A DNA stretch of 56,734 bases from an uncultured Opitutia bacterium (GTDB taxonomy: Bacteria > Verrucomicrobiota > Verrucomicrobiia > Opitutales > Coraliomargaritaceae): assembly GCA_937136395.1 (NCBI GenBank), contig CAKZOI010000048.1, positions 1 to 56,734 on the forward strand. Direction: 5' to 3'. The notes under the pieces were generated by a model. The model worked only from the letters and a program-made list of their open reading frames with translations, did not search any database and was not told where the DNA came from. Shown piece by piece: positions 1 through 56,734 of the stretch (position 1 is the stretch's first letter; every line of letters starts with the position of its first letter). The position numbers and the translations under genes are program-made.

Positions 1-23
1 GCAGTGTAACGTTGCTTTTTCAT
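1..23 (-). CDS. Start of an unidentified gene (5' end only)
   Basis: An ATG read on the minus strand is preceded about 8 nt upstream by a purine-rich AGAGGAT that would serve as a ribosome-binding site. The visible codons give MKKQRYT before the window ends. It lies downstream of nadD-rsfS in the same direction, so it may be the next gene of that operon. Too little is visible to name a family. Confidence 0.4.
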
Positions 24-90
24 TCGTTGATCCTCTTTCTAAGAGAATCTCGTGTCCAGTTTTCTCAGGACACATCAAGGTTTCAATCAA

Positions 91-459
91 CTAGCTAAGA
101 GAAACTTCCTCAGCATCACGCCATAGGCGATCTAGTTGATACAACTCACGCATCTCCTCGGTCTGAAGATGCACCATAAAATCAAATGCATCGACCACCA
201 ACCAACCGCTACCGACTTCACGGTCTTCGCCAATGAGCTGCACGCCTGCCCCTTTTAAAGCTTGATCTAAAGTTCCCTTAAGCGCTTTCAAATGAGGATC
301 CGAAGTTCCAGTCGCTAAGATCAAATAATCGGTAATCGATGACTTTCCTGTTACATCCAAAATGCGAACTGATTCGCCTTTTTTGTCTTCTATTGCAGTC
401 ACCGCGATACGAATTTCGTCAAGGGTCGTGCGTTTAGGTATATTGTTAGAGTTCGGCAT
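91..459 (-). CDS. rsfS: Ribosomal silencing factor RsfS (Iojap/YbeB family)
   Basis: RsfS binds ribosomal protein uL14 on the large subunit and blocks subunit joining, lowering translation when nutrients are short. The product is about 122 residues, normal for the family. It shows the family blocks ITDYLILATGTSDPHLKAL in the middle and, near the end, FMVHLQTEEMRELYQLDRLW, which matches the usual 'VHv...R.fY.Le.lW' ending. I start at the ATG at 459. A TTG at 471 would add four residues and overlap the nadD stop by four bases, so translational coupling is possible. The nadD-rsfS order is very common in bacteria and supports both calls. Confidence 0.93.
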   Translation of the reverse strand: MPNSNNIPKRTTLDEIRIAVTAIEDKKGESVRILDVTGKSSITDYLILATGTSDPHLKALKGTLDQALKGAGVQLIGEDREVGSGWLVVDAFDFMVHLQTEEMRELYQLDRLWRDAEEVSLS

Positions 460-467
460 ATGTATAA

Positions 468-1076
468 TCAATCAAGATCGGTATAAAGACCTCTATCGGA
501 AATGAAAGCCTCAACTGACTCTGGAACTAAATCATAAAGCGATTGTTCCCCTAAGCAACGACTACGAATCTCACTCGAACTGGTTTCCATCAAAGGCGCA
601 TCGACCTCTAGGTAGGTCATCCCCTCGATCTCACACGGTTGAAGCGCCACTCCTGGCCTTCCAAAAACAAGAAAAGTGACCATGCCGACCAATTCATCAA
701 TACGATGCCATTGGTCTAATTGCTCAAACTGATCGGCACCAATCATAAAGAACAACTCGGCCTGTGGATAACGGCCAACAAAATGAGCGACGGTATCAAT
801 CGTATAACTGACTCCCCCTTCTTCGATTTCATACGTATCCACTTTAAATCGGCGCTCTCCGTGCGTAGCAATCTCAAGCATCTCCACCCTAGCATCATCG
901 CTAGCAAAACAGCGATGCTCCTTCAATGGCGACTGAGCTGCAGGAACAAAGACAATACGATCTAAGCCTACCTGCTTAAGTGCATAACGCGCGAACATCA
1001 AATGCCCATTGTGCACAGGGTCAAAAGATCCACCAAATAAGGATAATCGCTGTAAATCTAAATTTTGTGCCGCCAT
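468..1076 (-). CDS. nadD: Nicotinate-nucleotide adenylyltransferase NadD
   Basis: NadD transfers AMP from ATP to nicotinate mononucleotide, giving deamido-NAD in NAD synthesis; it is cytoplasmic. At 202 residues it has normal length. The nucleotidyltransferase signature LFGGSFDPVHNGHLMFARYA lies at residues 13-32 and contains the HxGH motif. Further on come FMIGADQFEQLDQWHRIDEL and, near the end, the SSSEIRSR block equivalent to the family ISSTxIR motif. The ATG at 1076 has an AGAGG ribosome-binding site about 8 nt upstream. It is the first gene of the nadD-rsfS pair. Confidence 0.95.
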   Translation of the reverse strand: MAAQNLDLQRLSLFGGSFDPVHNGHLMFARYALKQVGLDRIVFVPAAQSPLKEHRCFASDDARVEMLEIATHGERRFKVDTYEIEEGGVSYTIDTVAHFVGRYPQAELFFMIGADQFEQLDQWHRIDELVGMVTFLVFGRPGVALQPCEIEGMTYLEVDAPLMETSSSEIRSRCLGEQSLYDLVPESVEAFISDRGLYTDLD

Positions 1077-1152
1077 ACTCGCCTCTCTATTTAATTTGCT
1101 TTTACTCTATAGCTAGAGCTAAAAATGCTGATACTATATAGACATTCCAGAC

Positions 1153-1818
1153 ATGCAATCTAACAAGAATCAAAACACGCACCATTCTCTGGCAGAAACA
1201 CTAGAAAATGTATTGTTAGACCAAGACACAGCGGGGCCCTCTATCCGAGACCTCACCGAAGCTGTTGGCGATAGAGGGTTTGGCGTCTTGCTCATGTTAT
1301 TATCCTTGCCAAGCGCACTGCCAATACCTGCCCCTGGATATAGCATCCCTTTCGGTATCGCAATGGCCATAATAGCCGTTCAAATAATGATTGGACGCGA
1401 TACTGTTTGGCTACCTGAAAAGATTTTAAACTTCAAGATACACCCCAAACTCGCCTCCAAAATGGTCGGAACAGGAGCCTCTTTCCTACGGCGCATCGAA
1501 ACACTCATTAAGCCAAGAATACGCTGGATGCATTCCAAGGCAGGACATTCCCTACTAGCCTTGATCATCTTGACTATGGCTCTTTTTATGATGATCCCCA
1601 TCCCTGGGACCAATACCATGCCAGCAATGGCAATTTTCGTTATCGGAGTCAGCATGGCTGAGGAGGACGGCCTCATCGCGATCGGTGCCTTAATCTGCTC
1701 AATAGTTGCCGCGGTAATCTCTGGCAGTATAGTTTACCTGTTCTACAGCAGGGGCCCTGAAGCGGCGGAAGATATGAAAACTTGGATCAAGGGATTCATC
1801 GGCATGTCTTCGGATTAA
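1153..1818 (+). CDS. ExoD-family inner-membrane protein
   Basis: A 221-residue integral membrane protein of the ExoD family, named after a Rhizobium gene affecting exopolysaccharide synthesis; the biochemical role of the family is not established. The N-terminal half has the family blocks LLMLLSLPSALPIPAPGYS and PFGIAMAIIAVQIMIGRD. The C-terminal half repeats the pattern with ALFMMIPIPGTNTMPAMAIF followed by two hydrophobic segments. The duplicated 'P-I-P-G' loops are typical. It stands alone, divergent from nadD, and is followed by the kinase gene on the same strand after 66 bp. Confidence 0.82.
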   Translation: MQSNKNQNTHHSLAETLENVLLDQDTAGPSIRDLTEAVGDRGFGVLLMLLSLPSALPIPAPGYSIPFGIAMAIIAVQIMIGRDTVWLPEKILNFKIHPKLASKMVGTGASFLRRIETLIKPRIRWMHSKAGHSLLALIILTMALFMMIPIPGTNTMPAMAIFVIGVSMAEEDGLIAIGALICSIVAAVISGSIVYLFYSRGPEAAEDMKTWIKGFIGMSSD

Positions 1819-1884
1819 AGAATGCATAATCTTTTATGGATTAATACCTTGTGATTTATCCATAGACTTACAATTATTTTACTT

Positions 1885-3864
1885 GTGCCTAAGGTTACCC
1901 CTACTTCGCTCAACGACAGGCCCTATAAATTGCTACTACTGAGTTCCGACAAGTCAGAAGAAGCCACTCTCAATTGTAACCTAAGTAATACCCAAGGATT
2001 CAATTATTCCTTACTTAGCATTGAGGCACTCGATAAACTAAAGCAGTTTGAACTCCAGTCACTGTGCAACGCAGTGCTACTGGACTTACGCATCGACCAC
2101 CAAGTAGCGCTCGATTCGATACGCTATCTCGCTGAAAACAAGGGACCGATCGCTCTGATATGCCTGTGTCAAAACCATTCTCAGCTACATGAGTTTAAAG
2201 ACATCATGTATCTAATTGATGACTATATTCTAGCAGAATCACTAACCAATGGCGAGCTACCTACACGCATTACCCACGCCATACGCCGATGCCGAAAAGA
2301 GCACGAACTACTTACCGAACAAAATCTGCTTAAAGCCCTATTGGATAATATACCAGATGCCGTCTACTTCAAGGACACCAAAAGTCGATTTACAAAAGTG
2401 AATCGAGCAATGGCTGATTCATACGGACACTCAGAACCCGATCGAATCATCGGCAAGAGCGACTTCGACCTATTCACTAAGGAACATGCCCAACCAGCCT
2501 ATGACGATGAGCAAAAAATTATTAGCACAGGCGATCCTTTGATTGGAAAAATCGAGAAAGAGACCTTGGCGAATGGAGACGTTAAATGGGTAACCACAAC
2601 AAAGTTACCATTAAGAGATAAACATGGGACCATCATTGGCACCATGGGAATTTCACGTTCAATCACGGACTTAAAAGAAGCTCAGGAGGCACTTTCTAGA
2701 GAAACCGCTTTGCTCAAAACGATTCTCGATAATGCCCTCGCAGGCATATACGTCAAAGACCGCGATAGCCGATACATTGTCATCAATGAGCGTCATGCCA
2801 AAAACCTCGACGCGAAATGCGCTAAAGACTGTATCGGAAAAACACTCAAAGATTTTTACTCCCCAGAAGATGCGGAGCGCTCTATGGCCTTCGACGAGCA
2901 GATCATGAGCTCTGGAAAAGGTGTTGAAAACGTGATTGATGAAAGACCGACACGGGATGGGGACAGCCGTTGGCAACTTACCAGTAAAGTTCCTTTATTC
3001 GATGATAATGGAGACTGCGTTGGTATGGTCGGAATCACGCAAGACATTACGCAACAAAAGAAAAACGAACTACAGCTAAAATCGACGATCCAAACGCTTG
3101 AAGAAACAAAATTACAGCTAATCGAAGCCGAAAAACTGAAGACGGTCGGTCGCCTTGCTGCAGGTATCGCCCATGAAGTTAAAAACCCACTTTCAGTCGT
3201 CTTATTGGGCTCCGAATACTTGCTTAGTAAAGAACAAGATAACCCTGAAGTAAAAGAGCTACTTGACGATATGCGTCAAGCCGCCCTAAAGGCAAATGAT
3301 GTAGTCTTTGAACTACTCGACTACTCTTCTCCGCACGAGATGAGCCTAGTGCCTACAGATATCAACGACACTATTGAACATGCACTCACAATGATGCGCC
3401 ACAATTTACGTAAAGCGCACGTCACGCTAATCGATGAAAGAGGCAAAGATCTGCCCCCAGTCTTCATAGATGGGTCAAAGATTGATCAAGTCTTTATAAA
3501 CCTAATACTAAATGCCATCTCTGTAATGCCCGATGGAGGCGAACTGATTGTGCGCACATATACCAAGCGAATGCGAGAAGCTGGTTCCAATGTTTCAAGC
3601 GAGATGACCGAGCACTTTTGCATTGGCGATACCATTGTTGTTGTTGAAATAATCGATTCAGGCAACGGTATCGAAGGGAACCATCAAGACAAAGTATTTG
3701 ACCCCTTCTTTTCAACAAAGACTACAGGCGAAGGAACTGGGCTTGGACTCTCAGTCACTCGAAGTATAGTCGACATGCATCGAGGAATGATCACACTTAC
3801 TAATCGCAAAGACAAAACAGGCGCTTGCGCACAAATCCTTTTCCCCACAGCAGATAAAGCATAG
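1885..3864 (+). CDS. PAS-PAS sensor histidine kinase
   Basis: A cytoplasmic sensor kinase of 659 residues with no membrane segment. A divergent receiver-like N-terminal region (about 1-150) is followed by two PAS domains (about 150-270 and 275-395), each opening with a similar 'LLK.(I/L)LDN' helix and ending in an 'I...ITDLK/ITQQKK' PAC segment. A coiled linker leads to the HisKA domain with phospho-acceptor His in AGIAHEVKNPLS. The ATPase domain has the N box (FINLILNAISVMPDGG), G1 (DSGNGI), F box (FDPFFSTK) and G2 (GTGLGLSVT). The start codon is GTG. The response-regulator gene begins 1 nt after its stop, so the two form a two-component pair. The signal sensed is unknown. Confidence 0.9.
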   Translation: MPKVTPTSLNDRPYKLLLLSSDKSEEATLNCNLSNTQGFNYSLLSIEALDKLKQFELQSLCNAVLLDLRIDHQVALDSIRYLAENKGPIALICLCQNHSQLHEFKDIMYLIDDYILAESLTNGELPTRITHAIRRCRKEHELLTEQNLLKALLDNIPDAVYFKDTKSRFTKVNRAMADSYGHSEPDRIIGKSDFDLFTKEHAQPAYDDEQKIISTGDPLIGKIEKETLANGDVKWVTTTKLPLRDKHGTIIGTMGISRSITDLKEAQEALSRETALLKTILDNALAGIYVKDRDSRYIVINERHAKNLDAKCAKDCIGKTLKDFYSPEDAERSMAFDEQIMSSGKGVENVIDERPTRDGDSRWQLTSKVPLFDDNGDCVGMVGITQDITQQKKNELQLKSTIQTLEETKLQLIEAEKLKTVGRLAAGIAHEVKNPLSVVLLGSEYLLSKEQDNPEVKELLDDMRQAALKANDVVFELLDYSSPHEMSLVPTDINDTIEHALTMMRHNLRKAHVTLIDERGKDLPPVFIDGSKIDQVFINLILNAISVMPDGGELIVRTYTKRMREAGSNVSSEMTEHFCIGDTIVVVEIIDSGNGIEGNHQDKVFDPFFSTKTTGEGTGLGLSVTRSIVDMHRGMITLTNRKDKTGACAQILFPTADKA

Positions 3865-3865
3865 T

Positions 3866-4258
3866 ATGAACGAAAATCAAAAAACAGAACCGACACGTAT
3901 TCTTATCATCGACGACGAAGCACCCTTCACGCGGATGGTAAAACTAAATATGCAAAATGCAGGAAACTACGTAGTCGAAACACTCAATGAGAGCCCACAA
4001 GCACGAATTGTAGCCAAACAATTTAAGCCTGACATTATCCTTCTTGATGTGGTCATGCCTGAAGCCGATGGTGGTGATGTAGCGACTATGCTCCGAGAAA
4101 GTGCAGCAACTAAAGAGATACCTATTATTTTTGTTTCTGCGATGGTATCTCGCAACGAAGCACACAAAGGGCTGTATCAAAGTGGCGGAGAGTATTTCTT
4201 AGCGAAGCCTGTGAGCTCAGACGCTCTAATTGATGCCATTAATCAAGTTCTTCTTTAG
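3866..4258 (+). CDS. Single-domain response regulator
   Basis: A stand-alone receiver domain of 130 residues with no output domain. The acidic pair is in RILIIDDEAPF, the phospho-acceptor Asp in IILLDVVMPEADGG, the switch Ser/Thr in PIIFVSAM and the conserved Lys in FLAKPVSSDAL. It begins 1 nt after the PAS kinase and is almost certainly its partner. Such regulators signal by protein contact or as phosphorelay intermediates rather than by binding DNA. Confidence 0.92.
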   Translation: MNENQKTEPTRILIIDDEAPFTRMVKLNMQNAGNYVVETLNESPQARIVAKQFKPDIILLDVVMPEADGGDVATMLRESAATKEIPIIFVSAMVSRNEAHKGLYQSGGEYFLAKPVSSDALIDAINQVLL

Positions 4259-4375
4259 TTAGAGACCAAACGGCAATTCAGCGCTCGCAATTGGCCCAAT
4301 CAAACAATCTCACGCAAGGGGCTTGCGGTTTACCTGTGAATCGCTTTTTCCTATTGGCTGAATCCATATTTAGCC

Positions 4376-5773
4376 ATGGCCGAATCTGAAATACTCAGCA
4401 CCTATCAAAAAGCACTCGCCATAAATCTCGACGCTGGCAAATACGGCGTCTTCGCAGAGATTGGGGCAGGTCAAGAAACCGCAAACTGTTTTTTCCGCGC
4501 ATCTGGTAGTGCTGGGACCGTAGCTAAAACGATCTCCGCATACGACATGACCATGAGCGATGCGCTCTACGGGAAAGCGAATCGATATGTCTCTGAAGAT
4601 CGGTTGCAGTCCATGCTACGTTACGAGTATGACCTACTCGACCAGCGCCTCTCACCCAGCAGAGGAGAAGACACCACTTTCTTTTCGTTTTGTAATACGG
4701 TTCGCGCACGCGGCTACAAGGACAATGGCGAATGCCATGGCTGGCTCGGCGTTCGTTTTCAGTTAAAACCTAAAACCGAACCTTGTGAAATCGTATTGCA
4801 CCTGCGTCTGCTGGATGAAACGAATGCAGATCAAATGGAGGCTTTAGGTAAAGTCGGCGTGAATCTCATATACGCCGCCTTTTACTACAGAGACAGTTTA
4901 CAAAAGTTTGTAGAATCACTCGCAGAAACAATTGTCCATGGCCGGGTCGAAATCGACATGCTACGCTTTTCAGGAGAAGGCTTTCGCTATGTCGATAATC
5001 GACTCTGTGCACTACAACTGGTCCAAAGTGGACTTACAGACGCCGCGATGTTTAATAAAGACGGCAGAGTTGTCCAAGCCGCAGATGCCCTCTACAAGCG
5101 TCCGATCATGCTACTAAGAGGTAGTTTCAATCCCGTATTGAAATTGCACTTAGATATGATTGAGCAATCTCGAGCCGTTTACTCAAACGTGCTATCAGCT
5201 CAGCAAATGGAGCGATCGATGGAGTTGTGCGAAATAAGCACAAACAACCTTCTGCGCGATGGCTCTGTCGACCACGAAGACTTCATTAATCGAGCCGACG
5301 CCCTTCAGGCCCTAAATAAAACAGTGCTGATTACACGCAGTGCGGAATTTCACAGAATAGCGACTTATCTAAGTCGCTACACAGCTGAACCAATCGCAAT
5401 CATCCTAAGCATTGGCCTGCTCAACGAACTCTTCAAAGAGAAATGGGCCGCAAACCTTCAAGGCGGGATCCTAGAGTCGTTTGGCCGTCTATTCAAAAAC
5501 AACGTTCAACTTTTTGTGTATCCGTGGCATAATTCAAAAAGCAAAGAACTTGTCACCGCTGACAATTTTAAAGCTCCAAAAAACTGGCAACATTTCTACC
5601 AACACTTAATTGAGAATCAGCGCATACACGCAATTGGTGTGGGTAACCCGGCCCTACTTTCAATGACCAGTCGCAAAACCCTCCGGCTGATTGAGTCAGG
5701 AGCCGATGGATGGGAGAAATGGGTGCCGCAAGAAGCCCTCGAGATGGTGCACCGTCAACACAAGCACACATAG
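4376..5773 (+). CDS. Conserved large protein of unknown function
   Basis: I do not recognise this 465-residue protein with certainty. It appears soluble, without signal peptide or membrane helix. The N-terminal third (FAEIGAGQETANCFFRASGS, then AYDMTMSDALYGKANRYVSE) has the look of a well-conserved enzyme domain, and mid-protein there is a KRPIMLLRGSFNPVLKLHLD block. GSFNPV followed by a His recalls the (GGSFDPVHxGH) nucleotidyltransferase signature, but no HxGH is present, so I do not assign that activity. It follows the response regulator after 117 bp and converges on the aminotransferase gene, with only 8 bp between stops. It may be independent of both neighbours. Confidence 0.75.
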   Translation: MAESEILSTYQKALAINLDAGKYGVFAEIGAGQETANCFFRASGSAGTVAKTISAYDMTMSDALYGKANRYVSEDRLQSMLRYEYDLLDQRLSPSRGEDTTFFSFCNTVRARGYKDNGECHGWLGVRFQLKPKTEPCEIVLHLRLLDETNADQMEALGKVGVNLIYAAFYYRDSLQKFVESLAETIVHGRVEIDMLRFSGEGFRYVDNRLCALQLVQSGLTDAAMFNKDGRVVQAADALYKRPIMLLRGSFNPVLKLHLDMIEQSRAVYSNVLSAQQMERSMELCEISTNNLLRDGSVDHEDFINRADALQALNKTVLITRSAEFHRIATYLSRYTAEPIAIILSIGLLNELFKEKWAANLQGGILESFGRLFKNNVQLFVYPWHNSKSKELVTADNFKAPKNWQHFYQHLIENQRIHAIGVGNPALLSMTSRKTLRLIESGADGWEKWVPQEALEMVHRQHKHT

Positions 5774-5781
5774 TTTAAACT

Positions 5782-6900
5782 TCAGTTGATAGCGAAACAG
5801 GAACGAATGATGTCAATCACCTCGCCCCGCTCCTCATCGCTGAGGTTTGAACCACTCGGCAGGCAAATTCCTTGATCAAAAATTCGCTGAGAGCAATCGC
5901 CTCCATACACCTGACAATCTGCAAAAACCGGCTGTAGATGTAAAGGCTTCCAAACTGGACGAGCTTCAATACCAGCAGTGCTCAATGCGTTTAAAATCAT
6001 ATCTCGAGTGACACCGCTTTGGCTAGGGTCGATCGTAAAACAAGACAACCAGTAGTTATTCTGACAGCTTTCTGAAATCGGCATCATAGACACACCATCA
6101 AGGCTATTCAAAGCAACACTATACGCCTCATAATGCGTCTTCTTAACCTTGATTCGCCGAGGCAAATCCGACAATTGGCTAGACCCTAAGCCTGCTAACA
6201 CATTACTCATCCGATAGTTGTAGCCGACTGCTTTATGCTCGTAATGCTGAACGGGCTCACGCGCTTGAGTTGCTAAATAACGTGCTTGCTCAATCCAAGC
6301 TTCACTATTGGAAAGCAACATTCCTCCGCCCGAAGTCGTTATAATTTTATTACCGTTAAATGAAAAAAATGAGAGTGCCCCAAAAGACCCAGCTGGACAC
6401 CCCTTATAGCTAGCACCTAAAGCCTCGGCTGCATCTTCAATAATCGGCACATTATATCGTTCGCAGAGCTCGATAATTTTGTCCATCTCTGCACATTGCC
6501 CATATAAATGAACAACGATAACCGCCTTGATATTCGCTTCTTTTTGCAGGGCTTGTTCAAGTCGTGCTGGATCTATATTCCAAGACGCCTCTTCACTATC
6601 TACAAATACTGGATTTGCACCTAGATAACGAATCGGGTTTGCACTGGCAGCAAAAGTCAAAGTGGGGCAAATCACTGAATCACCCGCCCCCACACCCAAC
6701 AAAATTAATGCTAGGTGCAAAGCCGCTGTTCCCGAATTTAAAGCAACTGCATGATCAACACCAGCTATCGAAGCGACTTCGGACTCAAACATATTCAGAT
6801 GTGGACCTACAGGTGCCACCCAGTTAGAACTCAGCACGGCATCAACACTTGCATGATCAGCAGCACTGATATCCGGGGGTGAAAGATATATACGAGGCAT
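5782..6900 (-). CDS. DegT/DnrJ/EryC1/StrS-family PLP aminotransferase
   Basis: A 372-residue PLP-dependent enzyme of the family that aminates nucleotide-linked keto sugars for surface glycans. The N-terminus MPRIYLSPPDISAADHA is followed by the substrate/PLP region DHAVALNSGTAALHLALIL. IIEDAAEALGASYKG holds the PLP-contacting Asp, and SFNGNKIITTSGGGML holds the Schiff-base Lys. Length and motif order are complete. No sugar-nucleotide dehydratase, acyltransferase or glycosyltransferase lies beside it, so the sugar cannot be named. It is transcribed towards the gene at 4376-5773. Confidence 0.88.
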   Translation of the reverse strand: MPRIYLSPPDISAADHASVDAVLSSNWVAPVGPHLNMFESEVASIAGVDHAVALNSGTAALHLALILLGVGAGDSVICPTLTFAASANPIRYLGANPVFVDSEEASWNIDPARLEQALQKEANIKAVIVVHLYGQCAEMDKIIELCERYNVPIIEDAAEALGASYKGCPAGSFGALSFFSFNGNKIITTSGGGMLLSNSEAWIEQARYLATQAREPVQHYEHKAVGYNYRMSNVLAGLGSSQLSDLPRRIKVKKTHYEAYSVALNSLDGVSMMPISESCQNNYWLSCFTIDPSQSGVTRDMILNALSTAGIEARPVWKPLHLQPVFADCQVYGGDCSQRIFDQGICLPSGSNLSDEERGEVIDIIRSCFAIN

Positions 6901-7035
6901 GAATTTAATGATTAATACATATCCGCGTGAATTCGATACTATTCTGTGTTGTTCTCATAATCAGTAAGTTCGCACATTTATAAATTGGGAGGATTTACTA
7001 ATGACATTTTCACTGAATTGAATACTCTGTAATCC

Positions 7036-7389
7036 ATGATCAAAAATCTTAACGAAATCACTGCAGACATTGCCGAAAACGTGCGAGGCGGCACTGGAAT
7101 AGTTCACGCACACAAGCTCCTCGACATCTTTCCAGGCAGCGCAATCAAAAGTGTCGGGGTCGTTCGTCTCGAACCTGGTGCCAACATCGGAGATCACTCA
7201 CATCACGGAGACGAAGATTTTTACTTCTGCATATCGGGAACAGGTATTGTCGTAGATAATGGCATCGAGCACCCCTTCACACCCGGCACCTTGCAAATCA
7301 CTCGCGATGGTGAAACTCAAGCAATACGTAATACTGGCGAGACTGAACTAGTATTTCTAGGTGCCTTGGTAGCAACGTTCGATGAATAG
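7036..7389 (+). CDS. Small cupin-domain protein
   Basis: A 117-residue single-domain cupin. Motif 1 (GDHSHHGDEDFYFCISG) supplies the His and Glu metal ligands, and motif 2 follows around HPFTPGTLQITRDGETQAI. Such proteins bind a divalent metal and act as small isomerases, dioxygenases or sugar-binding proteins; the sequence does not show which. It is divergent from the aminotransferase gene (about 135 bp between starts). A functional link to sugar metabolism is possible but not shown. Confidence 0.8.
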   Translation: MIKNLNEITADIAENVRGGTGIVHAHKLLDIFPGSAIKSVGVVRLEPGANIGDHSHHGDEDFYFCISGTGIVVDNGIEHPFTPGTLQITRDGETQAIRNTGETELVFLGALVATFDE

Positions 7390-7489
7390 CCCAAGTTAGA
7401 GTCAAACCTTAGACTAAACCAATGGGCAGCACTACAGTTCTTAATTGACGGACGCCCAGTGCACATAGAACAGCCCCCTCCTATCAAAC

Positions 7490-7978
7490 CTATTGGCGAT
7501 CCGAATCCTCAGATTTAGGTGAATCTTTACCAAATAGTGTCCACAACTTATTTTTCATAGACGGCTCTTTCTCTTGCTCGCCTTCCGGCTCTTCTTCAGG
7601 AATTTTTGCAACAGTCGCAATAGAAGAATAATGTTTCCGTATCTTCTCTACGACCTTTCCATAAAGGAGAGGTTTGGTAAAAAATAATAGACCATGCGCC
7701 TCAATCTCATTGATATCGTCATCAGTTAAACAACCAGAAACAATCGCACTTTTTGCATTTGGATAGGTTTCCTTGATTTCAATTGCAAATTGGATGCCTA
7801 AGCCATCTGGCAGGCGATGATCCGTAATCACCATTTGAATATTCTTTTTTTCATCAGAAAGTATCTCACGGGCTTCGGCGATATCCACTGCTGGGTATAC
7901 AGTATGCCCAAGACGCTGTAGCTGAGACATCGCCATCTCTAACAATTCTTTTTCGTCTTCAATAAATAGTAAATTCAT
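7490..7978 (-). CDS. Response regulator with acidic C-terminal tail
   Basis: A 162-residue protein. Residues 1-120 form a receiver domain: acidic pair in LLFIEDEKELL, phospho-acceptor Asp in MVITDHRLPDGLG, switch residues in SAIVSG and conserved Lys in FFTKPLLYG. After this comes a charged Glu/Lys-rich tail (from about residue 125) with no recognisable output domain. There is no kinase gene next to it; the nearest is the broken hybrid kinase at 8502-10736 on the other side of a tRNA gene. It converges on the cupin gene. Confidence 0.87.
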   Translation of the reverse strand: MNLLFIEDEKELLEMAMSQLQRLGHTVYPAVDIAEAREILSDEKKNIQMVITDHRLPDGLGIQFAIEIKETYPNAKSAIVSGCLTDDDINEIEAHGLLFFTKPLLYGKVVEKIRKHYSSIATVAKIPEEEPEGEQEKEPSMKNKLWTLFGKDSPKSEDSDRQ

Positions 7979-8121
7979 CGCTAATAGCTAGGTAACGCAC
8001 TAGGTCACAATAAAAGTATATATGAGCCTTATGACAACATCGTAGGGTTAAATTGCCCTCTCTACTCCTTAGCGTCAAACCTTCGTCGGTAAAATAAAAT
8101 GCCATTTCTGAAAGAAATCAC

Positions 8122-8150
8122 TTTACAGGAGCGAACTTAGCGCATTTATT
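8122..8150 (+). promoter_or_regulatory. Putative promoter of the initiator tRNA gene
   Basis: TTTACA (8122-8127) and TTTATT (8145-8150) are separated by exactly 17 nt and match the sigma-70 -35 and -10 boxes at 5 of 6 and 4 of 6 positions. A GC-rich stretch (CCCGCC) follows the -10 box, as in stringently controlled stable-RNA promoters. The predicted start lies about 10 nt before the tRNA. This is inferred from sequence alone. Confidence 0.45.
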
Positions 8151-8166
8151 CCCGCCTTCCCTTTGA

Positions 8167-8243
<77 letters not shown>

Positions 8244-8245
8244 AT

Positions 8246-8275
8246 GAAGGCCCGATTCGCAAGAATGGGGCCTTC
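8246..8275 (+). terminator. Hairpin after tRNA-fMet, probable terminator
   Basis: GAAGGCCC (8246-8253) pairs perfectly with GGGCCTTC (8268-8275). Inside, after a G-G mismatch, ATTC-GCAA-GAAT forms a second short stem with a GCAA tetraloop. It starts 3 nt after the tRNA CCA end. The following sequence has only a weak T stretch, so it may work as a processing or stabilising hairpin as well as a terminator. Confidence 0.6.
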
Positions 8276-8285
8276 GCCATTTAGG

Positions 8286-8327
8286 GAGTCTACAGAGTCT
8301 ACACCAGGGTCTACAGGGTCTACACCA
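8286..8327. repeat. 21-bp tandem duplication built on GTCTACA
   Basis: Two adjacent 21-bp units (8286-8306 and 8307-8327) differ only in the bases before GTCTACA (GAGTCTACA versus GGGTCTACA). Each unit holds two GTCTACA cores, so four copies lie in 42 bp. The element sits between the tRNA terminator and the broken kinase gene. Confidence 0.85.
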
Positions 8328-8501
8328 AAGATTGGGGAGCGGGCATATATTTTATTATTTGGAGTGATGTTTATCCGCACTGAGCGATGAAAAGCCTGTT
8401 GCACGTAAAGCATCCAGAAATATATTTTTTCGTTTCTCTGATCTATTATAGTGTCTACTTTTCATGAATATCCCCAAACACTGGGCCCATAAAGCTTGCT
8501 C

Positions 8502-10736
8502 ATGCATCGGTTTCTCAAAAGACAGATAAAAGAATCACTCAAAGCTGCCGACTTCGACAACCCTGGTATTCGTAAATTCGTGGCTAAAGTTCAGCGTAGC
8601 TATGATAAATTTGAGCGAAAGATTGAAAGTTCACGCAAGCAAGAGTCACCAGCTACAATACCTGTCCCCCATGAAGAAGCACTCGTAGCCTCTCAGCGTC
8701 AACTCAAGCAAATCGCCGACCGCTACGAGAGAACGTTATCGCGCCAAAATGGTATGACTTGGTATTAGTGCGCGACGGTGATTCGTTTCGCTATACCCTC
8801 GCTCGCGGTAGACTCTTGAAAACTCTTGGTTATAAGCCCGACGATATAGAAAATAAGTATATCGAAGAAAGCTTTACCAAGCACGCAGAGTTCGTCGAGT
8901 TAAACAAGGCGCATTACCACCTCGCATGGACGGGTGACCTCTGCACATATGAAGTTGCTGATGTTGCTAACAAATACACATTCTACGTTGCACTTCAGCC
9001 AATCATTCAAGACGGCAAGATTATTGAAGTGATTTCTACCTGTAAAGACATCACCCAACAACTGATTGATAAAAATGAAATGATTCGCGCCAAGGAGGCT
9101 GCTGAAAACGCAAATCAAGCAAAGAGTGATTTCCTCGCGAACATGAGTCATGAAGTTCGAACACCAATGAATGCAATCATGGGTATGACCTCGCTGATGT
9201 TTGAAACCGAACTGAATGAAGAACAGAAAGACTACCTTCAAACGATCGCCAGCAGCAATGAAAGTCTCTTAAATGTCATCAACGACATCCTCGACTTCTC
9301 TAAAATTGAAGCCAACCAGATTGATTTAGAAACAGTAGATTTCGACTTGTCGGAATTGGTCCAAAGCGCACTCGACCTATTCACCGCTAAAGCCTCACAA
9401 AAAGAGATTGAGCTGATTTACGAAATCCTACCAGATGTCCCTCTGGACGTTATTGGAGATCCGACGCGCATTCGACAAGTGCTCGTCAACTTGCTGGCAA
9501 ACGCTATTAAATTCACAGACTTTGGAGAGGTCATTGTTAAAGTGTCTCAAGTTGATGGCTCAGATGGAGTTGTATATCTGAATAATTTCGATAATTTAGT
9601 GACCTTACAGTTTGAAATATCAGACACTGGAATCGGCATACCTGATGACCGGAAAGATAAACTGTTCAAAGCCTTCTCCCAAGCCGACAATTCCACAACA
9701 AGGCGTTTCGGCGGAACGGGTCTAGGCCTAGCCATATCGCAAAAATTAACCTCGCTTTTAGGAGGACGTATCTACTTCGAGAGTGTCGTGGCTCAAGGCA
9801 CTAGCTTCTTTTTTCACTATCCAAGTGAGCGTCGCTCCCGAAATCCAAGATCGAAGTATCGATACAAGCCCGATTCGTGGAAAACGTATTTTGATTGTAG
9901 AGGGCAATGACTCCCATGCACAGTTACTCGAAAAATATCTGCTAGATTGTGGAGCTGAAGTCACGCTCGTTGCTGATTGCAACGACGCGCTAGAAGTCAT
10001 TGACGCCTCTTACACCCTCATCGATCTAATTCTGGTCGACGTGTTTGCCCCTGAAATGGACGGAATCACTTTAGTCCGAGCAATCAGACAACATCACTAC
10101 CCAAAAGTAAGAAACATGGCCGTCATCATACTTTCAGGTCGATCGGATAGTAGCGCACGTGCCCAGGCGATAAAACTCAACTGCTTAAACTACATTTCAA
10201 AACCGATTAATATCCAAGAGTTCTTAGGCGACATTAGTAATGTCTTTGCACCGAAGGCGAGGAAAGCGCTACCACTAACTAACAAATCAGCGACCAATAC
10301 CCCATCCTTAGACGATGAAAATAGAACGGAACGCACCCAATTGAGAATTCTCGTAGCCGAAGACAACAAGGTGAATACCCAAGTCTTGCGAATCTTACTA
10401 AAGCGACTCGGATTTACGGGTATCGACTTCGTTTCCGATGGCATGGAAGCACTAGCGTTCCTTCACGCTAAAGATGTCGACGTGGTGTTAATGGATATTC
10501 ACATGCCTCGAATGGATGGTCTAGAAGCAACCAGATGCGTCCGAAAAGAACTTCCCTCACAACGCCAACCATACATTTTAGCACTGACAGCTGCCGCTCT
10601 AAAATCAGATCAAGAAGCATCGCCAGAGTCAGGCATGGACGGGTTCCTAACAAAACCGATACGACCTAAAGAGCTAGAAGAACACCTGGTTCGATTACTG
10701 GCTAAGCGTAAAGAAGCGTCCAGAACAGCTCGATAA
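8502..10736 (+). pseudogene. Hybrid sensor histidine kinase split by two frameshifts
   Basis: Three overlapping reading frames together spell one hybrid kinase of about 745 residues. The first frame gives a charged coiled N-terminus to about 8730. The second gives a PAS domain (WYDLVLVRDGDSF onward), the HisKA His box (FLANMSHEVRTPMNAIMGMT), the N box (VLVNLLANAIKFTD), G1 (DTGIGIP) and G2 (GTGLGLAIS). The third gives two receiver domains, with phospho-acceptor Asp in LILVDVFAPEMDG and DVVLMDIHMPRMDG. The frame changes by -1 near 8727-8735 (a GAGAGA stretch) and by +1 at the T6 run 9809-9814, where five T would restore 'GTSFFFTIQ', the normal end of the ATPase domain. The first receiver has VEGN where two acidic residues are usual. 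It may be a pseudogene or contain sequencing errors. Confidence 0.8.
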
Positions 10737-10744
10737 GCTACAGG

Positions 10745-11968
10745 CTAGAGACGCGAGTCGGAGAAGCGAGTTAAGTTCTTATGTATCTGATCTCGATATC
10801 CTTTGATCGAATCATACTGCCGCTGGTAATAACTTATAGAAATCACCTTATCGGTAACCGACAAATCACTTTGCAGCTCCGACCTCATACCATTTACAAA
10901 ACGGCGCAATAATTGAGTATTGTGTGCAGAAGCAGTCCCACGATTCCAATCAAAATCACTACTAATATCCGAATATAAATGTCCGATCGAATTGTGATCT
11001 CGATATGACGTCAGCAATTTAGATTCATAGGTTAAAGTATACCCAATATTCCACATGGCGGCAGTGCGTTCCTCAAATGACTGGTAAGCCTCTCCCTGCT
11101 TATATAAGTCTGACAAGCCCACTTGCTCCCATTCGATTTCACCATCGAGTCGATACCCGAAACGACGAATCTTATCCAGTCCAGTATCCTTCGTCCACTT
11201 ACTGTCAGAGCTAAAATCCTTTAAATAAGATGCGATAGCAATCACTGTCCCTAAATCATTATGAACAATCGGACTGCCACTATTTCCTGGCACAAACTTA
11301 GCAGACACTTCCAACTCCTCTGGTCCAATACCACGAATAACCCCTTCTAAGCGTGTCGCAACATTCGCCCCTCCGGAATTTCCCATGACGGTAATGTCTT
11401 GACCGATTTGAACTTCATCAAAACGCAAAGATGGTGACAATTTCAAGACGGGCCCATCCCACTGAACTGGAACTATAGCAACATCACGTGCTTTACTTAA
11501 AAACGCGACATCACCTAGCGATATATTCATACCATCAATCGTAGTCACAGCAGCACCTCGCGCAGCCCCCAACACGTGGATATTCGTTACAATGAATGTC
11601 CGCCCCTTAATGGTCGCTAAAAAACCTGAACCAGAACCATGCTCACCAGTGATGACGACGAGCGCTCCCGTCGGCATTTCGCCACCCTCTCCTTTAGCCT
11701 CTGCGACGGCTTCCTTAGGGTCATCTGTTTCTCCATTTTTTGCTTTTGATTGCTTTAGTGCCTCTTCTGCTTGCGCGAGCTCTTTACGTAAACGCTCCAC
11801 TCGCTGCTCTAAGGTTTCATTACTATTTGAAGCCTCACTACCATTAACAGAGCCTCCTCGCCTAGGATCATCAACAACACCGAAACCTTGAGCGCAAAGT
11901 GCTACATTGAGAAAGTAGCTCCCAAGCAATAAGGCTGCTTTTAGGAGGGGCATGATTTGAAATTTCAT
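10745..11968 (-). CDS. Exported trypsin-like serine protease with coiled-coil N-terminus
   Basis: A 407-residue secreted or periplasmic protein. Residues 1-26 form a Sec signal peptide, about 50-75 a short heptad-like helix (ETLEQRVERLRKELAQAEEA) and about 98-250 a chymotrypsin-fold protease. The catalytic triad is visible as H131 (FIVTNIHVLG), D162 (ARDVAIVPV) and S230 (KFVPGNSGSPIV). There is no PDZ domain, so it is not a classical DegP/HtrA. The C-terminal 150 residues match nothing I recognise. The substrate is unknown. It converges on the broken hybrid kinase with an 8-bp gap. Confidence 0.85.
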   Translation of the reverse strand: MKFQIMPLLKAALLLGSYFLNVALCAQGFGVVDDPRRGGSVNGSEASNSNETLEQRVERLRKELAQAEEALKQSKAKNGETDDPKEAVAEAKGEGGEMPTGALVVITGEHGSGSGFLATIKGRTFIVTNIHVLGAARGAAVTTIDGMNISLGDVAFLSKARDVAIVPVQWDGPVLKLSPSLRFDEVQIGQDITVMGNSGGANVATRLEGVIRGIGPEELEVSAKFVPGNSGSPIVHNDLGTVIAIASYLKDFSSDSKWTKDTGLDKIRRFGYRLDGEIEWEQVGLSDLYKQGEAYQSFEERTAAMWNIGYTLTYESKLLTSYRDHNSIGHLYSDISSDFDWNRGTASAHNTQLLRRFVNGMRSELQSDLSVTDKVISISYYQRQYDSIKGYRDQIHKNLTRFSDSRL

Positions 11969-12023
11969 TACTCTCTATGGAATTACTCTATTTGCCCCTC
12001 GCAAGAAAAATAACGATACACGC

Positions 12024-13037
12024 CTAGAGCTTTTCGCGCTGTCGAATTTGCTGAATAGCCCACAACGCATGCTGCGCAACCATATGATCATCCCCTATTG
12101 CAACAGCCTCTAAGGCGGGGATATCTTCGACATTTCCCACATTGCCCAACACGACGCATATGTTTCGACGAAACCGCTGCAGCTTCAGCCGTCGCATTGG
12201 TGAGCCTTGCATACGTTCAGTAAATGTCGCCTCATTCCAAGTGAGTAATTCGACTAATTGCGGCAATTCACGTGGGACGAATTTCGGCTCCACTGTTGGC
12301 GTCGCCCATTTATTCCACGGACATACGTCTAGGCATTCATCACAGCCATACAATCGATCGCCTATCGCCTTGCGATATTCGACTGGAATCTCACCGTCGT
12401 GCTCGATAGTGAGATATGAAATACACTTCGATGCGTCCAATTGATAAGGTGCAGTGATTGCACCAGTTGGGCAGACATCGATACACCGTCTGCATGAACC
12501 GCAGCGATCTTTCACCCGATCATCAGCGGGTAAATCTAGCGTCGTAATAATATTCGCAAGAAAAGACCAAGTTCCACGCTTCGGCTCAATCAGAATCGTG
12601 CTCTTTCCCTGCCAGCCTAAACCAGCAGCCTCTGCTATTGGTTTTTCAAGTAAAGGACCTGTATCCACATACGGTCGCTGCTCACCACCATACTCCTCAC
12701 GCAAAATACGGCACAAGCGTTTCAAGCGACGTAACATGAAGTTATGATAGTCATCACCTAAGGCATATTTTGCGACTCGATACCCGCGCTGCGGCTCTGC
12801 TTGGTAATAATTGAATGCCAATACAATAATGGACTTTGCTTGAGGAACGATACTTTCCGGAGACATGCGTCGATCATTATTACGCTCCATCCATTCCATT
12901 GTGCCATGCTTCCCACTCTCAATCCAGTCCAAGTAGTATTGCCTTCTCAACTCCAATGGCACCGATGTGACGCCAAGGGAATGAAAGCCCAACAACTTGG
13001 ACTCTTCGCGAAGTCTTTGCTTGATTGAATGAGACAT
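12024..13037 (-). CDS. queG: Epoxyqueuosine reductase QueG
   Basis: QueG is a cobalamin- and Fe-S-dependent enzyme that reduces epoxyqueuosine to queuosine in the wobble position of GUN-decoding tRNAs. The 337-residue product shows the N-terminal cobalamin-binding part (HGTMEWMERNNDRRMSPESI). Two [4Fe-4S] motifs follow, CGSCRRCIDVCPTGAI and CDECLDVCPWN, and a HEAT-like tail occupies the last 50 residues. I start at the ATG at 13037, giving MSHSIKQRLR. An upstream start at 13094 would add 19 residues not typical of the family. No other queuosine gene is in the window. Confidence 0.92.
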   Translation of the reverse strand: MSHSIKQRLREESKLLGFHSLGVTSVPLELRRQYYLDWIESGKHGTMEWMERNNDRRMSPESIVPQAKSIIVLAFNYYQAEPQRGYRVAKYALGDDYHNFMLRRLKRLCRILREEYGGEQRPYVDTGPLLEKPIAEAAGLGWQGKSTILIEPKRGTWSFLANIITTLDLPADDRVKDRCGSCRRCIDVCPTGAITAPYQLDASKCISYLTIEHDGEIPVEYRKAIGDRLYGCDECLDVCPWNKWATPTVEPKFVPRELPQLVELLTWNEATFTERMQGSPMRRLKLQRFRRNICVVLGNVGNVEDIPALEAVAIGDDHMVAQHALWAIQQIRQREKL

Positions 13038-13203
13038 GCTCAAAATAGATTGAAAATTTGCTTTCTTGACGAGCCGAGAAACCCGCCAATACAAAAATTT
13101 CTATGAAGAGTCGCTTACGTAATTTGCTTGGTTTTCAACAGAGAGCATGTAGGCTATATTATCCTCGATAATTGTCACTCTTCCTATATCACCTCGCCAC
13201 CTC

Positions 13204-13515
13204 ATGCCAGCGAGCGATTTCTATAGGCATACATTAAGCCACTGGGTAAAAACAAATCGTATATTTGCGAATGCATTACTTGCAGCACTCTACGCGTGCT
13301 TCGCTCAATACGGTTACATTCCGCCCCCTCAAAATACAGAGCGAATTGCGATTATCGCACTCACTGCAAACGCATCAACTCATGACCGCCAAGTATGCTT
13401 AGACGCAGGCATGGACAACTATTTACGAAAACCATACAGTATTAAAGATTTCAAGCAAATGCTAGAACTCTACTCAAAACCTCAAACGAGTCCCAGCGAC
13501 CAACTACTTGACTAA
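13204..13515 (+). pseudogene. Remnant of a receiver domain
   Basis: Only the last 60 of 103 codons look like real protein: [11 protein letters not shown], then [19 protein letters not shown], which is the beta4-to-alpha5 half of a response-regulator receiver domain with its switch Thr and conserved Lys. The half carrying the acidic pair and phospho-acceptor Asp is missing, and the first 40 codons match nothing. This is probably the tail of a hybrid kinase or regulator lost by deletion. It lies between the queG gene and the PagL-like gene. Confidence 0.6.
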
Positions 13516-13570
13516 ACAGGCGTTATACTACTTCATATTCCTATTCATAAATAATCCATACGCCTACTTT

Positions 13571-14104
13571 ATGAAAAGTCTATCAGCCCTTTGCGCCTTT
13601 GCCGTAATCGCCAGCACGTCTTCACTATTGGCTACTGATGACGAGTGTATCTTTCAAGAAATCGGCTTACGCGTGGGCCTTGATGATGAACAAGACATCA
13701 GCCTTAGAAGCTATGAAGTCTATGCTACCATGGATTCACCGTGGAACTTGGAGCCTACAGATAGCATTAAAATAGACCTGGACTTCGAAACAGCATTTGG
13801 AGCCTTAACAGGTGAAGGCGAAACAGCTGCCTACTGCAGAATTGGACCAGTTGTCGAAATTTCGTTTGGCGATTTCCCAGTCATGATTGTTGCCAGTTCC
13901 ACACCTTCCCTATATTCAGAGGACACTTTCGACAAGTATGACATTGGTGGCCACGTTCAATTCAATCACAGTATCGGTCTGGCGTGGGACATAACGGAAA
14001 CGATAAATATCAATTATCGCTACCAACACACTTCCAATGCCGGCCTCGATGAACCGAACCCTGGCCTAGATATGCATACACTAGGAATCGACTTCACCTT
14101 CTAG
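13571..14104 (+). CDS. PagL-like lipid A 3-O-deacylase (acyloxyacyl hydrolase family)
   Basis: PagL enzymes are outer-membrane beta-barrels that remove the 3-O-acyl chain of lipid A. The ATG at 13571 gives a 177-residue protein with a clear signal peptide (MKSLSALCAFAVIASTSSLLA). The C-terminal end carries the family signature YRYQHTSNAGLDEPNPGLD with the catalytic His153 and Ser155 of the HxSN motif, and ends in aromatic Phe as outer-membrane barrels do. Alternating strands fill the middle. It lies about 1.1 kb from waaA, so lipid A and core genes are neighbours here. Its stop overlaps the stop of the converging membrane hydrolase gene. Confidence 0.78.
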   Translation: MKSLSALCAFAVIASTSSLLATDDECIFQEIGLRVGLDDEQDISLRSYEVYATMDSPWNLEPTDSIKIDLDFETAFGALTGEGETAAYCRIGPVVEISFGDFPVMIVASSTPSLYSEDTFDKYDIGGHVQFNHSIGLAWDITETININYRYQHTSNAGLDEPNPGLDMHTLGIDFTF

Positions 14105-15117
14105 TCACTGAGTGAGCGACCAAGTATCATCTGCCACAAGCGATCAAATGATCGCTGTGAAGGGTCGCGAAACGTAACGAATTCCGTATGTGAATCTGAG
14201 CGTTCAGCCACCACACGAACCCCCCACAATGGCTGTATGGAGTTTGGAAACATTGCATACCTCAAATCCCCAACAACAGTGTGATCTTCAGGGTGTAAAT
14301 AAAGATAGCCCTGCGAGAAAAAGCGAAAGCGCTCTACATCAGCTGCTAAAACAGAGGTGTCCTCCAACACAAGACGCCGGTCTTCAATCGTATACGCTTG
14401 GACGCTTTCACCTGCGTAATGCGTCGGTGATGCAAACGGGGCCAATTGAACCGCATCGACATAATAAGTATCTTCTACGCGATACACGATCCGCCATAAA
14501 ATAGTGTTCCCAAAAGAGGGTCGCGCTGTGAGTTGCTCTACAGCGACATGACCACGCTGCCTCGCAAGCTCTGAGCAATATGCAATCGCACGTGATCTCT
14601 GGAGCACTCCAAAGCAAAGATATGACAGACACAAAATTATCGCAACTTTAGCAAAACCCGGCTTTCGCCATGCAAATGCAATAACTGTCAACAATGCCAA
14701 GGGCAGTGTAAAAATGGGATCGATGATAGAAATAATATCCCAAGATTCACGATGGCCTGAAAATGGCAGATATAGTAAGGTGCCATAACTTGTGCAGGCA
14801 TCCAACAGGCCGTGAGTCAACGCACCAAGCACCGCAAAGGTAGCAAGTTCTTTGTAGCGCCATCTCTTCCAGAAAAACAGCAGTTTAAACAATCCAGCGA
14901 CAACCAAGCCGACCACTGGTGCAAATAGCAAGGCATGCGTGAAATGACGATGATACTCTAGCGACAAGAGCGGATCGACATCCGAACGAATCAATACATC
15001 CAGATCGGGCGCCGCCCCAGCCAACGCACCAACTACAATCGCTTGCCGAACTGTGCCACGTCGACTCAGTAGCGCGGCAGCCGCAGCCCCTATGCTTGCC
15101 TGTGATAATGGATCCAT
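14101..15117 (-). CDS. YdjM-like membrane-bound metal-dependent hydrolase (DUF457)
   Basis: The 338-residue product starts MDPLSQASIGAAAAALLSRR, typical for the family. The metal-binding blocks APDLDVLIRSDVDPL, YHRHFTHALLFAP and LGALTHGLLDACTSYGT supply the conserved Asp and His residues. Several hydrophobic segments follow, and the C-terminal 150 residues are soluble and specific to this subgroup. The reaction catalysed is unknown for the family. I chose the ATG at 15117; the upstream 25 codons (to 15192) lack similarity. Its stop codon shares the CTAG at 14101-14104 with the PagL-like gene. Confidence 0.85.
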   Translation of the reverse strand: MDPLSQASIGAAAAALLSRRGTVRQAIVVGALAGAAPDLDVLIRSDVDPLLSLEYHRHFTHALLFAPVVGLVVAGLFKLLFFWKRWRYKELATFAVLGALTHGLLDACTSYGTLLYLPFSGHRESWDIISIIDPIFTLPLALLTVIAFAWRKPGFAKVAIILCLSYLCFGVLQRSRAIAYCSELARQRGHVAVEQLTARPSFGNTILWRIVYRVEDTYYVDAVQLAPFASPTHYAGESVQAYTIEDRRLVLEDTSVLAADVERFRFFSQGYLYLHPEDHTVVGDLRYAMFPNSIQPLWGVRVVAERSDSHTEFVTFRDPSQRSFDRLWQMILGRSLSD

Positions 15118-15210
15118 CGCTGCTAAACTGTGAACACATCTCGTTCTCGCAACCAATGAATCACTTTTATCCTTTAAAACTCCGCTAATCACAGGTCATA
15201 TCATCACCAG

Positions 15211-16536
15211 ATGATCTGGTTCTATCGGCTGCTATACTTACCGGGCTTACTTGTTGCCCTACCCTACTACATTCTGAGAATGTGGCGTAGAGGCGGCTAC
15301 AGTAAAGACTTCCAACACCGTTTCGGACGCTTCCGTAGACTTCCGGCTCCCTCTGTCTCAACAACGCGCATTTGGCTACAAGCTGTTAGCGTCGGAGAGG
15401 TGCTAGCCATTGGCCCACTTATTACTGCATTAAATGAGGACGACACCGTTGAGATCGTCCTCACAACAACAACCAGCACGGGCTATGCGGAAGCACGAAA
15501 ACGATATGGAAAACAAATCCTATCCATTGGCATATTCCCACTCGATTTTTGGCTCTTTTCACGAACTGCATGGAAACGCATTCAACCTGACGTCTTGATT
15601 CTTACTGAAAGCGAACTCTGGCCTGAACACCTACACCAAGCGAAACGACGGCAAACCCCTGCGTTTTTAGTTAACGCACGTATTTCAGACCGCAGCTTCT
15701 CACGCTATCAAAAAATACCGCAGATCGCCGCGCGCATGCTTCGCAAATTTGAGATCATATTTGCAGCCAGTTCATTAGATCAAGCACGCCTCATTGAACT
15801 CGGTGCAGATGCGACACAAGTGCATATGCACGGCAGTATCAAATTCGACGTTTCGATCCCCGATCAAATGAATGAAAACCAACGGCTGAACCTCAAACAT
15901 GAGCTCGGTTTTCAAACAAGCGACAATCGTGATCCATTCATCCTACTAGGCTCTTCAACCTGGCCTGGAGAAGAGGATGCCTTACTTAAGGTGCAACAAG
16001 CATTGATCGACCAAGGCATCGACTGTCGTCTTCTTCTTGTGCCTCGTCATGCAGAACGCGGACCAGAGATCGCAAAGACCCTCTCCGCTCAACCATACAG
16101 CTGGCATCAGCGTTCAACTCAAACGAGAGCACCTCAATACTTACACATCCATTTAGCTGACACTACCGGCGAACTCACTCGGCTCACCCAAGCAGCAGAT
16201 GTCGCTTTCATCGGCAAGAGCCTGCCTCCACATCACCAAGGACAAACACCAATTGAGGCAGCCGGCCTGGGGACCCCGAGTTTGATGGGGCCACAAATGA
16301 GCAACTTTAAGGATGTCAGTAAGTCGTTAATCAAAGCAGGTGCCGCCCGAAAAGTGGCCGATCTAGATGAATTAATTACCGTCATCTCACAATTAGCAAC
16401 CGACCCAAAAGAACGCTCCGAAATGAGTGAATCTGGACGTTTATGGCACGCCTCCAACCGAGGTAGTAGCCAACGTATCGCGGAACAAATATTAGCTAAA
16501 CTAGACCACCAGCACGCCCCCAAAAAGCAGCCATAA
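15211..16536 (+). CDS. waaA: 3-deoxy-D-manno-octulosonic-acid (Kdo) transferase WaaA
   Basis: WaaA (KdtA, GT30) attaches Kdo from CMP-Kdo to the lipid A precursor at the cytoplasmic face of the inner membrane. The 441-residue product has one N-terminal membrane segment (FYRLLYLPGLLVALPYYI) and a GT-B fold. Family blocks are IWLQAVSVGEVLAIGPLI, VLILTESELWPEHLHQAK, FLVNARISDRSFSRYQKIP, LLGSSTWPGEEDALL and the acceptor or nucleotide region GQTPIEAAGLGTPSLMGPQM. The length is usual. The presence of waaA shows that the organism makes lipopolysaccharide. Confidence 0.94.
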   Translation: MIWFYRLLYLPGLLVALPYYILRMWRRGGYSKDFQHRFGRFRRLPAPSVSTTRIWLQAVSVGEVLAIGPLITALNEDDTVEIVLTTTTSTGYAEARKRYGKQILSIGIFPLDFWLFSRTAWKRIQPDVLILTESELWPEHLHQAKRRQTPAFLVNARISDRSFSRYQKIPQIAARMLRKFEIIFAASSLDQARLIELGADATQVHMHGSIKFDVSIPDQMNENQRLNLKHELGFQTSDNRDPFILLGSSTWPGEEDALLKVQQALIDQGIDCRLLLVPRHAERGPEIAKTLSAQPYSWHQRSTQTRAPQYLHIHLADTTGELTRLTQAADVAFIGKSLPPHHQGQTPIEAAGLGTPSLMGPQMSNFKDVSKSLIKAGAARKVADLDELITVISQLATDPKERSEMSESGRLWHASNRGSSQRIAEQILAKLDHQHAPKKQP

Positions 16537-16544
16537 ATACGTAA

Positions 16545-19283
<2,739 letters not shown>

Positions 19284-19368
19284 ACAACTAATCGCTCATA
19301 GCTAATTATAAATGACCACGGGACGAAGCCTTCAAACTGCTAACTCCTAGTATCTAACTCCTTTCAAT

Positions 19369-21879
<2,511 letters not shown>

Positions 21880-21907
21880 GCCTGACTAAACTCCGACTTA
21901 AACAAAA

Positions 21908-21935
21908 GGCCGCTATATTATAGCGGCCTTTTTTT
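21908..21935 (+). terminator. Rho-independent terminator of gyrB-gyrA
   Basis: GGCCGCTA (21908-21915) and TAGCGGCC (21921-21928) form a perfect 8-bp stem with a 5-nt loop, followed directly by seven T. It starts 28 nt after the gyrA stop. An A-rich stretch before it could give weaker termination for the converging topB gene. Confidence 0.9.
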
Positions 21936-22017
21936 ATATCACGAGACTGACAGACAAACAAACCGTATACCGCGTTACTTCATGATCAGCAATCAGAACT
22001 ACTTTAAGATGCCGCGA

Positions 22018-24363
22018 CTAAGTAAAATCGAATTTCACCTCGCTGCCGACGACCTTGAGCTTGGCTTCAAAACCTTTTCCCGCCTTTGACTTGAAGCCCG
22101 ATAGCAAGTCTGAGGAGCCTGCCACTAAGACTGTCCTTGCTTCCTCTTCCGTGATTACTCTGCTTGCCATAGTTTTCCATATAACAAACTTACAGCCGTT
22201 TCTCCAGTTTGAGCAGCCATACGCTTTGCTGCCGACGACAATATCGCTACCGCATACGGGACAGGCACCCAACACTTCCTCTCCAGATGATTTTTTGGCA
22301 ACCGCGGCCTCTTCGAAATGCAGCTTACCTTTTTTATCTAGGCCAAGGGTTGCGAAAAGTGACTTCCCTTTCACGGTAATCGGGTGCGGAGTGAGACTAC
22401 GCTTATGCGAGAGTATTTCACGGGCAAGCTGTGGCCCAATTGCTAATCCCCAATGCTTAGCCGGCAGCACAAATTTACAGCCCTTTTTCCAGTCTGAACA
22501 TCCATACGCCTGCTTACCACGAATCACGGCAGAGTTACAAATCGGACAAGGCCCCAGATTAGAAACATCAATCGTTTTCTCAGCAGTGCACTGTAAAATC
22601 TCGCGCGTATAATCAGCCACCTCAGACATAAACTGGGTAGCATCGTATTCGCCCCGCTCAACCTGCTTGAGTCGAAATTCCCATTCGCCTGTCAGCTCGG
22701 GAGACTTCAATCGTTCATCTTGTATTAACGAAATCAATGCACGTCCAGACTCTGTGCTCAGTAAGCCCTTCCCTTTTCGCTCGATATACTTGCGCTGTAT
22801 CAACACTTCAATGATCGAAGCACGAGTGGCAGGTGTGCCAACACCTTTATCCTTAAGCGCTTCTTTTAAATCCTCATCTTCGACGATCTTACCAGCGGTT
22901 TCCATGAGTTGCAACAAGCTTGCCTCATTGAAACGTTTAGGTGGTGAGGTTTTAAACTGAGGCAATGATGGATCGTGCGGATGACTCTCCCCTTCTTGAA
23001 AATCGGGCAGCTCTTGGGCACTATCATCTTCATCGCCCTTGTCCGTAGCATCTGAAGGTTTCGATTTTGCTTCCTTCGGGTAGAGAGCTTGCCATCCCGG
23101 ATCGACGAGCACTTTTCCACGTGCACGAAATGGCTCTTCCGCTGCAATCGCTTCTATAACAGTAACTGCTTTAAGACTTGGCTGATAAAATACTGCAATT
23201 AAGCGAGTCACGACTGCATCATACAGTCGTGCTTCATCTCCGCTCAGTTGGCTACCAAGCACTTCGGTCGGTATAATCGCATGGTGGTCGGACACCTTTT
23301 TGTCATCAACAATTCGTTTTGTGAATGTCAACTTTGCGGTATCGATAGGCTCTAACTCTTTCGGCTTAAGCTGACGCAAGGCCTCTAAAAGTGGTGCGAT
23401 TGTCGGCTCAATATCTGAGCTCAAATAACGGCTATCCGTCCTTGGATAGGTTAGAAATTTCCCTTCGTATAGATTCTGAGCGATCTTTAGCGTTTGATCG
23501 GCGGTAAAACCAAAACGCTTGTTCATATCCTGCTGCAATGATGTCAGGTCATACAATTGCGGAGGGTTCGACTTTTCGTTCTTTTTGATAACTGACTCGA
23601 CTACCAACTCTTGACCCTTAATTTTTTGAATGATCGATTCGGCTTGTTCCTTATCCTCAAACTTACCTTCCGTATGTTTAAATTTGGCACCGCATGCGAT
23701 GGTATGCACTTCCCAAAAATCTTTTGCTTTGAAAAAATCGATATCAAGATCGCGATTCACGATCATCGCGAGAATAGGAGTCTGCACACGTCCGAGACTC
23801 AGCAACAAGTTGCGCTGTCCATACTCGATCGTAAAGAAACGTGTAGCATTTAAACCAACGATCCAATCTGCCTCGCTACGGCATTTAGCCGCCTGGTAAA
23901 GGCGATCGTAATCGTGGCTGGAAACGAGTTCCGAAAAGCCCTTCTTGATAGCCGACTCTGTCAGCGAACTAATCCATAGTCGCTGGCATGGCTTCGACTC
24001 ACAATCTGCCCAAGTTAAAATGTAACGAAAAATCAGTTCCCCTTCACGACCTGCGTCCGTTGCACATACAATTTCATCGGCCTCTTCAAAAAGTCGCTTA
24101 ATCGTCAGCAACTGCTCATGTGCTGAACCATCCTTACGAGTGCGCAATTTAAATTCATTTGGAATAATGGGTAAATTACTCAGCCGCCATGGTTTCCACT
24201 GCGGATTGTAGTCTTCGGGCTCTTGCAACTCGACCATGTGCCCAAAGGCCCATGTGACTGTCCACTCATCCCCCTTCAGGAACCCCTTACCTTGACTCGT
24301 CGCACCTAAAAATTTGGCGATATCTCGAGCCACTGAAGGCTTCTCTGCTAAGACGACTTTCAT
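22018..24363 (-). CDS. topB: DNA topoisomerase III (type IA) with two C-terminal zinc-ribbon repeats
   Basis: A type IA topoisomerase relaxing and decatenating DNA through a 5'-phosphotyrosine link. The ATG at 24363 gives 781 residues starting MKVVLAEKPSVARDIAKFLG, the TopB-type TOPRIM start. Next come the metal site ATDAGREGELIFR, LGRVQTPILAMIVNRD and the active-site region YPRTDSRYL with its catalytic Tyr. After about residue 590 there are two repeats of a four-Cys ribbon, CPICNSAV...YGCSDWKKGCKF and CPVCGSDI...YGCSNWRNGCKF, each followed by a topo-C-like domain. A TTG two codons upstream is a less likely start. The zinc-ribbon coiled-coil gene lies just upstream on the same strand. Confidence 0.92.
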   Translation of the reverse strand: MKVVLAEKPSVARDIAKFLGATSQGKGFLKGDEWTVTWAFGHMVELQEPEDYNPQWKPWRLSNLPIIPNEFKLRTRKDGSAHEQLLTIKRLFEEADEIVCATDAGREGELIFRYILTWADCESKPCQRLWISSLTESAIKKGFSELVSSHDYDRLYQAAKCRSEADWIVGLNATRFFTIEYGQRNLLLSLGRVQTPILAMIVNRDLDIDFFKAKDFWEVHTIACGAKFKHTEGKFEDKEQAESIIQKIKGQELVVESVIKKNEKSNPPQLYDLTSLQQDMNKRFGFTADQTLKIAQNLYEGKFLTYPRTDSRYLSSDIEPTIAPLLEALRQLKPKELEPIDTAKLTFTKRIVDDKKVSDHHAIIPTEVLGSQLSGDEARLYDAVVTRLIAVFYQPSLKAVTVIEAIAAEEPFRARGKVLVDPGWQALYPKEAKSKPSDATDKGDEDDSAQELPDFQEGESHPHDPSLPQFKTSPPKRFNEASLLQLMETAGKIVEDEDLKEALKDKGVGTPATRASIIEVLIQRKYIERKGKGLLSTESGRALISLIQDERLKSPELTGEWEFRLKQVERGEYDATQFMSEVADYTREILQCTAEKTIDVSNLGPCPICNSAVIRGKQAYGCSDWKKGCKFVLPAKHWGLAIGPQLAREILSHKRSLTPHPITVKGKSLFATLGLDKKGKLHFEEAAVAKKSSGEEVLGACPVCGSDIVVGSKAYGCSNWRNGCKFVIWKTMASRVITEEEARTVLVAGSSDLLSGFKSKAGKGFEAKLKVVGSEVKFDFT

Positions 24364-24371
24364 GAACAAAC

Positions 24372-24393
24372 CCTAGGCATGAATTTGCCTAGG
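24372..24393 (-). promoter_or_regulatory. Hairpin overlapping the topB ribosome-binding site
   Basis: CCTAGGCA (24372-24379) and TGCCTAGG (24386-24393) form a perfect 8-bp stem with a 6-nt loop. It begins 5 nt after the stop of the upstream gene, and the 3' arm, read on the minus strand, contains most of the TAGGG that would serve as topB ribosome-binding site. It could reduce topB translation or act as a weak terminator; there is no T run. Confidence 0.45.
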
Positions 24394-24397
24394 CAAA

Positions 24398-25102
24398 CTA
24401 TGCGTAAACTATACGCGCACACTGATCACAGAAATGTGGCTCACCAGCGACTGAAGCCATTTTTGAAACCTCATTCGACACACGTAAATGACATCCCCCA
24501 CATTTATGTGCTTCAATCGTCGTCACGTAGGGCGGGCGCTTGGTTAATTTCTTCACCCGATCATAATGCCCTAAAAAGCTCTCATCGACATCGGCACGAG
24601 AGTCATCAACAGCCCTTTGTGCCGCTCCAACTTTCGTCTTTAAATTTTGCTCACGCTCACTGAGCTTTTCAATTTCCTCACGCTGTATTGTGATACGTGC
24701 CTCAATCTTGATGCGCTCTGCTTCGAATGACTCGCGTGCAGTATCGATTTCCAACATCAATTCGATTTCACGCTCTTCCAATTCGCCAATCTCGGCCTCA
24801 GTCTGCTCGATTTGATGAGTCATCGCTCGATAGTCATCGTTCTTCTTAATTTCGAGCTGCTGCGTGCGAAAACGTGCAAGTGCGGCTTCCTTTGACTTCA
24901 CTTCGACGTCAAGTTCATGGCGCTGCACCTCTTTTTCTTTGAGGGCATGTCCAGCTGCCTCAATGTTCGCCTCCTCCTCGTGGATCAACTTCTCAATCGC
25001 CGCACGCTCCAAGGGTATACGCTCGAGCTCTTGCACGATTTTTTGTAGCGATGTGTCGCGGTCCTGGACAATAAGAAGCTTTTCGATTTGCGGGTCAGAC
25101 AT
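24398..25102 (-). CDS. Coiled-coil protein with C4 zinc ribbon (CT398 family)
   Basis: A 234-residue cytoplasmic protein. Residues about 1-165 are one long charged coiled coil, for example QDRDTSLQKIVQELERIP and EIGELEEREIELMLEID. The end holds a four-cysteine zinc ribbon, HKCGGCHLRVSN followed by HFCDQCARIVY. This architecture matches the family with Chlamydia CT398 and Helicobacter HP0958, which have been linked to RpoN and flagellar or secretion functions; the general role is not settled. topB follows 34 bp downstream. Confidence 0.85.
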   Translation of the reverse strand: MSDPQIEKLLIVQDRDTSLQKIVQELERIPLERAAIEKLIHEEEANIEAAGHALKEKEVQRHELDVEVKSKEAALARFRTQQLEIKKNDDYRAMTHQIEQTEAEIGELEEREIELMLEIDTARESFEAERIKIEARITIQREEIEKLSEREQNLKTKVGAAQRAVDDSRADVDESFLGHYDRVKKLTKRPPYVTTIEAHKCGGCHLRVSNEVSKMASVAGEPHFCDQCARIVYA

Positions 25103-25163
25103 ATTTGAGAATACTCACGAACACTCAAAACTCACTAGACTGCAGAGCAACACAAAAGACACG

Positions 25164-25523
25164 ATGAGCGACACTTCACTACAAGACCAAATCGACGATG
25201 CGACACTCGACTTCACGCTCGGGGAAAGCGCCGCGGCGATTGAAAAATTGAATCAGCTGGTCAAATTACACCCAAACTCCTTTGAAGCATGGCATGCACT
25301 GACCGAAGTCCACTTTTCAGAGCGCGATTTCAATGCTGCCCTCAAAGCCGGTGAAGCCGCACACGCACTCAAACCAGACGACATCCACATCAACACGAGT
25401 TTATCACGTATATGGATGGAGCGAGGCGACAAGCCGCAGGCCGAACACTTCGGGGCTCAAGCACGAACTTTGAGCTGGAAAGATGAGCTCAAATCGCCCC
25501 CCGAAACGGACAGCATTTCTTAA
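25164..25523 (+). CDS. Small TPR protein
   Basis: A 119-residue soluble protein starting MSDTSLQDQIDDATLDFTLG. Residues 15-110 contain about two and a half tetratricopeptide repeats, with the pattern AAIEKLNQLVKLHPNSFEAW and AALKAGEAAHALKPDDIHI. Such repeats mediate protein contacts. It is divergent from the zinc-ribbon gene (61 bp between starts) and lies 50 bp upstream of accA on the same strand, so it may share a transcript with accA. No specific partner can be named. Confidence 0.82.
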   Translation: MSDTSLQDQIDDATLDFTLGESAAAIEKLNQLVKLHPNSFEAWHALTEVHFSERDFNAALKAGEAAHALKPDDIHINTSLSRIWMERGDKPQAEHFGAQARTLSWKDELKSPPETDSIS

Positions 25524-25573
25524 CCATTCTCGGCATTGACAGTTCAAGGTCTGAACGACTAAATCATCCGCAC

Positions 25574-26539
25574 ATGGAAGATGTAACTTACACCCTAGAA
25601 TTTGAAAAACCACTGTGTGAGCTGGAGAAGCAATTAATCACACTACGCACCGTCTCTGATGAGTCTAAAGTGGACGTCAGCAGTGAAATTAAGGCAATCG
25701 AGCAAAAAATCGAAAAAACCAAGGCAGATATTTATTCCGATTTGACGCCTTGGCAGCGAGTGCAGCTGTCCCGCCATCCAAAACGCCCGTATTCGCTCGA
25801 CTACATCGAGAGCATTTTTACGGATTTTGAAGAACTTCACGGCGACCGACGTTTTCGCGATGATGCAGCCATCGTTGGTGGACCTGCATTTTTAGATGGT
25901 AAAGCTGTTATGGTAATCGGCCAACAAAAAGGTCGAAACACTAGGGACAACCTGAAGCGCAACTTTGGTTGCCCACATCCTGAAGGCTATCGTAAAGCGA
26001 TGCGACTGATGGAAATGGCTGAAAAGTTTGAGATGCCTATCATCACACTTATTGATACACCAGGTGCCTACCCAGGAATTGGTGCTGAAGAACGACACGT
26101 TGCCGAGGCAATTGCAGTCAACATCCGTGACATGAGTGCACTCAAAGTGCCAGTCATCACCATTGTTATCGGTGAAGGTGGCTCAGGCGGTGCGCTTGGC
26201 ATGGCTGTTGCAGACGAAGTAATGATCATGGAGAATAGCTACTATTCGGTCATCTCCCCTGAGGGTTGTGCTGCGATCCTATGGAAAGATCGCGCCGCCG
26301 CTCCAAAGGCTGCTGAAGCACTACGCTTTAGCCCAAAACACTTAAAGGAATTCAAGGTTGTCGATCGTATCATCAAGGAACCTATCGGTGGCGCACATCG
26401 TGATCACGCCGCTGCTGCTAAGGCCGTCAAAGACGAGATTCTAGACTCACTCTCGAAACTCGAGAAAAAGAGCATGGAAAAATTACTCGATGACCGTTAT
26501 AAGAAATTCCGCAACCTCGGAATCTTTGCCGAAGCTTAA
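25574..26539 (+). CDS. accA: Acetyl-CoA carboxylase carboxyltransferase subunit alpha
   Basis: AccA, with AccD, transfers the carboxyl group from biotin to acetyl-CoA, the first step of fatty-acid synthesis. The 321-residue product has the normal length and order: an N-terminal helical part ending in TPWQRVQLSRHPKRPYSLDY, then PEGYRKAMRLMEMAEKF, the oxyanion-hole region LIDTPGAYPGIGAEERH and VIGEGGSGGALGMAVAD, and the late block YSVISPEGCAAILWKD. accD is not in the window. A palindromic hairpin follows between this gene and the converging MBL hydrolase gene. Confidence 0.96.
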   Translation: MEDVTYTLEFEKPLCELEKQLITLRTVSDESKVDVSSEIKAIEQKIEKTKADIYSDLTPWQRVQLSRHPKRPYSLDYIESIFTDFEELHGDRRFRDDAAIVGGPAFLDGKAVMVIGQQKGRNTRDNLKRNFGCPHPEGYRKAMRLMEMAEKFEMPIITLIDTPGAYPGIGAEERHVAEAIAVNIRDMSALKVPVITIVIGEGGSGGALGMAVADEVMIMENSYYSVISPEGCAAILWKDRAAAPKAAEALRFSPKHLKEFKVVDRIIKEPIGGAHRDHAAAAKAVKDEILDSLSKLEKKSMEKLLDDRYKKFRNLGIFAEA

Positions 26540-26611
26540 GCGAAAGTAGGAGTCGCAGGCCTCAACCAACAACACCGCGGGCAACGAAAGCATTCAACTT
26601 ACTTGAGATTT

Positions 26612-26627
26612 ACCAGCGTCCGCTGGT
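26612..26627. terminator. Short palindrome between converging genes
   Basis: ACCAGCG (26612-26618), two bases, then CGCTGGT (26621-26627) form a perfect 16-nt inverted repeat that could fold into a 6-bp stem with a 4-nt loop on either strand. It sits between the stops of accA and the MBL hydrolase gene. There is no T run on either side, so termination is only a guess. Confidence 0.3.
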
Positions 26628-26662
26628 CTGCTTGTGACAGAGCCCTCCCCTCCAGTAAACAC

Positions 26663-27445
26663 TTACCAACCGACACGTAAGCCATCGTAGGCGAGGCGAA
26701 CGTCATCTGGTAAACGAGCTTCCGTGCGCTCATGGTCGACCATATAGGTCATGTGCGTGAGGAAGGAAATTCTCGCGCCCATTTCGACAGCTGTTTGCGT
26801 CGCTTCATCCACTGTCATGTGAGATGGATGCGGTTCTGGGCGTAAGCCATCGAGCACCACAACATCCGCGTCTTCAGCAAGGAATCGTGCTTCCTCACCT
26901 ACTTCCTTACAATCAGTAAAATACGCCAACTTCTTGCCAGTATCTTTCTCGGTAAAAATCAAGCCCAGCACTTCCATCGGTCCGTGTTGTAAAACCACCG
27001 ACTCTATGGTGCCACCAGGGACTTCCAATTCTTTGGGCATTTCCTGTAGCTGAAATGCAGGGTAACCCTTGACCACAGGCTTGTCCTTAATTGCGTAAGG
27101 GAAAATCTCACGTATACGCCGCAAGCCTTCTAAACTACTGAAGACCGGCAAAGCCACACCGCCATTTAAATCACAAAAACGGCGCAAATCATCCATTCCA
27201 AGTATGTGATCGGCATGTGGATGCGTCAGAATAAATGTGTCAATTTTCTGTATCTCATTTTGGATACATTGCATTCGAAATTCTGGAGCAGCATCAACTT
27301 GAATATAATGCCCTCCCATCTCGACATGAATCGATGTGCGCGTGCGCCAGTTCATCGGATTATTTAAATCGCAGCCTTCGCCCTCGGGCTGCGCAATCAT
27401 TGGCACACCTTGTGAAGTCCCTGTTCCTAAAAAGATTAATTCCAT
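26663..27445 (-). CDS. MBL-fold metal-dependent hydrolase (PhnP-like)
   Basis: A 260-residue cytoplasmic enzyme beginning MELIFLGTGTSQGVPMIAQP, the usual start of PhnP/RNase Z-like beta-lactamase-fold proteins. The two-metal site is visible as THPHADHILGMDDLRRF (HxHxDH), with a later Asp in YFTDCKEVGE and His in FLTHMTYMVDH. PhnP itself hydrolyses cyclic ribose phosphates, but no phn genes are here, so the substrate is uncertain. The gene lies directly downstream of the EEP hydrolase gene (18-bp gap) on the same strand. Confidence 0.85.
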   Translation of the reverse strand: MELIFLGTGTSQGVPMIAQPEGEGCDLNNPMNWRTRTSIHVEMGGHYIQVDAAPEFRMQCIQNEIQKIDTFILTHPHADHILGMDDLRRFCDLNGGVALPVFSSLEGLRRIREIFPYAIKDKPVVKGYPAFQLQEMPKELEVPGGTIESVVLQHGPMEVLGLIFTEKDTGKKLAYFTDCKEVGEEARFLAEDADVVVLDGLRPEPHPSHMTVDEATQTAVEMGARISFLTHMTYMVDHERTEARLPDDVRLAYDGLRVGW

Positions 27446-27463
27446 ATCATGTAATGCACTACA

Positions 27464-28390
27464 CTATTTTGCCTTCTTAGGCTCTGTATTCGTGAATTGA
27501 AAATCGGCATAGACCAATCGATGATCGGATCCATCAAGTGCTCCCTCAATGTCCACGATTACACCAGCACCGCCCTCAACATGCTTCGCCATAGCTGGTG
27601 AAACAATGAAACCATCCACCGCTTGGTAGCTTGACTCTTTCTTATAAAAGTAAGTCCAGACCTCCCCTCGCGAGTCAAACGCGGGCAAAGGTGAACCAAT
27701 CTCTAACTTGCCTCTACGCTGAAATCGGCGCTGCGCTGCGCTGTTAGGTGGCGCATTGAAATCACCCACGATCATATACCTATCCGACTTTCGATTAAGG
27801 ATCCGTTTAACAACGAGGTTTCGACATGCTTCCGCTTCGCGGGTGCGACGTAGTTCAGAAAATGGATCGGCTTCCTCGTCTGTCCAACGACTTTTCAGGT
27901 GCAATGTGAACAGTGTAAATTGAGCACCATTGGCGCCCTCGAAAGTAATTTCTAATAAGCCTCGCTTCACGCGTTCGCGGCGATCCAAATATTTAAAATC
28001 AAGGTATTTATGCTTCCTCACTTCCAAGGGTGGAACCATCGAAAGCACTGCAACATGTCGCACCGGGTCCGCGCCTTGAAGATGCACCGCATAGGGATAG
28101 TGCAAGCCTTCTTGGTGCAAGTCCGATCTCAACTCTTCGAGGAAATCCACGTCCCCCATCTCCTGAAGCACTAATATGTCTGGGCGAGCATGATGAATCA
28201 CTTTTCGAACCGCTGCCTTTTCCACTTCAGGCTTAGGATACGAAGGCCGCCAAGTGCCTGCCACTTGACGATCCATGACTAGATAATTTCTAATGTTATA
28301 CGTCGCAATACGTAGATCCTCCGCTTTCAGAGAAACCACAAAGAGGCACATCAATAGAAGTAACCCAGCAATTGGTTTAACGTAGTGCAT
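27464..28390 (-). CDS. Exported endonuclease/exonuclease/phosphatase-family protein
   Basis: A 308-residue EEP-fold hydrolase with a signal peptide (MHYVKPIAGLLLLMCLFVVSLKA). The fold's catalytic blocks are all visible: LRIATYNIRNYLV, VLQEMGDVDFLEEL (metal-binding Glu), MIVGDFNAPPNS (Asp and Asn) and ALDGSDHRLVYADF (terminal Asp-His). Members cut DNA or phosphodiesters or remove phosphates; the target of this exported one is unknown. I use the ATG at 28390 rather than a TTG nine bases upstream. It lies between the M48 protease and MBL genes in a likely three-gene operon. Confidence 0.85.
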   Translation of the reverse strand: MHYVKPIAGLLLLMCLFVVSLKAEDLRIATYNIRNYLVMDRQVAGTWRPSYPKPEVEKAAVRKVIHHARPDILVLQEMGDVDFLEELRSDLHQEGLHYPYAVHLQGADPVRHVAVLSMVPPLEVRKHKYLDFKYLDRRERVKRGLLEITFEGANGAQFTLFTLHLKSRWTDEEADPFSELRRTREAEACRNLVVKRILNRKSDRYMIVGDFNAPPNSAAQRRFQRRGKLEIGSPLPAFDSRGEVWTYFYKKESSYQAVDGFIVSPAMAKHVEGGAGVIVDIEGALDGSDHRLVYADFQFTNTEPKKAK

Positions 28391-28413
28391 GGCTAACAAG
28401 TTTAGGAGAGCGT

Positions 28414-29661
28414 TTATTGGTTCATCGAAGCTTCACGCTCCAATAATGTCGGGTGTGAATAATAGAAGCTGCTATAAATTGGGTGCGGTGTCAAATTACT
28501 CAAATTCTCCTTGTGTAACTTGCGAAGCGCACGACTAAGGGGCGCCGCGCCTCCCATCGCATCGCGGGCAAACGCATCTGCCTCATACTCATGCTTGCGT
28601 GATAAGCGGCTCATTAATGGCGACAACCAAAAGGTCAGCAAGCCACTGAGCAGTAAAAACAATAGCAAAACTGGAACAATATGAACCGAATCGGCATCGC
28701 TAAAGTGAAAAGCCTGAGCCAGCCATGTGCCGTTCGCTAACCAACCAAGTAGCGCGAACATTCCAAGCGTGCTTACACCAGACATCGCAATCATCTTAGG
28801 TATATGGCCGAGCTTATAGTGCCCGATTTCGTGAGCGAGAACTGCTTCTAGCTCCTCTTCATCCATTTGCTCAATCAGGGTATCATAGAGCACAATCCGT
28901 CGAAAACGCCCAAATCCGGAGAAAAATGCATTGGAGTGCCCCGAGCGTTTACTCCCATCAATCACTAGAATCGTCTGCGCCTTAAAGCCAGTGCGCTCTG
29001 CAAGCGCGAATAAACGGTCCTTTAAAGTGCCCGCTTCCATCGGCTCCAACTTATTAAATAGCGGCATAATAAACATCGGATAAGCGACCACCATAACGAG
29101 TTGAAAAATGAAAAAGACAGAGAAGCCCCATACCCACCAAACTGAACCCGCTGCTTCAACTAGAAAAATTAATAGTGCTAGCAGAGGAAGCCCGATGATA
29201 AAACCAAGAATGAAGCCCTTCACCTTATCGACGATCCACAATTTCAAAGTGCTTTTATTAAAACCAAAGCGTTCCTCTAAACGAAACGTGCTCCACCAAT
29301 CAAATGGTAAACCCGGCAAACCGAGAATCATACCAATAAGAAACAAGACACAAGCTTGCCCCCACACACCATAGCCAATAACTCCACTCAGCCAACTGTA
29401 TAGCCAAGGCAAAGCTCCTGCGAGCAGAACAATTGCTAAGATCACGCTATCATACAGCTCACTGAGAATTCCGAAACGTGTTTTAGCGACCGTATAATCG
29501 ATCGATTTCTGATAGGTCGGAAGATCGATAAAATCTTTAAATGCATCTGGCACTTCAGCCGACTTTGCACGCGCATGGCGCATATTCATGAAGTCTAAGA
29601 TAATGCCTGTAACAAGCTTCAAGACTAGTAGGCAGACGAATGTGATCAAAATGGTATTCAT
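28414..29661 (-). CDS. M48 (Ste24-like) membrane metallopeptidase
   Basis: An integral membrane zinc protease of 415 residues resembling the CAAX protease Ste24. The N-terminus [20 protein letters not shown] is a membrane segment and at least five more follow. The zinc site is [17 protein letters not shown], the third ligand lies in the [16 protein letters not shown] block, and SGRFRR-like and [19 protein letters not shown] stretches are typical of the family. In bacteria these enzymes appear to act in membrane protein quality control rather than prenyl processing. I start at the ATG at 29661; a longer frame to 29814 lacks similarity. It may be the first gene of the operon that includes the EEP and MBL proteins. 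Confidence 0.9.
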
Positions 29662-29867
29662 TAGGCAACCGCCTAAAACACAGGCATTCCTAGTGTGGGT
29701 AAAGCAAATCTTTACCTTTCTATAACTCCAGAAGCCGAAGCGGTTCGGGGCAATCATCGTATACCCCATGCATATCGAGCCACTTCCGATGATTTCACGC
29801 GGTGAACTTCTCACCTGAACACGAATAATGTTGGACCTTCAACGCTCGATCTCCAACTTACTTTTTC

Positions 29868-32663
29868 ATGTCCAAAACGCTTTATCTACTCGACGGCATG
29901 GCTCTCGCCTATCGAGCCCATTTCGCACTCATAAGAAGCCCTATCTATACCTCGAAAGGTTTCAATACATCTGCGATTTTTGGGTTCACCAGCACTTTAA
30001 TTGAGCTCATCAGCAATAAAGCCCCGAGCCACCTAGCTGTTGTGTTCGATACCTCCGCACCTACGGAGCGCCATATTTTATACCCAGAGTATAAAGCGCA
30101 GCGTGAGGCCATGCCAGAAGACCTCTCCGCAGCGATGCCGCACCTAAGTCGTATTGCCGAGGCCTTTGGCATTCCTGTGCTTAAAATGGATGGTTACGAG
30201 GCAGACGATATTATCGGCACTCTTGCCCATCGAGCAGAGGCAGATGGTTTTGATGAAATCTTCATGGTCACTCCAGATAAAGATTTCGGACAACTGGTGA
30301 CTGAAAAAATCAAAATGTATCGCCCGTCGCGTAAAGGCGACGGCGCGGAGATCTGGGGCATTGGTGAGATCAAAGAAAAATGGGGCATTGCTCGCGTCGA
30401 CCAAGTGATTGATATGCTGGGACTTTGCGGTGATGTTTCCGACAACATTCCTGGCGTGCCGGGAATTGGGCCCAAAACTGCCGAGAAACTACTCGCCGCC
30501 TATGACACGGTCGAAGGGATTATTGAAAACGTCGATCAACTAAAGGGAAAACAACAAGAGCGTATACGCGAGCACGCTGATAACGCACGACTTTCCAAAA
30601 AACTCGCGACCATCCAACTCGACGTCCCCATAAACTCGGACTGGGATGCGATTAAGCTCGATACCCCTGACAAAGAAAAGATCGTGCCAATTTTTGCCGA
30701 ATTTGAGTTTCGCACCCTAGGCAAGCGTATCTTTGGTAGCGATTTCTCCGTCCAAGAAGCCGCTACGGATCTAGTCCTCATGAGTGAGGACGATGAAAAA
30801 AGTGCTCAACAAGAGCATTCAGAGTCGCCACAACTAGACCTCATTCCACAAGTGACGTTCAAAAAATTCGCCGACCTCAAAGTAAACTATCGCATCGCAC
30901 ATGATGCCGATACGACAGCCGAACTGATTGCGGAACTGAGAACCGCGGGCACATTTGCATTCGATACGGAGACAACTGCATTAAACCCACGAAGCGCCCA
31001 ACTTGTCGGCATTTCATTCAGCACTGCTCCACAATCTGGATGGTTCGTTTCACTGCTCGAAAATGCCACTGCCCTCGAAGCGCTACGTCCACTATTTGCA
31101 GATAGCACGCTCACTAAAATTGGGCACAATCTAAAGTTCGATCTCTCCATTCTAGCCGAACAGCAAGTGCCCGTCGCTGGCACCTGCTATGATACAATGC
31201 TCGCACACGCGCTCATTGATCCTGAACAACGTCACAATCTAGATACCCTGTCTGAAGACTTCCTACAGTATTCGCCGATCCGTTTCAGTGAGCTCATACC
31301 CAACGCCACAAAGGGAGAGACGATTGACTACTCAAATGTCGAACCACAGGCACTCGCGGAGTATGCCATCGAAGATGCCGATGTCGCTTTGCAACTCTGG
31401 AACATCTTCAAACCGAAGCTTGAAGAAAGCGGACAGGCCAAAATCTTCTACGAAATTGAAACGCCCCTACTGCCCGTGGTCGTCGCTATCGAACGTGAAG
31501 GCATACGTATGGATGAGGATGCCCTCGCCGAAACCGGCGCATCGCTTGTCGACCACATCGATAGTTTGCAAGCATCCATCTACGAGACTGCAGGACGTGA
31601 ATTCAACCTCAACTCTCCAAAGCAACTCGGCGAAGTGCTGTTCGACGAACTCAAGCTGGTTGAGAAACCTAAGAAGACGAAAACAGGACAATATGCGACG
31701 AATGAACAAGTGCTCTCATCACTCGCCCCCAAACATGACATTGTCGCTAATATTCTGGAGTATCGTCAGCTCACAAAATTGAAGAGCACCTACATCGATG
31801 CACTACCCAACTCGGTCGATCCAATAAGCGGACGTATTCATACTCATTACGGGCAAGTGCAAACCTCGACAGGTCGACTCACCTCCAACGACCCCAATCT
31901 CCAAAACATTCCTGTCCGTAGCGAGCAAGGGCGCAAAATTCGCAAAGCCTTCGTCCCTCGCAAAGGCTGGAAATTACTCGCCGCTGACTACTCGCAGATC
32001 GAACTCCGTATCCTAGCCGCACTGACAGGCGACGAAGGGCTACTCGCTGCGTTCCGCGAGGGCCGCGACATCCATACTGCCACTGCCGCAAAAATTTTCA
32101 ATGTTAGTCTCGATGAGGTCGACCGCGACCAGCGTAGCACCGCTAAAATGGTCAACTTCGGCATCCCATATGGTATTTCCGCATTTGGCCTCGCGCAGCG
32201 CCTCGGCACGATCTCTCGCACTGAAGCGCAGGAAATTATCGATAGTTACTTTGCACAGTTCCCAGGTATCCCAGGCTATATGGAGCGTATAAAAGAGAGC
32301 GCCAAAGAGAAAGGCTATGTCGAAACCATCACAGGGCGTCGCCGCTACTTACGTGATATTAATTCAGGCAACGGCACCATTCGCGCCGCAGCTGAGCGCA
32401 ACGCGATCAACATGCCGATCCAAGGCACTGCAGCTGACATGATTAAAATCGCAATGGTGCGTATTCAAAATTCTATTACAGAGAAAGGTCTCAACACGCG
32501 CATGTTGTTACAAGTGCATGATGAACTAGTCTTCGACCTCGATCCATCCGAAGAAACAGTCGTGCGCGCACTCATAACAGAAGGTATGCAAAACGCACTC
32601 AAGCTCGATGCCCCAATCGAAATCGAGATCGGCCTCGGCGACAATTGGCTAGAAGCACACTAG
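29868..32663 (+). CDS. polA: DNA polymerase I
   Basis: PolA fills gaps and removes RNA primers. The 931-residue product holds all three domains. The 5' nuclease comes first (LYLLDGMALAYRAHFAL, MDGYEADDIIGTLAHRA, CGDVSDNIPGVPGIGPKTAE). The 3'-5' exonuclease (about 340-520) appears active: FAFDTETTALNPRSAQLVG with Asp and Glu, NLKFDLSIL, and YAIEDADVALQLW. The polymerase follows, with motif A DYSQIELRILAAL, motif B RSTAKMVNFGIPYGIS and motif C LLQVHDELVFDL. The small RNase III-like gene begins 4 nt after its stop. Confidence 0.97.
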   Translation: MSKTLYLLDGMALAYRAHFALIRSPIYTSKGFNTSAIFGFTSTLIELISNKAPSHLAVVFDTSAPTERHILYPEYKAQREAMPEDLSAAMPHLSRIAEAFGIPVLKMDGYEADDIIGTLAHRAEADGFDEIFMVTPDKDFGQLVTEKIKMYRPSRKGDGAEIWGIGEIKEKWGIARVDQVIDMLGLCGDVSDNIPGVPGIGPKTAEKLLAAYDTVEGIIENVDQLKGKQQERIREHADNARLSKKLATIQLDVPINSDWDAIKLDTPDKEKIVPIFAEFEFRTLGKRIFGSDFSVQEAATDLVLMSEDDEKSAQQEHSESPQLDLIPQVTFKKFADLKVNYRIAHDADTTAELIAELRTAGTFAFDTETTALNPRSAQLVGISFSTAPQSGWFVSLLENATALEALRPLFADSTLTKIGHNLKFDLSILAEQQVPVAGTCYDTMLAHALIDPEQRHNLDTLSEDFLQYSPIRFSELIPNATKGETIDYSNVEPQALAEYAIEDADVALQLWNIFKPKLEESGQAKIFYEIETPLLPVVVAIEREGIRMDEDALAETGASLVDHIDSLQASIYETAGREFNLNSPKQLGEVLFDELKLVEKPKKTKTGQYATNEQVLSSLAPKHDIVANILEYRQLTKLKSTYIDALPNSVDPISGRIHTHYGQVQTSTGRLTSNDPNLQNIPVRSEQGRKIRKAFVPRKGWKLLAADYSQIELRILAALTGDEGLLAAFREGRDIHTATAAKIFNVSLDEVDRDQRSTAKMVNFGIPYGISAFGLAQRLGTISRTEAQEIIDSYFAQFPGIPGYMERIKESAKEKGYVETITGRRRYLRDINSGNGTIRAAAERNAINMPIQGTAADMIKIAMVRIQNSITEKGLNTRMLLQVHDELVFDLDPSEETVVRALITEGMQNALKLDAPIEIEIGLGDNWLEAH

Positions 32664-32667
32664 ACCC

Positions 32668-32970
32668 ATGAACGAAAAACGCACCAAAGCATGGATCGGC
32701 GATGCCGTGCTCGCACTATTTGCGAGAGAATGGATCCTGAAACAAGACGACATCCAACCCGAAAAAAGAGCCGAAGTTTTCATTCAAATGACTTCTAATA
32801 AATTCCTTTCAGCACTCGGTGAGCCCACCGCGATGGAAGCCGAAATCGGTGTTGTCTATGAGAATGAAGGATTACAAGCTGCCTTCAGTTTCATCGAGGA
32901 CAAATTCATTCCAATCTTTCAAAAACAGCGAAACAACCAACGCAAGCCTGGCAGCTATCGCAGGAAATAG
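32668..32970 (+). CDS. Small RNase III-fold protein
   Basis: A 100-residue protein with two recognisable RNase III pieces. KAWIGDAVLALFAREWIL matches the family 'LGDAVL' helix (Asp12), and AMEAEIGVVYENEGLQAAFSFI matches the second metal-binding helix ('EALIGAVYLDsGl.aA', Glu57 or Glu59). The middle of a normal RNase III domain and the double-stranded-RNA-binding domain are absent. It is shorter than Mini-III (about 130 residues). It starts 4 nt after polA and is probably co-transcribed with it. The real rnc gene must be elsewhere. Whether it cuts RNA is uncertain. Confidence 0.65.
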   Translation: MNEKRTKAWIGDAVLALFAREWILKQDDIQPEKRAEVFIQMTSNKFLSALGEPTAMEAEIGVVYENEGLQAAFSFIEDKFIPIFQKQRNNQRKPGSYRRK

Positions 32971-33000
32971 ACGACCAATTCCCGCTGTTTTAATCTGGAA

Positions 33001-33075
33001 GGTTGCGCTCCGTCGCAACCGCGTCGTGTAAGTCGAACGTTTCAGGCGTTCCTACGGCGTTGACAAAGCAACGCC
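33001..33075. repeat. Cluster of three short hairpins (REP-like)
   Basis: Three inverted repeats lie in 75 bp: GGTTGCG-6 nt-CGCAACC (33001-33020), GAACG-7 nt-CGTTC (33035-33051) and GGCGTTG-6 nt-CAACGCC (33056-33075). The first and third have the same geometry (7-bp stem, 6-nt loop). It fills most of the space between the small RNase III-like gene and the cytochrome lipoprotein gene, and looks like a dispersed extragenic palindrome. Reading frames through it are not genes. Confidence 0.65.
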
Positions 33076-33179
33076 CTCCAAATGAACGTCTTATATCACC
33101 CACAAGCCTCACTGCATTACAGCTCAGATTCCATCAATCCATCTTGACCGCTGAACGTTTCAATAGACATTCTTATTGT

Positions 33180-35300
33180 ATGTTACCATTTCCCCGACAC
33201 TGGGTGCACGCCACTCTCATTGCACTTATCGCACCAGCCTTCTTCCTTGGTTGTAGCGAGTCTGATTCAGACGCCTATCAGGCGACTCCCAGCAATAAAG
33301 AAAAGAGCACTGAAGTGTTTCCCTATAGCCACGATTCTGATCGCTTAGCTCAAATCACTCACGAGGCATGTGTCGAGTGTCATGCCGAAGAAGTTGAGCA
33401 GTGGAAGACCAGTCACCATGCCAAGGCAAATCGCCCTACTTCCATGCAGCTGGATGCACGTGCATTTACACCAGTTCGCCAAATCGAAGAGTCTGGTGTT
33501 ACGTATGAGATGGCTCTCAATGGCACCGAGTTTGAACTCCGCGTGCTCAACCCCGATGGCCCAGATTTAACATACAAATTAGTCGGCGTCATCGGTGAAA
33601 CCCCTATTCGCCAATACTTGGCTGTGCTACCTGGTAACAAATTTCAAACAATTAGCGCTACTTACGATGTGCTCAATGATACCTGGATCGATGTCTTTGC
33701 TGGCGAAAACCGCGTCCCTGGAGAATGGGGGTATTGGACTGGTCAAGGTATGAATTGGAACGCCAACTGCGCGTATTGTCATACCACAGAATTTGACAAG
33801 AAATTCGATTTCGAATCCAACAGTTACCACACGACATGGGTGCAACAAGGCATCTCCTGCATCGAGTGCCACATCGGAGTGGACGAGCATTTAGAGGCGG
33901 CAAGAAAAGGCGATTATACCACTGGGCTGAGCCAGCTAAGTAGAGAGCAAACGGAGTCGAACTGCTTTACCTGTCACTCACGCCGTGACCAACTCACCGC
34001 GGATGCTTTCGAAGTCGGTGATGATTTTCACGACCATTTCGATGTCTCACTCCCGGATCAACCAGGAATCTATTATGCAGACGGTCAAATCCTAGACGAA
34101 GTCTATGTCCATGCATCATTTAAAATGAGCCGTATGGCACATGCAGGGGTCAGTTGCACCGATTGCCATAACCCACACACACTCGAGCATGTTTTACCCT
34201 TCGAAAACAATATGCTCTGCATGCGTTGCCATGAAGCTGGCGGCACGATGAACGCACCAATCATTAAGCCAGTTGAGCACAGTTTCCACAAAGAAGGTAG
34301 CACCGGTAACCTCTGCGTGGAATGCCACATGCCACAAACCACCTACATGCAGGTCGATCCGCGTGCCGATCATGGTTTCCACTCGCCTGATCCATTGATG
34401 ACTAAAGAGCTCGGCATACCTAATGCCTGTAGCAAATGCCATAAGGATCAAGATCTCGATTGGGCTGTGGAACATGCCGAAAACTGGTATGGCGAACGTC
34501 TCGAAAAGAGCCGTCAACGCGCACGTGCACGTGCGATCTCTGCCGCCTACGAGTATAGACCCGAGGCGATGGAGGCTCTGATCAAACTATCCGCTGACGA
34601 AGAGATCGATGCATGGCAAGCGACTTACATTGGCCTACTCGCCAACTACGTGCCGAATGAACAGGTTGTGGCGCATCTAAAATCACTTGCCGATCACGAA
34701 AGCCCACTCGTGCGTAGCCGCGTAGTGCGCGGACTTGGCAGACTCCCTGAACTCGATTCAATCATCATAGATAAACTCAGTGACACGAAACGTAATGTGC
34801 GTATCAATGCGGCACGAGCTATGGCTTCGCGCAATCAAGCAATCCCAGATGAACAAGCTGCCGAAGAATGGGACAGCTACCTAAAATTCAACGCCGACCG
34901 TCCACAATCGCTCCTGATGCAGGCAAGTCGAGCCGCTGTGGATAACCGCCCTGCGGATGTGCAAAAATTCATCGCACGAGCGCTACTAATGGATTCAAAA
35001 AATCCTGAGATGTATCATCAGGGCGCCATTCTACTCAGCACAGCAGGGCTCAACGATGCCGCCACACGCTACCTCAATACTGGCTGGGAGATGGCTCCTC
35101 AAAATGCGAGGTTCCCCTATTCTTTAGGACTCCTTGCCGCCGAAACGGGCGACTTGAACAAGGCAGTCGGCTACCTTGAAGAGACGGTAGCCATGGAGCC
35201 GGAATTCTACCGCGCATGGTATAATCTCGCCCTAGCCTACCAACAGCTCAATCGCCCCGAAGACGCCGCACGCGCTCAGCGTAAGGCGCAGGGACAGTAA
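33180..35300 (+). CDS. Octahaem c-type cytochrome lipoprotein with HEAT and TPR tail
   Basis: The ATG at 33180 gives 706 residues. A lipoprotein signal ends in FFLGC with Cys25. The first half carries eight CxxCH haem motifs, from CVECH at 64-68 through CAYCH, CIECH, CFTCH, CTDCH, CMRCH and CVECH to CSKCH. After about residue 430 there are HEAT-like helices (SPLVRSRVVRGLGRLPELDS). From about 580 come TPR-like repeats ending in MEPEFYRAWYNLALAYQQLN. Multihaem cytochromes of this type carry electrons in the periplasm or at the outer membrane. No partner reductase, quinol oxidase or haem lyase gene lies nearby, so the substrate is unknown. Confidence 0.87.
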   Translation: MLPFPRHWVHATLIALIAPAFFLGCSESDSDAYQATPSNKEKSTEVFPYSHDSDRLAQITHEACVECHAEEVEQWKTSHHAKANRPTSMQLDARAFTPVRQIEESGVTYEMALNGTEFELRVLNPDGPDLTYKLVGVIGETPIRQYLAVLPGNKFQTISATYDVLNDTWIDVFAGENRVPGEWGYWTGQGMNWNANCAYCHTTEFDKKFDFESNSYHTTWVQQGISCIECHIGVDEHLEAARKGDYTTGLSQLSREQTESNCFTCHSRRDQLTADAFEVGDDFHDHFDVSLPDQPGIYYADGQILDEVYVHASFKMSRMAHAGVSCTDCHNPHTLEHVLPFENNMLCMRCHEAGGTMNAPIIKPVEHSFHKEGSTGNLCVECHMPQTTYMQVDPRADHGFHSPDPLMTKELGIPNACSKCHKDQDLDWAVEHAENWYGERLEKSRQRARARAISAAYEYRPEAMEALIKLSADEEIDAWQATYIGLLANYVPNEQVVAHLKSLADHESPLVRSRVVRGLGRLPELDSIIIDKLSDTKRNVRINAARAMASRNQAIPDEQAAEEWDSYLKFNADRPQSLLMQASRAAVDNRPADVQKFIARALLMDSKNPEMYHQGAILLSTAGLNDAATRYLNTGWEMAPQNARFPYSLGLLAAETGDLNKAVGYLEETVAMEPEFYRAWYNLALAYQQLNRPEDAARAQRKAQGQ

Positions 35301-35319
35301 TCGAAAATATTCACAGATC

Positions 35320-35394
35320 CGTAGGGGCTTCACTTGTGAAGACCGCAGTGCCTTAGGCTTTTGCTCGACGGTCTTCACAAATGAAGCCCCTACG
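35320..35394. repeat. 75-bp long inverted repeat with nested hairpins
   Basis: Two 26-nt arms (35320-35345 and 35369-35394) are reverse complements at 25 of 26 positions, separated by 23 nt that contain a small GCC-TTA-GGC hairpin. Each arm is itself nearly palindromic (CTTCAC-TT-GTGAAG). It lies 19 nt after the cytochrome stop. It could serve as a terminator, but size and symmetry look more like a mobile palindromic (REP/MITE-type) element. Confidence 0.8.
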
Positions 35395-35412
35395 AGCACA
35401 ATTAAACAATCA

Positions 35413-35868
35413 TCACACGACAGTATAACCACCTTCGATGTGATAAACATTTGCAGGCCCGACACTGCGTAAGCACCTGCGAGTAATGAGCTAATCATAC
35501 CTTTACTACACACTAGCAGAAGTGTGATGCCCGTAGTATCATCGCTGATACCATGCTCTAAAATCGCTTCAGGAATGATCGCCTCAGCGCCGATGATTGG
35601 GCGCGCAGAATGCTCCGATTCCGAGCGCAAATCAATCAATCGCAGAGGCGCACTAATCGACTGCGCCTGGCGCAATTGATCCATAGACCAACAATGCGAC
35701 GGCAAATCGCTATCACTCTTTTTAATTTGTTCCGGCGTGTTTACATTTGGCAATTTAAACGTCTGAATCTCATAATTAGCGGCGTGTATCGACACCACTA
35801 TCCCCACCTTTGGCACAGCATTTCCGATAATCAATTTGATCACTTCCAGCGCTTGCAAATTTGCGCCC
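35413..35868 (-). pseudogene. 3' remnant of a ThiF/MoeB-rhodanese gene
   Basis: The reading frame begins with [19 protein letters not shown], a motif from the interior of ThiF/MoeB/HesA adenylyltransferases. It continues into a rhodanese domain (LRLIDLRSESEHSARPIIGA, LLLVCSKGM). Near 35470-35480 the frame shifts; the other frame gives CLRSVGPANVYHIEGGYTVV and a TGA at 35413-35415, a normal rhodanese end. The ATP-binding N-terminal two thirds are missing, and an in-frame stop lies just before the first recognisable codon. It is therefore a dead gene, cut off by the event that joined it to the helicase remnant. Confidence 0.8.
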
Positions 35869-35896
35869 TAACCAGTCTACCGAATGGCCCTCAAAT

Positions 35897-36381
35897 ATGG
35901 GTTTCTCGCTCAAGCCACTGCCCTACATTACCGACCCCGATGCGCTGATGGAGCGCTTCCTCGACTATGCGGTGGCGAATGGCATCGAGCTCTACCCCGC
36001 ACAGTCGAAAAAGCTATCCTTCAAATCTTCTCGAGCAAGAACGTCATCCTCAACACGCACACGGGTTCGGGAAAATCGCAGGTCGCAGCGGTGCTGCATT
36101 TTCTATCTGCCTCACAGAGCAAACAATCCATTTACACCTACCCGATCAAGGCGCTGATCAATGAGAAGTTCCTCGAACTCTGTCGCGACTTCGGTCCCGA
36201 AAATATCGGCATGATGACAGGGGACGCCTCCGTCAACCGTGGTGCCCCAATCCTTTGCTGCACGGCCGATATCCTCGCCAACATCGACTTGCGCGATGGC
36301 GTGAGAGCACCGAAACAATTTAGCGATACGAGCAATAGAGTACTCGATAGAATACAACGGGCGAAGTCTTTTTTATCATAG
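35897..36381 (+). pseudogene. 5' remnant of a DEAD/DEAH-box helicase gene
   Basis: From the ATG at 35897 one frame reads [20 protein letters not shown] and ...NGIELYPAQ, then shifts by -1 at the A5 run 36008-36012. The other frame continues with [23 protein letters not shown] as two overlapping parts (Walker A THTGSGKS), [20 protein letters not shown] and [19 protein letters not shown]. This matches the start of the large DUF3516-type helicases of about 850 residues. Similarity ends near IDLRDG at about 36300, followed by unrelated codons and a stop. The DEAH box and all later motifs are gone. Confidence 0.82.
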
Positions 36382-36422
36382 AAAATAGAGTCATCATTTA
36401 ATTACTATAGTAGGTAATGTTG

Positions 36423-37952
36423 TCATACAACGAAAGCGTACCACTTACTCTGAACCTCAGCCTTTAACTTTTTGAGCACTTCGGCGTATCGAGAATCGTC
36501 AGCTACGTTTTCTCTTTCAATCGTACCGCCGTTCATATGATACAGCTCCGCAGGTTGAGATTCACTCAGTATCAGTTTCCAATCTTTAGTCCGCGCCATC
36601 GCAGTGCGGTGCTCGGGTTTCCAAGTCAATTTTTCAACACGAGAATGGAAGGGCACACCACTTGAGGTGTCATACGGCTTTTCAGGATTTTCAAAATAGT
36701 TTTCTGGCAGATCGCTGTAAGCTGCAGTCGCTACGACAGCATAGTCGGGTTCCTCAGTAGATTCACCATCGAGGAACGGCTTTAACGACCGCCCTTCCAG
36801 CTGACTAGGAATTGTGCCACCAGACAAATCGGCTAGCGTTGGATAAATATCCAGACACTGCGCGAGATTGGATATGCGGGCGCCTTCTTTAATATGCCCT
36901 GGGCCATACCATATCATGGGAACATGCATCAAAGCGTCATATAGGTGCATCGACTTGCGCACCATACGATACTCGCCCATGTAGTCGCCATGATCAGACG
37001 TAAATACCACGATGGTGTTTTTATCGAGCCCCTGCTCTTTCAAGGAGTCGAGAATCCGACCAACTTGATAATCCACGCCCCACTCGATGGAGGCATGATA
37101 ATACTTCTTAGTCGATTTAAGCTCGGCGTCCGAAATTTTATCATAGTTCAATGCTTTCTGATGATCCGACAGACGCTTGGACAACTTTGAAGGATCGATA
37201 TACTCAGGTAAGGTCATTTTACTCGCTGCATAGGTATTCGCGACATCAGCAGGAGCCATGTAAGGTGGATGCGGATCAAAATAGCTGATGTGCATAAAGA
37301 ACGGCTGCTCACCACCCTGCTTCGACATGAATTCGACTGCCGCATCCGTACTTATTTTGGGGTGACAACGTTCACGCGGCCAAAGTGTATTCGAATGCCA
37401 ACTCGGCTGCACAAACTTATTATAAGCGCGAAACGCCTCACGATCTCGATTACTCACAAAATCATAGTTCTGTAATTCCAATCTTTCATACGTATGATTT
37501 TTACCGATATATGCAGTAGTATATCCCTGTTGCTTAAAATAATCACCAAGTGAACCTTTAAAGTCTAAGTATCGGGATGTCTTGCCCTTGATATTAGATA
37601 AACGATCGACTTGGTGCGGATATTTCCCCGAAAACATCGACATTCTAGACGGTGCACAGACTGGATTGTTGCAAAACGCACGATCAAACAAAGTGCCCTT
37701 ACTGGCCATTTCATCTAGACGTGGTGTGTGAGCATCAGGGCTACCAAGGCAGCCCATCGCATCGCCACGCATTTGGTCACACATGATAAAAACAAAATTG
37801 GGCCGCGAGGATTTCTCGACGGGCTTCGATTTCTTTTCAGCCTGCCCACTTGCAGTCGGACTGAGGGCACCGAGTGCTACCGTCGAAAGTGCTGCAGTCG
37901 ATAGTTTGACAAAGCTACGCCGAGACTGTCGGGCTTCAGTTTTATTTTCCAT
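36423..37952 (-). CDS. Tat-exported sulfatase
   Basis: A family S1 sulfatase of 509 residues. The N-terminus has a Tat signal (QSRRSFVKLSTAALSTVALG), so it is exported folded. The metal site begins FVFIMCDQMRGDAMGC and the formylglycine motif is C99-A-P-S-R103 in NNPVCAPSRMSMFSGKYP. Later metal ligands lie in FTSDHGDYMGEYRMVRKS. S1 enzymes remove sulfate from glycans. It is the last gene of the six-gene cluster, 26 bp after the lipoprotein gene. The maturase making formylglycine is not in the window. Confidence 0.93.
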   Translation of the reverse strand: MENKTEARQSRRSFVKLSTAALSTVALGALSPTASGQAEKKSKPVEKSSRPNFVFIMCDQMRGDAMGCLGSPDAHTPRLDEMASKGTLFDRAFCNNPVCAPSRMSMFSGKYPHQVDRLSNIKGKTSRYLDFKGSLGDYFKQQGYTTAYIGKNHTYERLELQNYDFVSNRDREAFRAYNKFVQPSWHSNTLWPRERCHPKISTDAAVEFMSKQGGEQPFFMHISYFDPHPPYMAPADVANTYAASKMTLPEYIDPSKLSKRLSDHQKALNYDKISDAELKSTKKYYHASIEWGVDYQVGRILDSLKEQGLDKNTIVVFTSDHGDYMGEYRMVRKSMHLYDALMHVPMIWYGPGHIKEGARISNLAQCLDIYPTLADLSGGTIPSQLEGRSLKPFLDGESTEEPDYAVVATAAYSDLPENYFENPEKPYDTSSGVPFHSRVEKLTWKPEHRTAMARTKDWKLILSESQPAELYHMNGGTIERENVADDSRYAEVLKKLKAEVQSKWYAFVV

Positions 37953-37978
37953 TGTTCAGTGAATGTTTAAATGACTTA

Positions 37979-39925
37979 TTATATAATCGAGATTGTGCAC
38001 TCCGCCTTCATGCCTACAGATTTAGGTAGCTCGATAATAATCGGTACGCACTCCATACCAGGCACCATGTTGAAGATGCGACCTTTCGGGCTTTTCTTGA
38101 TCTTCATCGGCGCTGTGGACTCGACCACGACGGTGCCTTCGGACTTCGTAACCTCAATTCGCTTATCTGAGACTTGCCGCACTTTCTCGCCAGAAGGCGA
38201 CATAATTGGCACCACTAGAGATGCCGCGTTCTGACTGACTGCACCATCGGCTGAAGCTGCTTGAATCGTGACTTTCCCACGATTCATCGCATAGCTCATC
38301 TTATAATTCACAACGTCCCCAATCAGTGGGCGATGCTCTCGGTCATTCAGGCTAGCATTCACATCGAAGCGAATTTGCTTTCCATCATCCTTGGTTTTCA
38401 CATCGGCTTTCAGGTCATATAAATTAGTGTACCACATTCCATCTTTTTCAGTTTCTACCCGTGTCGTAAACGCAAAGTCTTCGCCTGGCAGTGGCTGCAT
38501 ATTCAGCGGTTCAACCATGACATAATCGGCCATACTGGAAGTCAAAATGGGCCCCACTTTCTGGTGATACAAAACCGCCAGACTTCCGCCAGTCGCCTGC
38601 TGAAGATGCTTTTCTTTCTTTGTTTTGTATTGGGAATCGTATGCCGATACCGTTGCGCGCCACGGGCCACGGGCCCCTAGCCATACTGCGAGTTCTGGAA
38701 ATTCCTTGATTCCATTTGCACTTTCACGCGGCAGTGGGGTCGATTTGTCAACCTTCGGCATGTGAATCATACTGTCCTGCACAAAGGCCAAAACCTTAGC
38801 GTGCGCGAAGGTGTGATGAATGCAAGGCTTGATGCCGTGCGACACATAATCTGGGCCGCCATGCAACAAGCCGTCAGCAGTGCAGCGTTGGAGAAGCTCA
38901 GCGTTCTTATATGCCGCAGTCCCAAAGGCGGGATTGCGATCAGCCATCATACTGTAAGCTGGTAGACAACCATCGGATGTGCGACTGCCCCAATAGGTCC
39001 ACTTGGCTTGACGCGTTCCCCAACTGTTATCCCAGCCACCGTCTGGCAGCATAAACTGTAAATGACCTTCGAGGGATTTTGTAACTAATTCCAGCAGTTC
39101 TGCATCTTGCTCTGCCAAAGCATACAGCACCGCACCATTCAAGGATTCTTCGACGTTGTAACCTAAATCTAAGGGCAACAATCCACGATCACTGCGATTG
39201 TCGTAGGGCTTCCCTTCTCCAAAGATCAGCTTATTTGGCTCTATGAAATACTTCTTCGCTTCTTTGGCGAATTTACGGCTCCGATCGATGTATTTCTGTT
39301 CGTGAAGAACATGGCCAATCAAATTAAAGCCATACAGTGAGGTCATTCCATAGTTCACATTTGTGAAATCAATTTTGGCAAAGTGTTTCCAAAGATATTC
39401 ACCTGCGACCTTAGCTAATCGCTCTGTCCACTCCTTTAATTTAGCCTCGTCGAGCATTTCCCCGTGGTAGTGAATCGCCTCGGCAAGTGCGATCGCGCCG
39501 AAGATCGACGTGCCGTGCCAGGATTTGGGTGGTAAGTCGTTCGTCCATCGACCATCGGGGCCTGTGACATTCTTCGACCACTCCATTACATTAATGGCCG
39601 CGTCTAGATACTTCTGTTCGCCTGTCACATGCGCCATATGCATAAAAGGATACACCGCGTCGTGACAACGACCATGGATGATACCTCGTGACTCACAAGC
39701 TGGACATTGTAAAACCCCGTGAAGCTTAGGATTTGACGGATCATTCACTTGGTGAGCAATCATGCCATCACACCAGTCTTTCAGTAGCGATTTAGTCAAT
39801 GCATCATAACTACCGTAACTGCCTTCACCTACATAACTGCGGCAACCACTTAGTAAACTAGTCCCTCCGAGACCCAGTCCCGCAGAGCTCAATGCCATTG
39901 TATATAAAAAACCCCTTCTATCCAT
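37979..39925 (-). CDS. Unrecognised exported lipoprotein, probable polysaccharide-active enzyme
   Basis: I do not recognise the family of this 648-residue protein. The N-terminus has RRGFLYTM and a lipobox (SLLSGC), so it is a Tat- or Sec-exported lipoprotein. Residues about 45-420 are rich in helix pairs with conserved aromatic, His and Gly residues (CHDAVYPFMHMAHVTGEQKY, PDGGWDNSWGTRQAKWTYWG, HGIKPCIHHTFAHAKV), suggesting an (alpha/alpha) barrel as in several lyases and unsaturated-uronyl hydrolases. The last 200 residues look all-beta. It sits between the two sulfatase genes of the cluster. A new lyase or hydrolase family is plausible but not shown. Confidence 0.7.
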   Translation of the reverse strand: MDRRGFLYTMALSSAGLGLGGTSLLSGCRSYVGEGSYGSYDALTKSLLKDWCDGMIAHQVNDPSNPKLHGVLQCPACESRGIIHGRCHDAVYPFMHMAHVTGEQKYLDAAINVMEWSKNVTGPDGRWTNDLPPKSWHGTSIFGAIALAEAIHYHGEMLDEAKLKEWTERLAKVAGEYLWKHFAKIDFTNVNYGMTSLYGFNLIGHVLHEQKYIDRSRKFAKEAKKYFIEPNKLIFGEGKPYDNRSDRGLLPLDLGYNVEESLNGAVLYALAEQDAELLELVTKSLEGHLQFMLPDGGWDNSWGTRQAKWTYWGSRTSDGCLPAYSMMADRNPAFGTAAYKNAELLQRCTADGLLHGGPDYVSHGIKPCIHHTFAHAKVLAFVQDSMIHMPKVDKSTPLPRESANGIKEFPELAVWLGARGPWRATVSAYDSQYKTKKEKHLQQATGGSLAVLYHQKVGPILTSSMADYVMVEPLNMQPLPGEDFAFTTRVETEKDGMWYTNLYDLKADVKTKDDGKQIRFDVNASLNDREHRPLIGDVVNYKMSYAMNRGKVTIQAASADGAVSQNAASLVVPIMSPSGEKVRQVSDKRIEVTKSEGTVVVESTAPMKIKKSPKGRIFNMVPGMECVPIIIELPKSVGMKAECTISII

Positions 39926-40026
39926 AATTAATTAAACGTTATTTAAATTGGACAACATTATGAAACAAGTGTTTTGAATACTTCATCAATAAGGGGCTTA
40001 AGTGGAGGGGTAAAAATAAAACGAGC

Positions 40027-41343
40027 CTAATATCGCGGAGGCGTTTCCTTTAGCCACTGATCTAGGAGCTTCGAAAGGTAATCGACTTTCTCTGGATGCG
40101 TTGAGGCTAAATTATTTCGGTCATCGGGATCAGTCTTAAGGTTAAAGAGTTCTTTACTGCTTGGGGTTTGAATCAACTTATACCATCCATCGATAACAAC
40201 AAAGGCCTTGTATCCGTCCTTAACATCTTTGCGTTTCTCAAGATCACTATCATGGTCATAAACATCGACAAAAATACGGTCACGCTCCTTGAGCGCCTCA
40301 GGGTCGCGAAGATCTAAGCCTTTCATTTCCTGGGGAGGCTCAATGCCACAGGCTTTTAAAATAGTCGTGGCAATATCAAGATTACTAGCGAGACTGCTTG
40401 TATCACGTAAAGGTTGAAGTGTGCCTTCGTGAGTAATGAAAATGGGTGTTCGTATACCAGCTTCCACTGGTTGACGCTTCGAACGAATCGAACTGTTCAT
40501 TTTATTTGGATTCTGCACCCATCCATTGTCACATGTGAAAACGAATATAGTATTTTCATACTGATTATTCTTCTTCAAATAGTCTACGATTTGGCCACAG
40601 GTCTCATCTAACCATTCAACATTTGCCCAATACTTTGCCGTTGGTTTATCTGGCGCAATACCCTTATATTTGTTGAACAAACGATCGGGAGCATCATGTG
40701 GGGAGTGTGGTAAATACACACCATACCAAATGAAAAAGGGCTGCCCTGTTACCTTCGACTTATCGGCTATATCGGTAATCGGTTTGATCGTTTTACGACC
40801 GATTCTAAGCCCGACATCTCCATGCCTGCCGCCTGCGGTGGCGACCCCATGTGTCATCGCGTGTGTAAAACCATGATCTAAGGGATCTTCCTCCCACCAC
40901 TTACCCGTCTGCAGTGTGAGATATCCATTCTCTTTGAGCACTTCTATAAATGTTGTGCACTCCGAAAAAGGAGCCGTCATCTTCTTACGCAGCTCACCGA
41001 AGAGCTCTAGGTGTGTTTTACGATGTGTCCCCTTTGGCATAACAGGATCATTACCTCGAATTCCCGTTTCGTGAGGGTAAAGGCCAGTTGCTAAACTAGC
41101 CAAGGACGGACGACAAAGCGGCGCAGTTACGTAGCCACGTTCATAAAGCATCCCTGCGGCAGCAAGCTTATCTAGATTCGGGGTCTGTATATGCTCGTGC
41201 CCCATGAAGCCGTAATCATTCCAAGCTTGGTCATCGCTCAACAAAAAGACCACGTTCGGTCTTTCGATCTCAGTTTCAGCATTTACAGTGGAACATGCTA
41301 CAATAGCGAGCATGGCTAAGGTGCCGCTTTTTTTAAACAACAT
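40027..41343 (-). CDS. Sec-exported sulfatase with CRPSL motif
   Basis: A family S1 sulfatase of 438 residues with a Sec signal peptide (about 1-22, ending VNAE). The N-terminal metal site is VVFLLSDDQAWNDYGFMG. The catalytic Cys is C77 in APLCRPSLASLATGLYP: the fifth residue of the C-x-P-S-R motif is Leu, a variant seen in many marine sulfatases that keep activity. FTCDNGWVQN supplies later metal ligands. It is the fourth gene in transcription order, 48 bp after GH3 and 101 bp before the unknown lipoprotein gene. Confidence 0.92.
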   Translation of the reverse strand: MLFKKSGTLAMLAIVACSTVNAETEIERPNVVFLLSDDQAWNDYGFMGHEHIQTPNLDKLAAAGMLYERGYVTAPLCRPSLASLATGLYPHETGIRGNDPVMPKGTHRKTHLELFGELRKKMTAPFSECTTFIEVLKENGYLTLQTGKWWEEDPLDHGFTHAMTHGVATAGGRHGDVGLRIGRKTIKPITDIADKSKVTGQPFFIWYGVYLPHSPHDAPDRLFNKYKGIAPDKPTAKYWANVEWLDETCGQIVDYLKKNNQYENTIFVFTCDNGWVQNPNKMNSSIRSKRQPVEAGIRTPIFITHEGTLQPLRDTSSLASNLDIATTILKACGIEPPQEMKGLDLRDPEALKERDRIFVDVYDHDSDLEKRKDVKDGYKAFVVIDGWYKLIQTPSSKELFNLKTDPDDRNNLASTHPEKVDYLSKLLDQWLKETPPRY

Positions 41344-41391
41344 AGCTAATTTGAGATCTGATTGAGTGAGATTGATGACAAAGCCAGCCCT

Positions 41392-43653
41392 TTATTTCAA
41401 TTTAAACGACTTAGTCTGATAATCTACAGAAGAAGTTCCAAGCATTACATGATAGTCGCCTGCTTCCAGCACCGGTTTCATCTCAAGACCAGTAAACTTT
41501 AACATCTCTGGAGTGATTGTGAACTCGACCGTTTTGGTTTCGCCCGGATTGAGTTCAATTTTCTGAAAACCCTTCAACTCTTTGTCGGGACGAATAACAG
41601 TGCCAATCAAATCCTTGATATATAGCTGAACCACCTCCTTAGCTACCATACTTCCACTATTTGTAACCTCGACGCTGGCGACAAGTGTTCCATCTTTGGC
41701 CATTTCCTCACTGGAAAGCTTCGGCTCTGAATAGCTAAATGTCGCATAACTCAAGCCATGACCGAATGGGAAGAGTGGTCCGTCTTTCTGGAAGAGATAT
41801 CCCTTCTTATAGTTGATTTCCTTCTGACTGTAGTGGAACGGGAACTGACCAATGGAGCGGGGCACAGTTACAGGCAACTTCCCAGACGGTGAAACCTTAC
41901 CGAACAGAATTTTAGCCACGGCAATATCACCAAATTCGCTAAGATCCCAACAACTGAGAATCGCATTGGCCTCTTCAGAAATAACGTTGATTGCAAGCGT
42001 GCGGCGATGCTTCAGCACGACGACAACTGGTTTTCCGAGCGCTTTCACGCGCTGGATCAATTCATCCTGCGGGCCGACCGGATCAATCGAATCGCGGTCG
42101 CCAACGGTGTTGTTGAAGTAGGCCTCTTTGGCCGTAAACTCATCCCCGCCAAGAAACAGCACGGCGACATCCGCAGCCTTTGCTTTTTCAACCAGAGAAG
42201 CAATTTTTGCTTCGTCACGGGGCAGCAGGTTAGGCTTGCCCTTTTTCCGATTGGTCAGGTCGAAGCCCTGTTCACTGATATATGTGATTGAAGATCCAGT
42301 CACCTGCTCAAACTGTTTTTGAGTATTCTCATACAGCAAGGGTCCGAGTAATGCGACTGTTTTCAATTCATCTTTATTCAACGGCAACGCATTCTCTTTG
42401 TTTTGCAAAAGGATCGGCGATTCCAAGTCGGCTTCGAGTGCAAGTGCCTGCGAAGCTTCGGAGCGCACTTCTTTCTTAGTGTCTTCCAAGTTTGTGTACG
42501 GATTCTCAAAGAGACCAAGTTTAAACTTAGTCCGCAGCACGTTGCCCACCGAACGGTCGATATACGGAACCAGGCTGGAATCTTTCTTCGCCATATCCGC
42601 CAAATAAATGTAGGCCAAATCGCTGTAAAGGTCGACATCCATACCGGCTTTAAGTGCCATTTCAACGGCAGCTTCATGCGACTCAGCAACCTTCATGAAA
42701 TCATGCAATCGGGCGATATCATTGGAGTCGGACACAATGTATCCGTCAAATCCCCACTGCTCCCGAAGAACTTCGGTCAACAGCCACGGGTTGGCGTGGC
42801 TTGCAATACCGTTGAGGTCACCATGTGAAGGCATGATTCCAAATGAATGGCCACGCTCTACTGACGCTTTGAATGGAGGAAATATCTGATCGATCAGATC
42901 ACGTTCAGAAATCTGGATAGAGGCAAAGTTACGGCCGCCCAACACCTGTGCATAGCCAGCAAAATGCTTGGTCACTGCGCCGATGTGTGTGCTGTTGACA
43001 CCAGAACCGTCGTATCCACCTTGAACACCGGTTGTTGCCGCAACCACCATTTCCGTGGCCAACCAAGTATCCTCACTGTATCCTTCACTCATGCGACCAA
43101 AACGCGGATCACGCATAATGTCCCCTACCGGAGAGTGGCACATGTGGAACCCACGCAAACGCGCTTCGCGACCAGTCACGGTCCAGATGCGATTCACCAA
43201 ATCAACATTCCAAGTGGCCGCCATATTGATTGGACGCATAAAGCGGGTGCTGCCATTCGCGTCGACACCGTTATAAGCCTCGCAGACAAACATAGCCGGA
43301 ATTCCGAGACGGCTCGTGTCTATAATGTATTTCTGTAACTCGTTGGTCAGCTTCGCCGCCTGTTCCGGTGTATCGAGCTCACCGGGGTTCTTGATACCGG
43401 CAATACCATACTCCAGACGCTTTTTAACATCTTTCGATAAAACCAGTTCCCCGTTGTCTCCGGATTCGATGCCCTTGACGCGGTGAAAGATGCGCATTTG
43501 TGCCACCTTCTCCTCTAAGGTCATGCGCCCGATTAAATCTTTGACACGCTCCTCAATCGGCAAAGAGGCGTCTTTATAGGGGAGCGCGGATGCTGTAAGC
43601 GCAACAACGGATAATGCCGTAGCTACGCAACCTGTTAGTAGTCTATTTTTCAT
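41392..43653 (-). CDS. Glycoside hydrolase family 3 beta-glycosidase
   Basis: The ATG at 43653 gives 753 residues with a signal peptide (MKNRLLTGCVATALSVVALTASA). It has the full bacterial GH3 layout. An N-terminal TIM barrel starts SLPIEERVKDLIGRMTLEEK, with the nucleophile Asp in FDGYIVSDSNDIARLHDF. An alpha/beta sandwich (VALLGPLLYEN, VAVLFLGGDEF) follows, and then a C-terminal fibronectin-III-like domain (VEVTNSGSMVAKEVVQLYIK). GH3 enzymes release beta-glucose, beta-xylose or related sugars; in this cluster beta-xylosidase or glucosidase action on algal oligosaccharides is likely. A longer frame to 43740 lacks a signal peptide. Confidence 0.93.
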   Translation of the reverse strand: MKNRLLTGCVATALSVVALTASALPYKDASLPIEERVKDLIGRMTLEEKVAQMRIFHRVKGIESGDNGELVLSKDVKKRLEYGIAGIKNPGELDTPEQAAKLTNELQKYIIDTSRLGIPAMFVCEAYNGVDANGSTRFMRPINMAATWNVDLVNRIWTVTGREARLRGFHMCHSPVGDIMRDPRFGRMSEGYSEDTWLATEMVVAATTGVQGGYDGSGVNSTHIGAVTKHFAGYAQVLGGRNFASIQISERDLIDQIFPPFKASVERGHSFGIMPSHGDLNGIASHANPWLLTEVLREQWGFDGYIVSDSNDIARLHDFMKVAESHEAAVEMALKAGMDVDLYSDLAYIYLADMAKKDSSLVPYIDRSVGNVLRTKFKLGLFENPYTNLEDTKKEVRSEASQALALEADLESPILLQNKENALPLNKDELKTVALLGPLLYENTQKQFEQVTGSSITYISEQGFDLTNRKKGKPNLLPRDEAKIASLVEKAKAADVAVLFLGGDEFTAKEAYFNNTVGDRDSIDPVGPQDELIQRVKALGKPVVVVLKHRRTLAINVISEEANAILSCWDLSEFGDIAVAKILFGKVSPSGKLPVTVPRSIGQFPFHYSQKEINYKKGYLFQKDGPLFPFGHGLSYATFSYSEPKLSSEEMAKDGTLVASVEVTNSGSMVAKEVVQLYIKDLIGTVIRPDKELKGFQKIELNPGETKTVEFTITPEMLKFTGLEMKPVLEAGDYHVMLGTSSVDYQTKSFKLK

Positions 43654-43670
43654 AAATTTTTCTATAATTG

Positions 43671-45020
43671 TTAACGGTTTTCCACTTGGTAATCGACCAC
43701 TGAAACTGTTTTTCCAGACTGGCCGATCACTGAAATCCAACCGTCTTGCTGAACACGGGTTCGGTCGATCCCCATACTGCTATCTTTAAATAATTCGTCG
43801 TTTACTGAGGCGATTGTTTCTATCTTTCCAAAACCTTTTGTCAATGTGCGCATTAGCTCACGATTTGAAATGATATACAGATATCGGCCTTTCCCTGCAA
43901 TTAATTTGCCTGAAGCAGATTTCTTACGTGTCCACTCCCAACTAGTTGGATCGCGTTGAAAATGAACATACGGACCATCCTCGCCACGCATGAGCACATG
44001 AACACGGCCATCGGCATCGACAGCCATAGAGCCACCATTGAGGAATCTAGTACCAGGTGGAATATCCCAAACCGCAATCCCTGGTGTATCAGCAGCGATA
44101 AAACGCTTACCCTTCTCTGCGACTACATCGCCACGACTATTTTTCCATGTGATTCCATCATCACTGTATGCATAGCATAGATCATGACAAGTGGACGAGT
44201 CGGGTGTATCACGCCAGCACCATGTCAAGTGACGGCGTCCGTTATGTATGACCATGACATGAGGATATGCGTTCACGGTTCCATTGCCGCCGGACCATCT
44301 TTTATCAATCAGTTGACTGTTCTTTTCAGTATTTGGAGACCACTTCCCATCTTTGTATGCAAAAAAGTGTGAATTTGCGGAACCAGATCCACCTCCCAAT
44401 CGTAGATACAGCGCAAAATGCTCACCGTCAGTCGAAAATGAAGGATATGTTACAAATGTGATTTTGTGGCCACCGAGGTTATCTTGAACGGGTCCGAATA
44501 AATCTGCAGTCCATTCATAGGCGGCAGGATTATTCGCAACCGGCTCTAAACTGGTGCGATAGCGCAAAGTAGAGAGATGATGATCGAAGGATAAATGTAT
44601 GATACCATCGGGCGAAATGCCCATCACTACCTTTTCATGACCATCGCCAAAGCCTCTAGACTTACGGCCACCCTTTCCGCGATCTCCACTTTCAGTGCGC
44701 TGGTAATCAGGTAGCGATACCACCGACCAGTCCCCACTGGGGAGCTCTCGTCGCGCAATTGAAACTTGCTTTGCATCATCCCAATAGGCGGCATATTGCC
44801 AACCCTTGTGCGTCCATAACGAACCATATCCAAAATTCCACCTACTGCCCAGCTTTACTATATGCTTCGGCATCCCATTCTGAGCAACGACAGAAATACT
44901 TATATTTTCATCTGTTAACTGACTCGCTAGGCTGGAAGAAGCCACGACGATGTAGAGCCCATACAGAGCGTGCCCAATCCGCTTCATAGTCATAGGGATT
45001 CTATGACTACAAATGCTCAT
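43671..45020 (-). CDS. BNR_4 beta-propeller protein, probable PL25-type ulvan lyase
   Basis: A 449-residue exported protein with a signal peptide region before about residue 33, then a seven-bladed propeller of the BNR_4 type (GFGDGHEKVVMGISPDGIIH, then LSFDHHLSTLRYR). Residues H128, H148, Y192, R207 and Y252 have almost the spacing I recall for the catalytic residues of the PL25 ulvan lyase PLSV_3936 (His123, His143, Tyr188, Arg204, Tyr246). That makes a lyase cleaving rhamnose-uronate links a reasonable inference. The ATG at 45020 overlaps the GH78 stop (ATGA), which supports this start; ATGs at 44993 or 44987 would give a shorter signal peptide. Confidence 0.78.
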   Translation of the reverse strand: MSICSHRIPMTMKRIGHALYGLYIVVASSSLASQLTDENISISVVAQNGMPKHIVKLGSRWNFGYGSLWTHKGWQYAAYWDDAKQVSIARRELPSGDWSVVSLPDYQRTESGDRGKGGRKSRGFGDGHEKVVMGISPDGIIHLSFDHHLSTLRYRTSLEPVANNPAAYEWTADLFGPVQDNLGGHKITFVTYPSFSTDGEHFALYLRLGGGSGSANSHFFAYKDGKWSPNTEKNSQLIDKRWSGGNGTVNAYPHVMVIHNGRRHLTWCWRDTPDSSTCHDLCYAYSDDGITWKNSRGDVVAEKGKRFIAADTPGIAVWDIPPGTRFLNGGSMAVDADGRVHVLMRGEDGPYVHFQRDPTSWEWTRKKSASGKLIAGKGRYLYIISNRELMRTLTKGFGKIETIASVNDELFKDSSMGIDRTRVQQDGWISVIGQSGKTVSVVDYQVENR

Positions 45021-46807
45021 TTAACTTCCAAAAATACGTCTCCCGAGACCAACTGATCGAGCACCCAACGGTCCCCGATGCGCTGTGCCTCGACTCGTTT
45101 ACCAGCAGCATAAACACCTTGTGAATTAGCAATTGCTGGCAGATCAATTTTCGCTTCCATACCATCCGGCAGTCCCAGTGAAATCTTGAAGCTTTGTCCA
45201 TTTTTCCAATGAATTGCAATTTGGCCACGCGGCGTGGGCACGGTTCCCTTAGCAAACTCTAAATGACCCACGTGTGGACGGATACGAGCGGGCTTCCAAC
45301 CTGGCTCTAGTGGTTCTGCTCCGAGTATGTAGCGCGGGAGCAGATTCGCTGGTGCTGCGCCCCAAGCATGATTCCAGTCTTGGTTTCGCTTATACTTCAA
45401 GTCCCACGCTTCCCATGTAATTGTGGTGCCACTATTCACCATATGCTTCCAGCTACGATCATTGTCGGCCAAAATCAAATCCAACGCTTCGGTAGCTGCG
45501 CCATTTTCAAAAAGACCTTCCATCAAATATTGTGCAGCATATACAGAGCAGCGCATTCCACGAGCTGCTAGCCATTGAGCGGTATTTTCGCGACTCGCTT
45601 CTGGCACGAGGCCGAAAGCCAGTGGAAAGAGATTCGCGTGAGAAGAAATATGATCCGTGTTGATACCATCAAGAAAGAGCCCCTTCTCACTACTGAAAAG
45701 CTGCTCCTTAAACGCTGCGTAGCCGATCTCAAAATCGGCTTCGTATTGCTTGGCCTCATCAACAAACCCGATGACTTTCGCCATCTCTGCCATTTTTTGT
45801 AAAGCGCGCAGGTAGAACGCATTCACAACAGTATTACGCGGAGTGAAGACATACCCATCGCGTTCTCCTTTCGGCCAATCAACAATATCCGTGCGGTTCA
45901 TATCGACATCCTCACTAAAAATCAAACCATCATCGCCTTTACGATGTAACAACAATTTGGACTTCAATGCTTGATAACGTCCGGACATCCAGCCGACATC
46001 CCCCGTATGCATCCAATCTGCATAGACCATAAAAACCATGTGTGGAGACCATTCGGTGGGCCATGTGCCGATACCATCCAACAACATATAGTTAATAGTA
46101 TCGCGCGCCATTTCCTTGTCATAGTCAGTATAGTAGTGGCTCAATTGATTGAGATACGCATCGGCTTCGTATGGAATACGCTCACGGTCGCCATCAACAT
46201 AGACACCGGCAAATGTCGTCGCTTTAATTGAATAACGACACAGCTCCCATATTTGATTGAGCATATCGTCAGAAGATTCAAATGAAGCGGCATTATCGTC
46301 CCAACTTGACGAAAATGCAGATTGACGGATAATTTGCTCGGACTTCAACTCTCCTTTCCAGCCCTCAACTTCGACCCAACGAAACGGTAAGACCACGCCC
46401 CACTCTTCTGGAGTTAAAATCGCTGGCGGGTGATAGTGCTTACGAGTGGAAACCAACTCAGTATTCCGCTTGTCTGCTGGCGGTGCGACCACAACAGGGC
46501 TGCGTCCGTCCAGATTAACGGTCGCTTTGTTGTAGCGAACGGTGCCCTTTGGCTTACGATTGATACGCCCACCAACGAAGTCTTCACCAAAATGAACGAC
46601 AACTTCACCCGTCGTTCTACTAGAAGGCAATAAACGTATGTTACCAAACGCCGCCCTACCAAAATCGACTAAAATTACGTCATTCGAAATACGCTTAATA
46701 CTCACTGGGGCTTCATCAACCAAGTGCGTGGATGATCCAATAGCTGAATGAGCTAACAATATAATGCCAAAAATAGGCAACAAGGGGCGAAATAAACTAT
46801 TACTCAT
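45017..46807 (-). CDS. Glycoside hydrolase family 78 alpha-L-rhamnosidase
   Basis: A 596-residue exported protein with signal peptide (about 1-24). A beta-sandwich N-terminal part is followed by the (alpha/alpha)6 barrel with the family block VDGDRERIPYEADAYLNQL (residues about 204-222), TWPTEWSPHMVFMVYADWM and, later, the acidic block SGTTITWEAWDLKYKRN. The C-terminal sandwich contains GWKPARIRPHVGHLEFAKG, typical of GH78. It releases terminal rhamnose. It is the first gene of the cluster and shares a 4-bp overlap with the BNR_4 gene. Confidence 0.92.
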   Translation of the reverse strand: MSNSLFRPLLPIFGIILLAHSAIGSSTHLVDEAPVSIKRISNDVILVDFGRAAFGNIRLLPSSRTTGEVVVHFGEDFVGGRINRKPKGTVRYNKATVNLDGRSPVVVAPPADKRNTELVSTRKHYHPPAILTPEEWGVVLPFRWVEVEGWKGELKSEQIIRQSAFSSSWDDNAASFESSDDMLNQIWELCRYSIKATTFAGVYVDGDRERIPYEADAYLNQLSHYYTDYDKEMARDTINYMLLDGIGTWPTEWSPHMVFMVYADWMHTGDVGWMSGRYQALKSKLLLHRKGDDGLIFSEDVDMNRTDIVDWPKGERDGYVFTPRNTVVNAFYLRALQKMAEMAKVIGFVDEAKQYEADFEIGYAAFKEQLFSSEKGLFLDGINTDHISSHANLFPLAFGLVPEASRENTAQWLAARGMRCSVYAAQYLMEGLFENGAATEALDLILADNDRSWKHMVNSGTTITWEAWDLKYKRNQDWNHAWGAAPANLLPRYILGAEPLEPGWKPARIRPHVGHLEFAKGTVPTPRGQIAIHWKNGQSFKISLGLPDGMEAKIDLPAIANSQGVYAAGKRVEAQRIGDRWVLDQLVSGDVFLEVK

Positions 46808-47208
46808 ATAACTCTGATTTTACTTTAGTGACTATATATCATTTTACAGCAATTTGGACATTGCCACTCAAAGATATATCCTTTAATTTTAAAACTAAAC
46901 AAATTCTGTCTAAGGTTTTTGTTTATTCAATCATTTTTCTAAATTTTAATCAATCAGTCAGATTCATAAGTCTAGGATGTATCATACAAACCAATCGCAT
47001 TTCACTCAATACACCCTCTCCACCAAGTAAACACTTCCAGATTTCTACGATTTGAACCAAAGCAAAATCTCAATATCTTTTATATTTCCAAGCCCCACGA
47101 CTATCAAAAAAACATAAAATACTTGTCCTCACATTTTACGACGTTCAACCTAGAGTATTAGCTTAGTTGCTACACAACCCTTTCCACCCTCGCCCAGATG
47201 ACGCAGTC
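46808..47208. other. AT-rich intergenic region between divergent clusters
   Basis: About 400 bp, clearly richer in A and T than either side, with no reading frame that resembles a protein. It separates the minus-strand polysaccharide cluster from the plus-strand TPR-ExbBD cluster and must hold the promoters for both. I could not pick out convincing -35/-10 pairs, an operator palindrome or a hairpin. Confidence 0.6.
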
Positions 47209-50200
47209 ATGCCCAAAAACGCCCTTACTAGTATAACATTCAGTCTCGCGCACGTGCGCGGTCAAATCACGCTTCACAGCTTGCATCAACAATTCCTCAG
47301 GCAAGCACGCTTCATAATCAACTGTTTTGCATTACTATGCATGGTATGTTGCACCACGGGAACCCTTGAGGCACAGGCCCCAGGGAATGAATCGATGCAA
47401 AGTCGAGTCAAACGAGCGACCGATTTAATTCACGCGAAACAATTGGTAAAAGCACGACCACTACTTGTGCAACTTCGCCCTGAAGTCGATCCAGCGATGC
47501 ACGCAAATCTGGATTTCTACATCGCCCTGTCTTACGTATTTGAATACTACGAAAAGAATAATTCATCTGCGTTAGATACTGGACTAGAGAAGTTTCAAGG
47601 TTTCGTTAAATCTTACCTGAAGGACTCATTGGTCCCCCTTGCCCGCTATAATATTGCTGACATTCATGCGATTAAGAAAGACTTCAAAAAAGCTCTGCAG
47701 GGATACATTCCGCTTTATAAAAACCCAGAACCGGGTATCGACCGTAAAGACATTTTAAAGAAAATCGTTTTAATTTATGTTTCAGAAGAACAATGGGAGG
47801 CAGGCATGCCCTACTTTGAAGCGAGTATGCGGATTGCAGAAGATAGCACAGATAGAGCCACTTCAGCTGCTTATTTACTAATTGCGCAAGCGAAACAAGG
47901 GATCGTCACTGACTCCAGACAGCTACTACAGTTCTTCACTAGTCCTGCACCTGTTTTCTATACCCCACGCTTTAATGCGGCACTCATGGAAGTCGGCGAC
48001 CAGCTAAAAACGGAAGGCGACCTACCAACCGCAAGTCTCTTTTATCAGTTTGTCCGTTCTTACGAGAGCCTAGAGCTCGGCCTTACCAACCACATCGCAA
48101 ACTTAAAAGAGCGTGTAGCGAAATTCGAAGGCAATGTAGTTCTACGCAACTTCTACATTGATGCAAAAACAGAATTGGACAACGCCACGGCTGACCTGGC
48201 CGCAGTAAAAGCAACCAAGAACTACACCCCACTCTTACACTGGCGTATTGCTGGTGTTTACCTAGACATGGAACGCGACTGGGAAGCGTTTTGGCGCTTC
48301 AGGAAGATGGTGGATAAGTATCCTGACCATGAATACGCGGAAAGCATTCTCTTCTCCGCATTTTCACTTGGGCACAAATTAGATCAATATGACATTGCTG
48401 AAGAATTATCGAAGCGATATCTCTCAAATCCAAACTTCAGAACCTACCGCGCAACCGTTGCGGATAGTATGTCATCCATGTATCTGGAGTATGAAAAATA
48501 CGAAGAACTCTACGCGATGACTCGTGAGTATTTGTCTCATTCTGCTGGCGACGCCGCATCAGCACTATTGCTCTTCAAGCATGGCATGGCTCGTTTGAGA
48601 CGTTTTGAAAATCCAGAGCTCATTAATGATTTCCAGACTTTCAATACAAAATATGGTGAGACTAACAGCGCAGTTGTCATTCGCTACTTCCTGGGCTTAG
48701 GCCTTTTGATCGAAGAAGACCACCAAGGGGCTCTCGATAATTTTGAACTCGTCCTCGCAGAAGGAGACACTCGCTACAAGCCAGATGCCTCCTTCCGCAA
48801 AGCACTCGCAGTGATGGGCCTAGACCGTATCCCGGAAGCCAGAGACCTTGTCGTAGAATTCATTGAGAATTACCCAGACAATCCTTTGCGCGCTCAAGCT
48901 GAATTGATTCTTGGTAATCTCGTAGATTTGCTCGGTGATGCAAACAAAGCATTAGGGCACTATTATCTCGTCGAACAATACTCCGACGATCTTGAATTGA
49001 ATGCCTCTGCAGAACTGAAAATTTCACGAATCTTGGTAGATCAAAATGAAATCGACACTGCAATAGGCCGCCTCCGCTCCTTCATTGACACACATGTTGA
49101 AGATGCGGCGACAATACCTATAGTCGCTGCTTTAGCTGATATCTATAAGGATTTAGAGAAGCCACGCGTTGCCCTTGAAACGATTAAAGAACCGATCATT
49201 CGCTTTTTTACGTTAACCGAAATCGACAAACTAGACACTCTACTGCTTAATTATATCACAAAAGATCGAGCCGTACGCGAAATGGAAGTCGCCACGGAAG
49301 CATTCTTCCAAGAGATTACTGATTCACCAGACTTGTTCCGAGACCTAGTCATCGACCGGGCAAAGCAATACCGCTATTTTAAAGAGCACAGCAGTGTGGA
49401 TGGTCTAGTAAGAGATTATTTCCTCGAGAACGAAGACTTCAGAAATGCAGTTAAAGCTTACTTCAAAGAGGTGGATCAAATCCAGGCTGCAAACGAAACG
49501 GCTAAAGAAGAGGCCGCAAACAGCCAACCTCCAACACAGCCAAAACTGCTTGAACCGATGCACCCCGTCGGCGAACTCGCAGTCTTAATCGACCTTAGAA
49601 AACAGGTCGCCGAGCTAAATGCCAGCATGCCAAAGCAGACGGCAGACGATTGGCTAAAGTCACAATTAGCCGAAGCACGGGCGGCTAATAATATTCCACT
49701 CGAACTACGCATTCAAACTGCTTTGGCTAAAGCCGAAGATCCCGAAAGTGCACCAAATCACAGAATGGTTCAACTATTTGATGACCCAGAGCAATGGTCA
49801 GAACTGGGCTTAGCCCCAAAATTATGGATACTCCGTAAGGTTGCAGAGCTTGATCCAGCGAGAGTGATTGAAGAATTAGAAATCTCACGTGTTGACTACA
49901 TGAACACTGACTTCGAGTTAGAGCGACACCTTTTACGAGCGAAAGCTTACAAGCAAGCCGAGCAGCCAGAATCTGCGATCGAAGCATACCAAGTGTTGAT
50001 TAAGCGTTTTGCACAAGCAAATGAATCTGGCGAGGCCATGATCGCCATTGGACGCATGCAAATCGAGTTAGGAAACTATCAAGCTGCACGCGATCAACTA
50101 GAGACCATTCTCCATCGAAACGACTGGCGTGGGCAAATGCATGGCGATGCCCTACTCTGGATCGGCCGTGCGTATGTAGCCGAAGAAAAATACCCTGAAG

Positions 50201-50400
50201 CACATGGATTTTTTGAACGGATCATGTTGGGCTACCCAGGGTTCCCCGAATTACTCGCGCAAGGATATTATGAAGATATCCAAGTACTCAAAAAAATGGG
50301 AGATACTGCGAGCGTTCAGACGGTATATGAGGCCTTTAAGTTGACACCTGGATTAGAGGATACAGAAGCGGCGAAACTGATCAGAAAGGAATTTGAATAA
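47209..50400 (+). CDS. Large exported TPR protein
   Basis: About 1063 residues from the ATG at 47209. A hydrophobic stretch (FIINCFALLCMVCCTTGTLE) preceded by basic residues acts as signal peptide or membrane anchor; the n-region is long, so a later non-ATG start is possible. The rest is helical TPR or Sel1-like repeats, for example ALQGYIPLYKNPEPGIDRKD, FWRFRKMVDKYPDHEYAESI, ALGHYYLVEQYSDDLELNAS and AIEAYQVLIKRFAQANESGE. Near 770-800 there is a short Glu/Pro-rich stretch. It overlaps the next gene by one base (TAATG). Position before exbB suggests a periplasmic scaffold of the ExbBD machine. Confidence 0.82.
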   Translation: MPKNALTSITFSLAHVRGQITLHSLHQQFLRQARFIINCFALLCMVCCTTGTLEAQAPGNESMQSRVKRATDLIHAKQLVKARPLLVQLRPEVDPAMHANLDFYIALSYVFEYYEKNNSSALDTGLEKFQGFVKSYLKDSLVPLARYNIADIHAIKKDFKKALQGYIPLYKNPEPGIDRKDILKKIVLIYVSEEQWEAGMPYFEASMRIAEDSTDRATSAAYLLIAQAKQGIVTDSRQLLQFFTSPAPVFYTPRFNAALMEVGDQLKTEGDLPTASLFYQFVRSYESLELGLTNHIANLKERVAKFEGNVVLRNFYIDAKTELDNATADLAAVKATKNYTPLLHWRIAGVYLDMERDWEAFWRFRKMVDKYPDHEYAESILFSAFSLGHKLDQYDIAEELSKRYLSNPNFRTYRATVADSMSSMYLEYEKYEELYAMTREYLSHSAGDAASALLLFKHGMARLRRFENPELINDFQTFNTKYGETNSAVVIRYFLGLGLLIEEDHQGALDNFELVLAEGDTRYKPDASFRKALAVMGLDRIPEARDLVVEFIENYPDNPLRAQAELILGNLVDLLGDANKALGHYYLVEQYSDDLELNASAELKISRILVDQNEIDTAIGRLRSFIDTHVEDAATIPIVAALADIYKDLEKPRVALETIKEPIIRFFTLTEIDKLDTLLLNYITKDRAVREMEVATEAFFQEITDSPDLFRDLVIDRAKQYRYFKEHSSVDGLVRDYFLENEDFRNAVKAYFKEVDQIQAANETAKEEAANSQPPTQPKLLEPMHPVGELAVLIDLRKQVAELNASMPKQTADDWLKSQLAEARAANNIPLELRIQTALAKAEDPESAPNHRMVQLFDDPEQWSELGLAPKLWILRKVAELDPARVIEELEISRVDYMNTDFELERHLLRAKAYKQAEQPESAIEAYQVLIKRFAQANESGEAMIAIGRMQIELGNYQAARDQLETILHRNDWRGQMHGDALLWIGRAYVAEEKYPEAHGFFERIMLGYPGFPELLAQGYYEDIQVLKKMGDTASVQTVYEAFKLTPGLEDTEAAKLIRKEFE

Positions 50401-51497
50401 TGTTAGCGAAAATACAGTCACTAATCACCCTATCAAGTATCAGCGCTCTACTGGCCAGCAGTGTTTGCAGTCAATTAGCCGCTGCAGACTCGAAGCCCTA
50501 CATTGCACCCGATTTCACTAAGACAAAACCAGTAAAACTTGAGGTGCGGCAACAAGGTGGCCGCACGGGACAATACTTAGTTTACGCAACCAACGAAGGC
50601 GTTGAAATCGAAATGATACAAGGCGGTGGTCGCGTCATCCTTCAATGGGGGCATATGGATCAATTCCAAATATACATGCCCATGACCAAGCGCATGGAAG
50701 ATGCACTTGCACATCCACTCGCCAGCGAGCGAAAGCGATTACTTAAACTCGAACTCGACCCTGTGCTACCGATGTCGAGTCTAGAGGAAGGCACCACGAA
50801 TATTCATAACCTCATCGAGGCCTATATTGAAGCTGTAGTAGATGTTGAAGACTGGCTAGAAGGCTACGAGATTTCTCAAAAAATGGCATTGGATCGAACT
50901 CCGGTGACAATCATCCAGAACTTCTACTCCATCGCGGTAAACCTCTTCGTGGCTGGTGAGCATAAAAAAGCGTTAAATCTTTTAGACCAACTCGTTGCCG
51001 CACGACCTGCCAGTGAATCTGGCAAAGAGTCCTTAATTGTTGCACAAAGTTTACTTAGTCTTCGATTGTTCGAACCGTCATACAGTTTGTATCGTGCAAT
51101 TGCATCCAGTGGTGACGAAACACAAGCAAAAGAAGCCTTATATATTTGCGCATACTTGAGCATGGAACTCGGCAATGGTGAATCCGCACAGTACCTAAAA
51201 AAAGCGCAAGCAATCCCAGATGAGTCCAATGCGACATTGGGCACATCAGAAATCGTGCTAGGCGTTCAAGCATTCCAACAAGGCGATTCAGCACTCGCGC
51301 TCAAGCATTTAGGACATGGCTTAGCTTTGGTGAAACCGACCAGTCATATCAGACAAATTGGGCTCCACTATAATTTCTTAAGCTATGAAAATCTAGAGAA
51401 TGAAGAGATCTCAACGTCAATCCTCGACGAAATGAAACTCTTTTTTCCAGATGGCGCATTTACAGCCAAATTAACCACTCAAACTGAAACACTCTAA
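50400..51497 (+). CDS. Second exported TPR-like protein
   Basis: A 365-residue protein with signal peptide (about 1-29, MLAKIQSLITLSSISALLAS onward). A short beta-rich region (KLEVRQQGGRTGQYLVYATN) is followed by helical repeats of TPR type (HKKALNLLDQLVAARPASES, FEPSYSLYRAIASSGDETQA). Its start overlaps the stop of the large TPR gene, so the two are translationally coupled, and exbB follows after 26 bp. I know no family for it; the context suggests a subunit of the same envelope machine. Confidence 0.78.
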   Translation: MLAKIQSLITLSSISALLASSVCSQLAAADSKPYIAPDFTKTKPVKLEVRQQGGRTGQYLVYATNEGVEIEMIQGGGRVILQWGHMDQFQIYMPMTKRMEDALAHPLASERKRLLKLELDPVLPMSSLEEGTTNIHNLIEAYIEAVVDVEDWLEGYEISQKMALDRTPVTIIQNFYSIAVNLFVAGEHKKALNLLDQLVAARPASESGKESLIVAQSLLSLRLFEPSYSLYRAIASSGDETQAKEALYICAYLSMELGNGESAQYLKKAQAIPDESNATLGTSEIVLGVQAFQQGDSALALKHLGHGLALVKPTSHIRQIGLHYNFLSYENLENEEISTSILDEMKLFFPDGAFTAKLTTQTETL

Positions 51498-51523
51498 TTC
51501 CTAAAACCAGACCATTATTCCCT

Positions 51524-52318
51524 ATGATTAAATATATCAAATCCTCCAAGTTACGTATCGCATGCTGCGCCCTGCTATTTGCGGGCGTCTCGACCCTTGC
51601 CTATGCGCAAACAGAAACTGCAGCTACTGACGATAATGTAGAAGCTGTCGTCGAAGCCTCTGAAAAGAGCTTCCTCTCAATGATCGCGGCAGGCGGCTGG
51701 GCGATGTATCCCCTAGGCTTTCTTTCGATGTCCGCATTCGCACTCACAATCTACAACTTTATGGCATTACGCCCCAAAGATTTCTTTAATGAAGAAGTGG
51801 CGACCCAATTGGGCGAAAAGCTCAGCGAAGTCGATATTGAAGGTGCCAAATCTTTGTGCGAAGAGCATCGCTCACCTTTAACACGGATCGTAAAACATGG
51901 GCTCGACTCCGTGCGTGGTGGACAAGTCGACACTGCCCTCTTCCATCAACGTCTCGAAGCTGGCTCCGGTAAAGAATTGGCGCAACCCTTTGTTATCATC
52001 AACTACCTCTCTATCATCGCATCCATCGCACCGATGCTGGGTCTCCTTGGAACCGTTTCTGGTATGGTCAAGGCCTTCAGTTCGATTGCAACGGTTGGTA
52101 TGGGACAGCCCGACCTCCTCGCAGGTAACATTTCCGAAGCTCTGATCACCACTGCATCCGGTATGCTTGTCGGTATCCCAACAATGTTCTTCTTTTTCTT
52201 CTTTAAGAATCAATACGGAAAATTAGTCGCGGATATGACTATGTATCTTGACGACATGTACGGCGATCTTGTGCACGGCATGCGTGTCAAAGGTTCGTCC
52301 GATAGCACAAACGTCTAG
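51524..52318 (+). CDS. exbB: ExbB/TolQ/MotA-family proton channel protein
   Basis: ExbB with ExbD uses the proton motive force to drive TonB-like proteins. The 264-residue product has an extra N-terminal signal-like helix (about 10-28), a short periplasmic stretch, then a first channel helix (WAMYPLGFLSMSAFALTIYN). After the cytoplasmic part come two further helices in the family block FVIINYLSIIASIAPMLGLL, GTVSGMVKAFSSIATVGMG and EALITTASGMLVGIPTMFFF. ExbBs with an N-terminal signal peptide are common outside enterobacteria. It is followed by two exbD genes at 36 and 11 bp. Confidence 0.93.
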   Translation: MIKYIKSSKLRIACCALLFAGVSTLAYAQTETAATDDNVEAVVEASEKSFLSMIAAGGWAMYPLGFLSMSAFALTIYNFMALRPKDFFNEEVATQLGEKLSEVDIEGAKSLCEEHRSPLTRIVKHGLDSVRGGQVDTALFHQRLEAGSGKELAQPFVIINYLSIIASIAPMLGLLGTVSGMVKAFSSIATVGMGQPDLLAGNISEALITTASGMLVGIPTMFFFFFFKNQYGKLVADMTMYLDDMYGDLVHGMRVKGSSDSTNV

Positions 52319-52354
52319 GGGCTAGTGCCACATTAAACGCACCGACAATCCTTT

Positions 52355-52771
52355 ATGAGCATACAAGGCTACAAAGTGCCCCAAGAGGGCGAAGGCTTCG
52401 ATCTAACTCCTATGATCGATGTCGTCTTCTTGCTCATCGTCTTCTTCATGACGGTGGCAAGTATGTTAACAGCCGATAAAATCGACTTAAATCTCGCAGT
52501 TGCCGAAGAATCTGCGATCCCAAAAGAAATTAAGGATCGGTACACATTTTCGGTGCTCAATGATGGGCGTTTTTTCGCAGGTCCACAAGAGGTCTCAGCG
52601 GAGCGCCTAGAAGAGCTTATCGCACGAGTTGCTACGACCAGCCGAAATGTGAAAATTGTACTTCGAGCGGATCGCATGGCAGAACACCAACATGTCAACA
52701 AGATGCTCCAGATCTGTGCACGACACGGTATCAATGACATCATCTTCGCAACGTACCAGAGTGACCTATAA
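52355..52771 (+). CDS. exbD: ExbD/TolR-family protein, copy 1
   Basis: A 138-residue protein with one N-terminal membrane helix preceded by FDLTPMIDVVFLLIVFFM. The essential proton-carrying Asp is D22. The periplasmic part (about 45-138) has the ExbD/TolR fold pattern YTFSVLNDGRFFAGPQEVSA and ends NKMLQICARHGINDIIFATY. It is paired with a second, different ExbD copy directly downstream, so the motor may contain an ExbD heterodimer. Confidence 0.94.
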   Translation: MSIQGYKVPQEGEGFDLTPMIDVVFLLIVFFMTVASMLTADKIDLNLAVAEESAIPKEIKDRYTFSVLNDGRFFAGPQEVSAERLEELIARVATTSRNVKIVLRADRMAEHQHVNKMLQICARHGINDIIFATYQSDL

Positions 52772-52782
52772 CCAAGCCACAA

Positions 52783-53214
52783 ATGAAAGCATCTGATATA
52801 TTTGAAAGTGCGGGCAAACCTGATTTGACCCCAATGATTGACGTGGTTTTCCTAATGTTGGTCTTCTTCATGGTCACCACGGAGTTAATTAAACAGGAAG
52901 CTGACCTCGGGATACAATTGCCCTCACAAGCCCCGCCCATTGCAACACCAGAACTCCCCTCTAAGCATACGATTGATATTTTGCCTGATGGCACAGTTCT
53001 ACTAAACGGAGGAAACACAGGTGACGATATTTATGGTGAATTAAGTGGACTGACGACTATGCTAGCAGGCTTAAAAGCATCTGCCGACCGTCTAAAGCGA
53101 CACACCATCGTAACGATACAAGCCGACAAATTCTCTCCTCATTTCCGCTCAATTGACGTGTTGAATGCCTGCTCTAAGGCGAACTTAAAGTTCGTGTCCT
53201 TCAGTCAAATGTAG
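52783..53214 (+). CDS. exbD: ExbD/TolR-family protein, copy 2
   Basis: A 143-residue paralogue of the preceding gene, starting MKASDIFESAGKPDLTPMID with the essential Asp at D20 and the helix VVFLMLVFFMVTTELI. The periplasmic domain (HTIDILPDGTVLLNGGNTGD, and a C-terminal FRSIDVLNACSKANLKFVSF) differs from copy 1 except for the fold pattern. The gap to copy 1 is 11 bp and to the first TonB-like gene 18 bp, so all belong to one operon. Confidence 0.94.
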   Translation: MKASDIFESAGKPDLTPMIDVVFLMLVFFMVTTELIKQEADLGIQLPSQAPPIATPELPSKHTIDILPDGTVLLNGGNTGDDIYGELSGLTTMLAGLKASADRLKRHTIVTIQADKFSPHFRSIDVLNACSKANLKFVSFSQM

Positions 53215-53232
53215 GGCCTACGACTTAATACA

Positions 53233-54306
53233 ATGTCAACTCCACATAATGAAAATGAGCTAGGAAAACCGCTTCGCAGCAAGAAGAAGCGAGGTGCTGT
53301 ATTTGTAGTGATCGCAGCGAGTGTCGCAGTGCATGTTTTAGGTCTCGGCATTTTTGGGGTGATTAAGATCGTTGAAACGATTTCTGACCCACCAGAGTTC
53401 GAAGCCCCACCAGTGGAAGCAATCAAGCCACCACCTCCACCGCCGCCCCCTCCGCCAACGACAAAGCGGTCACAACGCAGCCTCCCACGACCACAGCCGT
53501 TAGCAGTTCAGAACCCTCAAAATATGAGTGTGCCTTCAATTAACATGCAAGAGTCCGACCTCAGCCTAGGCGCTGGACGCGGATTTGGCGGCGGTCTTGG
53601 TGAAGTCGGTGGCGGCATGCTCGATAGAGTCGACATTAGCTTTTTCGGGGTCGAGTCCACAGGTGATAATATTGTCATCTTATTCGACCGCACTGGCTCC
53701 GGTAGAAATATCTTTGATAAAACGCGGACGGAGTTACTTAGCACCATCGATATGATGAAGAATAACCGAGAGTCGCGCTTTGCAGTGATCTATTTTGGCG
53801 GTTATACCGATAGAAATAACCCAGAAAACAAGGTTAAAAATGACTATTGGATGCCCAAAGGATTAGGTTCGCGCCCCAAATGGTTGGCCGCTGAAAGTAG
53901 TGAAGCTGAAAAAATTAAAGCAGAACTAATTCCGATAGATGCTTCAGCTCCTGGCGTGGAAGTGCGCAGCGTAGATGCTATGCGTAAAAGCAAAAATGCC
54001 TTCTTTGTTACGGGCACTAATTTCTGGGGAGCCATTAATGCCGCGTTCTCCATGAAGCCCGCTCCAGACACTATCTATTTTATGGTCGAACCCAATATTG
54101 CTTTTGCTGAAGTCGCCAAGGTAAATAGTGACTATGCACTTTTCAAAAAGAAAGGCAGAAAAAAACCAGACGAGACGACTGTCTATTTCATCGTCGGCAG
54201 GCAAAAGAATACAGTCAAAAACCAACAAGCACTCAATCTCATGGTGAACCTTATCCATGGTGGAAAGCTGTCCAAAAGTGAGATTCAGAAACGTATCGTT
54301 TATTAA
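53233..54306 (+). CDS. TonB-like anchor fused to a von Willebrand A-like domain
   Basis: A 357-residue protein. Residues about 21-46 form a membrane helix with S30-V-A-V-H34, the SxxxH motif of TonB and TolA. A ten-proline run (66-75) and a proline/Arg-rich spacer follow, then a conserved Gly-rich stretch (GAGRGFGGGLGEVGGG). In place of a TonB C-terminal domain, residues about 145-290 look like a von Willebrand A domain: NIVILFDRTGSGRN (D152, T154, S156), FFVTGTNFWGAINAAF (T262) and DTIYFMVEPN (E286), the order of a metal-ion-dependent adhesion site, with the usual DxSxS read as DxTxS. The next gene has almost the same first 130 residues. Confidence 0.83.
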   Translation: MSTPHNENELGKPLRSKKKRGAVFVVIAASVAVHVLGLGIFGVIKIVETISDPPEFEAPPVEAIKPPPPPPPPPPTTKRSQRSLPRPQPLAVQNPQNMSVPSINMQESDLSLGAGRGFGGGLGEVGGGMLDRVDISFFGVESTGDNIVILFDRTGSGRNIFDKTRTELLSTIDMMKNNRESRFAVIYFGGYTDRNNPENKVKNDYWMPKGLGSRPKWLAAESSEAEKIKAELIPIDASAPGVEVRSVDAMRKSKNAFFVTGTNFWGAINAAFSMKPAPDTIYFMVEPNIAFAEVAKVNSDYALFKKKGRKKPDETTVYFIVGRQKNTVKNQQALNLMVNLIHGGKLSKSEIQKRIVY

Positions 54307-54323
54307 ATTCTTGTTTTTAGTAT

Positions 54324-55475
54324 ATGACAATTCCACACAATGAAAATCAATTAGGCCAACCGCTTCGAAATAAAAAGAAGCGTGGTGCGGTCTTTATCGT
54401 TATCGTAGCAAGTGTCGTGGTGCATGTCTTAGGCCTCGGGATTTTTGGGGTGATTAAGATCGTCGAAACGATTTCTGAGCCACCAGAATTTGAAGCCCCG
54501 CCAGTCGAGGCAATCAAACCACCTCCCCCACCTCCTCCGCCGCCACCAACGACAAAGCGATCGCAGCGGAGTCTACCACGACCACAACCATTAGCGGTGC
54601 AAAACCCGAAGAACATGAGCGTTCCGTCAATCGACATGCAAGAGTCCGACCTCAGCCTTGGTGCTGGCCGCGGATTTGGTGGTGGTCTTGGCGAAATTGG
54701 TGGTGGTGCCTTAGATTCATTACGCCTTACGAGTTTCGGCTTCGACCAAGCTCTCGAAGGCACTTTAGAAGGGTATCTATACGATCTAAAGCAAAATCCC
54801 AAAGGAAAGCCCTCTGACCTAATGAAGTCGATAAAGACTGGCAAAGATGGATTAGCAGACATGAAGTCCCGCAACGAGGTAGCTAGTGTCATCCGGAAAT
54901 TTACCAGCTCATCTTGGTCAACCAACAAATGGGATCGCGAATACTACAGAGTCGATAAACCACTCTATGCATCCTATTTCATAATACCGGCTCAACGTGC
55001 GGAGGGCGCACCTAAAGCCTTTAATGCACACAATAAGGTAAAGCCTAGGCAAATTGCCGTGCTCTACAAAGGAACCTATACTCCACCTGCAGATGGCCGC
55101 TTTCGCTTTTATGGACTGGGCGATGATACACTGATCGTCAGACTCAACAAACGAATCGTATTGGATGCTACAATTCAAACTGGGCGACGATACACAAGCA
55201 AGCCTCCGCCCAAAGAAGACGATTTAGGGAAAGCATATTTTGACTTTAACGAACGGTTTAAAGGAATATACGGTGATTGGTTTAATCTAAAGCAAGGACA
55301 ACCTGTCGATATGGAAGTATTACTTGTGGAAAACCCTGGCGGCCTATTCGGTGCTTGGCTGACAATACAAGAAAAAGGCGGACAACCTAAGATCTTTAGC
55401 GGCCGACCACTCAGTAGAGAAGACCGAGACTTTATCCGAAAAACACACCGAGATTCGGCGCAATTTCTAGATTAA
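54324..55475 (+). CDS. TonB-like anchor fused to a PA14-like domain
   Basis: A 383-residue paralogue of the preceding gene. Over the first 131 residues I count about 13 differences, and the SxxxH motif (S30, H34), ten-proline run and Gly-rich stretch are all kept. The remainder is unrelated to the VWA part. Residues about 215-350 resemble a PA14 domain, a carbohydrate- or peptide-binding fold (YKGTYTPPADGRFRFYGLGD, DTLIVRLNKRIVLDA, FGAWLTIQEKG). No TonB C-terminal domain is present. The gap to the VWA-type gene is 17 bp. It is the last gene I can place in the cluster. Confidence 0.83.
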   Translation: MTIPHNENQLGQPLRNKKKRGAVFIVIVASVVVHVLGLGIFGVIKIVETISEPPEFEAPPVEAIKPPPPPPPPPPTTKRSQRSLPRPQPLAVQNPKNMSVPSIDMQESDLSLGAGRGFGGGLGEIGGGALDSLRLTSFGFDQALEGTLEGYLYDLKQNPKGKPSDLMKSIKTGKDGLADMKSRNEVASVIRKFTSSSWSTNKWDREYYRVDKPLYASYFIIPAQRAEGAPKAFNAHNKVKPRQIAVLYKGTYTPPADGRFRFYGLGDDTLIVRLNKRIVLDATIQTGRRYTSKPPPKEDDLGKAYFDFNERFKGIYGDWFNLKQGQPVDMEVLLVENPGGLFGAWLTIQEKGGQPKIFSGRPLSREDRDFIRKTHRDSAQFLD

Positions 55476-55577
55476 GAGCAAGTTCTACAATTCGTTAAAA
55501 TCCTACATCGTATCAAGGTATGACGAACTAGAAATTATGAATCGCTACTTCTTTGAGAACCCGACTCGAAATATTTT

Positions 55578-56734
55578 ATGTTAACAAAATTACTTATCTG
55601 CGGCTTGACACTAAGCTTAACACTTAACGCAGCGCCCAGCATCACCAAGAAACCGATACGAGAGCAGCATACGATCACGATCGACACTGACAAAGTCGTT
55701 GGTGAAATTTACAACCTATGGGATGTTCGCGTAATTAACGTGCCCGAACTTTGGGGTGAGCCCGGCTTTGCCGAAATGATGCAGGCAACCTCAAAGCATG
55801 CCAATTATATCGTAAATGTTCGCTCTCTCGGTGGCACTCACAGTGGGGCATGCGAGTGGTTTAAAGGCGTGGACGAAGATGGTGAGCCAATTACTGACTT
55901 CGCCCCTTTCATAGAATACATGAAAGCTCAAAAACGCGTCGGCTTCACTCCGTGGATCATACTTGATAATGTGCCTTGGGGTATGGCGAAGTCACAAGAG
56001 CGACATTTCTATGGGCAGTGCCACCCTCCGGAGGATTTTGACCTTTGGTTCAAATACGTTCGCGATTTTGTCCAAGCACTCGTCGACGAGTTTGGACTCG
56101 AAGAGGTGTCGACTTGGCGCTTTCGCGTAGGCACCGAGCCTGATCTCTACCCCAAGCACTGGGCAGGAACGAAAGAAGAATATTTCAAGCATTACGACTA
56201 CACCGTCGCCGCCGTTGAAAGTGTTATCGCAGAGCCTCGCATTGGCCCAGGCAATACGCTGATGTGGAGTGGCGCTCAGAAATCTAAAAAGGGCCGCTGG
56301 GGTTTTGAAATTCTGCGCCACTGCGCAGAGGGCACCAATTACTACACAGGTGAGACCGGCACACGTATCGAGTTTTTTGCTAACTCTGTGTATGCTTGGA
56401 ACCCGAAGCCCTTCAACTTTGAGAAAGGCATGAAGAAAAGTCGCCAAGAACTCGCGAAGTACCCACAACTTGAACATGTACTACTAGAAGTTCATGAATA
56501 TGGCGAGTTAATGGAGTGTTTGAGCAAAGGCGATGCACTCAGTAATACCGAGTTCTTTGTTGGCCTCTACGCACATACTGTCGACATCGCCTATCAATAC
56601 GATGTGCGCCGCGTTTACAATTGGGACCACCACCTAGGAATGGTTTACACATGGGAACAAATCACGCCGGGCCTCTTCCAGCCGTGGACAAAGGTAATGG
56701 ATTGCCTTGAAGAAATAAAAGATGGTGAGCGCGT
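55578..56734 (+). CDS. GH39-like glycoside hydrolase (3' end missing)
   Basis: From the ATG at 55578 an open frame runs without stop to the window end (385 codons visible). A signal peptide (MLTKLLICGLTLSLTLNAAP) is followed by a TIM-barrel-like sequence. The general acid is probably E187 in FRVGTEPDLYPKHW and the nucleophile E307 in LLEVHEYGEL, with the spacing of about 120 residues expected for clan GH-A families such as GH39. WKGTKEEYF-like (WAGTKEEYFKHY) and YNWDHHLGMVYTWEQ blocks also fit. GH39 members act on xylosides and related sugars. It lies 102 bp after the PA14-type gene on the same strand. Confidence 0.72.
   Translation, partial: MLTKLLICGLTLSLTLNAAPSITKKPIREQHTITIDTDKVVGEIYNLWDVRVINVPELWGEPGFAEMMQATSKHANYIVNVRSLGGTHSGACEWFKGVDEDGEPITDFAPFIEYMKAQKRVGFTPWIILDNVPWGMAKSQERHFYGQCHPPEDFDLWFKYVRDFVQALVDEFGLEEVSTWRFRVGTEPDLYPKHWAGTKEEYFKHYDYTVAAVESVIAEPRIGPGNTLMWSGAQKSKKGRWGFEILRHCAEGTNYYTGETGTRIEFFANSVYAWNPKPFNFEKGMKKSRQELAKYPQLEHVLLEVHEYGELMECLSKGDALSNTEFFVGLYAHTVDIAYQYDVRRVYNWDHHLGMVYTWEQITPGLFQPWTKVMDCLEEIKDGER

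Follow-up and report, generated by a model that had tools for sequence, protein, structure and literature searches.

What does an ExbB/ExbD motor move when the two proteins encoded beside it carry TonB-type anchors and no detectable TonB C-terminal domain? The operon that raises this question lies in the window (i.e., the whole 56,734-nucleotide stretch analysed, from an uncultured Opitutia bacterium). The first-pass annotation had described a proton-driven envelope machine in which an ExbB and two ExbDs move two anchor proteins, one ending in a VWA-like and the other in a PA14-like domain.

Operon and motor subunits

The operon comprises the following features:

47167–50400, + strand: TPRbig, 1077-aa TPR protein, the operon's first gene (ORF; Pfam TPRs; homologue 5′ of the motor in relatives); true start uncertain, with TTG in the ORF list
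50400–51497, + strand: TPR2, 365-aa TPR-like protein (ORF; Pfam TPR matches below cut-off only)
51524–52318, + strand: ExbB/TolQ-type proton channel subunit (MotA_ExbB PF01618, E 4.7e-27, over Pfam cut-off)
52355–52771, + strand: ExbD1 (PF02472, E 1.5e-22, over Pfam cut-off), transmembrane Asp D22
52783–53214, + strand: ExbD2 (PF02472, E 3.7e-19, over Pfam cut-off), transmembrane Asp D20
53233–54306, + strand: VWA-ended transducer, 357 aa (ORF; profile evidence)
53233–53640, + strand: its anchor, residues 1–136, with a TM helix bearing S30xxxH34, ten prolines, a conserved linker, and a Gly-rich stretch; the anchor ends at the FFG junction
53629–54303, + strand: its VWA head, with metal-site-like D152xT154xS156, T262, and E286 (alignments; hhalign)
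54324–55475, + strand: PA14-ended transducer, 383 aa (ORF; relatives)
54324–54731, + strand: its anchor, residues 1–136, with a TM helix bearing S30xxxH34 (anchor comparison)
54723–55472, + strand: its PA14 head, with the consecutive Asp pair D267-D268 (AlphaFold; Foldseek, VIA-align; alignment)

ExbB, the two ExbDs, the two proteins of TonB topology, and the two upstream TPR proteins are encoded in one operon, with gaps of 36, 11, 18, and 17 bp from ExbB through the PA14 gene; the end of TPRbig overlaps the start of TPR2 by one base, and TPR2 is separated from ExbB by 26 bp, a place between TPRbig and ExbB that is kept in relatives. The five-gene arrangement in the first-pass annotation is confirmed, and the operon's true start lies further 5′, the two TPR genes having been overlooked. 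The Asp described as essential is present in both ExbDs, as the Asp of the "TPMIDVVF" stretch. The best NCBIfam models were TolQ for ExbB and TolR for both ExbDs, all below cut-off; TPRbig passes the NCBIfam model tol_pal_ybgF (TIGR02795; 117.1 bits, cut-off 90.1) as a YbgF/CpoB-type TPR protein.

Heads and anchors of the two transducers

The PA14 head holds on the predicted structure and its fold search. AlphaFold modelled the PA14 protein with pLDDT 86.8 and pTM 0.87; the seven best Foldseek rows for this model were all PA14 domains (E 2.4e-7 to 4.4e-7), and the best VIA-align match had Z 12.6 (rmsd 3.2 over 161). Sugar-binding PA14 structures stood at the top of this search, and PA14 domains of Clostridium anti-sigma-factor proteins came second in the structural ranking (Z 11.9). 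Scanned singly, the window protein gave no Pfam match at E ≤ 1 (the PF07691 gathering score being unmet) and no significant PDB sequence match; five of eight relatives scanned singly matched PF07691, of which only L198 reached the cut-off (24.7 vs 24). The D267-D268 pair is invariant in the 18-sequence PA14 alignment, and consecutive Asp pairs in PA14 adhesins bind calcium and sugar. The window head resembles the PA14 domains of adhesins (Marinomonas RTX adhesin, yeast Flo/Epa) in fold and in this conserved pair; however, those are surface proteins, whereas the window PA14 is carried on an inner-membrane force-transducer anchor and its sugar binding is putative.

The VWA head, also proposed in the first-pass annotation, is supported by profile–profile comparison. 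A profile of the window VWA protein and its two nearest relatives, G010 and G001 (the trio), matched an independent VWA-transducer profile with hhalign prob 99.0 (E 2.5e-18), as compared to 0.2% for the PA14 control, and the independent profile in turn matches solved VWA-bearing PDB chains (E down to 9.9e-14). The trio's own profile gave no VWA match in PDB, and the window protein singly gave no Pfam match at E ≤ 1 and no significant PDB sequence match. The assignment rests on profiles because the AlphaFold model of the VWA protein, built on an alignment of only 2 sequences, failed (pLDDT 44.6). The VWA alignments include two proteins (L085 and L086) with no SxxxH and no motor match in the fetched stretch. 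A full vWA metal-dependent adhesion site consists of DxSxS, Thr, and Asp ligands; in the window head DxTxS and the Thr are kept and the site is incomplete, the third Asp being Glu (E286) in the window, G010, and G001 and Asp in relatives outside the trio. The head thus appears to be a VWA domain with a degenerate metal site, and its supposed metal dependence is doubtful because of this substitution.

Both proteins carry S30 and H34 inside the TM helix and a run of ten prolines, in agreement with the TonB-type anchors first proposed. No TonB C-terminal domain was detected in either protein (Pfam at E ≤ 1; the PA14 model; the VWA profiles), in line with the description "not a normal TonB". The window system is like TonB/ExbB-ExbD in its motor, N-terminal SxxxH helix, and proline-rich spacer, but has two unlike heads, a pair of ExbDs, and two TPR genes. 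Elsewhere, the same genome encodes proteins with TonB_C or TonB_2 domains over cut-off, as well as a separate ExbB-ExbD-TonB_2 set on contig C70.

The window VWA and PA14 anchors are 86.8% identical over 136 residues (85% over the first 142 aa), and 33 of 71 four-fold silent sites are equal, as compared to 20.0 expected from codon use. VWA and PA14 genes adjoin in six genomes from four families, within a motor operon in four of the six; the stretches fetched around the G208 and G289 pairs showed no motor. In a comparison of 22 proteins, anchor identity within five of these pairs (G000, 88.9; G010, 80.9; G001, 83.5; G100, 98.5; G289, 64.2/70.1%) exceeded that to the closest anchor carrying the same head in any other genome, and this likeness extends to the start of the unrelated heads. 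The sixth pair, G208, presented no homogenization (41.6% within the genome vs 47.7% to another genome's PA14 anchor). In G011, where the PA14 gene is on another contig, its anchor scored 72.0 to the genome's own VWAs vs 71.8 to the PA14 of G001, and these VWAs are closer to the VWA of G001 than to their own PA14. Linkage to the motor is conserved in relatives, while a fixed order of the pair is rejected: PA14 precedes VWA in G010 and G001 and follows it in the window and G100. In the G100 pair, SAM domains (over cut-off) are present on the cytoplasmic side.

The VWA half of this system is already published. Section 8 of Williams-Jones et al. 2025 (PMC12204202) describes force transducers of PVC bacteria that end in a VWA domain and are encoded alongside a TPR gene, TolQ, and a pair of TolR genes, models them by AF3 in complex with their own motor, and suggests a link to gliding. 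These transducers share with the window VWA protein the Ser/His motor motif in the TM helix, a vWA head in place of a TonB/TolA CTD, and a position 3′ of genes for a TPR protein, a TolQ-like protein, and two distinct TolR-like proteins. They differ in that section 8 names no PA14 head ("pa14" being absent from that text), in the lack of a second, almost identically anchored arm, and in that the window trio has Glu for the metal-site Asp. No published record of PA14-ended transducers, of VWA/PA14 pairs with like anchors, or of sulfatase-clustered motors was found in a search that mostly lay outside subscription literature.

Genomic neighbourhood and possible function

The operon is flanked by genes for polysaccharide breakdown:

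36423–46807, − strand: two sulfatases, GH3, BNR_4, alpha-L-rhamnosidase, and a gene left unassigned (Pfam)
55578–56734, + strand: GH39-like gene cut by the window end, 102 bp 3′ of the PA14 gene (PF01229, 59 bits vs cut-off 26)

Window-type motors sit in sulfatase/glycosidase clusters. A sulfatase was found at 8 of 11 window-type motor loci vs 1 of 34 comparison loci, by a profile trained on ten sulfatases from the same window-type loci, of which those of one genus are not independent; L080, with two anchor-type VWA proteins and no motor match, was left out of this count. In the same comparison, the motors of the other two classes and those from other families had no sulfatase nearby; the view that all motors of this kind have such a neighbourhood was rejected, since only the window type does. 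The earlier guess of polysaccharide capture gains indirect support because of this neighbourhood and of the sugar-binding PA14 structures at the top of the fold search.

We consider it probable that the operon encodes an ExbBD-type proton motor with two exchangeable periplasmic force transducers. By analogy with ExbBD-TonB, ExbB and the ExbD1/ExbD2 pair would draw on the proton gradient, and both arms would dock on the same side of ExbB via the same SxxxH helix. The Pro/Gly-rich linker would pass the motion outward into the periplasm, where the load moved in place of a TonB CTD would be one of two unrelated heads (VWA or PA14 fold), each attached at the same FG junction; a probable task of the TPR proteins would be to hold a partner or serve as a scaffold. 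In the window type, the heads may grip polysaccharide, or an outer membrane (OM) or periplasmic protein carrying it, during sulfated-polysaccharide breakdown. Polysaccharide handling appears the likeliest job of the window type; this step taken alone is a weaker inference than energization and docking, and we put it forward tentatively. A division of labour between the two heads is proposed with similar caution.

Among other explanations, a Tol-Pal-like envelope machine, in which the heads hold the OM or wall during growth or division and TPRbig acts as YbgF/CpoB, seems unlikely for the window operon. The motor type, the TolQ and TolR best models, the YbgF-like TPR protein, and the presence of three classes of this motor in the window genome's own family are consistent with it, and for the other two classes a Tol-Pal-like role remains the likeliest. 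However, no TolA CTD, TolB, or Pal gave a Pfam match in the eight operon-region genes or the six further genes scanned upstream, window-type loci cluster with sulfatases, and the genome has the separate set on C70.

Two further readings assign the heads adhesive or sensory tasks. AglRQS consists of one TolQ and two TolR subunits, the same subunit count as the one ExbB and two ExbDs here; with VWA and PA14 folds occurring in adhesins, and with the gliding link raised in section 8 of PMC12204202, an AglRQS-Glt-like machine moving adhesive heads can be envisaged. It is nevertheless quite improbable: the GltJ-type partner scored 14.5 and 15.9 bits vs a cut-off of 450, matching residues 15–94 (i.e., the helix and proline stretch), an inner-membrane tether is predicted for the heads, and the operon genes scanned included no other recognised gliding gene. 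It is very improbable that the heads are sensors of polysaccharide or envelope state signalling back through the helix; the Clostridium anti-sigma-factor domains and the SAM domains of the G100 pair are in line with such a role, but in the window proteins the tail ahead of the helix spans only ~20 residues, with no recognised signalling domain there, and force transfer agrees better with SxxxH and the linkage to a motor.

A more detailed form of the exchangeable-transducer proposal is rather unlikely to be right in full: one ExbBD motor would drive a kit of interchangeable arms (VWA, PA14, and an alpha/alpha-toroid carried by two genomes from a different family), with the docking region kept uniform by gene conversion or selection, and in the window type would supply the missing powered step of SusCD-independent polysaccharide import in Verrucomicrobiota, the PA14 head holding the glycan, the VWA head its OM or TPR partner, and the motor pulling the chain inward or opening a channel. 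If the proposal is true, the loads of ExbBD motors are not limited to TonB, TolA, and vWA heads, and a common anchor allows different heads to share one motor. PMC8857213 reports that Verrucomicrobiota genomes from diatom blooms lack SusCD genes and calls for a closer look at other OM transporters; a PA14-headed motor inside sulfatase clusters makes this question directly testable and may help to explain polysaccharide handling by such bacteria without the usual import machinery.

Distribution of PA14-ended transducers

PA14-ended transducers are widespread in Verrucomicrobiota; several families have them within or next to motor operons. Of 288 Verrucomicrobiota genomes, 59 gave PA14 profile matches; 58 of these were examined (the window genome and 57 with fetched loci, leaving out G191, for which no position was listed), in most cases through just one or two of the genome's several matches. 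In 28 of the 58, the TM helix of a PA14 protein bears S/TxxxH (G010 being counted as TxxxH), and 12 have a PA14 gene within 6 kb of ExbB/ExbD on the same strand, so that the idea of a motor beside every PA14 transducer was rejected; both features occurred together in 10 genomes from six families. The examined PA14 proteins lacked SxxxH in 30 genomes, including all 22 of the Akkermansia-like genus g61, whose PA14 proteins are thus unsupported as the same device; in family f55, PA14 lies in the motor operon, yet without SxxxH. Cerasicoccus arenae KCTC 12870 (L106), which is in culture, also has a PA14-ended transducer, encoded next to a motor from another class. Use of the closer PA14 alignment (A3) as query yielded 19 loci.

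The motor operon and its two heads

The window carries an operon in which an ExbB/ExbD motor is encoded together with two arms, each consisting of an anchor (an N-terminal transmembrane helix with SxxxH, followed by a proline linker) and a different C-terminal head:

47167–55475, forward strand: seven-gene operon encoding TPRbig, TPR2, ExbB, ExbD1, ExbD2, a VWA-ended anchor protein and a PA14-ended anchor protein

ExbB, ExbD1 and ExbD2 exceeded their Pfam cut-offs, and TPRbig matched the tol-pal YbgF model at 117.1 (cut-off 90.1); neither anchor protein presented any Pfam match at E ≤ 1. Residues 1–142 of these two proteins are 85% identical, and no similarity was found beyond them.

Evidence for the VWA head comes from profile-profile comparison, in which the window protein and its nearest relatives from genomes G010 and G001 (the trio) matched a VWA profile built without the window protein (probability 99.0; E = 2.5e-18), with a control comparison of the trio to the PA14 profile giving a probability of 0.2. 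The same VWA profile matched solved VWA-bearing chains with E down to 9.9e-14; the trio profile alone found no VWA match in the PDB, and structure modelling of the window VWA protein yielded no usable fold. The metal site of the window protein retains DxTxS and the Thr, with Glu replacing the third Asp; relatives at the equivalent operon position carry the canonical DxSxS, and two of these (loci L085 and L198, the latter from G100) scored above a VWA cut-off in Pfam, with matches in the rest below it or absent.

The PA14 head, modelled from an 18-sequence alignment (pLDDT 86.8, pTM 0.87), retrieved only PA14 domains in the top seven Foldseek rows, mostly sugar complexes, and aligned to 6m8m with Z = 12.6 (VIA-align). 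By sequence, the PA14 profile matched only three PDB entries at E ≤ 0.1, with E-values between 0.015 and 0.048: Vip4Da1, Epa9 and an entry for a PA14 domain. Of eight relatives, each scanned singly, only one reached the Pfam PA14 cut-off. vWA transducers in this gene order are already described in PMC12204202; no PA14-ended or paired transducer was found in the literature searched.

The window genome contains 12 MotA/ExbB matches; three other ExbB loci include TonB_C or TonB_2 proteins above cut-off, and ordinary TonB work is thus handled elsewhere in this genome. A second TPR-TPR-ExbB-ExbD-ExbD set has no adjoining arm, and a 459-aa VWA-type arm is found on another contig (L112 on C21 and L115 on C72 of the window genome, G000); in relatives (L123, L125 and L126), this second set and a VWA-type arm lie side by side.

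Anchor sharing within pairs

Adjoining VWA and PA14 genes were found in six genomes. In the window genome, G010, G001 and G100, the motor is in the same operon as the pair; no motor was found near the G208 and G289 pairs within the fetched stretch. Among the 22 proteins for which anchor and head identities were computed, the VWA and PA14 anchors of one genome were 88.9 (window), 80.9 (G010), 83.5 (G001), 98.5 (G100) and 64.2/70.1% (G289) identical, and in these five of the six pairs this identity was higher than that to any same-headed anchor from another genome. Heads, by contrast, group by type, with 44 to 51% identity across the window, G010 and G001 versus 15 to 17% inside a pair. The exception is G208, with anchors 41.6% identical within the pair and a PA14 anchor 47.7% identical to one from another genome; this higher within-genome anchor identity is likewise absent in G011, where the PA14 gene is on a separate contig.

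The G100 anchor exchange is recent, because 72 of 84 four-fold sites are identical in this pair (L198:5729–8741), in which each protein also has an N-terminal SAM domain above the Pfam cut-off. In the window pair the exchange is old or partial, since 33 of 71 four-fold sites are identical as compared to 20.0 expected from codon use; the remaining likeness may result from selection for a single docking surface. We interpret anchor sharing as an adaptation of both arms to a common motor.

Distribution across relatives and the phylum

Among the 91 relatives sampled first, the PA14 head was present in 22 genomes; the whole VWA protein matched 54, many through the anchor alone. Relatives with named records are Opitutales MAGs, Puniceicoccaceae MAGs and Cerasicoccus arenae. 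In the sample of 288 Verrucomicrobiota genomes, 59 presented PA14 profile matches at E ≤ 1e-8, and loci (mostly one or two per genome) were inspected for 58 of these, window genome included. S/TxxxH was found in the PA14 protein of 28 of the 58 genomes, a co-stranded PA14 gene ≤6 kb from ExbB/ExbD in 12, and both in 10 (families f1, f13, f29, f31, f39 and f42); the first sample contributes G001 and G014 (f1) and G064 (f23). Family f55 has PA14 within the motor operon but lacks the motif, and the transmembrane helix of PA14 proteins in genus g61 (e.g., L156–L158) is without SxxxH in all 22 genomes examined. Family f46 genomes (G134, G299, G319, G235, G122 and G171) have 9 to 14 PA14 matches each, and six f46 loci with PA14 and without VWA encode SxxxH proteins with no adjoining motor, raising the question of whether these represent an expanded set of orphan arms. 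Two loci from records titled Blastochloris sp. (MAG), L095 and L099, encode PA14 heads that resemble those of Verrucomicrobiota; these bins are possibly mislabelled.

In two f29 genomes an extra arm, similar in its anchor and ending in a squalene-cyclase-like head, is placed between ExbD and PA14 in the motor operon:

L162:8919–10556: alpha/alpha-toroid arm
L163:9389–11047: alpha/alpha-toroid arm

The L162 head scored 33.8 (cut-off 26.1) in a Pfam scan of this locus only, and over 181 residues the L162 anchor shares 48% identity with that of the PA14 arm; the L163 arm is 78% identical to its L162 counterpart. Both present AxxxH rather than SxxxH.

Sulfatase and glycosidase neighbourhood

The following genes lie on either side of the window operon:

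36423–46807, reverse strand, upstream: two sulfatases, GH3, BNR_4, alpha-L-rhamnosidase and one unassigned gene (Pfam)
55578–56734, downstream: GH39-like gene

Selected motor neighbours scanned in relatives include three sulfatases and GH43 (G010), two sulfatases and a TonB-dependent-receptor plug protein (G001), a sugar transporter and esterase at one motor, plus a sulfatase with GH95 at the other (G014), a sulfatase (G030), and a sulfatase and GH57 (G011). With a single sulfatase profile, itself trained on 10 of the 15 sulfatases counted, loci with the window-type motor (one of three classes) presented 15 sulfatases across 102.9 kb of flank (8 of 11 loci), as compared to 1 across 395.8 kb (1 of 34) for comparison loci; the association had been noticed before counting, and several window-type loci belong to one genus. 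No sulfatase was found in the flanks of L079 and L081, window-type loci of other families, or of class II and class III motors; an alpha-amylase gene adjoins one motor of each of the latter classes. PMC8857213 describes Verrucomicrobiota MAGs without SusCD genes and calls for a look at other outer-membrane transporters; TonB-type transport is mentioned in passages of PMC12872454 that name neither PA14 nor ExbB, and in passages of PMC13274419 that do not name PA14. Genome-wide, Pfam gave 30 sulfatases for the window genome (3.18 Mb); counts for the nine other genomes range from 28 to 103, two of them being lower bounds.
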